From Umbilicaria muhlenbergii (Eukaryota > Ascomycota > Lecanoromycetes > Umbilicariales > Umbilicariaceae), in the NCBI GenBank assembly GCA_000611775.1, contig KK106983.1:406205-470204 (forward strand): a stretch of DNA of 64,000 nt, read 5' to 3'. Shown piece after piece: positions 1 through 64,000 of this stretch. Each line of letters begins with the position of its first letter. Positions within the stretch are counted from its first letter, which is position 1. The position numbers and the translations under genes are program-made. The notes under the pieces are model-generated. The model searched no databases. It was not told the origin of the DNA and was given only the letters and a program-made list of their open reading frames with translations.

Positions 1-3000
1 TTACTGAACAGATTATGAGCTGAAGCATGATTAATAATACACAGTGAAGAACCTCATCAATGTTGTTAATTTCATCATCAACTACAAATGTATCATAAAT
101 AGTTAATGAGCAAGATGCAGAGTGCTGTTTTTTTTTATGAAAGCATTATTATGATGCAGGTGAATTTATAATGTTGTTGACTTTAACTGTCATATTTGAT
201 AATTACCTATTTGAGCATTGACTTAGTAGCAGGCTTCAGTATTAAGAGAAGTTATTAAAACTTCTAAAATTCATTCATTTTTATATTCATTGAATTAATT
301 CATTCATAACAACAAGTCTTCCTGAGCTTTGCAAATTTCTATAAATACTTAATTAAGCATTATTCACAAGTTGCAGCCCGTTTGACAAACCTTATGAAAG
401 ATAACAAGAATAAAAAGAAATTTAAATCTTTTAAATTTTCACTTAATGCAAAGAAGGTGTTTAACTGACTTCATGAAATCTTTATACAAATACTCATCTT
501 GATTTACTTTAATTCAAAGTTATGAATATAGATGAAAATTGATGCATTAATCATTAAATTAAGTGACATCCTGTCTCAGTTGTTGAGTAGCAGAGAGTGA
601 CATTCAGTTGTATTTTAATTAAGAAAGTTGACTTCTTCAGAGATTTAATATAAAACTTATGATCAAGAGCTTCTTGTCATTGTTATGATATTTAAACACT
701 GACGCTACTACCTTGAAGGCAGTTGTCATATTATAAAAGAATTAACTGATCATAATAATTTATGAGAGTTTATAAACATGAAGGAGTTAAATAAAAGATA
801 AACATGATGAACAATAAAGTTCACTGCTTTCAATTTCAATATTTTGCATTAATTTAAAAAGATTAACCCTGCTGATGCATTGTTGAGGCGCTCAGACTAC
901 AGGGATGTTGAAGAGATAAATAAAATCATGAAGAAATTACTTTTAATACTTCAAAGAAAGTTAATTACTCTTGTGAATATATTCTCACTCAGATATGCCT
1001 CTATTGTGAGACAGTTACTCACAGGGGTAAAGAGAATAATCAGAATTAAAAACCTTAAACTTCAGAAAAAACACTAAAAGAGTGATAGCAAAATATTTAC
1101 TTATAATGATTACAATATAATTGAGAAGCAGCTTAACCCTGTCACTGAAATTATTAATTGTAAACAATTCATTTCACATGTGATGATAAGAAATCTTGTC
1201 ATTCATGAAACAGTTGATGAGAGCCTGAGTTTACTCTTAAAAGATTTAATTCAAGCTCTACAAAGTGATGATTTATTTGTAGAGGTGACATGCAACATTG
1301 ATTATATATTAATGAAGTGTAAAACTGTAGCTGAAAGTCTCTAAAGATTTAACTCTGAAGGCTTTTTATTTCATGAGGAATAAATATACATTCTGAAGAA
1401 AAAGTCTGTAAGGATAAAGATCTTAAAACATCATCATGATGATGTCTTGACAAGACACTTCAGAGTAGAAAGAACTCTTAAATTGATTAATCACAAATAT
1501 TATTAAATTAGTATGAGCAAAGATGTTAAAGATTATATTGCATTATGTGATGTCTGTTAAAGAGTGAAAGTGCTTAAATATCATTCTTATGATGAGCTGC
1601 AGGCGTTGCCTCAGTCAGAAGAATCATGACAGCAAGTTATAATAAATTTTATCATTAACTTATTATCAAGTAAGCGCAAAGGTTGCATCTATGATATGAT
1701 TTTAATGATAATAGATCAGTATATGAAAATGACTTAATATATTCAAATTATGAAAACAGTTATGATGACAGACTTGATCAACTTGTTTTATAAAAAGATC
1801 ATATGCTGATTTAATGTACTGAAAGAAGCTGTCTCTGATCAGAGATTTATTTTTATGAGCACTTTCTAATCAGAAATGTGCTACTATTTAAAGATGAAGC
1901 ATCAGTTAAGCACTGTCTTTCATTCACAGATGAATGAACAGACAGAATAACAAAATTAAATCTTAAAATATTATCTTCATTATTACTGCTCAGATGAACA
2001 AGACAACTGAATGTGCTTTTTACCTCTGACAGAATTCACTTACAATAACAAAACACAAGCATCAATAAAGTGTAACTCTTTTTATGTCATATATGCTTAT
2101 CATTCAGAAGTAAGATTTGAAGTTGAAGATGACTTCAAGAAAAAAAAGATACCTGTAATAAAAAATCAAGTGAAACAATTTCATGACATACAAGAAGCAC
2201 TGTCACAATGATGAAAAAATATAATTAAATCTCAAGTCAAATATTATGATGTTAAACATAAACTCAAGACTTATAATGTGAGAAACTTAATAATATCATT
2301 CATGAAGAACTTATGACAAAAGTGCTTAAGTAAAAAACTGTCTCACAAGTTCATTAAATTATTTAAAATACAAGATTTAATTAAGAAACAAGTATACTGA
2401 TTATCTTTATCATCAGATTATTAAATTCATAATGTTTTTCATGTATTTTACTTAAAGTTGTATGAGTGCTGATATAATGATGAGTCTACACTGACTTTGC
2501 AATCATCAGAGTTGATTGATGATGAAGAGAAGTATGAGATTAAAGAAATCTTAAACAAGTGAAAATATCAAAAAGAGATTTAATATAAAGTAAAGTGAAA
2601 GAGATGATCAAAAGAGTATGATTGATGAATTTCAGAGTGAAATATAAACAGAGTGCAAGAGATGCACCTGACATATAAAGCTTTCTTAAAGGGACAGCAG
2701 AGAAAGCATCATTAAAAGTTTAAAAAAAAATTATAATAAAGATACTTTTTCCTGATTTTCCTCATGAGGTTTTACAGGTTTTATTGAGGCTTAATTAACA
2801 CACTTATCATTATAACACACTTTATGAGTACAGAGGAAACATGATCATGATGACTGAGAAGCATCAAAGAAGCAATTTCATTATAAACTATTTATCATAA
2901 ATAATTTTAAGAACTCAAGAGCATTTATTTTACATGTTAATTTAATATCTTACTTCACCTCATTAAAGCTTCATGTCTGACTTGCTGAAGGTATTAACAT

Positions 3001-4470
3001 GAGGTTGATAATCATCATCTTCATCATTATTTAAGAGGTTTATTAAGTTAATCTGCATTACACTCTTATTTAATGATTCAGGAAAAATAATCATCTTTTT
3101 TTTTCATCTCTTGCTGTGAGCATTTAATGTATGAAACTCATCAGGTGCTAGTTCAGAATAGAAAAAATTATAATTAATAACAACATGACCTTGTGAAGAT
3201 AACTTTTATTAATAAATTAACCTCATAAAAAAGCTCAATTAATAAACATCACTCCTGACACTTCATAAAAGTGATTAAAGAAGTTAATATCATTGATGAC
3301 ACCTCATAAAAGTGTAATTCAGTAATGAACATTTTATGAAGACAGCTTCATTAAGATGACTGCTTTATGAGATCTTCCTCAAGCAGGTTAACTTCAGAAG
3401 AAATATATTATGAGATTAAAATATATCTCACTTTCTTTTTTAACAATAATTCTCTACCTACTAGCAATATCATATTATTGTGAATCATCAATTATAAGTT
3501 TAAGTCATTATTGTCACATAGCTTCATAATTCCTTAGTTAAGATATTACCTCACAGTAGTATGTTTACATCATCAGTCATTTAAATTTTTTCTTATTTAT
3601 CTCAGGAGTGTCTGCATCAAGTGTAATACTTAATGTATTCATGCACCTTTATAACTCACTCTTTGAGGATGTTATCATCTCATTTCTCATCATATCAGGA
3701 AGATTAAGTCAACTTAAAAGCTTCAATTCACAGAGTCACAAAAGTGAAAGCTGTCATAAAAGTTATAAAATTGTTAATGACTTATTAACATTAATGAGCA
3801 AGCTCTGCTTTTTATTATGTAATAACTGCATCTTGATCACAGACAGTACTGATGACAGCTGTAGTGATTTAAATTTTCATAATAATCTTAAACACTGAGG
3901 CTGTAATTTAAACAGATATCATGAATTAAGCTGTTTAAAAAAATAAATAAAATGAATTAAACTCAGAACCTGCAAAGTTCTCTTTCATTAAATCTGTAAT
4001 TTGTGAATTAAATGTGACTTGAGTTTGAGCTTCAGTTCACTGAGGTTGAGTTGAATTAAACAGTGAAGATGAAGGTCTGAGAAAAGAATTATATGACATG
4101 ATTTTAACTGTAAAAGCAATTGAATTGCTTCATGTGAGATTAAATAATTCATAAAAGTGCTGTAAAAAGTGAGCTTCAAAGCAGATAAGAATTGTGATGA
4201 TGAATTTTTATAAAAGAACTTTTTACTGTCTTTATAAAGCTTCTTGATTATAACACTCCTCTGAGTGAGTCTGTAAAGTCAGTATAATCACAGGGGATAA
4301 CAGTGACAAAGATTAAAAATGTAATAAAAAAATTTTCACTTTCTTGTAGAAGTGTCAGAACAGATGAAAACATCAAAAATTTATTTCAATTATTCTTTCA
4401 ACTCAGGGATTCTGTCTCTGAAGGAGATGAATTATATATGAGCAAGTAATGACACCTGAAGGTATCACTG
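1..4470 (+). mobile_element. Decayed Ty3/gypsy LTR element G, 3' part (left end outside window)
   Basis: Plus-strand pol remnants in gypsy order: the end of reverse transcriptase and RNase H (about 300-850), the zinc-binding H2C2 region of integrase (about 1380-1570), the integrase core (about 1620-2050) and a chromodomain-like segment (about 2510-2645). A terminal chromodomain after integrase is typical of fungal chromoviruses. The element is thoroughly broken, with dozens of interruptions and strong AT bias. No LTR could be matched within the window, so its 3' border is set only by the composition change near 4470-4500. Old, judging by decay. Confidence 0.8.
2730..4470. other. 3' non-pol region of element G
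   Basis: AT-rich stretch with no recognisable domain. It holds several short near-palindromes built on CACTTCATAAAAGTG or CACCTCATAAAAGTG (3258-3320). An open frame at 3608-3898 (+) contains a few cysteines but resembles nothing I know. It presumably includes the untranslated 3' region and LTR of element G, but no second LTR copy is in view. Confidence 0.4.
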
Positions 4471-4762
4471 CTCATCAGCAGAGCTGATTCTGCCTTTTTT
4501 GTTATGTTGCTATCATATGTGATTGATAATGTGTATTGTGTGTGCTATGAAGCGAAAAATCTAACTAAGTGCTTGTAGGAGTGTAATCAGAGTGAGTTTG
4601 TAAGTGAGCTCTTATTCTCAGAGCGGCTTTCATTCCTCTGAGACGCTAGTACACATTCGTAGAGCAATAGAAATCACACTTGACCCTCTCACCTCCCTCC
4701 CACCCCCCTCCCACCCCACTTTTCACCCGCGGATTAGATGTTTTCCACCAGCACTCACTCAC

Positions 4763-5038
4763 CTTAACCATCAACTTCACATCATCCGTAACCTCATTCC
4801 CCACATTCAACCCTCCATCCTCCCCCGGCCTTTCCCCCACCTCCAATAACTTAAACACCTCCCCCTCATCCACCCCCACTTTTCCCGCCAATCTAGCCAA
4901 CCGTCGATACGTCTCAGTCCTCGTCTCATTCACCACATTGGCGTCAAAATACTCCATCTGCTCTTCGAATAATTTGGCGCTAAAATCGTAGAATTTCTCC
5001 GGCGCGAGACGCAGCACGGTGGCGCCGGCTCCATACCC
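4763..5038 (-). pseudogene. DSBA-like thioredoxin-fold protein, internal exon fragment
   Basis: The open frame contains VVNETRTETYRRLARLAGKV and NVGNEVTDDVKLMVK, typical of the C-terminal half of fungal DSBA-like thioredoxin-fold proteins of roughly 200 residues. The frame runs without a stop through about 92 codons. At its 3' end a consensus splice donor GTGAGT (4757-4762) follows the lysine codon of KLMVK, as if an intron began there. The expected next exon, which in the family carries the segment before the C-terminus, is not present before the repeat boundary. The N-terminal half with the redox motif is also missing upstream, where a stop falls in frame. I read this as a gene remnant cut at both ends. 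Any redox function is therefore lost. The family call rests on memory of homologues. Confidence 0.65.
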
Positions 5039-5290
5039 AGCGCGTGCTCACACTCCCGCAGTACATATCAACCAGTAAGATCAACGCACACAGCGTACTA
5101 GCAACCCTCAAACACTAGAATACAAAAGAAAATGACTCAATGCAGCCATCAGGCACGCAGCCTTGCACAGGGTCGCTGCATTAAACCAGATCTGGCATGG
5201 CAAACGTGTTAATACCTAGAGGACGAACATCCCTCTATTATTGACTTTTGACATCATCCGCTTTCAAACCTCTTAGAAGATATTGACGTT
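5039..5290. other. Intergenic region between DSBA-like fragment and ribokinase
   Basis: Normal-composition noncoding DNA between two divergently oriented genes. It presumably holds the ribokinase promoter, but I see no clear TATA box or operator. Part of it may be the lost 5' coding region of the DSBA-like gene. Confidence 0.4.
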
Positions 5291-6400
5291 ATGCCTCCAT
5301 TCAGAATTGCCGTCATCGGTGGCCTGGTCACAGATCTGGTAAGCTTCACGGACCGCATCCCAGATGGCGGCGAGACAATCACTTCACTCTCCTTCAGCAC
5401 TCTTCCGGGCGGTAAAGGTGTCAACTCCGCTGTTGCAGCTTATCGCCTCAGTCACACGAAACCACGGGTCAGCCAGGCTTTAGAGGTTCCAAATGGCGTA
5501 CTGCAAGACCTATCCGAAGGTCCGCCGAAAGCTTGCCAGAGGACGATATCCAAGTCCGCATGGTCGGCGCTGTTGGAGCGGATGAGTTCGGGCCGCTCCT
5601 CATTTCGAAGCTGAAGGGAAACAATGTGGACATTTCGGGCGTTCGAATAGTAGAGGGACAAAAGACCGGTGTTTGCGTCATCATCGTTGAGACAGACTCC
5701 GGAGAGAACAGGATTTTGTTCAACTCAGGCGCGAATCATTACTTGCTGCCTACAGATTTCCTCACATTGGAAAGTTTAGCTGGGGGCATCAAACCGGATC
5801 TCTTGATATAGCAGCTGGAAATCCGACGAGACACCATAGAGCAGATTCTAGAAACCGCAAGCAGGGAGGGCATTGATGTGTTATTGAATCCGGCGCCGGC
5901 AGACTGTCTACTAAGTTTAGCCTACAAAATGATCACGTATCTAGTGGTCAACGAGTCAGAGGCGGCGATGTTGTCAGGGCGCGAATTAGATGAAATGACT
6001 GACAATGCGGTTTGGGCTAGCGTCACAGACGAGTTCTTACAGAAGGGAGTCAAGAACGTGGTTGTCACTCTAGGGGGAAAAGGCGCTTATTACTCAAATT
6101 CACCGGGAAATGGAGGGCATGTCAACGCGGAGAAGGATGTCAAGGTTGTGGATACAACAGGAGCAGGGTATGTCATGTATCAATGTACTTATTTGGAGTT
6201 GCAGCCGCTAACTGTTGCATTGTAGAGATACCTTTGTCGGTGCCTATGCAGTTGAGATCGCCAAACAGAGGGATCTGGGAAGTTTTGATATTCAAAGGGC
6301 GGTGCAATTTGCATGCAGAGCAGCAGCACGAACTGTTGAGCAGGAAGGTGCACAGGAGACAATTCCCTGGGTGGATGAACTTGAACCTTTCACAGAGTAG
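5291..6400 (+). pseudogene. Ribokinase (PfkB family), disrupted
   Basis: Ribokinase phosphorylates D-ribose at O5 with ATP in the cytosol. The start MPPFRIAVIGGLVTDLVSFT and the sugar-binding GGKGVNSAVAAYRL segment (PfkB signature 1) open the protein. MVGAVGADEFGPLL, LNPAPA, VVNESEAAMLSGREL and VVVTLGGKGAYY follow. The ATP-site signature DTTGAGDTFVGAYA is formed only after removing a canonical 58-nt intron at 6168-6225. Total length is near the usual 300-350 residues. Two problems suggest it is broken. The frame changes between about 5460 and 5530 with no convincing splice sites. An in-frame TAG lies at 5809-5811, where homologues continue (PDLLI then QLEI); CAG to TAG would be a RIP-type transition. 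It converges with the kinase pseudogene downstream. An unrecognised first intron could explain the frame change but not the stop. Confidence 0.8.
6168..6225 (+). other. Spliceosomal intron of the ribokinase gene
   Basis: Donor GTATGT, branch-like GCTAAC about 15 nt before the acceptor, and TTGTAG acceptor; 58 nt, the usual size for filamentous ascomycetes. Its removal joins GGAGCAGG to AGATACCTTTGTC and restores the PfkB motif GAGDTF, whose Asp is the catalytic base in this family. Confidence 0.88.
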
Positions 6401-6607
6401 TATTTCTTGAGATGTGTCATGTTGCTCGGACATCCACAAGGACGCCGCACAAAATCACATGAGAGTGTTAATTGTCCCTACTTGTCCCTTGCTGGTTATG
6501 TTATCGTTATAATAGAAGTAATTAAAGACATTATCTACTCTGAGAACTCAGCACATGACTCCGTTCAATGCTGCCGTGCTTTCATGCAAGAAAAGGCTTA
6601 AATATCT
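6401..6607. other. Intergenic region between convergent ribokinase and kinase
   Basis: Short noncoding stretch of normal composition holding both 3' ends. No polyadenylation signal stands out and no other gene is seen. Confidence 0.4.
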
Positions 6608-7654
6608 TTAACAAAAGAACGCTAGCTCTCTCTTGAGGCAATTTACACTCTCCTGAGCGGAAGGCCTCCTTTCTGGTTTTTCGTGAAGCATACTCTTAAT
6701 TTCCTCTGTCAGCAAACCGCTCATTGGATCCTTTCTCAACAGGTCTAGCCACTCGTTGACCTTGGGTAGATTTTCACGAAAAGCATATTCTAAATCTCCA
6801 CTCTCGGGGGATCGCCGGTACTCCCGGAAGCCCTCCAATGACTTCCGTTTGCTAACTGTAAGCATTTCTGAGAAAACACAGCCCAAAGCGAAGACATCTG
6901 TGCAGCGACCGCGTTCTTGTAGAGGACGATTTTCAGGAGCATAGTACACTGGTGTTCCCTGCACAGAAAGGCCCTGCGACGCGCTGGCATCTTGCTTCGG
7001 AAAGTCCCTGGCAAGCCCGAAGTCGGTAAGGTAGGGCTGATTGTCCTTGATTAGAATGTTCGAAGGTTTGATGTCTCTGTGCTTGACGTGCTGCTTATGG
7101 GCGTAGGCTAATGCGTCGAGTAGAGTCCCGAATCACGAGTAGATCCATTTCACGGAACCTGCTGGGTAGCCATCGTCGACACATTTGTTGAGGTAACGTA
7201 GCAGATCCATATCTGCAACGGGCAGCATAAAGATAGAATAGCGGCCTGGCTCCTTGGTATAGAAGGGTATCCTCACAATATGCTCATGGCAAAGCTTTTG
7301 CATGATGGTAACTTCTTCTAGCACTTTCACATCCTTCTGATCACTGTCCGAAGAATCTGAATAGAAAGGGATATGTTTGCGAGCGTACACTGCCCCTGTT
7401 GACATCTCTTCAACCTCGTGAACTATGCCAAAAGCGCTATGACCTAGCTGCCGCCGCCGCCGAACAAAGCGAGCCTGTGAATCGTACGAGCGTAGATCTC
7501 CATCCTGTAGGTTATTCGCCACTCTAGTTGCCTCGTTTTGTTCTGCCATTCCCAACATGATATCATGGCCGTGTTTCGCCTCTTCGAATTTCTTTGCCGT
7601 TTCTGCGAGATACATTATAGTAAGGTAGTCTAGGTACTGACATCTGAGCGTCAC
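6608..7654 (-). pseudogene. Serine/threonine protein kinase, one premature TGA
   Basis: A protein kinase catalytic domain covers most of the protein. In order: glycine-rich loop LGHSAFGIVHEV, ATP-lysine in YARKHI, alpha-C glutamate in KVLEEVTIMQKL, catalytic loop HRDIKPSNILI, DFGLARDF, activation segment GTPVYYAPE, and the late-lobe CTDVFALGCVFSEML. All key residues (Lys, Glu, HRD Asp, DFG Asp, APE) are present, so the enzyme was once active. A single in-frame TGA at 7133-7135 (after KWIYS, before the FGTLLDALAYAH stretch) interrupts it; related kinases often have Trp there, so TGG to TGA is likely. The frame is otherwise open to the TAA at 6608. The start is uncertain: ATG at 7654 is in frame, and another ATG just upstream opens a different short frame. 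Specific family and substrate cannot be told. Confidence 0.8.
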
Positions 7655-7748
7655 TCATATCCGAGGCGCTAGTCCTCGAACATTAAACCCCATGTATAGA
7701 ACCAATATTAATCCACAACCATGTTATATAATGAAATAAATGAATGCC
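7655..7748. other. Short spacer between kinase and pogo fragment
   Basis: Mildly AT-rich noncoding sequence that includes the upstream region of the minus-strand kinase. No promoter motif is clear. Confidence 0.3.
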
Positions 7749-8140
7749 CTATAGCTTCTCTGAGGCCTCTGAGTCTGTAGACTCGCTGTCTGTAGATATT
7801 TCATCCTCTGGTACAGTCACATATGGCAAAATCAGCAATTTACTCCGCTCTGCTGTTTTTCTTCCTCTCGCCTTGGCTTTCTTCAGTAGAACCTTCTTAT
7901 ATTCAGCCTGGACTTCTTTACGCCTCCTCTTTTGTGCCTTCTCTGCCTCTTTACGCTCCTCCTTTGCCCTGAGACCTAAAGCAACATCCTTAGTAAGCAA
8001 ACACCCTTCTGTAACGTAACCTTGCCTCAGCTAGCTCAGACCTCATTCTGAAAAGGCTTGCTAGCGCGCACCACCCTGGCAAAACCATGGAGCTAACCTG
8101 TTCAGATAGCTTTTCTCCATAGGGTCTGAGCGCGTTATTG
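7749..8140 (-). pseudogene. Fot1/pogo transposase, C-terminal fragment
   Basis: The clear open frame (8000 down to 7749) is Lys/Arg/Glu-rich, with LRAKEERKEAEKAQKRRRKE and an acidic tail EDEISTDSESTDSEASEKL. This is the usual basic, coiled C-terminus of fungal Tc1/mariner-pogo (Fot1-like) transposases. Upstream, the same product continues in another frame (ELAEARLRYRR) to about 8140, so there is at least one frameshift. The DDE catalytic domain is absent. Unlike the second pogo copy at 18345-19985, this fragment has normal composition with CpG retained, perhaps because it was too short to be recognised as a repeat. Confidence 0.7.
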
Positions 8141-8529
8141 GCAAATACGCTCTGAAATCGCTTCACTTAAAGTAATCTAATTTAGTGCAGTGCTCAGATA
8201 TATCTCCTGTGAATATCTGAGAAATACGCGTAAGTTACTGAAACGCTCATAAAATAAAAAACATATGGGTCATCTACAGAGAAACATAGGCTTAGATCAT
8301 AGTCACAGGTCATGTAAGCACATTATATGAGCAGCTGTAAAGGTTTACATTCTTTATTATTAATTTCACCTGACCTCAACTCTCAACACCTGAGAAAGCA
8401 AAGTCCTTAAACTCCTGTAAAAAGAAATGCCCCCTTGAGTCCGGTTAAGCCCCGCCTATGCCATGTCAGGGTCAGTGTCAGTATGTTTGAGCAATGCTTT
8501 AAACATACTGACACTCTTACCCTCCTCCT
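8141..8529. other. Transition region, mixed composition
   Basis: Composition falls from normal to AT-rich and partly recovers near 8430-8520. No gene is seen. It contains the hairpin annotated at 8475-8514, just before the first repeat copy of gene X. Confidence 0.5.
8475..8514. repeat. Perfect 14-bp inverted repeat (hairpin)
   Basis: GTGTCAGTATGTTT (8475-8488) is followed after 12 bases by its exact complement AAACATACTGACAC (8501-8514). The flanks extend the symmetry imperfectly (GGGT on the left, ACCC on the right). It sits next to the edge of the gene X repeats. It could be a terminal structure of a mobile element or a terminator-like fold. Confidence 0.75.
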
Positions 8530-8970
8530 CTCCGTCCAAGCTGATGAATGACTCAACGCTTATTGGACGCTTCAAGGATTCATGATTGAAAATCTCACAG
8601 TGGTGAGCCTGTGATCCTGTGTTATGTTAGCCAACTGTAGCCCCTCAAATTTAGTAGCTCAAGTGATACTTGCCTGTCAATTCAACACCTTGTGCTGCAG
8701 CTGAGGAAGAAATCCTCACTGACATCCTCTCATCACTGAGGGCCTGGCCAGTCCTGAGTGTGACATTAATCACACTCAGAGCATGAAGCTGAGCCTTCAT
8801 GAAAAGAGATGAAGAAGAAAAGGAGAAGAGGGTTTGCAGTGATGATTTTAAAATAATGATGAGAAGCTTTTGAGCAGACGGTCCTGCTATGATCTTGATG
8901 TCATTATCAGAGCCGTCATCAAGGTTGATAACATTGTCATTCAACTTCAGAGTGATAATCTTGTTCATGA
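8530..8970 (-). repeat. Gene X repeat, copy 1 (partial)
   Basis: Direct repeat of about 440 bp, matching 8971-9420 and 10510-10960 over shared landmarks such as GATGACTCAACGCTTATCAG, the splice-like GTTATGTTAG segment and the reverse frame for NLDDxSDNDIK. It is the least decayed copy and abuts copy 2 directly, so it looks like a tandem duplication truncated at its 5' side. Confidence 0.75.
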
Positions 8971-8983
8971 GCTCCTGATTCAA
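8651..8983 (-). pseudogene. Gene X copy 1, unknown protein segment
   Basis: An open frame of 110 codons includes KLNDNVINLDDGSDNDIKIIAGPSAQKL written in two parts as NLDDGSDNDIK and GPSAQKL. The same frame is open in copy 3 (10632-10949), with conserved residues despite many base changes, so it was probably once coding. It ends in GKYHLSY, but a splice-like site (GCAAGT donor, GCTAAC branch, ACACAG acceptor near 8610-8625 on this strand) may instead continue it. I do not recognise the family. Confidence 0.4.
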
Positions 8984-9930
8984 GCTGATGGATGACTCAA
9001 CGCTTATCAGTCACTTCAAGGATTCATGATTGAAAATCTCACAGCAGTGAGCCTGTGATCCTGTGTTATGTTAATCAACTGTAGCTCCTCAAGTTTAATA
9101 GCTCAAGTGATACTTGCCTGTCAATTCAACATCTTGTGCTGCAGCTGAGAGAGAAATCCTCATTGACATTCTTCTGTCACTGAGGGCCTGATCAGTCCTG
9201 AGTGCAGCATTAACTACATTCAAGGCATGAAGCTGAGCCTCTGTGAGGAGGAATGAAGGAGAGAAGAGGAAGAAGATTTGCAGTGACAGTTTTAAAATAA
9301 TGATGAAGAGCTTTTAAGCAGACGGTCCTGCTATGATCTTAATGTCATTATCAAAGTCATCATCAAGGTTGATAACACTGTCATTCAACTTCAGAGTGAT
9401 AATCTTGTTCATGAATTCTTTGAAGGTAGATTTGCTCTTCACTTTGAATTTAATGAAAACAGTTAAACATGACTCTTCTGTTGACTGAGGATTCTGCTTA
9501 TTTTATTAAGCATTACAACAACAGTCATGTTCTTCACTCATTAACATTCTTGTAATCTTGTCTTCAATACTCTCAGTGACCTTAACTTTGCATCAGGATT
9601 TCAAGAATTGTATGACTTCTCCTCTTTGAACTCTTCACATAGAATGCTTCAATTGTTGAGGTCTGTCAGTGCAGCAACAACATTCATCACATGATTCTCT
9701 GTGTACAGAAGCTTAACAATGCCTTGCAGCAATGAGTGCCTGATATGAGCTCAGGTGAGGCTTGCGTAGTGTTGAATGAAGTGCATTTGCAGATGATTGA
9801 TCCTCACAACATAACAGGACACATCAATGTCAATGACATTAAAAACATTCTGCAAGTCATGAGGTAAAATGTAGAGATTCTTCTTTAAAGCTGACATATT
9901 GTGAGGTGATGTCTTGAAATAGGATGTAAA
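8971..9930 (-). repeat. Gene X repeat, copy 2
   Basis: Matches copy 3 (10510-11430) over most of its length, beyond the part shared with copy 1, including the reverse-strand segments for NHLQMH and for an Ala/Leu-rich helix. The reading frame is more heavily broken than in copies 1 and 3. Confidence 0.7.
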
Positions 9931-10043
9931 GTTGAATGTTTAAATTTTGTAGATGATAGGAATTGCTTTTCAATGATAAATGAGATTTTCATGACATGCT
10001 ATTGATGATGAGGAATTTATTGAGGATGCTGACTGCATTTGTT

Positions 10044-10217
10044 GAGAATGCTGACAGTGTTGTGAGGTGAAGTAATTAGGTGAAGTAACAGGGAAAAGCA
10101 GGATGTGTAATTTTATGCATCAGTAAATATGAGAATGCTGACAGTGTTGTGAGGTGAAGTAATTAGATGAAGTAACAAGGAAAAGCAGGATGCATGATTT
10201 TACACATTAATGAATAT
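10044..10217. repeat. 87-bp tandem repeat, two copies
   Basis: Two adjacent 87-bp units (10044-10130 and 10131-10217) beginning GAGAATGCTGACAGTGTTGT. They differ at only a few positions, mainly transitions. They lie in the spacer between gene X copies 2 and 3. Confidence 0.85.
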
Positions 10218-10509
10218 GCACTCTGAAGTGACATAACATCCTGAAAAGGTAAGAGATGAAATTGATGAGACTCATATGCATTTATTTAACTCAGTTATCA
10301 GCTTGTATTATCATCCTCATACTTCTTAATGTTTTGATCAGTGTTACTTCAGTTCAGCGCTCTTTAAAATCCCCTTAATTCAGCGTCAGTTAATCATGAA
10401 TGCATCATTCAGTTCAGCTAGTCATTCAGCTGCTGCTAAAACTAGTTGATGTCACATTTCTCATGACATTGATTGTGCTTCAAGCATACTGACAGCCTCA
10501 TCCTTCAAC

Positions 10510-12245
10510 CCCTCCTTCAAGTCAACAGATGACTCAACGCTTATCAGATGCTTCAAGAATTCATGATTAAAAATCTCACAGCAGTGAGCCTGTGATCCTG
10601 TGTTATGTTAGTCAACTGTAGCCCCTCAAGTTTAATAGCTCAAGTGATACTTGCCTGTAAATTCAACACCTTGTGCTGCAGCTGAGGGAAAAATCCTCAC
10701 TGACACTCTTCTGTCACTGAGGGCCTGACCAGTCCTGAGTGCAGCATTAATCACACTCAGAGTATGAAGCTGAGCCCTCATGAGAAGAAATGAAGAAGAG
10801 AAGGGAAAAAAGATTTGCAGTGATGATTTTAAGATAATGATGAAGAGCTTTTGAGCAGACGGTCCTGTTATGACCTTAATGTCATTATCAGAGTCATCAT
10901 CAAGGTTGATAACACTGTTGTTCAACTTCAGGATGATAATCTTGTTCATGACTTATTTGAAGATTGATGTGCTTCTCACCTTAAATTTAATGAAATCAGT
11001 TAAGCAGGAGTCTTCTGTTGACTGAGAATATTACTTACTTTATTAAGTGTGACAATGACAGTCATGTTCTTCATTCATTGACATCCTCACAATCTTGTCT
11101 TCAACACACTCAGTGACTTTAGCTTTGCATCAGGATTTTAAGAATTATATGACTTTCCTCTTCTGAACTTGTCACATAGAGTGCTTCACTTATTCAGGTT
11201 CATCAGTGCTGCAACAGCATTCATCACATGATTCTTCATGTACAAGAGCTTGACAATGCCTTGCAGCAACAGGTGCCTGATATGAGCTCAGGTGAGGCTT
11301 GTGTAATGTTGAATGTGATGCATTTGCAGGTGAGTGATCCTCACAACATAACAGAACACATCAATGCCAATGACATCAAAAGAGTTTCATGAGTCATGAG
11401 AGACCTGATCAGGATTCTTGTTTAACTTTAACTGTTTCAGCATGATGAACAAGGCCTGGTCTTGAGTTTTCTACAGTGTTGAATATAAGTTTGATTTAGA
11501 ATAAGATGATATGCATATGTTGATGACAATCTGATGATTTCATGAAAGGTCAAAGGTGAACATGATGATTCAGTTCAGTTATTTGAGAGCTCAGTTTATC
11601 AGCTTTGACCTTCCTCAGCGCTTATTAAGAGCACATGCTCATGCAGGAAACAATGTATTCAGATTTAAAACCTCTGATTAATTGATATCTCAAGACTCTT
11701 TTCATGATATTGTATATTTGTGTCATTCAGTTTTATGATCCTGGTCTGAACATCATCTGATAGGGTGTCATATTCAGGGTAGGATTTCATGTTTGAAGAA
11801 AAGTTATTAAGTGAGATGTTGTCCTTGACTTTCTTCTTTGCAGCGCTTGTCAGCTTTCTCAATGCAGAGTCCTTAGCTGTGATTCATTCATGCTGTGAAA
11901 AGAGCTCAAGCTTGAAGCTTTGTGTGTTGAGCACTCCTTTGACAAGCTGTCATCACATATCATGATATGTGATACCCTCAGGCATGATTTCTTGTGTCAC
12001 TCATGCTGCTCTTGTTGCTCTTATTGCTTGAGTTGCTCATGTTGTCTGAGTTGCTCATGTTGCTTGTGTTGCTCTTCTCATCTTTTTCACTCTTCTCACT
12101 CTTCTTATTCTTTTCACTCTTCTTGTCTTTCTTGTTCTTCTTGTTGATTTCAACTTTCTTGTTGATTCTGTCATTGTACTGTCATTCTTTTGTCATTGTT
12201 AATTGGTCTTTTGAGGTGACAAGAATCATGTTTACCGTCATGAGA
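10510..12245 (-). pseudogene. Gene X, fullest copy (copy 3); unknown protein
   Basis: The longest version of the repeated minus-strand gene. Recognisable parts from its 5' side: a low-complexity Lys/Arg/Glu/Ser/Asn region (12245-11960), an open frame at 11862-11665 (KKKVKDNISLNNFSSNMKSY), a middle region with HLQMHHIQHYTSLT and a Leu/Ala-rich helix (11430-11150), and the open frame at 10949-10632 with NLDDDSDNDIKV. In-frame stops are frequent. It diverges from the DUF6589 gene at 12405 with about 150 bp between, so the two may share a promoter. I cannot assign a family. It could be an accessory protein of the same mobile unit. Confidence 0.4.
11960..12150. repeat. Low-complexity CTT/TTG-rich tract
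   Basis: Degenerate runs of TTGCTC, CTTGTTGC and CACTCTTC. On the minus strand it reads as a Lys/Arg/Ser/Asn-rich low-complexity stretch at the start of gene X. Open frames on the plus strand here are compositional artefacts. Confidence 0.7.
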
Positions 12246-12404
12246 TCAATTTAATCTTAAATGAAAAAACCTTTTCATTATGATAACTAAATCATCATGA
12301 CCTCATCACTCATCCTCATCACTCACCCTCATCATTCATCCTCATCATTGTGCTCAGTTTTTCATTTAATTGTTAAAAGATGAACCTGAATACATCTACT
12401 CATT

Positions 12405-15013
12405 ATGAAACCTTCTTTTGATTTAACAGAGCCACCGTCATCCTCTTCATCATTTTACTCAATAAATCTTTCATCAACTTTACCTCCTTCACCACATCTC
12501 AGCTCCTCATATCAGACACAAGATAATACATCATTCTGCTTTCAAACACCTCAAGATGAGCCTCCTGTGAAATGATGACAAGTTGAGAGTTGAACCTCTT
12601 TTATGAATGACTTTGACAAACTGTTATACATTCTGAACCTTTTTCATAACTGGCACTGAATGTTTCAATCTCTGTTGAAGACCCTGATCACAAATTGAAC
12701 TGATCACAGATTTCAAAAGCTGTACAACACCTTTAAATCCTTTGCCTATGATGAGATACTGAAGAGAATGGATGAGGTTTTAAAACAAGATGATTGAGCA
12801 AGGCTTCTGAACATACAAGGATTCACAGAGGCAGGGAAAATTCTTCAGGCTGAAGTAAAGACTTTGTTCAAAACACTCTGCTTTGAGAAATACACTGCAG
12901 ATGAGTCCACTGAGTCTCTGACTCATATGAATAAATTCATCAGCATGTTACATACATTTGCGCCCTGTTGAATGAAGCTTCTTCATGTCATCAGTCATTC
13001 TTCAGACAAGTCACAGTTGACTCCTCTGAAAGCAAAGTATGTGATAATATTATCAATACTTTGTTATCAAATGCATTGAAATAACTGTGACAATCTTTCA
13101 GGTCTGATGAGCCTATACTTGTTTCAAGGTGAAAGTTGATGAAGGGTGATTGATATCATGAATGAACTCAGCCTGTCAAAGTCATATAAGACAATTCAAC
13201 ACTGAGTGAAGAAGTTGAGCAAGCTGAGTTAAAAGAAGATCCTTGAGGTTGAAGCATCTTTCTCTGCAGTTGTGACATATGATAATTTTAAATACACAGA
13301 TGACACTTGAGGAGAATGTACAGAAGATAAATGAACCTTTCAGTTCATCATCACTGCCTTAATCTTTTCAGGGCAATGTATATCAGCTGAAGGATTATTA
13401 CAAAGCATGTGAAGATCACATATTTCTTTGTGAGCAATGAATGTCTTGAAGAAATTATCACAAGATCATACATATCATCTGATATGATTCACCTCTTATT
13501 CAAACATCATGAACAATGCTAACTTGATAAACAGATTAAGAAGTATTTCCTTGAAGTGACAATAAAGTCAGTGTATGCAACATGCTCTGACACTGTCATT
13601 TCACCACAATTCTGGATGACAATCATGCCACAGGTTGAGCTTATCATCATGAGACAAATCACCTCATACCCTCTTCAACTGATCATGGTGAATGAGAGCA
13701 CCACCATCAACAATATAATAATACTGAAGAACATCTTTCTGAATCAATTGAGTTATCAGACAGAGGATACTCAATTCTGCATTAATTTACAGTTGATGTT
13801 TGAAGATCTGAAGACTGTCAAGTGAATGCACTCTGTTATCAGTATTCAACGCTCAACCGCAGAATTATCATTTGATAAGATGAGTTGATTACTTTCAGGT
13901 CTTGATTTATGACATCTTCAACTCAACATGTTACAGCTGATACATAAAGCTCACTGAGGTGCCAGCTCTTCACTCAATCAGTCAACTCTACAATATGCAG
14001 CAGACAAATGAGATCAGTCTGAGGTCATGAAGCTGAATAAGTTTTAAGCACTTAAGGATCTTATCCTTCACAGCTACTACACCCGTGTGAATGAGGTTCT
14101 TATGTTGACAATGCAGCATGATTCAGTTGCTGTTGATTCAGAGTTCAAAAGATTGACATGACTGTGAGAGCATACCTGACTGGCATGAAATAATCAGCTG
14201 AACAGACTATATGAGGCATTTCACTCAGATCTGATGAGTATGACTGAAAAAAGCATGCTGAATGATCACTGGCAGAATCATGTTCAGTTTTGTAATCATG
14301 TGAAGGTCTACATGCTTCTGTCTTACATCATCAAGCATGTAAACATTGAACTTCTTCACTGAGCCTTACAGAAGTGCTGCATCATGTTTTAATTCAAAAC
14401 TGCCAGGAAGGTTCAGTATGCATGAAAACTTATTCAACAGTTACACATCACTGACAGTGATGCATTCAGTGTTGAATTACAACAGATCATTCTTGTCAAC
14501 AGTCTTGTCAACCTTCATCTCAATGATTATAATCATGATTACACATTCAAGACAGATCAACTCCTTGAGCTTCACAACAACATTATGAAGTTCTTTCAAA
14601 GTGAATGATCATCATTTACCTTGAGAAGTGAGAAGCTCCTTGAGTAATGTGCACTGAATGAACTTTATTTTCAGAGATTAAAGCATGACATAGAGACAAC
14701 CTTCAGTTCATGACAATCAGGTGAACACTCATTCAAAAGTGCCTCTGAGGATATTCTCTTCATGACAAGGACGCTGACACAGTCATCTTTAAGCATTAAT
14801 CATGAGCACTTTACTGATTATGATGTCATAAATCTAAGGAATGAGGGCCTTCTACATTTAAATGAGAACATTGCAACATATAATGCAGAGGCTCAAAATG
14901 ACTCTGATTGAGATGATGAGAATATTGAAGGTACAGTGAAAGAGTTGTTAAATGAGTATTCAGCAACTACATCAAACTCCTCTGCAGCCTTTAAAGAATT
15001 TGAATTGATCTAG
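12405..15013 (+). pseudogene. DUF6589-type protein gene, decayed
   Basis: The frame starting MKPSFDLTEPPSSSS reads through a Ser/Pro-rich N-terminus. It continues with FAYDEILKRMDEV, then LKAKYVIILSML, SKSYKTIQHWVKKL, and near 13268-13340 the block VVTYDNFKYTDD followed by FIITALIFS. This pattern (helical repression-like segment, YDNF motif, then a conserved TTALxF strand) matches fungal DUF6589 proteins as I remember them, and the C-terminal half, with helices around LLELHNNIMKFF, also fits. More than ten TGA codons and a few TAA interrupt it. Most TGA fall where Trp is plausible. About 870 codons, a usual length for the family. The TAG at 15011-15013 may be the true end or a mutated Gln. 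Function of DUF6589 is unknown; it occurs in repeated fungal genes and may be transposition-related. Confidence 0.6.
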
Positions 15014-15284
15014 ATCATGCATTATCACTGAAATGAGCAGAAGTCTTTCTTTTTCAATTAAAAGAAGATGATGATAAATTTAAATTCTGTTCTCTCAGTG
15101 CAGTTGATTGTCAGTTACTGTCAACAACAGCCTCTGAAACTGATGTTGCATGTACAGTGTTTGATTGAAATCTACATCATGTAATGCTTGAAGAATCTCT
15201 GACTGTATGTTGACTCTTTGTGAATTTCCCACTTTGAGGTCTGAATGATGAAAGTGAAGGCAACAGAGGCAGCAGAGGCATCTG

Positions 15285-15479
15285 AGATGACAGAGGTTAA
15301 GATGATGAAGGTTGAGACAGTGAAGGTTGAGATGATGAAGGTTGAGATGATGAAGGTTGAGACAATGAAGATTGAGATGATGAAGGTTGAGATGATGAAG
15401 GTTGAGATGATGAAGGTTGAGATGACAGAGCTTGAGATGACAGAGGTTGAGATGACAGAGCTTGAGATGATTGAGATGA
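15285..15479. repeat. 15-bp minisatellite GATGATGAAGGTTGA
   Basis: About a dozen tandem or degenerate copies of GATGATGAAGGTTGA and GATGACAGAGGTTGA. It fills the space between the convergent DUF6589 and helicase frames and creates artefactual open frames on both strands. Confidence 0.9.
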
Positions 15480-17574
15480 TTATAAAGAAGACAGCAGAGA
15501 TGTATTAAGAGTAAACTCATCAATGATGTTTAAGAAAGATAATGTTCATGAATTGCTCTGTTCCTGTAATTGACTGACTCAGGTCTGCTTCTTAGCAGGC
15601 TTTTTAACAGGATTCAGTGCACAGTCATTTCATTGAGATGGTTTTTTAAACTTCTTTAAAATTTTTCAAGCTTTCTTTTGATGTTCTTGATCAGTGAAGT
15701 CAGAGCTCAGCTTTCTCTTCTCTCTTTTTCAATCATTGTTATCTGTTCATGCTTTGAATGCCGGTGAATCCTTTGCCTCAAAATTCAGCTGAGTTGAAGC
15801 AACAATAATGGTCACAACTTTCTCTCAGTCATGTAACTTCTTCACACCTGCACCTCCTCATCTCTGCAGAGTGCTTAAATCATTGATACAATTTCTGTAT
15901 TTGACAATGTTGCTTAAAAGTAAATCTGACATAACAACAGTAAGCTGCAGATGAAAGAAAAAATCATGAAAAAGACTCTTTGTCTTCTGCTCACATCATT
16001 TCAACAGTTCACCTCATTGATAAGGCTCTTTCAGGGAATTCTTAACATCACTGTTGAAAGAGATCATCATCATTCTATTAATCTTGTGCTGAGGATGACA
16101 GACTGTGCAGCATCACTCTGATACAGACTTAATCACTGTTGAATCTTGATAAATCACATCATCAAAGAATGCAAGACTACTTTGATGCATACATGTTTCA
16201 GAGTTCAGCAGAGTGAACAAACCTGAGGTCATATTCTTTCTTCACTCAACATTCCTTTTGTCACTGACTTTGACTGCAGTGAAAGGATCTTTTTCATCAC
16301 ATCAATTCAGATATAATAAAAGAAAGTCACTGCAATCTACTTCATTTCAGACAGCTTAACTCATTTGTTGATACAGCACCTGCATACTTGAGGGCAACAA
16401 TCACTGTATAACTCATGTACAGTCTGAGTTATCAACCTCTAGATCATAGGCGTCCGTGGTTATTATTATGTGACATTTGGTACATTCAGGATTTGGTTTT
16501 CAGAATTCATCAGATATCTTTCTCTTATTGTTGACAGTCATGTGTGAGAAGATCAGTCATACTCATTTTGAAGCCTCTGATGAATATTCAAGTTCTTTCA
16601 TTCATCACTGAAACAGCTCAATAGCCTGCTGAATGAGCTTGATCTCATTCATGTACACTATTGTCTTTGAGATATCAAGAGGACCGGTGACTGTTACTGA
16701 AAGTAAGAACTTCAAATTCAGCATGATCTTCTGAGGGTGCTCAAGGCAGTCTGCAGCCATGAAGATCTCAGGATGATCAATGAATGTTTGATGAATAATA
16801 ACATCATCATGAAACTCAGTGTGATGCTTGACTTCCTGCAGAGTCTTTGCATTCAATGTTGCAGAGACCTTTAAAACAGGTACATGTGAAGAAATTCAAC
16901 TGCAAAGTATATGCAGATTCTGATATTCAGGCTGAAAGCTTCCTCATTCACTGACAAGATGTAGTTCATTAATTGTTATCAAAATTAAGCCTGCCTGAAA
17001 GAAAGGTGCATGAAGTACATCCTTTTCAAATTACTTTGACACTGCAATCTCAGGACTGACAAAGATTATATAAGTGTTAATTCAATCACCTTTGATAAAG
17101 TGGCAAGGGTTAATCATGAGTATAGTCTTCAGCACTGATGACTGCACATGTTCTTTCATTGTTGATCTCATCATTGAGAACAATTGACTTCACATCAAGC
17201 AGATGTTTAAGCTTCTCAGTCTGCTCCTCCTCAAGCAACAACAGTGACATTATTATCAGTGCTATGTATGATTGATCTGTCTCAATTAAGGGTGTCACTT
17301 GAAAGACAATGCTCTTGTCAAACCTCATCTTAGCAATGAGAATTATATCTGTTTGATTGTACATCAGTGATTGAATAACCTGCAACTGCATGAGTTTCAG
17401 GCTGTGTTCAAACACCTCTGTCACATGACAGTGAATATGTTCATTCTGTTCCTTCATTCCCTCCGTGGTGTCACTTGAAATCAGCAATGTTGCAACACCC
17501 TTAAGAATGTTTTCATTGTCTATTCACAAGGCATCATCTGATGTTTCATTCAACATTGTCTTCATCACCTTCAT
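15480..17574 (-). pseudogene. RecQ-type ATP-dependent DNA helicase, decayed
   Basis: RecQ helicases unwind DNA 3' to 5' with ATP. The two best-preserved frames carry family landmarks. At 17487-17110: LMQLQVIQSLMYNQTDIILIAKMRFDKSIVFQ, here split as motif 0 (LQVIQSL) and a degenerate Walker A (AKMRFDKS for AKTGFGKS), then ALIIMSLLLLEEEQ and NDEINNERTC. Around 16990-16900 a NELH stands where DEIH/DEVH motif II belongs, followed by VPVLKVSATLN (motif III). At 16856-16605: FIDHPEIF and PLDISKTIVYMNEIKLIQQAI, the start of the second RecA lobe. A C-terminal Lys-rich tail ends at TAA 15480. Several stops and substitutions in ATPase motifs mean it is inactive. The ATG at 17574 is in frame with KVMKTMLNETSDD. 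Such RecQ-like genes also occur in fungal subtelomeres and mobile units. Confidence 0.75.
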
Positions 17575-18044
17575 CACATCACTTGTGGACAACTGCAGAT
17601 GTCTTAAAGAGGTTTGCTTTCACCTTAAGCTGATGTGAAGAGTCATCAGGTACGGGACAGTGAACCTATGACATATATGACAAGACTGACACTAGATATT
17701 TGCTTGCAAGTTGACTCAGAGATTGCTTAAGAGTATGAGAGGCGCTGAAGAAACTTTGAGCTGATGTGATCATTTAATTTTAAAGATACTGAGTCAGGGT
17801 TTTTCAACAATATCAAGGAGACACGCTCTCACAAGGAATAACTCAACAACAGCATGCACAATCTCAAATCTGACAGCAAGATTTAATAAAGCAGGTGCTA
17901 TATAATCAACTTCACATATAAATATATAATTATAATGATGTTGTTGACGCTTTCATGTCATCAGTGATAAACAGGTGAAGGATTCAACGTGAAGCAGTTT
18001 CTGTTGAGCATGTTTATCATGACATGAAGCGTTTTCTGACTTGT
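17575..18044. other. Upstream region of the helicase
   Basis: AT-rich noncoding sequence that would hold the helicase 5' region. Apart from the inverted repeat at 17947-18032 nothing is recognised. Confidence 0.4.
17947..18032. repeat. Imperfect inverted repeat near the right edge of the RecQ block
   Basis: ACGCTTTCATGTCATCAGTG continuing to GATAAACAGGT (17947-17976) pairs with CATGTTTATCATGACATGAAGCGT (18009-18032, given here only as positions plus its core GACATGAAGCGT), with small bulges. The stem is about 24 bp. It lies at the AT-rich side of the composition change at about 18045 and could be a terminal structure. Confidence 0.6.
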
Positions 18045-18344
18045 TTTCAAGATTACGCCCTCAGACCCTCCCTGGAAAATGCACACAGTCAGCATTTGTA
18101 GTTAATCTTAAAGGGCATTAAGGCCCGGCTAGTCCTAGCTGAGGCAGAGGGGTCTGAGTGACTGAGGCAAATGTAACTCACAGGGCAACACTGCATTATA
18201 AACAATGCTGCACCCCCCTCCTCCCCCTCCCCCCCTTGGTAGGAAAATATGAATACACATAAACATTGATAGAAAATCAGAATTTCATCAATTGAACTGC
18301 AGATTTCAATTTAAATAAACAGCTTTGAAGCTCTGCATTGTAGT
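18045..18344. other. Normal-composition noncoding patch with C-rich tract
   Basis: CpG, CCA and TGG reappear briefly. The patch contains a C-rich run (18210-18238, blocks of C separated by T) and no coding frame. It separates the RecQ block from the pogo transposase and may be unique host DNA or the 3' flank of the pogo element. No clear terminal inverted repeat was found. Confidence 0.55.
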
Positions 18345-19985
18345 CTATAGTAGAGCTGTAGAATCTATGAATTTCAGAAACTTTAAGACTGCTTTTGCTG
18401 TGACAGCTGCAGTTTTTGCTGTCTGCTTCTTCTTCTTATTCTGCAGCTGTTTTAACTTCTTGACTTGTGCCTTCAGCTGCTTTACTTTCTTCAGCACTCT
18501 TCTCTGCTCTGCTAAGTCCTTCTTGATCTGTTGATTAATTAGTTGAGTTTGCTTCTCTTTCTCTTTAGTCTCCTGTAGCTTCTCAGCCTCCTCCTTTACT
18601 AATATTCTTTTTAACTTTGTATATGCTTTCTTAAATTGAGTCTGCTGCTTCCCCTTTCATATATTAGCCTCCATGAGGGCTTTTGTTCAATGTTCAAGTA
18701 TAATACAGTCTGCAATTGCTTTAATAGCAGCTTTACTGAGCTGCATCACATGCTGTTTCACATGTGAAGTTCCGTTCAAAATCTGATTCACAACATCATT
18801 GATTTCAGAGGGGTTGAAAGGTGTAAGAATGAGGTTGACAGAGTATTCATTAAAATCTGTAATAATCAGTTCTGAAGGAGTTTAAGGGTGAAGAGAGAGC
18901 TTAACTATAACTGCTGCAGAATTGAAGGAATATAACTCTGCAGCAGCTCAAGAAGAGGTGATATTATTTTATGTAATAATCTTTGAACTGACCTGTAAGT
19001 AGTGCTTCAAGAAATCTTATTTGTCAATAAAATAACAGCCTTCAGAATGACTGTTATTCTCAATTGACTTCTTATAAACCTTTGTCAACAGCTCAAAGAT
19101 ATCAATATCAAGAGACTGTAGCAAGTGCATAGAATGAGAGGGTAAACATAATGAAATAATGCCTTTCTCATGACAAAAATTAATGAATTGACTGATGCAA
19201 TAAGAGTCATGATTATTTAAAATAAGAAGCTGCTTTTCAGCTGCTTTTTGAGCAGTATAAAGCTTAAATACCTTGATTAATCACTTCAATTTAAGCTCAT
19301 TATCAGTTCAACTCTTCTCAGAAACAGTAATAACAGTGCTCTTAATAATCTCCTCTTGAAATCATTCTTTTAAGAGCTTTTTCCCCTTGAAGATCATCAT
19401 AAGTGAAAAATGCTAACCTCATATGAATATGCATTTTATTAAAGTTGTTCATTTTTTATTCTCTGACTGTTGAATGTTCTCAGTCTTCATTATACATGAT
19501 ATAATAATCTTGAAGAATGTTATAACCTCATGCAGTATACTCTTTTCATTCATATTGTAAATATCCCTCATAGTGATGTCATACTTCTCAATTGTCATGT
19601 TGTATAATTAAAATCAACACTCAATGACTTCTTGAAAGCTTATTAAATATCATGCTTGATTTAACTTATAAAAGAAGGTGCTTTTCAGGTCAGAGTGATG
19701 CTGTAGAAATTTTAAATATCAATTAAAACTCAAGTTAATTATATTTTCTTTCACTACAAGAAGATTCTTGACTAGAGATTATAAATCTTTAATTCACAAT
19801 GATCACTCTCATCTTGCTGTTATAATAATTCATCTTTTTATAAAATTCTCTTTTACAACTGATAATCTCTGCATGTTACTGCTGAATATGTGTTTAGGCT
19901 GTTGAGTGCCCTGAATTCTCCCTCATAATGTACAGTCTGAAATGTCATATTAAGTGACAATTCAACAGTAGAAAGGTATCAGGGT
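18345..19985 (-). pseudogene. Fot1/pogo transposase, near full length but decayed
   Basis: Minus-strand product resembling fungal pogo-class DDE transposases. A CENP-B/psq-like N-terminal region reads as DLKSTF...LNQA near 19600-19700. The middle has DITMRDIYNMNEK, matching the DIYNFDE catalytic block with the acid changed. The second catalytic block reads LLILNNHDSYCISQFINFC (19250-19170), against LLILDGHxSH in active enzymes, followed by LCLPSHSMHLLQSLDIDIF. The C-terminus is the typical Lys/Gln coiled region (KKVKQLKAQVKKLKQLQ) ending at TAG 18345-18347. Both visible catalytic Asp positions are altered and several stops interrupt it. The TIRs and TA duplication were not found. Its 5' side stops at the LTR of element C (20011). 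Confidence 0.78.
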
Positions 19986-20010
19986 CATTATATATAATAA
20001 TATAATAATA

Positions 20011-20092
20011 TGACAGTATGACAGTATGACAGTATGACAGTATGACAATATGACAGTATGACAGTATGACAGTATGACAGTATGACATTATA
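20011..20092. repeat. Microsatellite (TATGACAG)n at LTR start
   Basis: About ten tandem copies of the 8-mer TATGACAG, at the 5' edge of the C LTR. The right LTR has a shorter, more degenerate version (42634-42680). Confidence 0.9.
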
Positions 20093-20298
20093 ACTTAAAT
20101 ATGATGACTCAGCGCCTAGCGCCTTGACATCAAGTGAAAACTCTTCACAAGAAGGTGCAGAAATCTGCTTTCTCAATGATCAATTTTGTCACCTAATAAA
20201 AGACATATAATCATTGCATTGACTTTATCATGATTATATTACTCATGACACTCTGTTTAACACTTATATGATGACTGTTGTACACTCAACCTCTTACA
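20011..20298 (+). repeat. Left LTR of element C
   Basis: 288 bp; starts TGACAGTATGACAG, ends CTCTTACA. It matches 42636-42891 throughout, except that the leading microsatellite is about 32 bp longer here (four 8-bp units). Confidence 0.8.
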
Positions 20299-20340
20299 TA
20301 CTGATCACTCAGTACCTTCAGGTGAACAGTCATGTCAAAA

Positions 20341-20982
20341 GCATAAAACATGATGACATTAACACTTCAATCTCATCAGGTCAGTGAAACAGTTAATAAT
20401 CAAGCTGAGATAAACTCTTCAACTAACAGATCTACATTATCAGTTGTTGATACTTTTATTTCTGACATCAAAGATGACAGGTGTGAACACATCACTGCAG
20501 GTAATTCTGATGACATCATTAAAGATCTTAAAACAATCACTGCTCACAATCAAAAGATCATCAAGCATCAGTGATTATAATTATGATATGTATAACAAGA
20601 AATTGAGTTTAAAGATAATAAAAGAAAGCTCTGAGAATTTAATTAACATTTATAAGAAGATTCTTCAATTATGATAAACTCAAAAAATGACACAGATTCA
20701 TCACATGAATTATGATGTTAAATTATAATAAACATCACACCTTCCTCTTTTTAACATCTTGTAAAGTCATGAGAGCCTCATCTCTATGCAGGAGGTGTTA
20801 AAGTCATGAGATGAAAACTTTAAAAATATTTGAACAAAATTAATCAAAATTAAAAGCTGATGTCAGAGCAATTTCTTATCAAATGAGATTTCATCATTTA
20901 AGCAGGCACCTACCTAAAGAAAACTGTCATGAGTGATTAATGAAAACAGAAGAAGCAGCATGATCATATTTAAATCACTTAA
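20341..20982 (+). pseudogene. Element C gag-like region, first part
   Basis: AT-rich decayed coding region after the C LTR. An open stretch at 20350-20574 includes EINSSTNRSTLSVVDTFISD. The region is interrupted at 20982 by element A and resumes at 34537. Confidence 0.5.
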
Positions 20983-21234
20983 TGTCAAGTTTACACCTGA
21001 ACATGTTACTGAACACTGAACTGAATGTTGTACTGAACTGAATGACTGAATGAGTTAGCAGTGATTAAACTGAATAAGTTAACAGTGATTAAACTAATGA
21101 GTTTAACATGCATATAAAAACTTTAATCTTTGCACTCTTTTCTTCTTTTGCTTCTTAGACTAGAATTCTTCTCTGTAGTTAAATGTCAGCTGTTAAAACA
21201 TATGCATTAATTCATAATCTGCATAATCTTGACA
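20983..21234 (+). repeat. Left LTR of element A
   Basis: 252 bp with perfect short inverted ends TGTCAAG and CTTGACA. Same length as 34285-34536. Confidence 0.9.
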
Positions 21235-21384
21235 TTATTTTAATCTTTTTCTTTATCTTCTGCTGCAAGGCATTCTGAATAAATTCTGAATCAGATTGAC
21301 ACTGAAGTCAGATAATCAACACATCAGAATTAAAATCTGAACCAGAATTAAAATCAAAACCAGAATCAGAATTGAAAATTAATC

Positions 21385-24300
21385 ATGATGATTAAAGAAA
21401 CTGATAACAGAGTTTACTCATGAATTAAAGAGTCTTTGTTGACTTCTGCAAATGATGAACAATTCACCTTGAATGAAAACCTGATCAATCAGATCCTAAT
21501 CACCTTGACTGCAGAGACTTTAATTAATTTTTTATAAAAATATTTCTCTGAAGTAATGACTGCTCTCTGATAATTAATCACTGATCATAAGTAGTCCTTG
21601 AATGAAATTGACATCATCATAAAGGCACATGAAGAACTACAAGTGAACTATGAAAGAATGAAAGACAAGAACAAAGAACTGAAGAAGAAAGTCATTAAAT
21701 AAGTTAATGTGATAACATACTTTAAACAATAAATCATAATCATCTTCACAAGCACCCTCTGACCTGATTTCCCTCAACTCACAGTTAAAAAATTATTTAG
21801 ATTATTAAAGCTTCCTGATTTACTGATGTTCTTCAGTGATTATTTAAAATATGATGAATGAGTAATGAAGATCAGAAACTATTTATTAACAATGAATAAA
21901 TAATACCTCACTGAGCAGATGAAAATAACATACATGAAGATAAAAGTTGAGAGTGACTCTGTTAAACACATAAAGTCTTGAATGAATTCAGCATCTTGAA
22001 CAGCTTATTTAAATATTAATGAACTGCTAAAATATTTGACCTGAATTTATAAAGATTCAGATTGAAAACATATCATCATCAATGAATTCTGTAAATTTTA
22101 TTAAAAATTCAAAGACTTCTCATCCTTCTGAGCTGATTTTCAGTGATATGTTACTGAATTGAATGAGTTTCTTGATTCATACTAAATAAGAGAACTTCTG
22201 AACAAGGTGAACAACATCATTCAATAATAATTAAACACTAATGATGACAGACCTGAAGATCTTTATGAACTCATTAAGTGCTGTTAATGAATTAATCAAA
22301 CCTTATGACTGCTTGACACAAAGAAAATCATCAGATTTTAACTGAATCAGACATCTTCCTTCACAAGTTAAACTCATACAAGGATTGAACATTTTATTAA
22401 AATCTTAAAATCAACTACCTGAATGATCACTGAGTCAGTGCCTTGAATACTGAACTGAACATCACACTCAGATGTCATCAAAGAACAATAAATGAAGAAA
22501 GAAAGATGTTTTAAATATAATGAATAAAAACACCTCACCTTTAACTATTTAAACAAGAACAAAAAGAAAGAGACTTCAACATTAAAACATGTGCAACAAA
22601 TCATATTTAATTCTGATTCTGATTTTGAATTAAATTCAGGAAAAGGCGTTCCTCTATTAAAGTCATAATAAGAAATGATGATAATCTTCTTATGATATTA
22701 ATGTTGATGATTAATGAAGACATTCTGTTCACCTGAACATCATTTAAAGCAGATTGCAAGCTCACTCTGAATGAGATCAAGTTATGAGTCAAGGCTCTAC
22801 TTGATACTGAGTCAACTGAATATGCATTCATTAATGTTAATCTGACAAAGACTCTGATTGAATGATCTGAAATTAAAGCAGTATCACTGCCAAAGCTCTG
22901 AACTTTACATGATTTTCAGAAAAAGACAGTGAGATGAGTTACACATGTGATTTATTCAATTATGAAGGTCTGTGATTATTCTCAGTGACTCACCCTCATG
23001 ATGATTATAAATATGAAAGATCTCAGCATTATACTGAGACTCTTTTAAATGAATCACACTCAGATTTTAATTGACCCTGTGAATCAGGTAGTGATTTTCT
23101 CACTGAATGAATGAATTAAACTGAATGAACAAACTGAACTGAATAAATAAAGTGAACTGAATGAACAAACTGAACTGAATAAATGAATTGAACTGAATGA
23201 ATGAACTGAACTAAATAAATAAACTGAACTAAACAACTGAATTCTGAATAAATAAATGAATCAAATGATTGAACCTGAATCAAATAACTGAACTGAATCA
23301 CTGAAACTCTATCAGATCCTGAAGAAATTCATCACAAAAACAAATTCTGAATTAACCTCTGCATCAAAGAGTAATAGCTCCTCACATGTAATCAATATTA
23401 AGATGATTGACATGACATCATTCATATTAAATATGAAGAAAGACAATGAGATCTTTATTATCTTTATTCAACAAATTAAGAAAGCATTGAATCTTGAATT
23501 AAAGTTAAGTGAATTAAATATCAAGATAATTCTCTCTTCTGAATATCATGACCTGATTAATGTCTTTTTTAAAAAGACTGCAAATGAACTTCCTCTGCAT
23601 TAACTCTATGATCACAAGATTGTCTTAAAGAATGAGCAAAAGTTAAAATACACACCTCTCTACAATATGTCACATGAAGAACTGGTAGTGGTAAAGAACT
23701 ACATAGAAGATAACTTGCAAAAAAGTTTTATTGAAGTCAGTTAATCATCAATAGCCTCACTGATTATGTTTATATGAAAGAAAGATGAGTCTTTATAACT
23801 GTGCATCAACTACTAAAAGCTGAATTTGATTATGAAGAAAGATTGATACTCATTGTCTTTAATTGAGGAAACCCTGACTCAGATTTTAAAGATAAAATAC
23901 TTCATCAAGATTGATATACAACAGGTATTTCACTGCATATGAATGAATCCTGAATCTGAAGACCTGACAACCTTTCAAACAAGGCATGATTTCTACAAAT
24001 ATAAGATCTTGTCATTTAAACTCATTAATAGATCAGTCACCTTTCAGTACTTTATTAACAACATATTGTTCAATCTATTGAACACTTATTATACAACATA
24101 TTTAAATGATATTCTGATCTATTCAGAGTCTCTGTTTAAATATTAAACTCATGTTTGAACTGTTCTAGAATGACTGAGAAAGGCAAATTTACAGACTGAA
24201 ATCAAGAAGTATGAATTTCACAAGATTGAAACTCAATACTTAAAATTAATCATAAGATGTCATGACATCTGAGTGAACTCTGAAAAGATCACAGTCATTA

Positions 24301-24806
24301 AAACTTAAAAGATATCAATCAACTTAAAACAGCTGCAGACATTCTTAAATTTTTATAACTTTTACTGATGATTCATAGAGAAATATTCTAAAATCACAAA
24401 ATCTTTAATCAGACTGACAGGCAAGAACATACTTTTTAATATGTAAACTAAATAATGTCTTCAAGTGTTTAGTGAATTAAAGAACTGATTGATTAACATG
24501 TTAATATTACAACACTTTGACTGAACTTAAACATGTTATCTTAAATGTGATTCATCTGATCTGATATTCACAGGAGTATTATCTCAGAAAGATGATTAAA
24601 AATTAATGCATTCAATGACATTTTTCTCTAAGAAACTCATATCAGCTGAATGCAATTATGAGATTTATGATAAAGAATTGTTGATCATCATTTGAAGTTT
24701 AAAGAAATAATGTGCTGAATTAGCAGGAACAGAAGATCTGATTTAAATTTTAATAAATCATAAAACTCTGAAGTACTTTATGATAATCAAGAAATTGACT
24801 TGCAGA
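21385..24806 (+). pseudogene. Element A gag-pol remnant, first part
   Basis: Decayed gag, protease, reverse transcriptase and first part of RNase H in gypsy order. The segment 22960-23330 is a low-complexity run of AACTGAATGAA-like units. Coding continues beyond the inserted element B at 32413. Widely interrupted. Confidence 0.7.
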
Positions 24807-25193
24807 TGTAACAGGTGATGTTATAATGATTAAAGTAATATTATCATTCACTGAACTATTGACTTTCAAAATGAAATAGAACTTAGAAGATAGAATTAAT
24901 AAATTGCCTTTGATACATGAGTTGAGCATGAGCTTTTAACTATGAATCTACCTGTGATTATATAGACTATAAGAGACTCATGTGCTCAGTGTGCTCATCA
25001 TGCTCATCTCAGTGAGCAAGGTGAGCAACATGATGTAACACTTCATGCTCAGCATGCTCAACAGGTGAGCAAGGTGAGCAACATGATGTAACTCTTCATG
25101 CTCAGCATGCTCAACAGGTGAGCAAGATGAGCAGTATTATGTGTACATTCACACTGCATACTTCATTAGTATTATAGTGTGAAAGCTGTAACA
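24807..25193 (-). repeat. LTR of element B (3' LTR in element orientation)
   Basis: 387 bp, TGTAACAGG...GCTGTAACA. Internally it holds two 60-bp tandem units rich in TGCTCA and GTGAGCAA (about 25005-25130). Confidence 0.92.
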
Positions 25194-25372
25194 CTAGCTT
25201 CCCCCTCAAGGTTTTCATTCTTGAAAACTTAATCATCTTCATATCTTCTTTCTGAGTGCAAAAGAAATTGAACTTCTTTCAACATCATCATAATCTTCTT
25301 CACAGGCTCAACCTTGCTCCTTTCATCATGCAATCATGTAAGTGATGCATCAATGATGTAAAAGATTATCAT

Positions 25373-25642
25373 ATGAGTGATGATTCTGAAAAGTGTGTCA
25401 CTTATATACAGATTAAAAAGTCTTGTGATCTTTCTTTTAACAGTGCTGACTGAGAAAAGGTGAAAGCTGAACTTGCTTCACTGAAGGAAAAGACTTCTGC
25501 TGCTGAGAAAATAATTGCTGAGATGTCAGTTAAGTTGATTCATCTGTGCAAACAGAAAAGACTGTTGCAACACTGTCAGAAAGACTTTATCTCTCATGAA
25601 TTTATAAACATTGAAGAGTTGAAGGCAGAGGAAAGCAAGTAA
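25373..25642 (+). pseudogene. Antisense frame in 3' region of element B, coiled coil
   Basis: A frame on the strand opposite to pol, starting MSDDSEKCV, with CDLSFNSAD followed by a Lys/Glu/Leu coiled-coil stretch (KAELASLKEKTSAAEKIIAE) and an acidic end. A Cys-containing start followed by a coiled coil resembles small fungal proteins often predicted antisense to LTR elements. A comparable antisense frame occurs in elements C and D. Function unknown. Confidence 0.45.
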
Positions 25643-28600
25643 ATGAAGACTTCAACTTTAACTGTTACTTCTGAACTTTTCAACTTCTCAGTGTTGAATG
25701 ACCTCTGAGGTTCAGGTTCTGTTGTCAGAACTGATGTAATTTTATCACATAATGAGTAAGGTTCTTCTTTAATTCTCATGTGTTTCCTGCTGTGTCATAC
25801 ACTTTTCACTTGATTAAGTAATGAAGCTCATCATCAACTTCCTGTTAATTTAAAATCTTCTCTACCTCAAACTCAGTATCTTGACTTTTCAGGTCAATCT
25901 TTGATGAATTTACTTATAATGATGTTTCTGAATCTGCTGATTCAAGTAGAGATACATGAAACACTGAGTGTATTCACATGAATAATGAGAGTTTAAGCTT
26001 ATAGTTGACACTTTCTTTCTTCTTCATAATTCAAAAAGGTTTTAACTTCTTGTGATTCAATTTATTGTTTGATCATGTTGTCTTAATGTTGTGCTGTAGA
26101 AGGTATACTTTTCTTCTTTTTTCAAAAGTAGATCTCTTATCTCTTTTCTTATTATAATTTACCACTGACCTTTCTGAGGTAAATTTTATGTTTCATTGTA
26201 GTTCCCTATGAAGGTTCTTCAGGTGATTCACTCATACTTTCATTTTTTATGTTATGATTATCAGTCCTCTTGTTTCATTCATAGGTGAGTTGAATCTGTA
26301 GTTGACATAAAATGATGATATCCCCGTGAACTCTGTTGTTGTCATGTTATAAGTTAGTTGAGCTATCAGTAAAAGTTCTACTCAATTGATTTATTGATAA
26401 TTAATGTAGCAGCACAAGTACTGTTTTAGCATTTGATTTAAGTGCTCAGTTTGTTCATTCATCTGAGGATGATATGCTGTGAACAGTTTATAATGAATCT
26501 CTAGTTGATTCACTAATGACTTTTAAAACTTAAAGGTGAAGAGTTTATCTCTGTCTGAGATTATTTCTTTTAGCAGCTCATGATTGGCTGTTATAACTCT
26601 TAAAAACATGTATGTTAATTCTTCTACTGATAATGACTCTTTATAAGGTAAGAAGTATTTATACTTCATGAGTCAGTTCATTATGACAAGTATTGTGTTG
26701 TATAATACTTTCATCAAGGGTTCCTTTGACTTTGATAGCTTTATCATGAAGTTCAATGTGATGCTCAATCATGATTGTGATGATGTTGATGATGATTTTA
26801 ATAATTCATATGATCTATGATGTTCAGCTTTATTTTTTCAGCAGAGATCACATTTTTAAATGATTTCTTCAACCTTCTTCCTTAATCATGAGAAGTAGTA
26901 TGTTTATGTGAGTTGTTTCACTGTTTTTTCAACTCCTTGATGTTCATTCATCTTGCTGAAATGATATTCTTCTATCAGTGATTCTTGTAAACTGATCAGT
27001 ACATAAATTAAGTCTTGAAAAAGTAAAAGACCTTCTTGCTTTTCAAAGCTTTCATGATCATTAATATTTTAAAGAACTTGTTGTGCTATCTTGTCATTCT
27101 TCAACACTTTTTGAACTTGATTTTTGAAAATGTTATTCTCAACTTTTATCATAAAGTTGATTTCTCTGTTATATGTTATGCTTTCTTGCTCATTCTTTCA
27201 GAGGATAACTTGATTCATGACTGACTTTTCCTGCAGGTAGTCATCTCATTTACTAAAAGTATTCACTTTAATGTTCTCTGATCCTTTTTGATAATGAATC
27301 TTGAAATTATACTGTGACAATTCCTCTGATCAATGAACTTGTCTTTGATTCAGGACTTTTGTTGTCATAAAGTATAACAGATTCTTATAATCTGAATACA
27401 CTTAAACCTCATACTTTGATCCTTTAAGATATACATGTCATTGCTTAAATGCATCAACAATAGTTAACAGCTCCTTGTCATGTATTTTATAACTTTGTTC
27501 AGCGCTTAACAGTTTTCATGAGTAGTAGGTTACTGATCACAGATGTCTCTTATCATTTAACTGATTAATGCATGCTTTTATAGCTCTGTCTGATGTGTTC
27601 ATCTCAAGCGTAATAAGTTTCTCAGGATTGAAACTCATGAGAATTAATTATGATGTGAAGTGCTTCTTCAGCTCTTTGAAGGATCTTTGTGCTTCAGTAA
27701 ATTAAATGAATTTTCAGTCTTTCTTCATCAACTTCATTAAAGGTGCTGTGATTTTAAAATATTTCTCAATAAACTTTCTATAGAAGTTTGCAAAGCTTAG
27801 AAAGAATTGTACTTCCTTAATGCTCATTAAAACTGATCATTCAATCATGAAACAAATTTTTTTCAGGTTCATCTGTAAGCTTTTTAATGTGATGATGAAT
27901 TCAAGGAACTGAACTTCCTTGGCATGAAAAAGACTTTTTTTAAGTTTAACTCACAGGTCAGTGTCCTTCAACACTTGTAGAACTTTTCAGACATGTTTGA
28001 CATGCTGCTCTTTCATCTTTGAGTACATCAGTATGTCATTGAGGTAGATGACTATGAACTGGTTTAAATATTGTCATAAAATATTGTTGATGAAAGCCTG
28101 AAAAGTCATAAGGGCATTGATTAATTCAAATGACATTACCAAGTATTCATATAGCTCTGAATGTGTTTGAAATGCTGTTTTTCATTCATCACCTTCTTTT
28201 ATTTATATCTGGTTGAATGCTCTTGAAATGTTGAACTTCATGAATCATTATGCTTCCTGAAATCTGTCCTGCAGTTTTGACGTGAGCAGCAGTGAATAAC
28301 TGTTTTTTATCATTATGTTGTTCAGTGCTCTGTAGTTGACACACAGTCTTAATGATTCATCAGATTTTGAGATAAACAATATTAAATATTCAGCTGAAGA
28401 CTGAGATTCTTGAATGAATTCTTTTCATAAGTTCTTCTTTAAATATTCTCACAATGTGTTTAACTTCTGAGGTGACAGTGAGTATATGAATTACTTCATT
28501 GATTTGCAACCTTTCATGATCTTGATTTCATGATTTCATTCTTAATGTTTCAGTAAGGTGTTCTGTTCTTTAATTACTATAAACAACTCTTCAAAGTCTT

Positions 28601-29471
28601 TGTATTCTTTAGGGATAAATAACTTGATAATAGAGTCTCAGTCATCATCAACTCACTTAATTCACAGTATCTTTGTGTTGAGATTTTTTAATTCCTCACG
28701 TGTCTCTTTCACTGTCATAATGAAGACTTTCACTCCTTCAGATGAGTACAGGACTGAATATAACTTCATGAGTATATTATCTTTCATGAAGTATATCTCA
28801 TTCTCAGCTCAATCAATCATAGGATTGACTTTTCAGAGTCAAGATATACTGAGGACTATGTCACTTCCTGACTGCTTCATATGTTGAAATTGATTTTCTC
28901 TCAGTGTTGACTTATTCAGATAAATGTTAAAACTGTTTCTTTATTTACCTGACTGTTGTTGTGTTTCATGAGGGTTTCATTAAACTCTTGAAGTAAATAA
29001 AGATTTCACTTCTCTTGAATTTTTATCCTGTTTGCTTCTGCAAATCATGAATTTAAGAAATTTCCTGTGCAGTCACTGTTGATCAGCAGTCTGACTGAGT
29101 GATTTTTCACTTTAACTTAAACACAGAAGTTGCTCATGTTTTCTGTGATAATGATTTCTTTAACAATTGCTTCTTCTGAAGGCTTTAAATCAGATGTCTT
29201 CAAAAGCCTCTGATCTGAAAAGCTCTTTAATTTTTTGAATTAAATGAGAGGAATCTCAGATTCTCTCTCACATACTTGAAGTTCTTTGAGTTGACTTTCT
29301 TATCTGAGTACCACAGAGGGTTTAACTTTAAGTATTCACTTCAGAGTTCTCAAACTTTCATATGTAGTCTCCTTGAGATGTGCACTCTGTTGAGGGTAAT
29401 GTACTCTCCTTTCATGATGAATTTTGAACCCTTTGAAGATGTTTCTCTGACATCAGCAATTTAGCAAGTTA

Positions 29472-30556
29472 GCTCTGAGTTAGTTTTTAGCACTTTGAGC
29501 GCTCTGAGCTTCTGATCTCATGTCTCAGATAACAGCCGCTCTTAGCAACATCTGAGCACTTTGAGCTCAACCTTAAATCTTGAGCAGAACATCAAAATTT
29601 TGTGATAAAAAAATAATTATTAAAACAATTGTTTAAACAAGTACACACACAGTGTTATAATAACAGTAAAACTTATAATAAGTAAACTTTTGCTAAAATT
29701 CACTTTTCTGCAATAAAAAATCATGATTTGTTGAGTCTGAAAGCACTGTATAAGTGTTGAGTTCTGAATATTTAAAGAACTTCAAGATTTTCATCACTTA
29801 AAAATCTACACACTTTAATAACTTTTGCACCTCAACAGATATGAAGAAACTTTCAATGCATAAATTATAAAAAACAGTATTATCTATTAATGTTAAATTA
29901 AAAGTTTCTTCATAACTGCTATTGTTGTTAAGTTATATTTAATTCAAGTCTTCAATAGCGAAAAATCTTTCAAAAAAAGTCACATACTTTGAATAACTAT
30001 TGCGCTTTTATACTTATAATATAACTTTCAGTCTATAAGTTGTAGAGAATAAGCTGTTTAAGAGTTTTCTTATACAAACTTTCTTTTTATGTGTTGTTGT
30101 TGTTGAGTTATTCAAAAAGTCATTAAAAATCTGTTTATTAATGTTGTAATTTTCATCACTGAAAGTTTGAAATCAATATAACTTTTTAACAACAACAGTT
30201 ATAAAAAAACTTTAAGTTATAAAACAGTTTAATAGCTTCTTCTCTACAACTTATAAACTAAAAGTTATATCATAAGTATAAAAGCGCAATAGTTATTCAA
30301 TATGCTAATATATTTATAATTAATTAAAAGTTTTTTAATTCATAACTATTGCAAATTAAAACTTATAAAGAAATCTTTAGTCTATAAAGTGTACAGAATA
30401 AAGAGATCTAAAACTTTTCAATAAAAAGTTTTTTATTATTCATGAAGGTATAATAGTTATTTAAAGTGTAAGATTTGTATGAGCTCATTTACTGCTCAGA
30501 GAGTGCTCTGAGCGCATAAAGTACTATTAACTAAAACCTTATTTTTGAGCGGGCTG
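29472..30556. mobile_element. Foldback/MITE-like DNA element inside element B
   Basis: Flanked by CAAGTT on both sides (29465-29470 and 30558-30563; 6 of a possible 8-bp duplication). The outer ends are imperfect inverted repeats sharing TTAGTT, TAG-ACTTT and GCGCTC blocks. The interior is a long palindrome: 29989-30060 is complementary to 30222-30300 at about 70 positions, including GAATAACTATTGCGCTTTTA. There is no coding capacity. The CAG-type right end and possible 8-bp duplication fit a non-autonomous hAT, but the left end is eroded. Confidence 0.65.
29989..30300. repeat. Long inverted repeat, arms of about 72-79 bp
   Basis: Arm 29989-30060 pairs with arm 30222-30300 with few mismatches and one small gap. 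The spacer is about 160 bp. The whole could fold into a cruciform or give a hairpin RNA. Confidence 0.85.
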
Positions 30557-32020
30557 TCAAGTTGTGGATGAAGTATGTCTTGATAATTCATATTCTTAGT
30601 CTCATCTTTCTGAGTGAATGTGTTTTTGATTATTCACAGGATTCACTCCTGCAATTGATTTACATGATTTTCATAATTCTCAAGAGATTCTTTCATCACT
30701 TTAAATACTTCTTTATAAGTTTTCAACCACGGTTCTTCATGAGTGAATGCTTAAATGTTGTCATTCTTCTCAATGAGCTCTTCTGAATCTTTAAAGTTTA
30801 TTACCTTCATGAAGTCTTCTTCCTCATTAAATGAGGGTATTATTTCATCACTGTTAATGTAGTTGCCTTCTTGATTGAACTGATCTTGTTAAACTTGTCA
30901 TTTCTTCAAGTCCGTGGCTTGATTTAGGTGAAAGGTGATGACATATTTTCTTATTTCTTTTAATTAATGTGAAAATCATTCAGAGCCGTCCTTATCACTC
31001 TGATGTGTATGACAGTCATTATTATAACATGCTGTTCAAGACATAATGTTATATTTATTCTTGTTCATCACTTCTTGCATGACAGTGTATGTCTTCCTTA
31101 ATTGAATGATCTTTTCAGAAATTTAACAATCTCAGGCAAAATGTTCTGATTTACTGCAGTTATAACAGTTACCTCTGTGAGGCTTTTCTTTCTTCTCTGA
31201 GTTCTTCCCTGAGTCTTTCCCTTGCTGAAATTGATTCACTTGAGTAGCTGCATTGATTTTTATAAGTTAAGGTTCATAATAGAGTTGATTATTATATTGA
31301 TGCTCATGATTCTTCTCAGCCCTTCACTTCATGATACAAAAATCTTATGACTCTTCTTTAAGCTTTATTCATAAGCTCAGTTGTTGATAATGATTGATTA
31401 TTCAATCATTTCTGAGAGTATGACAGGGTGTTCAGCTTTAAAGATTTTATCTTTTGTCACATCCTTCAATCTCTTATAATATTGCGCCATCAAAGCAATA
31501 TCATCTTAATTCATATGTGAGGTGAGTCTCTGAAAGTTTACTGCATACATAACAGCTGCTTCTTTCTGTTGAATGTTATAAATTTCTCACTCTGCTGTTC
31601 TCTCTTCATCAATTGTCTTAAACATTATTCTTATTTGCTTCTTGAACTTCTTTAACTCATGAAAGATTTTGTTAATCAGGTCATCCTGATCTTCACTTTT
31701 ATTATCAAGGTAATCTTGAAGGATAAGTTTAAATCAGTTTAAAGTATTTAATCTTAAGAATGAAGAGATGAACAACACTTTCTCTGCTTCTGACATGAAT
31801 AAAGACTTGTTGAACCGCAGGTATGTGTTAAGCTGAGTAAAAAACAAATTTAATAATCTTCTCTCATCAAGAAACTTATCTGATAACAGAATCTTAACTC
31901 AGACTACTTTGTCAAAGAGGTGTTCAATGACTGATTCTTCTCTGTCAGAGGATTTGAATGTCATGAGACTGATGAGTCAGTTCATTGCATGACTGATACC
32001 TCATAAGTTGATGCTCAAAG

Positions 32021-32407
32021 TGTAACAAGTGATGTCATAGTGACTGAAGTAGTACTGTTATTCACTAAATTATTAACTTTCACAATGAAATAGAACTTAG
32101 AAGATAGAATTAATAAATTGCCTTTAATACATGAGTTGAGTATGAGCTTCTAACTATGAATCTACCTGTGATTATATAAATTATAAGAGACTCATGTGCT
32201 TAGTGTGCTCATCATGCTCATCTTGATGAGCAAGGTGAGCAACATGATGTAACACTTCATGCTCAGCATGCTCAACAGGTGAGCAAGATGAGCAATATGA
32301 TGTAATTCTTCATGCTCAACATACTCAACAGGTGAGCAAGGTGAGCAGTATCACATGTACACTTACACTGCATACTTCACTAATACTATAGTGTGGGAGC
32401 TGTAATA
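32021..32407 (-). repeat. LTR of element B (5' LTR in element orientation)
   Basis: 387 bp, identical in length to 24807-25193 and aligned over its whole length, including the GCTCA/GTGAGCAA tandem units. Confidence 0.92.
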
Positions 32408-32412
32408 GTAGA

Positions 32413-34284
32413 CAAATTAAATGAGTTGAATTTTTTTCACAATTCAACTTTATGATCACTTACTGAACAGGCAAGGAAAATGAAAAAGTGAATGCACTTA
32501 TTAAACACTCAAGTGATTAATTAAAGAAGAATGAAAATAATGAGTGATTATGATATCAATCTTAAATCATGCTACTGAGTCACTGTTTAAACTCATGTAT
32601 TATTATTAAACAAAAGGAAAAAGCTCCTCATCTTTTAAAATCAACTCTGAATGAATCAGCTCTGAATGAATCAACTGAACAGGCCTTGAATGAAACTTTA
32701 AATGAGTTGATTACTTATTATGTGAAAGCAGATGATTTCTGTCAGGAAATTCTAAACTTATTATAAATTAAAGTAAGACATTTAACAAAGATCTCTCTCA
32801 ATGACTGCACTGAGGACAAAGGCTGACTGCTTTATTAAGAATGTGTATGAGTCTCAGGTATTAATAATGATCTGAATTAAAACAAATTATGATGATGATT
32901 GATTCAAGAAGCTCATGAACAGCTGACAGTAAAACATATAAAACATTAAAAGACTCTGAAACTTCTTGTACAATTCTACTATTGACCCTGAATGAATTGA
33001 ACAGTCAGTTATTTTATTTAAAATTGTCACATCTGCTGCTGAACAAAGAACATGAATGAGCAGTATCAAGGAGCCTTAAGATCACTTTCAATTTCAAGCT
33101 GTCTCTGACAAGATATATCATTAAACTTGATCACTGAATTACTTAAGAGTGAAGGATTCAATGTAATTTTAATTATTATTTATTGATTAATTAAGAAGAG
33201 ACACTATATCCTTTATTCAACAAATAAAGAAGAAGGAACATCAACTGAATACATTATTAAACTTTTACTTCACAATGTATGAAGATTTCATGAATTATCA
33301 CAGACAATTATATCAGACTGAGGATCACAATTTGTAATATTACTGTGAAAACACCTATATGAATGACTTTAAATCAGATTAAAACCTTCAACTGCTTTTC
33401 ATCCTGAGACAGACAGGCAGTCTAAAAATGTGAATGTGAATATTAAACACTACCTTAAAGCATTTGTGAACTATCAGCAAGATGACTGAGTTAAATGATT
33501 ATCAATGATTAAGTTTACAGCCAACAATGCAGATTCTGACTTCATCAAAGTTTCATCATTCTTTGTGAATAAAGAATATCACTCTTGAATGAGCTTTAAC
33601 TTTAAACAGTTGATCACTTCACCTCTGTCAACAAGAGAACAAATTCTGAAGAAAAAAGCTGATTTCATAATAAATCATATGAAAGCTTTACATGTGATGT
33701 TACAAAAAACATGACAGCAGCACAACTTCAACAGAAAGACTTTATAAACTGAATTTAAATATTAATCTTAATATATCAAGTAAAAAACCTGATATGATTG
33801 TTAATAAAAAATATTCAAATGACTCACTCATTCAAAAAGCTGAATCACAAGAATGAAGAATCTTTTTGAATCAAGAAGAAAGTATCAACTTAAGCATATG
33901 AGTTTAAACTGCTTAAGTCAATGAAAGTACACCCTGTATTTCATACCTCTTTATTATGACTCACTGTGAATGACTCTTTGCTTAAATAAATTAAGTCATC
34001 ACCGTCACCTGTAATAACTAAACAGGCTGAATCAGAATGAGAAGTTGAACAAATTAATGATAACTGTTGATGAAAAAACAAGTTACAGTACAGAGTGACA
34101 TGAAAAAGATACTCACTTGACAAGACTTGATATAACACTGATGAATTTAAACATTCACCTGAACTGAAAGAGGCATTTCATGAAAGGTACTCAAACAAGC
34201 TGATTAAATCACTGAATACATCAACAACAAAGCAGAAAAGTAAATGATCAACTCATAAAGCTCATTAAATAAAGAAGAAGATAA
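32413..34284 (+). pseudogene. Element A pol remnant, second part
   Basis: Resumes directly after the B duplication with the end of RNase H, then integrase and a chromodomain-like tail. An open part at 32569-32766 has the repeated ESALNES motif. Broken throughout. Confidence 0.7.
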
Positions 34285-34536
34285 TGTCAGGTTTATGCTT
34301 AAATATATTACTGAACACTGAACTGAATGTTGTATTAAACTGAATGACTGAATGAGTTAGCAGTGATTAAACTAAATAAATTAACAGTGATTAAATTAAT
34401 GAACTTAACATGCATATAAAGATTTTAATCTTTGCACTCTTTCTTTCTTTTGCTCCTTAAATTAAAATCCTTCTCTGTAGCTAAATGTCAACTGTTAAAA
34501 CATATATATTAATTCATAATCTGCATAGTCTTAACA
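34285..34536 (+). repeat. Right LTR of element A
   Basis: 252 bp, aligned end to end with 20983-21234. The two differ at scattered positions, mainly transitions. Confidence 0.9.
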
Positions 34537-36347
34537 CTTATAACAACTTTCTGAAGGTGCTAAAGAAAAACCTATTCTCTGATGAAGACATGAATGAATG
34601 AAATATCATCACCTTTAATGCAGTTGAATTTTATAATCATGATATAATCACCTTCTGATATGACAGATTATCAGAACTCTATTACTTTCTTTCAACTTCA
34701 CATATGAAAATCAGTGAGATGCTCATTCAAGATCATTAATGATCAAGACTTTCACATCACATCTTGACTGAATTATAATGTTGAGATTCAACTCAGGTTG
34801 CAAGACAGTTAATGCAGAAAATTTCAACATATCTTGATGTCATCATCAATCATGAATTATTCTGAAGCCGCTTAGACACTAAAAAGAATCATTAAAACAA
34901 GATTAATGACATAAACAAAAGTATAACATTGATGTCATATTATGACAGAAAAAAATCTTTCACTGAACAATAAACCTCTCATCCTCAACAATTCAACTGT
35001 GAAAGAGGAAACAATTCATGAGGTTTTTATTAAAAAAGTAATCATGATCAAAGCTGAAATTCAAATCACATATCAGTTGTGAAGAAAGTGATTATGACAA
35101 CAACATAAACATTCACAGGACCCTCATGCTGATATGAAGACTTTATTTCAAAGAATGAAGTAAATACATGAAAAGCAGCAGGCCTCTGTATCAAGTGTAA
35201 AGTCATCAGTTATTGAATAAATGAATATATGATGAGATGATCAACAGCAGTCATTACTGCAGTTGATGTAAATAAATAATTCACAGTTAACCTTCAGCTC
35301 ATCTTTTTACTTATCATTAATGATATCTCACATCTGATATCAGAGCAGTTAAAGGTGAACTTTCATACAACAAGAGATGATCTGAAGAAAAAATACTCAT
35401 ATATTATTAACAACAGCAGTCAAGGCAATATTATCACATGAGGTGTTGTCAATAAACTGTTTTTACAAACTGAACTTTATGAAGCTCAAGTTAATGCATG
35501 AGGCAATGTGATTAACTTATCAGAGTTCATCATACTGACAATTACAGCATATGACATCAATAATTAATCTTATCACTATAATAACTGCTTCTTTGTTACT
35601 TTAAATAATGCATTAATATTTTTTATCCTCAGGTTATCATTCTTAATCAATGTAAACCTGAATCATGAATATAACACGGGGAAATTCCTATAGAAAAAGA
35701 TGAAGCATACAACAGCACACTGAGTATTCATCATCAGTGAAAAGAAGGCGCTGAAGAACATTTTACATATAAACAACCTTTTTATTACAGAATACTTTAT
35801 AGGACCATTAAACTTAATGATTGATATAAAAGAATATACTCTACAAATGAACTCATTGTGATATGACAAAGGGTATGACAATATTTATGACAGTTTACCT
35901 CTTGAATATCATGACTTTACAGACATATTTTAAACAACTGAGAAGCAGTCTCTGCCTGAGAGAGGTTCACATGATCATGTCATTAACTTGAAATCAGGGC
36001 AACAACCTTCATTTAAAAAGTTATACTTGATGTCCTCAGCTGAGCTCAATGTACTGAAGGTATATTTAAATGATGTCATAAAAATAAGCATAATTTGTAA
36101 ATTAATATCATCTGCAGCTTCACCTATTATGTTTGTACTAAAATCAGATGACAGCCTACAATTAATCATTAATTATAAGCACTTGAATGATATTATTATT
36201 AAGAATCATTACTCACTATCATTTATATCAGACATGTTGAATCATCTTCAAGAAGTTAAGAAGTTCACTAAGCTGAACTGCAAGAATGCATATAATTGAA
36301 TATGAATCAAGGGTGAAGATGAGTGAAAAACAACATTCTGAACATGA
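34537..36347 (+). pseudogene. Element C gag-pol remnant, second part
   Basis: Continues C after element A: rest of gag, a protease-like region near 35300-35560, and the N-terminal part of reverse transcriptase (35988-36299 open, with KHLNDIIIKNHYSL). Stops at the hAT-type insertion, beyond which the same domain continues at 37144. Confidence 0.75.
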
Positions 36348-37135
36348 TACGCTGCACCATGGGTTGGGTTTGGGTTGGGTTTTGACTATTGTGACCCAAC
36401 CCAGACTGGGTTGGGTTTTTTTTGGGTTGGGTCACACTGGGTTGAGTTTTTTTGGGTTTGGGTTGGGTTTTTCACTGGGTAACCCAGTTCAAGTTCACGT
36501 ATATGACTCATCCAAACAGCTTTCAAAGCAGCTTCCAAAACGGCTTCCAAAACGGCTTCAACGACAGCCTCAAAAAACGGCTTCCAAAACGGCTTCAACG
36601 ACAGCCTCAAAAAACGGCTTCCAAAACGGCTTCAACGACAGCCTCAAAAAACGGCTTCCAAAACGGCTTCAACGACAGCCTCAAAAAACGGCTTCCAAAA
36701 CGGCTTCAACGACAGCCTCAAAAAACGGCTTCCAAAACGGCTTCAACGACAGCCTCAAAAAACGGCTTCCAAAACGGCTTCAACGACAGCCTCAAAAAAC
36801 GGCTTCCAAAACGGCTTCAACGACAGCCTCAAAAAACGGCTTCCAAAACGGCTTCAACGACAGCCTCAAAACAAAATGGCTTTGATGACGGCCTCAAAAA
36901 ATGACCTTGAAAATGACTTGAGAAGGCACCTTTTGAACTGACGTTTTTGACTACCATAAAGACTATCATAACTATTTGTATGTACTGGGTTAACCCAGAA
37001 TTTTCTGGGTTTGGGTTAAATGGGTTGGGTTTTTTCTGGGTTGGGTTTTGACATGTATAACCCACCCCAAAACCCAACCCAAACCCAACCCAAACCCAAA
37101 CCCACTGGGTAAAACCTAACCCATGATGCAGCGTA
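36348..37135. mobile_element. Non-autonomous hAT-type element with TTGGGTT-rich ends
   Basis: 788 bp. Terminal inverted repeats begin TACGCTGCACCATGGGTT on the left and, read inward from the right, TACGCTGCATCATGGGTT. A perfect 8-bp duplication GAACATGA flanks it (36340-36347 and 37136-37143). The homologous element D has the same site unoccupied near 44020, with one copy of the target. An 8-bp duplication with short TIRs is the hAT pattern. Subterminal regions are arrays of TTGGGTT/TTTGGGT. The centre is a 37-bp tandem array. CpG and TGG are intact, so it arrived after the surrounding decay or escaped it. No transposase. Confidence 0.88.
36542..36880. repeat. 37-bp tandem repeat, about nine copies
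   Basis: Unit GGCTTCCAAAACGGCTTCAA followed by CGACAGCCTCAAAAAAC, nearly identical between copies. It gives long open frames in several phases (KTASTTASKNGFQNGFNDSL) that are repeat artefacts rather than genes. Confidence 0.93.
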
Positions 37136-37143
37136 GAACATGA

Positions 37144-40100
37144 TTCAGCCTGTTCAAATATCTCATCATGTCATTTAATCTCATGAATGCTCCTGCTATG
37201 TTTCAAACCTTCATTGATAAAGCGCTTAATGAGTTTCTAGACATCACATGCATGATTTACTTGAATGATATCTTAATCTTTAGCAAAGATAAGTTTAAGC
37301 ATAAAGAGCATGTACAACAAGTACTAAGTGCATTATAACATCATGATCTTCATCTTAAGATCAGTAAGTGCTCATTTAATGCAACAGAAGTGAACTTCCT
37401 AGGATTTAAAATCAACACAAAAAGCATATACATGAACTTGAAGAAAATTTAAACTGTCAAAAAATGACTGCTCTCAGAGAACATTCATAAATTGCAGATT
37501 TTTTTAAGCTTCATTAACTTCTTCTGAAGGTTTATAAGAGATTATTCATAAATTACAGCATCACTGTTAAATCTCCTCAAAACAGGAAAGAATAAAAAGA
37601 AGACTGAGGATATATCATTCTCTTCTCTTTAATCTCAATAAATTGTTATTAAAAGAAAGTGAAACAACCTGACCTCATTATGAAAGTTTAATACAGAGTA
37701 TTCAGCATGTAATCTGCAAATCAAAGAAAAGTTATAATAAGAAAACATTATACCTGCCTCTTTTTCACTTTCAGAAGCTGCATTGAAAGCATTTAAAGCT
37801 CTGAAGAAGACCTTCATGAGTGTTTCATTACTACATTACTTCAATGAAAACAAACTCATGAGGATTGAAATGAACACCTCTGAATTCATAATTAGTGAAA
37901 TCTTGATGCAACACTTCAAGGTCAACAGTCAATTGCATTAATTATTAATTACTTACTACAGCAAGAAGCTGCTAAATACTGAGACTTGATATGATACAAG
38001 TGAGTAAAAGCTCCTTGTTATCATGAAAGTCATGCATCATTGGCAGCACTACTGTCAGAGTGCATGATATCAAATTATTATATTAACTGATTATGAAAAC
38101 CTTGTTTGATTCATGACTACCTCAAACTTCACATGAAGGCAGCTTAAATGAGCTGAGAAGCTTGCTGAATATGACTTCAAAGTCACATATCAAGAAGGCA
38201 AGAAGAACTCTGCTGATGATTTATTAAAACAGCCTGATTATAAACTGCTGAAAACTGTCAGTACCTCAACTGCTGCTGAAATAATGTGACAGTTTTTTCA
38301 TTTAGAAAGTAAGAATTATAAGTCAGTGTAAAAGAAGTTATACATACTTGCTGTGATGACATTGCAGTCAAAACACTCAATATGATAGAAGTTATGACAA
38401 GAGAACATTATATCTGTCACAATGAATACTATCAGTATGATGAACACTGAAGATGATGATATCATTAAAACATCAGCAGTGCATCATCTACTCAATACAA
38501 TAATTACTGAAGATAATGATCTCATTAAAACATCAGCAGTGTGAAACTTACCTGCTCAAGAAGAAGCAAGCTGTAATGAAAATAATAAAAGTGTCATGTC
38601 AGATAAAGTCAGTGATATCATTAAAATATCAGCAGTGCAATACTTATTCAGTATGATGAATACTGAAGATGATGATATAATTAAAACATCAGCAGTATAT
38701 AACCTGCATGCTCAAGAAGTAAGCTGTGATGAATATAATATCAATATGATGAATACTGAAGATGATGATATAATTGAAACATTAACAGTATGTAACCTGC
38801 ATGCTCAAGAAGCAAGCTGTAATAAACTGCAGTTAAAACACTCAGTATGACAGAAGTTATGACAAAAGAATGTCATATCTATCATAATGAATATTATCAG
38901 TACAATGAATACTGAAGATGATGATCTCATCAGAACATCAGCAGTGCAGAACTTATTTACTTAAGAAGAAGTAAACTGTAATGATGAGAATGTCATGTCA
39001 GAGAAGATCAGTGATTTTATTAAAACATCAGCAGTGTGAAACTTACCTGCTCAAGAAGCAAGTCATGTCATGTTAAAAGAAATCAGTAATATCATTAAAG
39101 CACACATCATGTAACACTTATCTGCTTAAGAAGCAAGCTGTTACTCAGTCAGAGAGTTTAAGTATGCAGAGTCTCAACAGCACTTAATTAAGAATAATTC
39201 AACAAACACTGCAATTATAAACAATGATGCAAGTCATGTTTTTATTAATCTTTAAATTAAGAATAATGCTTTTGCTGACACTGTTGAAGCGCTTCAACTC
39301 ATGTCTACTCACTCATCAATAGGTGAGGAGATAACAGCTTATATAAAAATGTTTATTAAACAACTTAAACATGCAATTCATACTGAGCAGTTGAAAGATG
39401 ATTTGATATGATGAGTATAACAGGGATTAGCTACCTCTATTGAGAATAAAAACAACTTGACTGAGTCTGAGATGATAAACATGAATATAGACATAAACTC
39501 AGAGATGATCATAACATCAGAGATGCAATCAAATATGACATTTATACTGTCAAATGTATGAAAATGTTGGCAGGAAATTAAGGATGTCATATATTATGAT
39601 GATAAAATTTATATTTCACAGAACTCTGCCCTCTGCAATGTAATAATTAATTGATATCATGATGATATCTTCACAGGTCATTTCAGGAAGTTAAGAATAA
39701 TAAAATTAATGCAATGATTTTATGATTGACTTAATATCATCAGAGACATATGATGCTACTGTCATAATTATGTTAAATATCAAAAGGTGAAGTCATCTCA
39801 TCATAAGTCATATGAGTTATTAAACTCATTGTCAGTCTCAACTGAGCTGTGACATATGATGACAATGAACTTCATTACAGACCTGTCACTGAGCAGCATG
39901 TATAAAAGTACAACATGAGATTTAATCCTTGTCATAATTGATAAATTAATCAAAATGACTCATTATATTTTAATACAGAAGACAATGTCAGTTGCTGACT
40001 TCATTAAAGTGTTTATTCAGAACATAGTTAAGCATCATGACATATCAAAAATCTTAATCACAGACAGAGATAAGCTGTTTACATTAAAGCAGTGAATCAA

Positions 40101-40930
40101 CTTCTGCTTTCACATGCAGTGTCATTATAACATGTCAACAGCTTTTCACCTGCAAATTAATGATTAAACTGAGAGGCAGAATCAGTCCCTGAAGGTGTAT
40201 TTATACATATTTATTAATGAGCAGCAAGAGGACTGAGTGAAGCTTTTACTCTGCACTGAGTCTTCATATAACAACTTCATACATGCTGTCATGAGTATGA
40301 GTCCCTTTCAGCTTAACCTAGAATGAAACCCTCAGATAAGCTTAAGTAGGCTGCTTATACAACACTCACATGAACAAATAAGATCTTATGCAGATGCACA
40401 GCAGCTTCAAGATCAAATTATAACAACTTAAAAACAATTATGACAAGTTAATGAAATGTATGCAAACTACTATAATCAGCGCTGAACAGAGATAACATTC
40501 AAAGAAGGTGATTTAATACTGATTAATGAAAAAAATATGTCAGTGAATAAGCAGATGAAGAAACTGCATTGAAAAAAGTTCAACTCATTCATGATACAAC
40601 ATGTGATAAGTCAGTCATCATACAAACTCAACCTCTCAGAGGATTGAAACATTTATAATGTATTCAACATCACTTTATTGAAGTCATTTTAAAACACATG
40701 TCATGTGTTTCCTGCTTTGGCAGGAAAAGACCTACTACTTAATTAAGATGATAAGTGAGAAGTTGAAGTAATTGTGAATAACTGTATTCATGATATCAGG
40801 CTTTAATACCTTATTAAATGAAAGTTGACAGATCAGGTGTGAGATGACACATGAAAATCATTATACTTCATTCACAATGTGAAGACAAAAATGTGAAAAT
40901 TTCATGCTGATAATTTTAACAAGCTGAAAT
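37144..40930 (+). pseudogene. Element C pol remnant, third part
   Basis: Reverse transcriptase active-site box (YLNDILIFSKD form near 37260), connection and RNase H (to about 38230), repeat-rich spacer, integrase (zinc region near 39620-39790, core near 39850-40350) and a chromodomain near 40720-40920. Element D has the same order at 43700-45770 and 60585-62330. Interrupted many times. Confidence 0.78.
38430..39130. repeat. Degenerate tandem repeats between RNase H and integrase of C
   Basis: Six or more variants of a block with ACTGAAGATGATGATATCAT, then AAACATCAGCAGTG and GCTCAAGAAGCAAGCTGT, at irregular spacing. The reading frame gives an acidic repeat (NTEDDDII). The matching position in element D (45300-45700) holds its own series. 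Confidence 0.8.
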
Positions 40931-42635
40931 TCAGATGAGTTGTATGATATGAACATAACTGAAGATTATCTTATTTACATGAGAACTTTATTAACTTTGT
41001 TCAGCTTAATCTTCTATGATGAAAATGTAACTGTACTTTATAACAAGACTATGACAGGAGCTATGACAATTATATTACTTTTTATAAGAAACATTGTGAG
41101 TCACGTGTGCATAATACATGTGTTGAAATGAGAAAATAATTTTATTATTAATTATTACTCTGCTGTCTTATTTTCTTCTTCATTATTTGATGAAGCCTCT
41201 GACTTCATCTTCTTAATATGATGTTATTCATAGAGTTCAATATACTCCTGATGATGATGAAATTAATGAGCATTGAGGACACAGAGAGCATGAGCAGTGT
41301 CTTTCAGCAAGATAATAAGAGCTTGAATAAACTCCTCAGAATTACTAAATTAACACATTTCAACCTTAAGAGAGTCAAGAAACTCATGTTGAGAAACAGC
41401 TGCAAAAGGTGCAAAAAGTGTTAATAATGATTAATAAAAGACAGCAGCATGAGGATCTGATGATTAATCATTAAACATTATGATTAATTAACAATGCAAA
41501 AGTACAACAAAAGTATGACATAAAGTATGACAATTAATATAACACTTTGTCATACTAAACAAAACAAAAAGAGATTAAGAAAGATAAACTTACAGTGTGC
41601 TGTCACTCCTCTGATCATCATAAACATGCATATACAGGACAACAACATCAGAGCTTTTAAAGATTAAAGCAGTGATGATTAAAGACTCTGTTATGCATTG
41701 ATCATGAGGATTGCAGAGTGATGTGTAATGAGTGTAAGCTGAATTGATTTGTGACATGAAGCACTGATCAACTTTAACTCTTCTGCAAGAGTCACAGTGA
41801 GCAGTACTTGACAGCATGTGACTGAGGTTCTCTTAAATCACACACTCATAATGATGAGCCTGCTGCACATGAGCTGACAGCAAGGTATTATTATGACATC
41901 ACACAAAGTAAAACTTCCTGTTGAAAGCATCATTTAAAGATAAACACTTAACTCTTTTTAAATATTAAACAGATTATTTTCTTCTCCTGCTTTTTTATTT
42001 CTTTCTGAAGATGTTGATCATCATAAGCTCACTTGTTAATGATGATACCTCAGAGCCCTCCTCATTACACTGAGTACAAAGATTGACAGGCTTGCTCAGC
42101 AGAGGCAGGTCTTCATCATTGTTCATGATCATGAATTTAAATGTTCAGATGTTGATGAGTTATATACACATCATGTCAGCATTCATACACTGTATGACAG
42201 GAAGTATGACATCACAGAAAGATTTAAGCATGAGTTATAAACTTTACATGCCTTCACACCTGAGGTAAACATCTTTACAGTGAGATTAATGTCATGTGAG
42301 CTGTTAGAATATCACAGCAGGCTGTGAGCTGTAAATAATACAACAACATATCATAAGACCAACAATGAAGAATAAACACAAAGGGAAGAATGTTTTGAAC
42401 TTATGATAAACATGTTGATTTTGATGTTTATGTTATGAAGAACTTACTGCCAGGCGTGATATCATCACAATTAAGTGAAGGCATGTGATCAGCTTTACTT
42501 TAATGCAGTTTCAACACACTCACCCTACAACCTCAACTGTTATGATGTCATAATGAAGCTTATGAGCATTCAGTTGACCCTGAGGACAGCATCATGAGAA
42601 GGAGAATGCTGTGTCAAGATCATTAAATAATGATA
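40931..42635. other. 3' region of element C
   Basis: Long non-pol region between chromodomain and right LTR. Its first about 1 kb aligns with element D (62290-63385). It contains the antisense frame at 41590-41817 with further antisense coding-like sequence at 41200-41420. The last 650 bp shows nothing recognisable. Confidence 0.55.
41200..41817 (-). pseudogene. Antisense Cys-rich frame in 3' region of element C
   Basis: The open part 41817-41590 has HCDSCRRVKVDQC and a second Cys pair (SLCNPHDQC), spaced like a small zinc-binding cluster, and ends next to a GTAAGT donor-like site. Beyond it (41420-41200) a Leu/Ser-rich helical stretch reads on the same strand. Element D keeps the same arrangement (63245-63013), so the frame predates the split of the two copies. 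Function unknown. Confidence 0.45.
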
Positions 42636-42891
42636 TGACAATATAACAGTACAACAGTATGACAGTATGACAGTACATCACTATAACTTAAATATGATGA
42701 CTCAGCACTTAGCGCCTTGACATTAAGTGAAAACTCTTCACAAGAAGATGCAGAATCCTGTTTCCTTAATAATCAGTTTTATCACTGAATAGAAGATATA
42801 TAATCATTGCATTAATCTTATCATGACTTTACTGTCTATGATACCCTGTTCAACACTTATATGATGATCATCATACACTCAGCCCCTTACA
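42636..42891 (+). repeat. Right LTR of element C
   Basis: 256 bp, TGACAATATAAC...CCCCTTACA, matching 20011-20298 apart from the shorter microsatellite. Confidence 0.8.
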
Positions 42892-45787
42892 GATTATACA
42901 ATAGGATGATTTATAATTATCTTTATTATAATTAATTTAAACAAATAACTCACAGATCACCTTCAGTTTGCTTTATTATTTATTATTAATAATATCTCAC
43001 GCCTGATATCAGAGCAACTAAAGGTGAAACTTCACAGAATGACAATAAAGGATATGACAGAAAAATCCTCATGATATTTATATATTATCAACAACAGCAG
43101 TCAGGGTAATATAATTATATAAAATGTTGTCAATAAGCTGTCTCTGTTGACAAAATCTTATGAAGCTCAAGGTAATACATGAGGTAATGTGATTAAGTTA
43201 TCAAAGTTTATCATATTAACAGTTACAGTATATGACATTAACAGTTAACTTTATCATTATAACAACTGCTTCTTTATCATATAAGATAATGCATCAGCAT
43301 CTTTTGTTCTTAGTTTATCTTTTTTAATTCATGTGAACTCAAATCATTACTATGATACAAGTAAATTCTTATGAAGAAAAGCAAAACATACTACTGCACA
43401 CTGTATATTCATCACTGATGAAAAGAAGGTGTTGAAGAATGTTTTATATATAATCAACCTTTTCATTACTGAATGCTTCATAAGGCCGGCAGATTTAGTG
43501 ACTGATATGAAAAAATATACTCTTCAGATGAACTCATTACAGTATGACAGAGGTAATGATGTGTATGACATATTATTACTTAAATATCATGAATATATGA
43601 ACATTTTTCAAGCAGCTGAAAAGTAGTCCTTGCTTGAAAAAGGCTCTTATGATTATATTATTAACTTGAAATCAAAGTAACAATCCTTCTTCAGAAAATT
43701 ATACTCAATGTCTTCAGCTGAGCTTGATATGTTGAAGGTGTATTTATATGATATTATAAAAATTAACATCATTTATAAATTAATATCACCTGCAGCTTTA
43801 CCTGTCATATTTATGCTTAAATTGAATAAAAGCCTGAGATTAGTCATTAATTATAAATATTTAAATAATATTATTATCAAGAACTGTTATTCTTTACTGC
43901 TTATATTAAATATATTGAACTGACTTTAAGGAGTTAAGAAGTTCACAAAATTAACTGTAAAAATACATATAATTGAGTACAGATCAAGGCTGAAGATAAG
44001 TGAAAAAAAGCATTTTAAACATGATTTAAACTGTATGAATATCTCATTATGTTTTTTAATCTCATGAATGCTCCTGCTATGTTTCAGGCCTTTATTGATA
44101 AAACTTTTAATGAATTCCTTGATATAACTTGTGTGATTTATTTAAATGATATCCTCATCTTCAGCAAAGATGAATCTGAACATAAAGAGCATATATGACA
44201 AGTATTAACTGCATTATAATGTCATGATCTTCACCTTAAGATTAGCAAATACTTGTTTAATGCAATAAAAGTGAACTTTTTAAGGTTCAAGATTAATATT
44301 AAAGGCATATATATAAGTCCTGAAAGGATTCACGCTGTCAAAGAATGATAATTATCAGAGAACATTTATGAACTGCAAGTCTTCCTGAGCTTTGCAAATT
44401 TCTTTTAGAGGTTTATAAGGGATTATTTTTAAATAATAACATTATTACTAAACCTTCTGAAAACAGGAAAGAATAAAAAAAAGACTGAGAATACATCACT
44501 TTCACCTCTTCAATCTCAATGAACTTTTATTAAAAGAAAGTGAAACAGCTTGATCTTATTACAAAGGTTTAATACAGAGTATTCAGCATGCAGTTCACAA
44601 GTTAAAGAAAAATTACAACAAAAAATATCATACTTATGATCATACTTACTTCTTTTCCACTTTCTGAAACTGTATTGAAAGTATTCAAGGAATTAAAAAA
44701 GACTTTTATAAACACTTCATTGCTATATTACTTCAATGAAAATAAACTCATAAAGGTTAAAATGAACACCTCTGAATTCACAATTGACAGAATATTAACA
44801 CAATGCTTTAAAGTCAACAGTCAATTGCACTGATTATTAATTACATATTACAGCAAGAAGTTGCTAAATACTGAGACTTAATATAATACAGAAGAGCAAG
44901 AGTTCCTTGTCATTATAAAAGTTATACATCATTAACATCACTACTGTTGAGGTACTAAACACTCAATTGTTATATTAACTGATCATGCAAATCTTGTTTA
45001 ATTTATGACTACCTCAAACCTCACATGAAGGCAGCTCAAGTGAGCTGAAAAGTTCACTCAATATGACTTTAAAGTCACATATCAAGAGGACAAGAAGAAC
45101 TTTATTAATGATTTATTAAAATGACCTGATTATAAACTGTTAAAGATCATCAGTATCTCAATTATTGTTGAAATAATGCAACAGTCCTTCTGTTTAGAAA
45201 GCAAAAATTATAAGTCAGTGCAGAAGAAATTATACACACTTGCTGCAATGACACTGTGATCAAGACACTCAATATAACAGAGATTATGACAAGATAATGT
45301 CATACTCATCATAAGAAATATAATCAATATGATGAATACTGAAGTTGATAATATAATTAAAACATCAGCAGTCTGTGACCTACATACTTAAGAAGCAAGC
45401 CGTGATGAATATATTAATATAATGAATACTGAAGCTGATGATACAACTGAAACATCAACAGTTCATGACCTATATGCTTAAGAAGCAAGCCGTGATAAAT
45501 ATGTTAATATGATGTATACTGAAGTTGACAGTATGACTGAAACATCAGCAGTTCATAATTTACATGCTTAAGAAGTAAGCTGTGATGAATATATCAATAT
45601 GATAAATACTGAAAGCTGACAGTGCAGTTAAAATATCAGCAGTTTATGACTTATATGCTCAAGAAGCAAATCATGGTGAACATGATAAAAATGTCATGTT
45701 AAACAAGATCAGCAGTGTCATTAAAGCACATATTATGCAGCACTTATCTACTTTAAAGGCAAGCTGTGACTGAATAAAAAGACTTGA
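42892..45787 (+). pseudogene. Element D pol remnant, first part
   Basis: Protease, reverse transcriptase and RNase H segments aligned with element C. It carries the unoccupied version of the hAT target site near 44020. An open stretch at 43708-43923 aligns with the C reverse transcriptase start. Broken. Confidence 0.75.
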
Positions 45788-45921
45788 TGTTGAGGGTCAA
45801 TAAGCATGATCAGTGATGTGTGAAAAGTTTGCTTGTTTTAAAAAGGTTGAAGTCAGCTATTTATACTCATTAATTAATGTCATGCTAATACTAGTGTTAA
45901 CATCATGATAAGATTGTGACA
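45788..45921 (-). repeat. LTR of element E (3' LTR in element orientation)
   Basis: 134 bp; nine differences from 60451-60584, all transitions. Confidence 0.93.
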
Positions 45922-48900
45922 AATCTCTTGCATCAGCAATACTTCACATCCTCATGAAGTGTTGAAACTTTCATAAAGTGAATCACTCTCTTCAGCATGT
46001 GACATGATCACTCAGAACACTGTGATAATCATGTTATAATTTAATCATGAAGGTGTAGTTCAAGATTATACAGATGAACTCTGAGTTTATTGTTTATTAA
46101 TTGATATAATGATTAAAATGATAGTGCTGATGCTTTTTTGATGAATTCACATAATTATTTCTCATTGTTTCCCTTCTTGAACTTTAAACTCTGAGAAAAA
46201 AGTTTTAAAATTCTTAATAATGATTTTTAAGTCATCCTCAGGTCTTCTTACCTCATCAGTCTTAATTAAATCACACTTTTTTCAGTGTGAATGAATTTAA
46301 TGAGGTTGTTACCTGCAGTTGTGCTTCACTGTTATTAATAGAAACTTGTTTAGTGCTGTTACATGATTCTGCTGATCTCTTTGCATCTTCATCCCTTTGC
46401 TGCTTAATGTTATGAATTAATGAAGGTTCATTCATATTTCCTGTCAGCTGATGTGTACTCAGAGGTGATGAGTTTAAAGATGATTTGTATTCTTGCTTAC
46501 TGACAGCACTTTTTAAAGATTTGTTTTTTATGAACTTGTCTCTCTGATCTGATCTTCAGCTTTCATTGGTTGTTATCTTTATCAGATGAGATTTGAGACT
46601 GCTCACAACACTTTCATTACCCTGATGTTTTTTAAAATTGAGAATTATCTTTAAGCAGCTGTTTAGTAGGTCTTCATTATATCACTCATCATGTTGTGAA
46701 TCATAACTTTTTCAGTGAATGAGATACTCAGTCATGATCTTTCCCTTTTCATATCAGCATAATCAGCTTTTTAAGATTTTTTTTATCTCATATGATTATC
46801 ATTCCCCTGATTTCTTCATGATTGATGAGGGGTTTATAAGTTGAAGTCAGTTATATGAGTTCCTCACTGAGTTTGAGCAGAGTTCAAGATGAGTGATAAA
46901 GATGATTGAGTGTATATGCATTATGTGAGGCAATTTTAACTTGTACATCAGTGACTCAACTTTCTTGATAACCTTAAAAGGCTCTGTCTGTTGATTTGAT
47001 AACTTGAGATTTTGCAAGCCTGGCAAGTTGTAGTTGTGATGTAATCATAAATATATTAAGTCATCTTTCTTCAGGTTAAGCTTCTTGTGCTTATTATTAT
47101 ACTGTCATCTTGCTCATGCCTTCATGAACACCTGTAAATTCTGAGTCTGTCTTTAATGAAGGTCTCTGAATTCTGTTATGTTAACAACCTGTAAATGTAG
47201 CCTGATGTCATTAATGAGTGATAATGACTTATTGACCTTGAACTTATACATCAGCTCTGTAGGTGACTTTTCTGTAAAAGTGTTCATTAAGTTATTTAAT
47301 GTGACTTGAAGTGAGATTATGCATTCTGGCCAGGGGGTGTCTGAATTCTCAGTGACATGATATCACAGTGTAATTTTCACTGTTTGATTCATGCATTCTG
47401 AAGCTCTGTTTATCTGTGAGTGTCACACTGTAAAGAGTAAGAGCTTGACTTCAAGGTGAGCAAACAGGTCTGATCAGAGCTCAGATAAAAACTTTAAATC
47501 TTAATTTAATAAAATTTACTGTGACATTCTTCAATCTGCTGCTTGTAGACTTCTCAACAAAGCTGTCATTCAATTCTTCATGATATAAGTGTCTTTGCCT
47601 GAGATTATGAGAATTCACTTTGAGAATTTATCTGTTACATTTAGTAATGTGTTTACAGTTTCATCACGGAAGGTTGCTTCTGATAATGTAACAATGAAGT
47701 TCATAACTATTGTATCAAATGAGACAGGTGCAGAATATATGAGATTAAGTTCATCATATAATTTATGTCTCTTTGTTTGATTTAGCTGACAGGTCAAGCA
47801 GTGCTCAATGTATTTTTAAAATCACTTCATCACATTTCAATCAAAGTACATGAATGTTGTAAGTCTGTCAAAGGCGCAGTGAAACTCTTGATAATTTAAG
47901 AAGTCATGACTTATTTCAAACACTTCCTTCTTCAGCACTCTTGAAACCACAAGTTGTTTCTATTCATCATGATTGATGAGGTATATTAGGTCATTGCAGA
48001 GGTGAAAGATTAAAAATGTCATGATTTTATCATTGTTGACCTGTGAAAGCGTCTCTTGTATTTTTGATCATCACTCATTCATGACATAAACTTTCTTTAG
48101 TTAATCCTTAAGTTCATTCATCATCTTGATAAGAATTACATTAAAAGCTCCTTGATCCTCCTGTTCTTCAAGCATAAAGAGGACTTCAATCATCTTTATT
48201 AACATGATGTCAACCTCAGTTAAATCATCAAGAATATTTAACTTCATGTTAATAATTTTGCCTAGGACTGACAGTCTTGATAAAGCATTCAGGATGAGGT
48301 GATGTTTTCTTAACTTATATCATATATTAATGTCAAATTGCATGAGGTACTGACTGATTCATATGAGGTGATTGTTCAATTTGTCAGTGTTTAAGCTTGA
48401 CAGCATTGTTTGCCTCACTATAAAGGTAACAGCAGAGTGATTAATATAAATAATGACTGATTTAACTGTAAAGTTCACAAGGTGATGAAGCTTTTTAATC
48501 ATTTACATCAGATTTATCATCTTTAGCTCTGTCAATCAATAACATGTTTCTGCTGTAGATAACAGCTTGCTTAAAAACATTATTAATTATATGTCTGCTT
48601 TATGAATATCTGTCACTTTAACTGAGTCTGAATCACCTTTGACATGATAAACAATGACACTCACACCTCTCTTTGATGAATTCAGGTTGATGTATAACTG
48701 TCAGTTGAAGTTGAAATGATGCAGGAAATCACTCTTGCTTAAGATTATTTATAAACAGTTAAATGACACCTTCTTCTTCTCTGTTGATTCAATCAGCTTC
48801 ATTGAACATGCTGTGCACTTTCACTTCATCTTTAACTTCATGAGACTTTTCAGCATTTCTGTTTTATGTGCCTGTAGTGGCTTCATTATCTGAGCATAGT

Positions 48901-50573
48901 AAGGTATATAGTCTTGCATTCACTCAGTTAAATCAAGGTAGTGCTTCAGATCCTGAAGAATTATAAGAAAAACAAGTTGATTAATTGCTTAAATCTTTTT
49001 CACAGTTGTGATTATCTTAAATGAGTTCACCTTCTGCCTGAGGAGGGTGATAGAAGGAAAGTTAAAAAACATTTTAATTAATATTAAAATTATATCAAGG
49101 CTCATAAGCAATTTAAACATGATGTTAAGATGCTGTAGGTGTTCCTTTAATATTTTTAAGAAAATAACAATATCATCAATGTAAGCTCACGCGTAGCCGT
49201 GGTGTGACTGCAGAATTCAGTCAATTTAACATTAAATATAAAGTGATGAGTTCTTAAATCTCATAACAGTCACTTTGAAATTTTTTAAGCCTCAATGAGT
49301 AATAACTGTAAGCTTGTGATGATCTTTGTGAGTTATCAATTATTAATAAAAGAAAGCAACTCTGTTCATAATAAATATAAATGAATAATCTCTTACTGCA
49401 GCAATGATATCTGACTGTCATGAAAGTGAATAATTATTTAACATCATTATTTTGTTTAATTCCTGAATGTTGATCACAACTTGTGCTTTATGCATGATTA
49501 AATCATCTTCCTTAGTGATGATCCTTCATATCACAAAAACAGAGTAGGTGAAAGGGGTAAATTTATTAAAAAACTTCATTCAGCCCTGCTGATGAAGCTT
49601 GTTGAACACTTTGTTTATCTCATCATGATTTTTCTCTGTCATTGAATATACCTTTATGATGATCTTAGTAGGGTCTCAGCTGTCAATTAAAGGAATTATC
49701 ATTCAATCAGCTTTTGAAATCTTGATCATGCACCCTTTATCAGCTCATAAATCAGAGTAATGATTAATGATCTCTGAGTAAAGATCTGATACTTCTTTAT
49801 TGCTGTATGCAGTTATGCTGTTCAGCAGGATGATCTCAAGTGATATTAATATAAATGATATGATCAAGACTACAACAGTCTTTCTTATGCTTAAAGTCTT
49901 TGACATCTCAGAACTCCTGAGATTTCCTGTAAAGACAACTTCAGTGATTTCAGATAATAAGAATATCACAGTCAAGACTTTGTGAATTCAGAATTCTCAG
50001 TAAATTTTGATAAAAACTTTGCTGATGAGTTCATGTGTCTTTGATTCAATTAAGTAACAGTCTTCTTTCAGGTATTCTGTAATATACTTTACATGTGCAT
50101 GATGCTTTAATGAAATTAATTCATCACTGTCATTTCATATCTGCACAAATGTCATGTCATTATTTATCATGTGTGTATATATTACCTCATCTTCTTCTGC
50201 AAGCTGTTGAGTGATGTTATGATATTCAAGCTGAAACATCAAGGTCTGATCTGATAATTCTGTGACTTCATGAAGGCGGATTGAGACCTTTATGAGTATA
50301 TATGACTCAATGATCACTTTTCACTTTGTCTGAATATTTCATCTGATTGGTTGAGTGAATCTAGTAGTAGTGTTTATCAGTATGATCAGGGCTTTATAGT
50401 TATTTATTATCATTTTGTTGCTGATGAAGAGGAGGTCAATCTTTTCAGAGTTTAAAATATTAATGCTCAGTTATCAGAAGCTTTGCTTTTAAATTATTAA
50501 TTATTTAAGTCTTTCTTTTAATGTGAGCAGTCATTTCCTTTTCCTCTAGAAGACTGATGATTCAGAGGTTTAA
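45922..50573 (-). pseudogene. Element E pol remnant
   Basis: Protease, reverse transcriptase, RNase H, integrase and chromodomain read leftward. The chromodomain is recognisable by EYLIHWKSYDSQHDEWYN near 46700. Broken throughout. Confidence 0.75.
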
Positions 50574-50719
50574 TGTTATGATTATATCATAATTTCATGA
50601 TTTCACTACTTGCTGAAGTCAGCTACATTAGATGTAGCTTAAATTTAATTAGTATTTAACAGGTTTTTATGTCACTAGAAAGAATTAATCCTTTTCTCAC
50701 ATATAAAACATGTACAACA
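50574..50719 (+). repeat. Left LTR of element F
   Basis: 146 bp; about twelve differences from the right LTR, all transitions. Confidence 0.93.
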
Positions 50720-51218
50720 ATTTGGTAGCAACACTGAATCAAGCATCATAAACTGCTTGATTAAATCAAGCCTCCTCATATCACTCAATTTAAGTGAGTC
50801 AATCAAGGTTTTCTGTCATTTTTCCTTCATCATCAGACTGAGTCCTCAAGCCACCTAGCTGAGTCTGAGGCAGTCACGTCATCATACACTACTTCATCAT
50901 TAAAACTTCACATGAGTGTCTTTCAAGCTGACTTTCAGCTCAGATTCCCCTGTCTTGAACTCATCTATAGTCAATTTGTGCTTTCAGCTTCAGGACTTTA
51001 TTGAGTCTGAGCACATCTAGACTGAAGATATCACTGCCTCAAAATGACAAGCTATAGCTTGAGCTACATGTGAATGAACTCAGTCAAACCAGCCCTCTGA
51101 ATGTCACACTGAACGTCAGACTCAGTCAAGCTCAAGGGAGCTTCTCACCTGGCCTGCTGAGTGAGCTACTGACAAGTCACGCTTACACTGAGACCTAAAT
51201 CAAGTACTCAATCAGATC
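50720..51218 (+). other. Untranslated leader of element F
   Basis: About 500 bp between LTR and gag, with no frame of note. The primer-binding position directly after the LTR reads TTTGGTAGCAACACTGAATC. The matching tRNA was not identified. Confidence 0.5.
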
Positions 51219-52913
51219 TTGAATCACCTCTTCAGTCAAGCCTCTATGAGCTCAGTTTCTGAAGAACCATCAAGTTTGACAGCTGATTTCATCACTTCTC
51301 TAAGTGAAGCTGACACAGCCAGACGTCAGAGCTCTTCAACAGACATTGTCAATAACTTCAATCAAGGAGTCATGGCAGATAATGAAAGAGCAGGCCTTCT
51401 TGATCAAGGAATAAGAGAAGATCAGGGTTTTATCAACACTCAACAACAAGAGCTCACTGACCTCATAGCTCAGGCAGTCACAGCGGTCATGATGATCCAG
51501 GCAGGCAATAATGAGAATGATATGACTGAAGCTACTCCTGCAAATTCTACACCTACACCTACGCCTATGTTACCTACATCACCCTTAACTCATTAAAGAG
51601 CTGATGAAATTGGCCTGTTTGACCCTCACCTCAATAAGTCTCATGGAGATGGAGAAATCATCACTGTTGAAAAGAATGTCTACTATCAGAGTGTAATGCT
51701 GTTCATTGAACGCGTTTGAGATATGGCTACTATCAAGGGAGCTCAACTAGTGAGGATGAACCTCAATACCTGCCTGTGAGGTGCTTCTCTGGCTTGATAT
51801 ACCTTTGAACTCTTCAACTTAGAGAGAGTAGGCCTTCAGAACAACAAGAACAGCGTTGAAGAGTGATGTTGAGCTTTAAAAAATCAATTTAAGGAATCAG
51901 CGTCTGTCACCCTCATCAGCCTCACCTCTATTAAGTACATCATGGCTGACGCATGAAACCACTGAGAGCCTTCTGCCTATGTGCAGACAATTCTACGCCA
52001 TGCTAAATCAGCCAACATTGAGAGTGTTGAGAATCAGCTGACCTTTGCTTATCAGAACATCACCACTGACCTCTGAGCGTTTGTTGACCCCCCTACTGCT
52101 GCTACTACGGTTAGCCAATTCATCCAAACCCTCGACCTCAAGAAAGACACTTGGTGGGACATGCATCAGCATGATGGTAGTGGACAACGCATGATTGGCC
52201 AGCGTGACTGAGAGCGTGATATTCAAGGCCCTCAGTTTGAAGGTCAGAACAGTCAGTATGGCGGTTTTCATTCAAATTTTCCTAGTCAGGCTCAGTATCA
52301 GTCCCCCTATCAGTCTTTCTATCATCAGCCTCCTTTTCCTACTTCAGATCACCCTGGTCAAGCCGTGTACTGAGGGTTTTCTTCTTTCATTCCTCATCCG
52401 ACGTCGTTTGTTCCGAACCAGCAGTCTAATGATTATCAGCAGCGGCCTATCAATCCTGTGGTCCCACCACAAGCCGGCTATACCCCACGCCAGCCGCTAC
52501 AACCCACAAGTGGAAACGGGTCTCAAAATCCGTATCATGGGCCCTTGAACCAGCAGCGTACTGGTCAGCCGCCGTACAATCAACGAAATGAAGGCAGGTA
52601 CAGGCCTAACTACCCTCAACCACCTAGAGTATATCATGGTGAATCGACCAATCAGCTCAGTCAATTCAATGACTACGAAAATGACTACTACGACAATGGC
52701 CGGTTTGAGCAGGAAGATGGCTGGGCAAACTACGCCATTGACAAGGACTGAGCCTCTTATGACGCCTATGAAGAGGCTCCTGAAGCCAATGACGACGTTG
52801 ACGTCAATCATGCAATCGAGCAGGCGTCCTACCATTGCCGCCGCTGCTCAGAAGCGTTCAACTCAAATAATGCTCTGCACAAGCATGTGTGAGCCGACCA
52901 TAACCCTGGTTCC
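51219..52913 (+). pseudogene. Element F gag with C2H2-like finger
   Basis: Starts MNHLFSQASMSSVSEE. A helical capsid-like region (about 51600-52080) is followed by a long Gln/Pro/Tyr-rich region (52200-52740) and a finger CRRCSEAFNSNNALHKHV (near 52840), a type common in fungal gypsy gag. The segment after about 52080 is GC-richer with CpG kept, unlike the rest of the element. A small number of interruptions. Confidence 0.7.
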
Positions 52914-53654
52914 ATGAAGGAAAAGAAGGATTTAGCCCAAGTAACTGAGTTTGAATCAGTCTATTCATCAACATCAAACAATATCGTGGTCCTACCGAAC
53001 GAAAATCTAGTTCGATCAAATGCCACGAACGTTTCAGCCAAAGGCTATGGATTTCAAGGATGGCGCTACGCCACAGTTCAAGCAAGACTCTTCAAGGACG
53101 GCCAAATCAGCTCAATTTGCCTGAACACCGGGTGCACGGCCAGCCTAATTGATCAAGGCTTTCTGAAAGAACATGCCCCTGACGTTGCAGTGAGAAAAAT
53201 GGCCTCACCTATGAAGGTTCAAGGACTAGGCTTCAGTTCACACGCGGCCGGTGACTACGTAGAGCTAGACCTCTACTTTTCAGCCCACGGTAGGACCGCA
53301 GTCATCCGGCGTGAAGTCCATGTCGTCAATGACTTGAAGGCTAATATGCTCATCAGGACTGATATCCTGGTTCCTGAGCAAATTGACGTACTTCTATCCC
53401 AGCGAAAAGCAGTCATAGGGAGCTGCGAAAACGCTGAATTAGAGGTCAATGTCCCCACCCTACCTAATCAGACCAACCGCCTCTTAGTGTTGAATAGCCA
53501 GACCACCATACCAGCCTATGAGTTGACCGTCATTCAAATCAGACCTCTACAGGGACTACCCATTGACCGGGACCTCCTCTTTGAGCCAGATTGCAGCCTC
53601 GCTGAGGCCTACACTTTGATAGTGGACCACCAGCTTTCTAGCATCAAGGTCTGA
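52914..53654 (+). pseudogene. Element F protease region
   Basis: A 246-codon open stretch with the retropepsin-like block TGCTASLIDQGFL near 53130, then beta-rich sequence (GDYVELDLYFSAHGRTAVIR) ending in MLIRTDIL, the usual form of an aspartic-protease fold in gypsy polyproteins. Base composition is normal, in contrast to the reverse transcriptase downstream. Confidence 0.7.
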
Positions 53655-56600
53655 AACAATTCAGACAAAGTCATGATCTTACCACGATATACTCATTTGA
53701 GCTGAATCATTGAATATGAGGCTGACAGCTGCTTCCTAGTCAGCCCTGACCTACTTCAAGCAAACCCTAGGCCTACTAATTGAATCAAATCAACCTTTTG
53801 AACCCTACTGACTGCATCAGCAGCTTATCATATTGCTTCTGATACAACCCCTGAGGTAGAATGAATGATGATGAATGATATTACCATATATGGTAAATCA
53901 CCTGAGGTATCAGCAAGCATTGAGCAAGTCTCTGTGAAATATCCTCAGCTGTGAGAGGACTGAGGAAATGTTGTGAACATCTCAGAGGAGAAATGAATAA
54001 AAATATCACTCCTAAAGAATTGAAAGAAGCTATACAAGCCTGATCAAGTGAAAGTCTACCCTCTTGAACCAAAAGACCGTGACATCATCAACAACTCATT
54101 CAACAAGCTACATAGCTAAGGATGAATGAAATGAATCAGTCAAGTCACCCCTTTCACCTATTCATGCTTTGTTGTGTGGAAAGACACCCCTACAGGCAAA
54201 AAGGGCCGTGTTGTTGTTGATATTCAAGCACTAAATTGAATTACAATACCTGACGTCTATTCAGTACCAAGTCAAGCTAATATTCTTGCTGTGGTACAAG
54301 GCGCCGCCTACATATTCATTGTTGACTGCAGCTCATTCTTCTATCAATGAAGAGTCAAGCTTAGTGACTGTCATAAGCTTACAGTCACCTCACACTGAGG
54401 CTAAGCAATATTCAAAGTAGCAGTCATGAGGTACAGGAATTCTTCAGCATATGTTCAGCAAATAATAAATCAAATTTTAAGGCCTCACTGACTCTTCTCA
54501 AGAGCATATGTTGATGACATTGTTATTTTCATGAATGAGACTTTAGTGGAACACCTCAGTCACCTTGACAAGGTGTTCAGCACCCTAAATGATATCAACA
54601 TATGCCTGTCACTGAGCAAATCCTTCCTTGGTTATTCAACTGTTCAGCTACTTGAACAGTGAGTTGATGCCCTGAGCCTTGCAACAGCTGAGGACAAACT
54701 GGCGGTCATAACAAACTTGAAATTTCCTTGAACGCTTCATCAGCTAAAGACATACCTTGATATGATCAAGTACCTGTGTCAGTACATACCTTACTACACA
54801 GTGATAATAAAACCGCTACAGCTCAGGAAGATAACACTAAATCAGTTCAATATCAACAACATTGAGGGCAACATGTGAAAAAAATTTGCTGACAGAATCA
54901 TGGTTGAACTACTTACTCTCAGTGAGCTAAACGCCTTTCATCACCTTCAATTCATGTTTTTCAGATCTACAAACCTCACACACTATGACCTGAAGCGCCA
55001 GCTATACATCAACATGAATGCATTCAAAGAATTTGACTTTGACGCTCATGTTTATCATATAAAAAGCCAGTCACCGCCCTCCTTCAAGTTGATTGATCAG
55101 AAAAACTTAGAGTCTATACTCTTCCTCAGCAAAGTGTTGAGTAATGTTGAGATCAGTTATTGATCAACTGAGTTGAAGATAGCAGGCTTAGTCTGAGTAA
55201 TTTAAAAGATACATCATATGATTGAATCTGCTGAGAAGCTCATGATAGTCTATACAGATCACTCAGTCACTACGTTCATAATCAAGCAATTCAACTTAAT
55301 AATTACTACTTTCATTGAGAGGATGAACTTATGACTGATATATGTCAGCAAATTCCTACAGCGCTTTCACCTTGACATTCAGTATAAAGCAGGCAAAGTA
55401 AATATAATCTCAGACACCTTGTCTCAATTAGTCAGCTCAAGTACTTCAGACTCATTGAATCAGTCACTTGATAATCTGGCAGTTGACACCCTTATAGCTG
55501 AAGTTCAGTCTTGATTAGCAGATTAAGTGACTTAATTGAAGCTGAAGGTCCTACTGACTGAACATACCCTGATTTACTCAGTCAGTCTAGTTGAAATGAA
55601 TGAAGCTTTTCAAATCAGACTGCTTGAAGCTTATGATGCTGAATTATGATGAGACTGCATTTAAAAAATGATTTCAGACAATAACATCTTGAGGAAGAAT
55701 GCTGCAAAGCTTTCTTATTATCTAGTTCAAAAGCTCATCTACTTTGATGACTCTGAGCAAAGCCTCCGGTTATGTCTTTCTACTGGTTTAACCAAGGAAG
55801 TGTTTCAACTCACTCATGATGAATTAAAACATTCAGGTTACACTCAGATGCATGAACACCTTACTTAAGGTCTGTACATTCACAACTTGTTGAAGCAGCT
55901 GCATAAGTTCATTAGGTATTACCTGCAATGTCAACTAAATCAAACTCCTCAGCACGCCTCTTATGATTTTATGCAACTGATACTCTCATCACTGTGACCT
56001 TTTTATATCATTACCCTTGACTTCATCTTAGGGCTTTCAACTTCAGTTGAAGGCTACAACTCAGTCATGTCTGTTACTGATAAGTTCAGTAAAGCAGTCA
56101 TGTTCATCCCTGAGAAGATCACCTGAGGAGACAAGAAATGAGTGATGCAGCTACTTATGAGGCTAAATTTACTCAGATGAGGCCTACCAAACGTGATAAT
56201 ATCAGACCGTGACGTCAAGTTTGTAGCAGGCTTGTGAAGGACAATATTTGAACATCTTCATGTTAATTTGTTCTATTCAACTGTTTATTATCCTCAGACT
56301 GACAGCGCTTCTGAGGTCATTAATCAGCAAGCTGAAATCACCCTTTGATATTATTTAATGATAATGAAGAACCTAGCTGAGTGACTCACAGTACTATCAT
56401 GTCTTCAAGTTGTTTTAAATAACACATATTGATCAGTGACCTGACAGACCCTGAATGAGGTGCTCTATGAGTTTCAATCAAATGAAGCACTCAATCTACT
56501 CTGAATGAACATTCTTACCAAGTGAACACCTGACTCTGTTATAGCAGCTGAGCCTGATGAGCCTGATAACAATCATGATCTTATCACAGTTGAAGTACAC

Positions 56601-57311
56601 CCTACGGAAGAAGAATGCGCCACTGAGTGAGTCATCAAGTGAGTGAGACTTCAAGAAGCTCAAAAGAAAGCTTTATTACTTATCATGTTCAACTATCAGC
56701 CAAGTCATATAGATGTGAAAGATGTGATTGCTTGAGCAGCTATGCAGATTAAGTTCTATTATGATGTGAATCAACAACCTTGATTCTTTGCCGTTGAAGA
56801 TGAGGTCTTACTACGGCTGCACTGTGAATACAAGCTCTCAGGTATTATGAATAAAAAGATCAAACAACAGTTCATCAGATCATTCAAAGTCACTGAGTGA
56901 ATAAAGCGCCTTGCATATCACTTAGACTTACCACTGAACTGGTTAATTCATGATGTTATTTCAATAGCTCACCTTGAATCAGCTCATACTGATGACCTCT
57001 ATCATAAGTCTCAGCTGAATCACCCCTCTACTGTCACAGTTGATGAAGTCACGACTGATGATCACTATGAAATTGAATGACTTCTTCAAAAGTGAGTAAG
57101 CCGCTGAGGGTGAGGTGTATGCACTCAGTGCCTTGTAAGATGAAAAGATTATGAGTCAGAGCATGACGCCTGATACAACATGAAGGATTTGAGGAATGTG
57201 AAGGAGTTAATCAAGGACTATGAGGAGTGTATAGTTAAAGAACAAGAAAAAGCACTACCTTAATATGACATCACTCATCAGAGTGATGACTTTTCTTTGT
57301 TGCCAGCAGAT
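53655..57311 (+). pseudogene. Element F pol remnant
   Basis: Reverse transcriptase (about 54040-54700; active-site box AYVDDIVIF near 54510), RNase H (about 54890-55420), integrase (zinc region about 55850-55940, core 56000-56520) and a chromodomain (about 57060-57230, with CLVRWKDYESEHDAWYN-like order). Broken many times. Confidence 0.78.
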
Positions 57312-57457
57312 TGTTATGATTATATCATAACTTCATGATTTCACTACTCACTGAAGTCAGTTACATTAGGCGTAGCTTAAATTTAACTAATATTTAGTAG
57401 ACTTTTATGTCACTAGAAAGAATTAATCCTTTTCTCACATATAAAACATGTACAACA
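57312..57457 (+). repeat. Right LTR of element F
   Basis: 146 bp, same ends and length as 50574-50719. Confidence 0.93.
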
Positions 57458-60450
57458 TTTAAGATGACAAACTCATTCATAATCTCAGATTCAATGATGC
57501 TGTTAATGTTGACTGATTTAAATTACTGAATGCAGGCTGTAAGTGTCACCTGCTTAAGAAACTTTTTATCAACTAAAGTCATTAAGCAGCTTGTATTAAA
57601 ACAGACATTATGCACATCTTCATCATGATCAAATCATACTTCAGCAGTGATATAATGTCAATCATGAAACTCATACTCAGGTTGATGATCTTGAGCTGTG
57701 TTTGACTTTATTATGTCTTTAGTAGAGATTCTACCTGCTTGAGTATTCTCCCTCAGTATTGAGCTCATCATGACATGATTGATGTGATGTTGACATTGTT
57801 CACAGCATGATTTCATCTTGTTTTCAGTGATAAATTGTGCATTTGCTTCCTCATGATCCTCAAGATACTCTTCATCATCATAAGAAATGAATGACTTATT
57901 ATCATAAGCTCCTTGATAAGCATTTAGTTATGAGAAAGGATTGATGTCTTGTTCTTATGACATATAATGATTTGATGAGATCATGTTGTAGGCTCCTGAT
58001 GAGATCTCATGAGGATCATAGTCATTTTCAACCTCATTGTAGATCTCATTATGATTCTCAGCATACATGACTTCTTCATAAACATCTCTGTTATATGTAA
58101 TCTGCTGATTCTCTGAGAGAGATCTGCCTTCAAATAAACATCTGTTATAGTTTAACTTATTGTACAGCTGTTGATATTGTTGCTCATAAAAGTTGAATGT
58201 ATAATGATTGAGAGGTTCTGTCATGATGAGACTGTTATACTGACGGCTGTTTGATAATGCATAGGTTGAATTTGAGACGTTTGAAACTGAGGGTACAACA
58301 GAAGTGTTGACAGTGAGCATTAATAAAATTACTTAAAGCTGCTGCAGCTGATTTCTGTAAGCATTGTTCTCTGTATTCTGCAGATAGATGCTTTCTTTGA
58401 AATTATTATGTTGATAATTCTCCTTCATTAATCTTCTTTCAGCTTCAAGATTATACTTTTGTGTATAACTCATGTCTTGATTAAACCCCTGATCATACCT
58501 GTGTTGTTGATTGTTGAAATCATATAATTAAGTAAACTATTTTAACACCTGATGAAGTGTAATATGCTGATACATATAAGAGTTTTAATACTGACCTGAA
58601 TTTCAGTTACTTTATAAGTTAAGTTTATTGCTGCACTTCTGATCCTGTCTTTTCTTTTAAGTGTAATGATTAAATCAGTTAACTTTCTTCTTGTTGAAGA
58701 GGTTAATAAATTTCTGAACTGATGTTCTTTCCTTTAGCTCATCAATTCTGAAACATCATAAGTCACTATTGATGTCATGAAAAGCATGAAGCACTTAAGT
58801 GAACTCTGTATCACCTTGACTGCATCTCTTGACAGCAGTGATAATAATGATTACATACTTAAAAAGTTCCTGATGAGATTATGCATCTTGAACTGTGTAT
58901 TTCATGACTTGAAGTTTATTTAAAGTTACATTCAGAGCCTCCTGAAATTATTTCTTCAAGACTTTAACTCATTCCTTCACTCTGTTGTTGTCAGCCATTA
59001 TACTGACTCAGGTGACATGAGAAAGTTGATTAATTTATCAGTTTTAAACTTTTCTCTTAAGGCAAAGGTTGAGGTTCTGTCTCAAGACTGAGGTGTCTCT
59101 GATTAACACTGCAACTTTAACTCTGATTATGAAGGAGTTAATATTGCAGTAATATTACTTCTTTTCTTCATTGACAACATCTCTGATGCTGTAGCTGTTT
59201 GAGATATTAAGTTAAAAGATCTCTACATCATGAGACTTTCATGAGGTTGCTCATGAATCATTATTATTATCATTAAATTCTGAAGGACCTTGCTCTTCAG
59301 GAGAATTAAATGCTCTGAGTGAACTTTATTAAATAAGCATATTTCAGATCATTTCAGTCATCATGATTTATATCTGAGCAAGTGCTGTATTGAATAAGCT
59401 TTTCTCATGAAGGTCTTCATTATCATCTTTTTATTCTGAGCCTGACATCATATTCCTGATTTGATTAAGGTATGAATCTTTAGTCAGTGAGTTATATGAC
59501 TGCTGAAATGATAAGTACCTCAGGAGGTTGACATTTATATAATATAAAAAGATTTAAGATCATTTTATGAACTTGTTGACAGATGTTTTTGATTTTTTTA
59601 AAATTCAACATAATGACTTCTTCAGTGATTTGAAAGTCTTTGATCATGGTTTGCTTTTTGATCTTGATCAGGCTGAATTTAATGCAGAGTTTAATCATGA
59701 CTGTGAGTTAATTGTGAAGGTTTTTGAGGGTGAAAGAATTATGTTGAAAGGGTAAACTTCTGATATCTGAGCAGGTGTCACTGATTTTGAAGAGAATATT
59801 TTAATTATGAACTTCACAGTAAACTGTTCTCTTTAAAGGTGATTTATTTCTGCTGCTCTTCTTTGAAATTTAAAGCTGACTCATATCTCTTTAATTTGAT
59901 CACAGAAGATCTTCACAATCTTGTTAAGTTTTAACTTATCAATAACTCAACTTGATGAGTACTGTAATGATTCAATGTTTACAGATCTTTCTCATTAATG
60001 TCTTTATATGCTTTCTGATGATGATGATTATCCTCATACAGAATTCAGGTTCTTATTTTAATTAATAATGTGACTTATTATGTCAATGAGCTCATCATTA
60101 AATATTAAGGAGTATCAGTGACCTGTTATAATAAAAACTTTCAACTGATACACAAGGTCAGCAATGTGATCTGATACCTGAGGTGATGACTTCAGATCAG
60201 CTTGATTATTCAGCTTAACTGATCACAATTCAACTGCAGAGACAGAGCAGCTTAATGATTAACTTAAGATGAATTATCTGTCAAGGGGAGGACCTCAGAT
60301 TTAATGTTTATAAAAATGATGAGTTTCCTGTGAAGTGCACTCAGTGAGTCTAGTAAATATATAAATATAATAAAGATTTTTGAAACAGTTAAACTGAAAT
60401 CAAATACTTATTATTACTGCAGAATACACCCTGATGATGTTGTTATCATT
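57458..60450 (-). pseudogene. Element E gag-side remnant
   Basis: The 5' part of E on the minus strand. The best-preserved frame (58320-57955) is Asn/Tyr/Gln/Ser-rich (FYEQQYQQLYNKLNYNRC), like the disordered C-terminal region of fungal gypsy gag. Nearer the 5' LTR, no domain could be named. Broken. Confidence 0.55.
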
Positions 60451-60584
60451 TGTTGAGAGTCAATAAGCATGATCAGTGATGTGTGAAAAGTCTGCTTGTT
60501 TTAAAAAGGCTGAAATCAGCTATTTATACTCATTAATTAATGTCATGCTAATATTAATGCTAACATCATGATAAGATCATGACA
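60451..60584 (-). repeat. LTR of element E (5' LTR in element orientation)
   Basis: 134 bp, same length and ends as 45788-45921. Confidence 0.93.
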
Positions 60585-63385
60585 CTTGAGTATGCAGAAT
60601 CTGAGCAGCACTTAATTAAGAATAATGCAGTAAACACTGCAGTTATAAACATCAACAACAGTCATGTTCTTATTAATCTTTAAATTAAGAATAGTGCTTC
60701 TGTTGACACTGTTGAAGCACTTCAGTTCATGTTTACTCACTCATCTTTAAATAAGGAGATAACAACTTATATAAAAATATTTATTAAATAACTTGAATGT
60801 ACAATTTGTACAGAGCAGTCAAAAGACAGTTTAATATGATGAGTATGACAAGAATTAACTACCTCTCTCAAGAATAAAAACAACTTGATTAAATTAAAAA
60901 TAATAAATATGACAATGATACTTTCTGACGTAAGAAAATGTTGAGAAAAAATTAATAATGTCATATATTATGATAATAAAATCTACATTCTAAAGAACTC
61001 TGCTCTTTACAATGCAGTAATCAGTCATTATTATGATGATATCTTTGCAAGTCATTTCAGGAAGTCAAGAACTGCAAAGTTGATGTAATAATTTTATGAC
61101 TGACTTAATACTGTCAGAGACATATGATGTTACTGTCATGATTATATTGAATGTCAAAAGGTGAAATCAGCTCATCACAAATTATATAAGTTATTAAACT
61201 CATTATCAGTCTCAACAGTGTTATAATATATAATAACAATGAACTTCATTACAGACCTATCATTGAGCAGTACATATGAAAGTATGATGTGAAACTTAAT
61301 TCTTGTCATAGTTGATAAATTAATCAAGATGACTCATTATATTTTTATACAAAAGATGATGACAGTTGCTGACTTCATTGAAGTGTTTATTTAAGATATA
61401 ATCAAGCTTCATGATATGTCAAAAATCTTAATCACTGACAGAGACAAGCTGTTTACATCAGAGCAATGAATCAACTTTTGCTTTCACATGTGATGTCATT
61501 ATAACATATCAACAGCCTTTTACCTGCAAATGAATAATCAAACTGAGAGACAAAATCAGTCCCTAGAAGTGTATTTACACATATTCATTAATGAGCAGCA
61601 AAAAAACTGAGTCAAGCTTTTACTCTGTGCTGAGTTCTCATACAACAACTTTATATACACTATTATGAGTAAGAGCTTCTTTCAGCTTAACTTAAAGTTA
61701 AACCCTCAGATAAGTCTAAGTAAGCTGTTTATACAACACTCACATGAATAAATAAGACTTTATGCAGATGCATAAAAGCTTCAGAATTAAATTGTTATAA
61801 CTTGAAAAAAACTTCAACAAGTCAACAAGACATACACTGAGTACTATAATCAACACTGAACAGAGATAACATTCAAAGAAGGTGATTTAATACTGATTAA
61901 TTAAAAAAATGTATCAATGAACAAGCAGATGAAGAAACTACATTAAAAAAAACTTAACTTATTCAAAATATGACATGTGATAATTTAATCATCATATGAA
62001 CTTGATCTCTCAGAGGATCAAAATATCTATAACATATTTAATGTCACTTTTTAAAGTCATTTCAAGACACATATTATGTCTTTCTCACCTTGATGAAAAA
62101 GGATTTACTACTCAATAAGAACAATGAGTGAGAAGTTGAAGTAATTGCAGATAATCATGTTCATAATAATAAGCTTCAATATCTTATCAAGTGAAAGTTA
62201 ACAGATTAAGCATTAGATGACACATGAAAATCAACTCACTTCATCTGAAATACAAAGACAAAAATTTGAAAGTTTTATATTAACAACTCAAATAAGCTGA
62301 AATTCAGCTAAATAGTATGACATCATGATCATGAATAAATAAATGACTGCTGTGAGAGGACTTCATCAGCTTTATTTAACATTATCTTATTCATGACTTA
62401 AATTATTTGATTTAAATAAGCAACAGTGACATAGTCAAAAGATGTTTGAGTGATTCATTATATTAAAAATTATAATAACTATGTTACCTTCTACAAGAAA
62501 CACTATGAGTCACATGTATATAATACAAATGTCAAAATGAAAAAATAATTTTATTATTATTTACTCATTCATCATCTCATACTTTTCTTCATTATTTAAT
62601 GAAGCCTTTGACTTCATCTTCTCAACATGATATTGCTTAAAGAGTTCAATATACTCTTGATGACAGTGAGATTAATAAGCATTGAGGACACAGAGAGTAT
62701 GAGTATAACTTTTTAATAAAACTGCAAGAACTTGAATGAACTCTTTAAAATTATTAAATTAATATTAATCACCTCATTATGAATGTTATGAGACTCATGT
62801 TGAGGAGCAGCTGTAAGAAACATGAAGATTATTAATAATAATTAAAAAAAAGACAACAGCATAAGGATTAATTAATTAATCATCAAATATTATAAACAAT
62901 TAACATATCAATAATATAATAATATGACAGTACAACAAAATGTCATATGTATGATAAATAATACAACATAATCATATTAAATAAAATAAAATAAAAGAAA
63001 ATTAAAAAAGATAAACTTACAATGTGCTGTCATCTCTCTTGTTATCATAAGCATGTGCATACAAAACAACAACATCAAATCTCTCAAAGGTTAAAACAGT
63101 GATGATCAAAGACTCTGTCATGCATTAATCATAAAGATTGTGAAGTGATATACAACAAGTGCAGGTTGAATTAATCTGTGATATAAAGTACTGATCAACC
63201 TCAGCTCTTCTGCAAGAGTCACAGTGAGCAGCACTTAACAACATATGATTGAAATTCTTTTAAATTACACACTCATGATGATGAGTCTGCTGCACATGAG
63301 TTAACAGTGAGGTATCATCATGACATCACACAAAGCAGAAACCCTCATCAAAGATATCATTTAAAAATAAACACTTAACTTTCTT
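60585..63385 (+). pseudogene. Element D pol remnant, second part, and 3' region
   Basis: After the E duplication, D continues with integrase and chromodomain parallel to C (39180-40930), then a 3' region parallel to C 40931-41960 that includes the antisense Cys-rich frame (63245-63013). Broken. Confidence 0.72.
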
Positions 63386-64000
63386 TACGCTGCACCATGG
63401 GTTGGGTTTTACCCAGTGGGTTTGGGTTTGGGTTGGGTTTGGGTTGGGTTTTGGGGTGGGTTATACGTGTCAAAACCCAACCCAGAAAAAACCCAACCCA
63501 TTTAACCCAAACCCAGAAAATTCTGGGTTAACCCAGTACATACAAATAGTTATGGTAGTCTTTATGGTAGTCAAGAAAGTCAGTTCAAAAGGCGCCTTCT
63601 TAAGCCATTTTCAAGGCCATTTTTTGAGGCCGTCGTCGAAGCCATTTTGAAAGCTGTTTTGGAAGTCACTTTGGAAGCTGTTCTTCGAGGCCGTCGATGA
63701 AGCCATTTTGGAAGCGTTTTGGAAGTCGCTTTGGAAGCTATTTTTCGAGGCCGTTTTGGAAGCCGTTTTGAAAGCCGTTGTTCGAGGCCGTTTTCCAAGG
63801 CCGTTTTCCAAGGCCGTTTTTCAAGGCCCTCGTCAAAATTGTTATGGTAGTCTTTATGGTAGTCAAGAAAGTCAGTTCAAAAGGCGCCTTCTCAAGTCAT
63901 TTTCAGTTTTGGAAGCCGTTTTGGAAGCTGCTTTGAAAGCTGTTTGGATGAGTCATATACGTGAACTTGAACTGGGTTACCCAGTGAAAAACCCAACCCA
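63386..64000. mobile_element. Second hAT-type TTGGGTT-rich element, partial, inverse orientation
   Basis: Begins TACGCTGCACCATGGGTT, the same TIR as 36348-37135. It then carries TTTGGGTTTGGG arrays, the shared inner segment TACAAATAGTTATGGTAGTC and a GC-rich region of diverged GAGGCCGT/TTTTGGAAG units. The inner segment lies in the opposite orientation to that of the first copy. The expected left duplication is ACTTTCTT (63378-63385). The right end is beyond the window. Element C has the homologous site unoccupied near 41945-41965. Confidence 0.85.

What the first reader, a model, noticed from the sequence alone, without database searches (positions are those of the whole stretch)
8471..18044. 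Possible large mobile unit pairing a RecQ helicase with a DUF6589 gene and a tandemly repeated unknown gene
Three non-LTR genes lie together in one AT-rich block: gene X (minus, three repeat copies), a DUF6589-type gene (plus, divergent from X) and a RecQ-type helicase (minus, convergent with DUF6589). Their shared decay suggests all were recognised as repeats, so all were multi-copy. Composition steps at about 8430-8530 and 18045 bracket the block, and inverted-repeat structures sit at both edges (8475-8514, 17947-18032). Helicase plus a putative transposition-linked domain could be a rolling or replicative element not yet described. It may instead be three unrelated repeats that landed side by side.
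Basis: partly seen in the sequence, partly recalled or inferred. Interest (0 to 1): 0.75.

Follow-up and report, generated by a model that had tools for sequence, protein, structure and literature searches.

The report
Decayed helicase-encoding fungal transposon, probably
A mutated block of fungal DNA carries a RecQ helicase gene, a gene of the unstudied DUF6589 family and a partly duplicated unknown gene; it most likely is the wreck of one mobile element that carried its own helicase, a kind already known in fungi, but its ends could not be shown.

Summary
The three genes are real. DUF6589 matches Pfam PF20231 at E 4.7e-27. The helicase is a RecQ (NCBIfam recQ_fam E 5.5e-20; WRN and BLM structures) with four cysteines aligned to WRN's zinc-binding ones. 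Gene X matches no family above a cut-off. Its three repeats read as one gene with an in-frame 148-codon duplication plus a second copy. Seven segments of the block share a low TpA that none of 24 other segments has, so the block behaves as one unit. Its ends are not shown: the two edge hairpins are real but unlike each other, the left one is missing from the other X copy, and no convincing inverted ends or target duplication were found. Co-occurrence elsewhere could not be tested: the genomes searchable here are not fungal. Fungal DNA transposons with a helicase are in print: KolobokH (RecQ) and AcademH (PMC9587614, PMC10799480; passages read). Best reading: a decayed transposon of that kind with the DUF6589 protein as transposase (0.55). 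'Rolling or replicative, not yet described' is not supported. No held paper discusses DUF6589.

The parts
8471..18044 (.). Point-mutated block of shared composition holding three genes; presumed remnant of one element, ends not proven
8455..9863 (-). Gene X, copy with an in-frame 444-base internal tandem duplication (B 8981-9863 plus A 8495-8970); decayed, no known family
   Evidence: Repeats; reading frames; no family above cut-off; no solved structure
10476..11400 (-). Gene X, second copy (C); may extend upstream towards 12.0 kb
10043..10216 (.). 87-base direct repeat, two copies, between the two X genes
12603..14998 (+). DUF6589 gene (PF20231 match 13628-14728), proposed transposase; 28 TGA and 5 TAA in the two stretches counted, whose frame changes near 13.4 kb (by eye)
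   Evidence: (E 4.7e-27 and 8.9e-30)
15501..17523 (-). RecQ helicase core and zinc-binding subdomain, read in two frames that change near 17.1 kb
15238..15520 (.). 15-base tandem array that reads SSQPS-like units in the RecQ frame; probable C-terminal tail of the helicase
8474..8515 (.). Hairpin at the left edge, beside X copy A; none at the matching place of copy C
17947..18032 (.). Hairpin at the right edge, near one of two modelled compositional borders

Best explanation
The block is a mutated copy of one DNA transposon of the helicase-encoding kind. SHOWN: the three genes, their order and orientation, the RecQ identity of the helicase and the shared composition. INFERRED: the DUF6589 protein is the transposase (a DDD/E-type enzyme) that would cut the element at both ends and join it to a target. 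The RecQ helicase, encoded convergently, would unwind DNA at the ends or during gap repair. X would be an accessory protein. The copy was then hit by repeat-directed C-to-T mutation, which put stops into all three genes, and its ends are now unrecognisable or lost.
For: DUF6589 profile match. RecQ: motif 0/I region (weak, E 0.068), core with four aligned cysteines, recQ_fam 5.5e-20. Shared composition across the three genes and the gap at 12.0-12.5 kb: TpA 0.40-0.51 in 7 of 7 segments, 0 of 24 others below 0.56; CAA/(CAA+TAA) 0.50-0.65 in 7 of 7, 3 of 24 others at 0.50 or above. No significant internal break: 29 of 500 permutations reach the best split, which lies inside X at 9350, not between genes. 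X copies differ mostly by transitions (54 of 55, 52 of 56, 45 of 47, 49 of 67 differences), so mutation followed the duplication. Print: KolobokH carries a RecQ helicase and is known only from fungi, and a red-algal Kolobok has its RecQ gene on the complementary strand (PMC9587614); AcademH encodes a helicase and occurs in Basidiomycota, Ascomycota and Mucoromycota (PMC10799480, PMC10045372); units of about 10,470 bp with two RecQ-like genes and one uncharacterised gene are reported as KolobokH at Cladobotryum telomeres (PMC10989895).
Against: No convincing terminal inverted repeat or target duplication. The hairpins are not a pair. The right border moves to 18244 or 18850 under other tests. 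That DUF6589 is a transposase rests on its place beside the helicase and on residues picked by eye (D at 13281 and 13805, DxxH at 13904, E at 14567); as I recall other DUF6589 proteins, the first position of that DxxH motif is not C or D. The fold prediction failed (mean pLDDT 36.6). Lack of a break is not special: of four control stretches two also lack one (309 and 62 of 500), two show one (1 and 13 of 500). No relative was found, but those collections are viral and prokaryotic. The Cladobotryum unit has two RecQ-like genes, this block one.
Confidence: 0.55

Rival explanations
1. Three unrelated repeats, or two (a DUF6589-RecQ element and separate X repeats), landed side by side and decayed together.
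For: No common ends were found. The best internal split, though not significant, lies in X (9350, 29 of 500). X has no family. Neighbouring AT-rich DNA is a mosaic of other repeats.
Against: All seven segments, including the 12.0-12.5 kb gap between X and DUF6589, share GC, TpA and mutation levels that differ from most other repeats in the window.
Confidence: 0.22
2. A telomere-linked helicase (TLH) repeat: host subtelomeric RecQ DNA that spread by recombination, not a transposon.
For: Repeated, often AT-rich or mutated RecQ sequences are reported at fungal chromosome ends (PMC4522978, PMC7473861, PMC3017866, PMC5576322; passages read).
Against: No doubled TTAGGG telomere repeat on either strand of the window. 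No DUF3505 (now OrsD, recalled) domain came up in the Pfam scans, whereas the Colletotrichum families carry it. Those helicases are described without zinc-binding and RQC domains (PMC5576322) or without any domain beyond the core (PMC7473861), while this one has four cysteines aligned to WRN's; decay can also create cysteine codons.
Confidence: 0.13
3. A duplicated host gene segment that was mutated because it was duplicated.
For: Tandem X copies exist and differ mostly by transitions. A cluster of endogenous genes with helicases, degraded in this way, is reported in another fungus (PMC3017866).
Against: DUF6589 and RecQ are single in this window, and the gene region at 4.6-8.1 kb is little mutated.
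Confidence: 0.1

Closest known systems
KolobokH DNA transposons of fungi (Kojima and Bao 2022, PMC9587614; passages and section 10 read)
   Same: Transposase gene plus RecQ helicase gene, fungal; reported units of about 10.5 kb at Cladobotryum telomeres hold RecQ-like genes and an uncharacterised gene (PMC10989895, passages read).
   Different: No TTAA duplication with RR...YY termini and matching inverted ends found here; kinship of DUF6589 to Kolobok transposases not testable with the tools held; one RecQ gene, not two as in Cladobotryum; gene X unmatched.
AcademH DNA transposons (Kojima 2020; paper not held; known here from citing passages and recall)
   Same: Transposase plus helicase, animals and fungi including Ascomycota (PMC10799480, passages read).
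   Different: 9 or 10 bp target duplications expected (PMC10045372, passages read); no clear one found.
Telomere-linked RecQ helicase repeats (TLH)
   Same: Repeated, mutated RecQ genes in fungi.
   Different: Described without a zinc-binding domain and, in Colletotrichum, with DUF3505 and telomere repeats (PMC5576322, passages read); here aligned cysteines are present, DUF3505 and doubled telomere repeats were not found.
Helitrons
   Same: A helicase in a mobile element.
   Different: Helitron helicases are PIF1-like with a Rep/HUH domain (recalled; PF05970 and PF14214 named in PMC10799480). Here the helicase is RecQ, and no such domain came up in the 31 Pfam queries, which left some plus-strand frames out.

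Membership tests
KolobokH | RecQ helicase gene next to the transposase gene | tested here: inconclusive
   RecQ confirmed; that the neighbour is a transposase is inferred
KolobokH | TTAA target duplication with 5'-RR...YY-3' termini and inverted ends | tested here: not met
   Best of 580 TTAA pairs matches 12 of 20 inner bases; 162 of 300 shuffles reach that. Near the edges two RR...YY pairs exist (8167 with 18108 and 18383), matching 7 and 9 of 20. May be lost by decay
KolobokH | Kolobok-type DDD/E core with C/DxxH motif and zinc finger before the last E | tested here: inconclusive
   A DxxH and acidic residues can be picked by eye; no clear C-x-x-C pair before the candidate E by eye; mutation obscures residues
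AcademH | 9 or 10 bp target duplication | tested here: inconclusive
   30 pairs of 9 bp and 12 of 10 bp with up to 1 mismatch, against means of 15.92 and 5.25 in base shuffles; 8 of the 12 lie in one C/T-rich run; inner ends of the 12 match at most 5 of 14
AcademH | Academ transposase | not testable with these tools
   No Academ profile or sequence held
Telomere-linked helicase | Next to telomere repeats | tested here: not met
   No doubled TTAGGG on either strand of the window
Telomere-linked helicase | Helicase core without zinc-binding domain | tested here: not met
   Four cysteines aligned with those of WRN; that these are zinc ligands is recalled
DUF6589 (PF20231) | Score above the curated cut-off of 27 bits | tested here: met
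   95.2 bits, 104.1 bits
RecQ helicase | DEAD core, Helicase_C and RecQ zinc-binding subdomain | tested here: met
   recQ_fam score 71.6 is below its curated 219.8, as a broken partial copy would be; no Pfam DEAD match was listed
Helitron | HUH/Rep domain and PIF1 helicase | tested here: not met
   No such family in 31 Pfam queries; no plus-strand frame left of 12.0 kb and only two of three right of 15.5 kb were given

The most novel reading that the evidence does not exclude
DUF6589, a family with no functional literature in the library held, is the catalytic transposase of a separate lineage of RecQ-armed DNA transposons with its own third gene (X). Many DUF6589 proteins would then be unrecognised transposases or their tamed descendants.
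Probability: 0.25. Interest if true: 0.65.

Novelty: new variant of a known kind. Interest (0 to 1): 0.42.

Why it matters
If the DUF6589 protein is a transposase that travels with a RecQ helicase, a domain of unknown function gets a testable activity, and a further case is added in which a DNA transposon brings its own helicase. It would also bear on whether RecQ genes repeated in fungal genomes are host genes or parts of mobile elements.

Tried and rejected
Searches for relatives: DUF6589 in viral contigs, no pattern match; in prokaryote contigs, 9 pattern matches, none a relative. RecQ in viral contigs was sent in a wrong reading frame by my mistake, so says nothing. Degenerate motifs recalled from memory for DUF6589 gave 3, 7 and 0 stretches in viral contigs. 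The 3 look like chance matches in phage-like contigs (by eye). Of the 7 only 2 showed the motif when translated, and the parts of these two given to Pfam matched nothing at E 0.1. DUF6589 rang in 0 of 14 control genomes and 0 of 1 record, so that tool cannot speak to fungi.

Structure: one fold of a DUF6589 piece had mean pLDDT 36.6; no fold search was made on it.

Ends: TTAA pairs, local inverted and direct similarity (29 of 200 and 23 of 200 shuffles reach the observed score), short direct repeats, shared 9-mers (1 inverted; 1203 of 1240 control pairs have as many or more; 7 direct, without a control). A 10-base near match at 8445 and 18118 (9 of 10) is one of 12 such pairs, about 5 being expected.

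Gene X: an OrsD/DUF3505-like zinc finger seemed possible by eye, but no OrsD match was listed at E up to 5 and 10; what was listed lay below the cut-offs (best E 0.03).
Full report
WHAT THE WINDOW IS. No whole genome is held. Long AT-rich stretches with C-to-T decay between less mutated gene islands point to a filamentous fungus; the species was not determined.

THE BLOCK. Between about 8.5 and 18.0 kb GC is 0.35-0.39 (seven segments), CpG is a tenth of expectation and TpA is low. I cut most of the block into seven segments by gene (10.0-10.4 and 15.0-15.5 kb left out) and compared them with 24 others: one host gene region, one pogo-like stretch and 22 two-kilobase pieces. TpA observed/expected was 0.40-0.51 in 7 of 7 block segments and 0.56 or more in 24 of 24 others. 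The share of CAA among CAA+TAA was 0.50-0.65 in 7 of 7, and reached 0.50 in 3 of 24 others. In 300-base windows TpA is noisier and reaches 0.74 at 10.05-10.35 kb. A split test inside the block found no significant break (29 of 500 permutations reach the best split, at 9350 inside X). Adding the left host DNA or the right neighbour gave strong breaks, at 8600 and 18850 (0 of 500 each). Of four control stretches two also lack a break (309 and 62 of 500) and two have one (1 and 13 of 500), so lack of a break alone is weak; the level is what sets the block apart. By change point the left border is vague: 8304 (8160-8569) against host-like DNA, no support against AT-rich DNA. The right is 18029 (18022-18056) against host-like DNA but 18244 (18224-18905) against AT-rich DNA.

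DUF6589. Read with stops as X, the plus strand matches PF20231 at E 4.7e-27, profile positions 56-410 of 410; with TGA read as tryptophan, 8.9e-30. By eye the gene starts further left in another frame (12603 to about 13.4 kb). In the two stretches counted there are 28 TGA and 5 TAA stops and no TAG. Candidate catalytic residues were picked by eye (positions): D at 13281, D at 13805, DxxH at 13904, E at 14567. This is a lead, not a test. No sequence match to a solved structure at E 10, and the fold failed. No paper in the library holds the word DUF6589; the one listed paper with its Pfam number is an optics paper (listing only).

RecQ. The minus strand matches WRN (2.9e-9; 3.8e-9), BLM (1.8e-6) and recQ_fam (5.5e-20). 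The N-terminal piece 17110-17523 aligns weakly but in the right place with WRN (E 0.068), and Helicase_C passes its cut-off (25.9 against 23.5 bits). The alignment pairs four cysteines with the WRN ones that I recall as zinc ligands; C-to-T decay can also create cysteine codons. Towards the C-terminus a 15-base array reads as SSQPS-like units in the same frame.

GENE X. Copies lie at 8495-8970 (A), 8981-9863 (B) and 10476-11400 (C). A and B are 444 bases apart, which is 148 codons, and lie in one frame. So I read two X genes, one with an internal duplication. The least interrupted frame changes between the two halves of X in both B and C, which suggests an intron or a second exon. The copies differ mostly by transitions: 54 of 55 (A-B), 52 of 56 (A-C), 45 of 47 and 49 of 67 (two parts of B-C), spread over the three codon positions. 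The duplication therefore came first and mutation after. X matched no Pfam family above its cut-off, and the one X gene tried (B+A) no solved structure at E 10.

THE ENDS. The left hairpin (8474-8515) and right hairpin (17947-18032) fold better than all 200 shuffles. The edge regions are not alike beyond chance, and the matching place in X copy C forms no hairpin. I read the left one as a local feature of that copy, not an element terminus. No inverted ends were found: TTAA pairs match at best 12 of 20 inner bases, reached by 162 of 300 shuffles, and local similarity is reached by 29 of 200 shuffles. Short direct repeats number about twice the base-shuffle mean (12 against 5.25 for 10 bp), 8 of the 12 in one C/T-rich run, none with good inverted ends. 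The ends are thus unproven.

WHAT IT MOST LIKELY IS. Fungal DNA transposons with a helicase are in print. [quoted passage not shown] a red-algal Kolobok has RecQ on the complementary strand (PMC9587614). AcademH carries a helicase and occurs in Basidiomycota, Ascomycota and Mucoromycota (PMC10799480), with 9 or 10 bp duplications (PMC10045372). In Cladobotryum mycophilum units of about 10,470 bp with two RecQ-like genes and an uncharacterised gene, called KolobokH, sit next to telomere repeats (PMC10989895). The present block resembles those in size and partly in make-up. I therefore take it as a decayed helicase-encoding DNA transposon, with DUF6589 as the presumed transposase (0.55). Whether DUF6589 belongs to the Kolobok, Academ or another transposase lineage cannot be told here. 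Telomere-linked helicase repeats are the main known alternative; the aligned cysteines, the lack of doubled telomere repeats and the lack of a DUF3505 match speak against it. Unrelated neighbours remain possible (0.22).

LIMITS. The finding's own test, the same genes together elsewhere, could not be made: the collections searched are viral and prokaryotic. Kojima 2020 on AcademH was not held and is cited through others. Papers cited here were read as found passages, except one whole section (section 10) of PMC9587614. The Pfam scans left out all plus-strand frames left of 12.0 kb and one of three right of 15.5 kb.

Noticed in passing
8600-17900, 20000-36000, 38000-50000: The mutation signature is not the usual CpA one (recalled). 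CGN is nearly gone in all contexts, and CCA and CTA (C two bases before A) are strongly turned to TCA and TTA, while CAC, CAT and CTG are largely spared and CAA is hit mainly in the two AT-rich stretches, not in the block.
   Followed up: partly
36514-36919 and about 63600-63945: A tandem repeat with a period of about 74 bases keeps many CpGs (29 in 36501-37000) inside otherwise nearly CpG-free DNA, and recurs in inverted order at the window's right end.
   Followed up: no
39158-41960 and 60586-63387: A 2.8 kb direct repeat, 76% identical, with further repeat pairs at 37137-38815/44018-45669 and 35263-36348/42932-44025.
   Followed up: no
18045-18240: A short GC-richer strip that keeps CC/GG runs, between the block and a stretch whose translation at 19017-19280 looks like a pogo/Fot1-type DDE transposase by eye, no family search made.
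   Followed up: no
19977-20104: An 8-base tandem array (TATGACAG), with a relative at about 42611-42675.
   Followed up: no
8445-8454 and 18118-18127: A 10-base near match (9 of 10) starting with TTAA just outside the two block edges; one of 12 such pairs, about 5 expected; worth checking against an empty site.
   Followed up: partly
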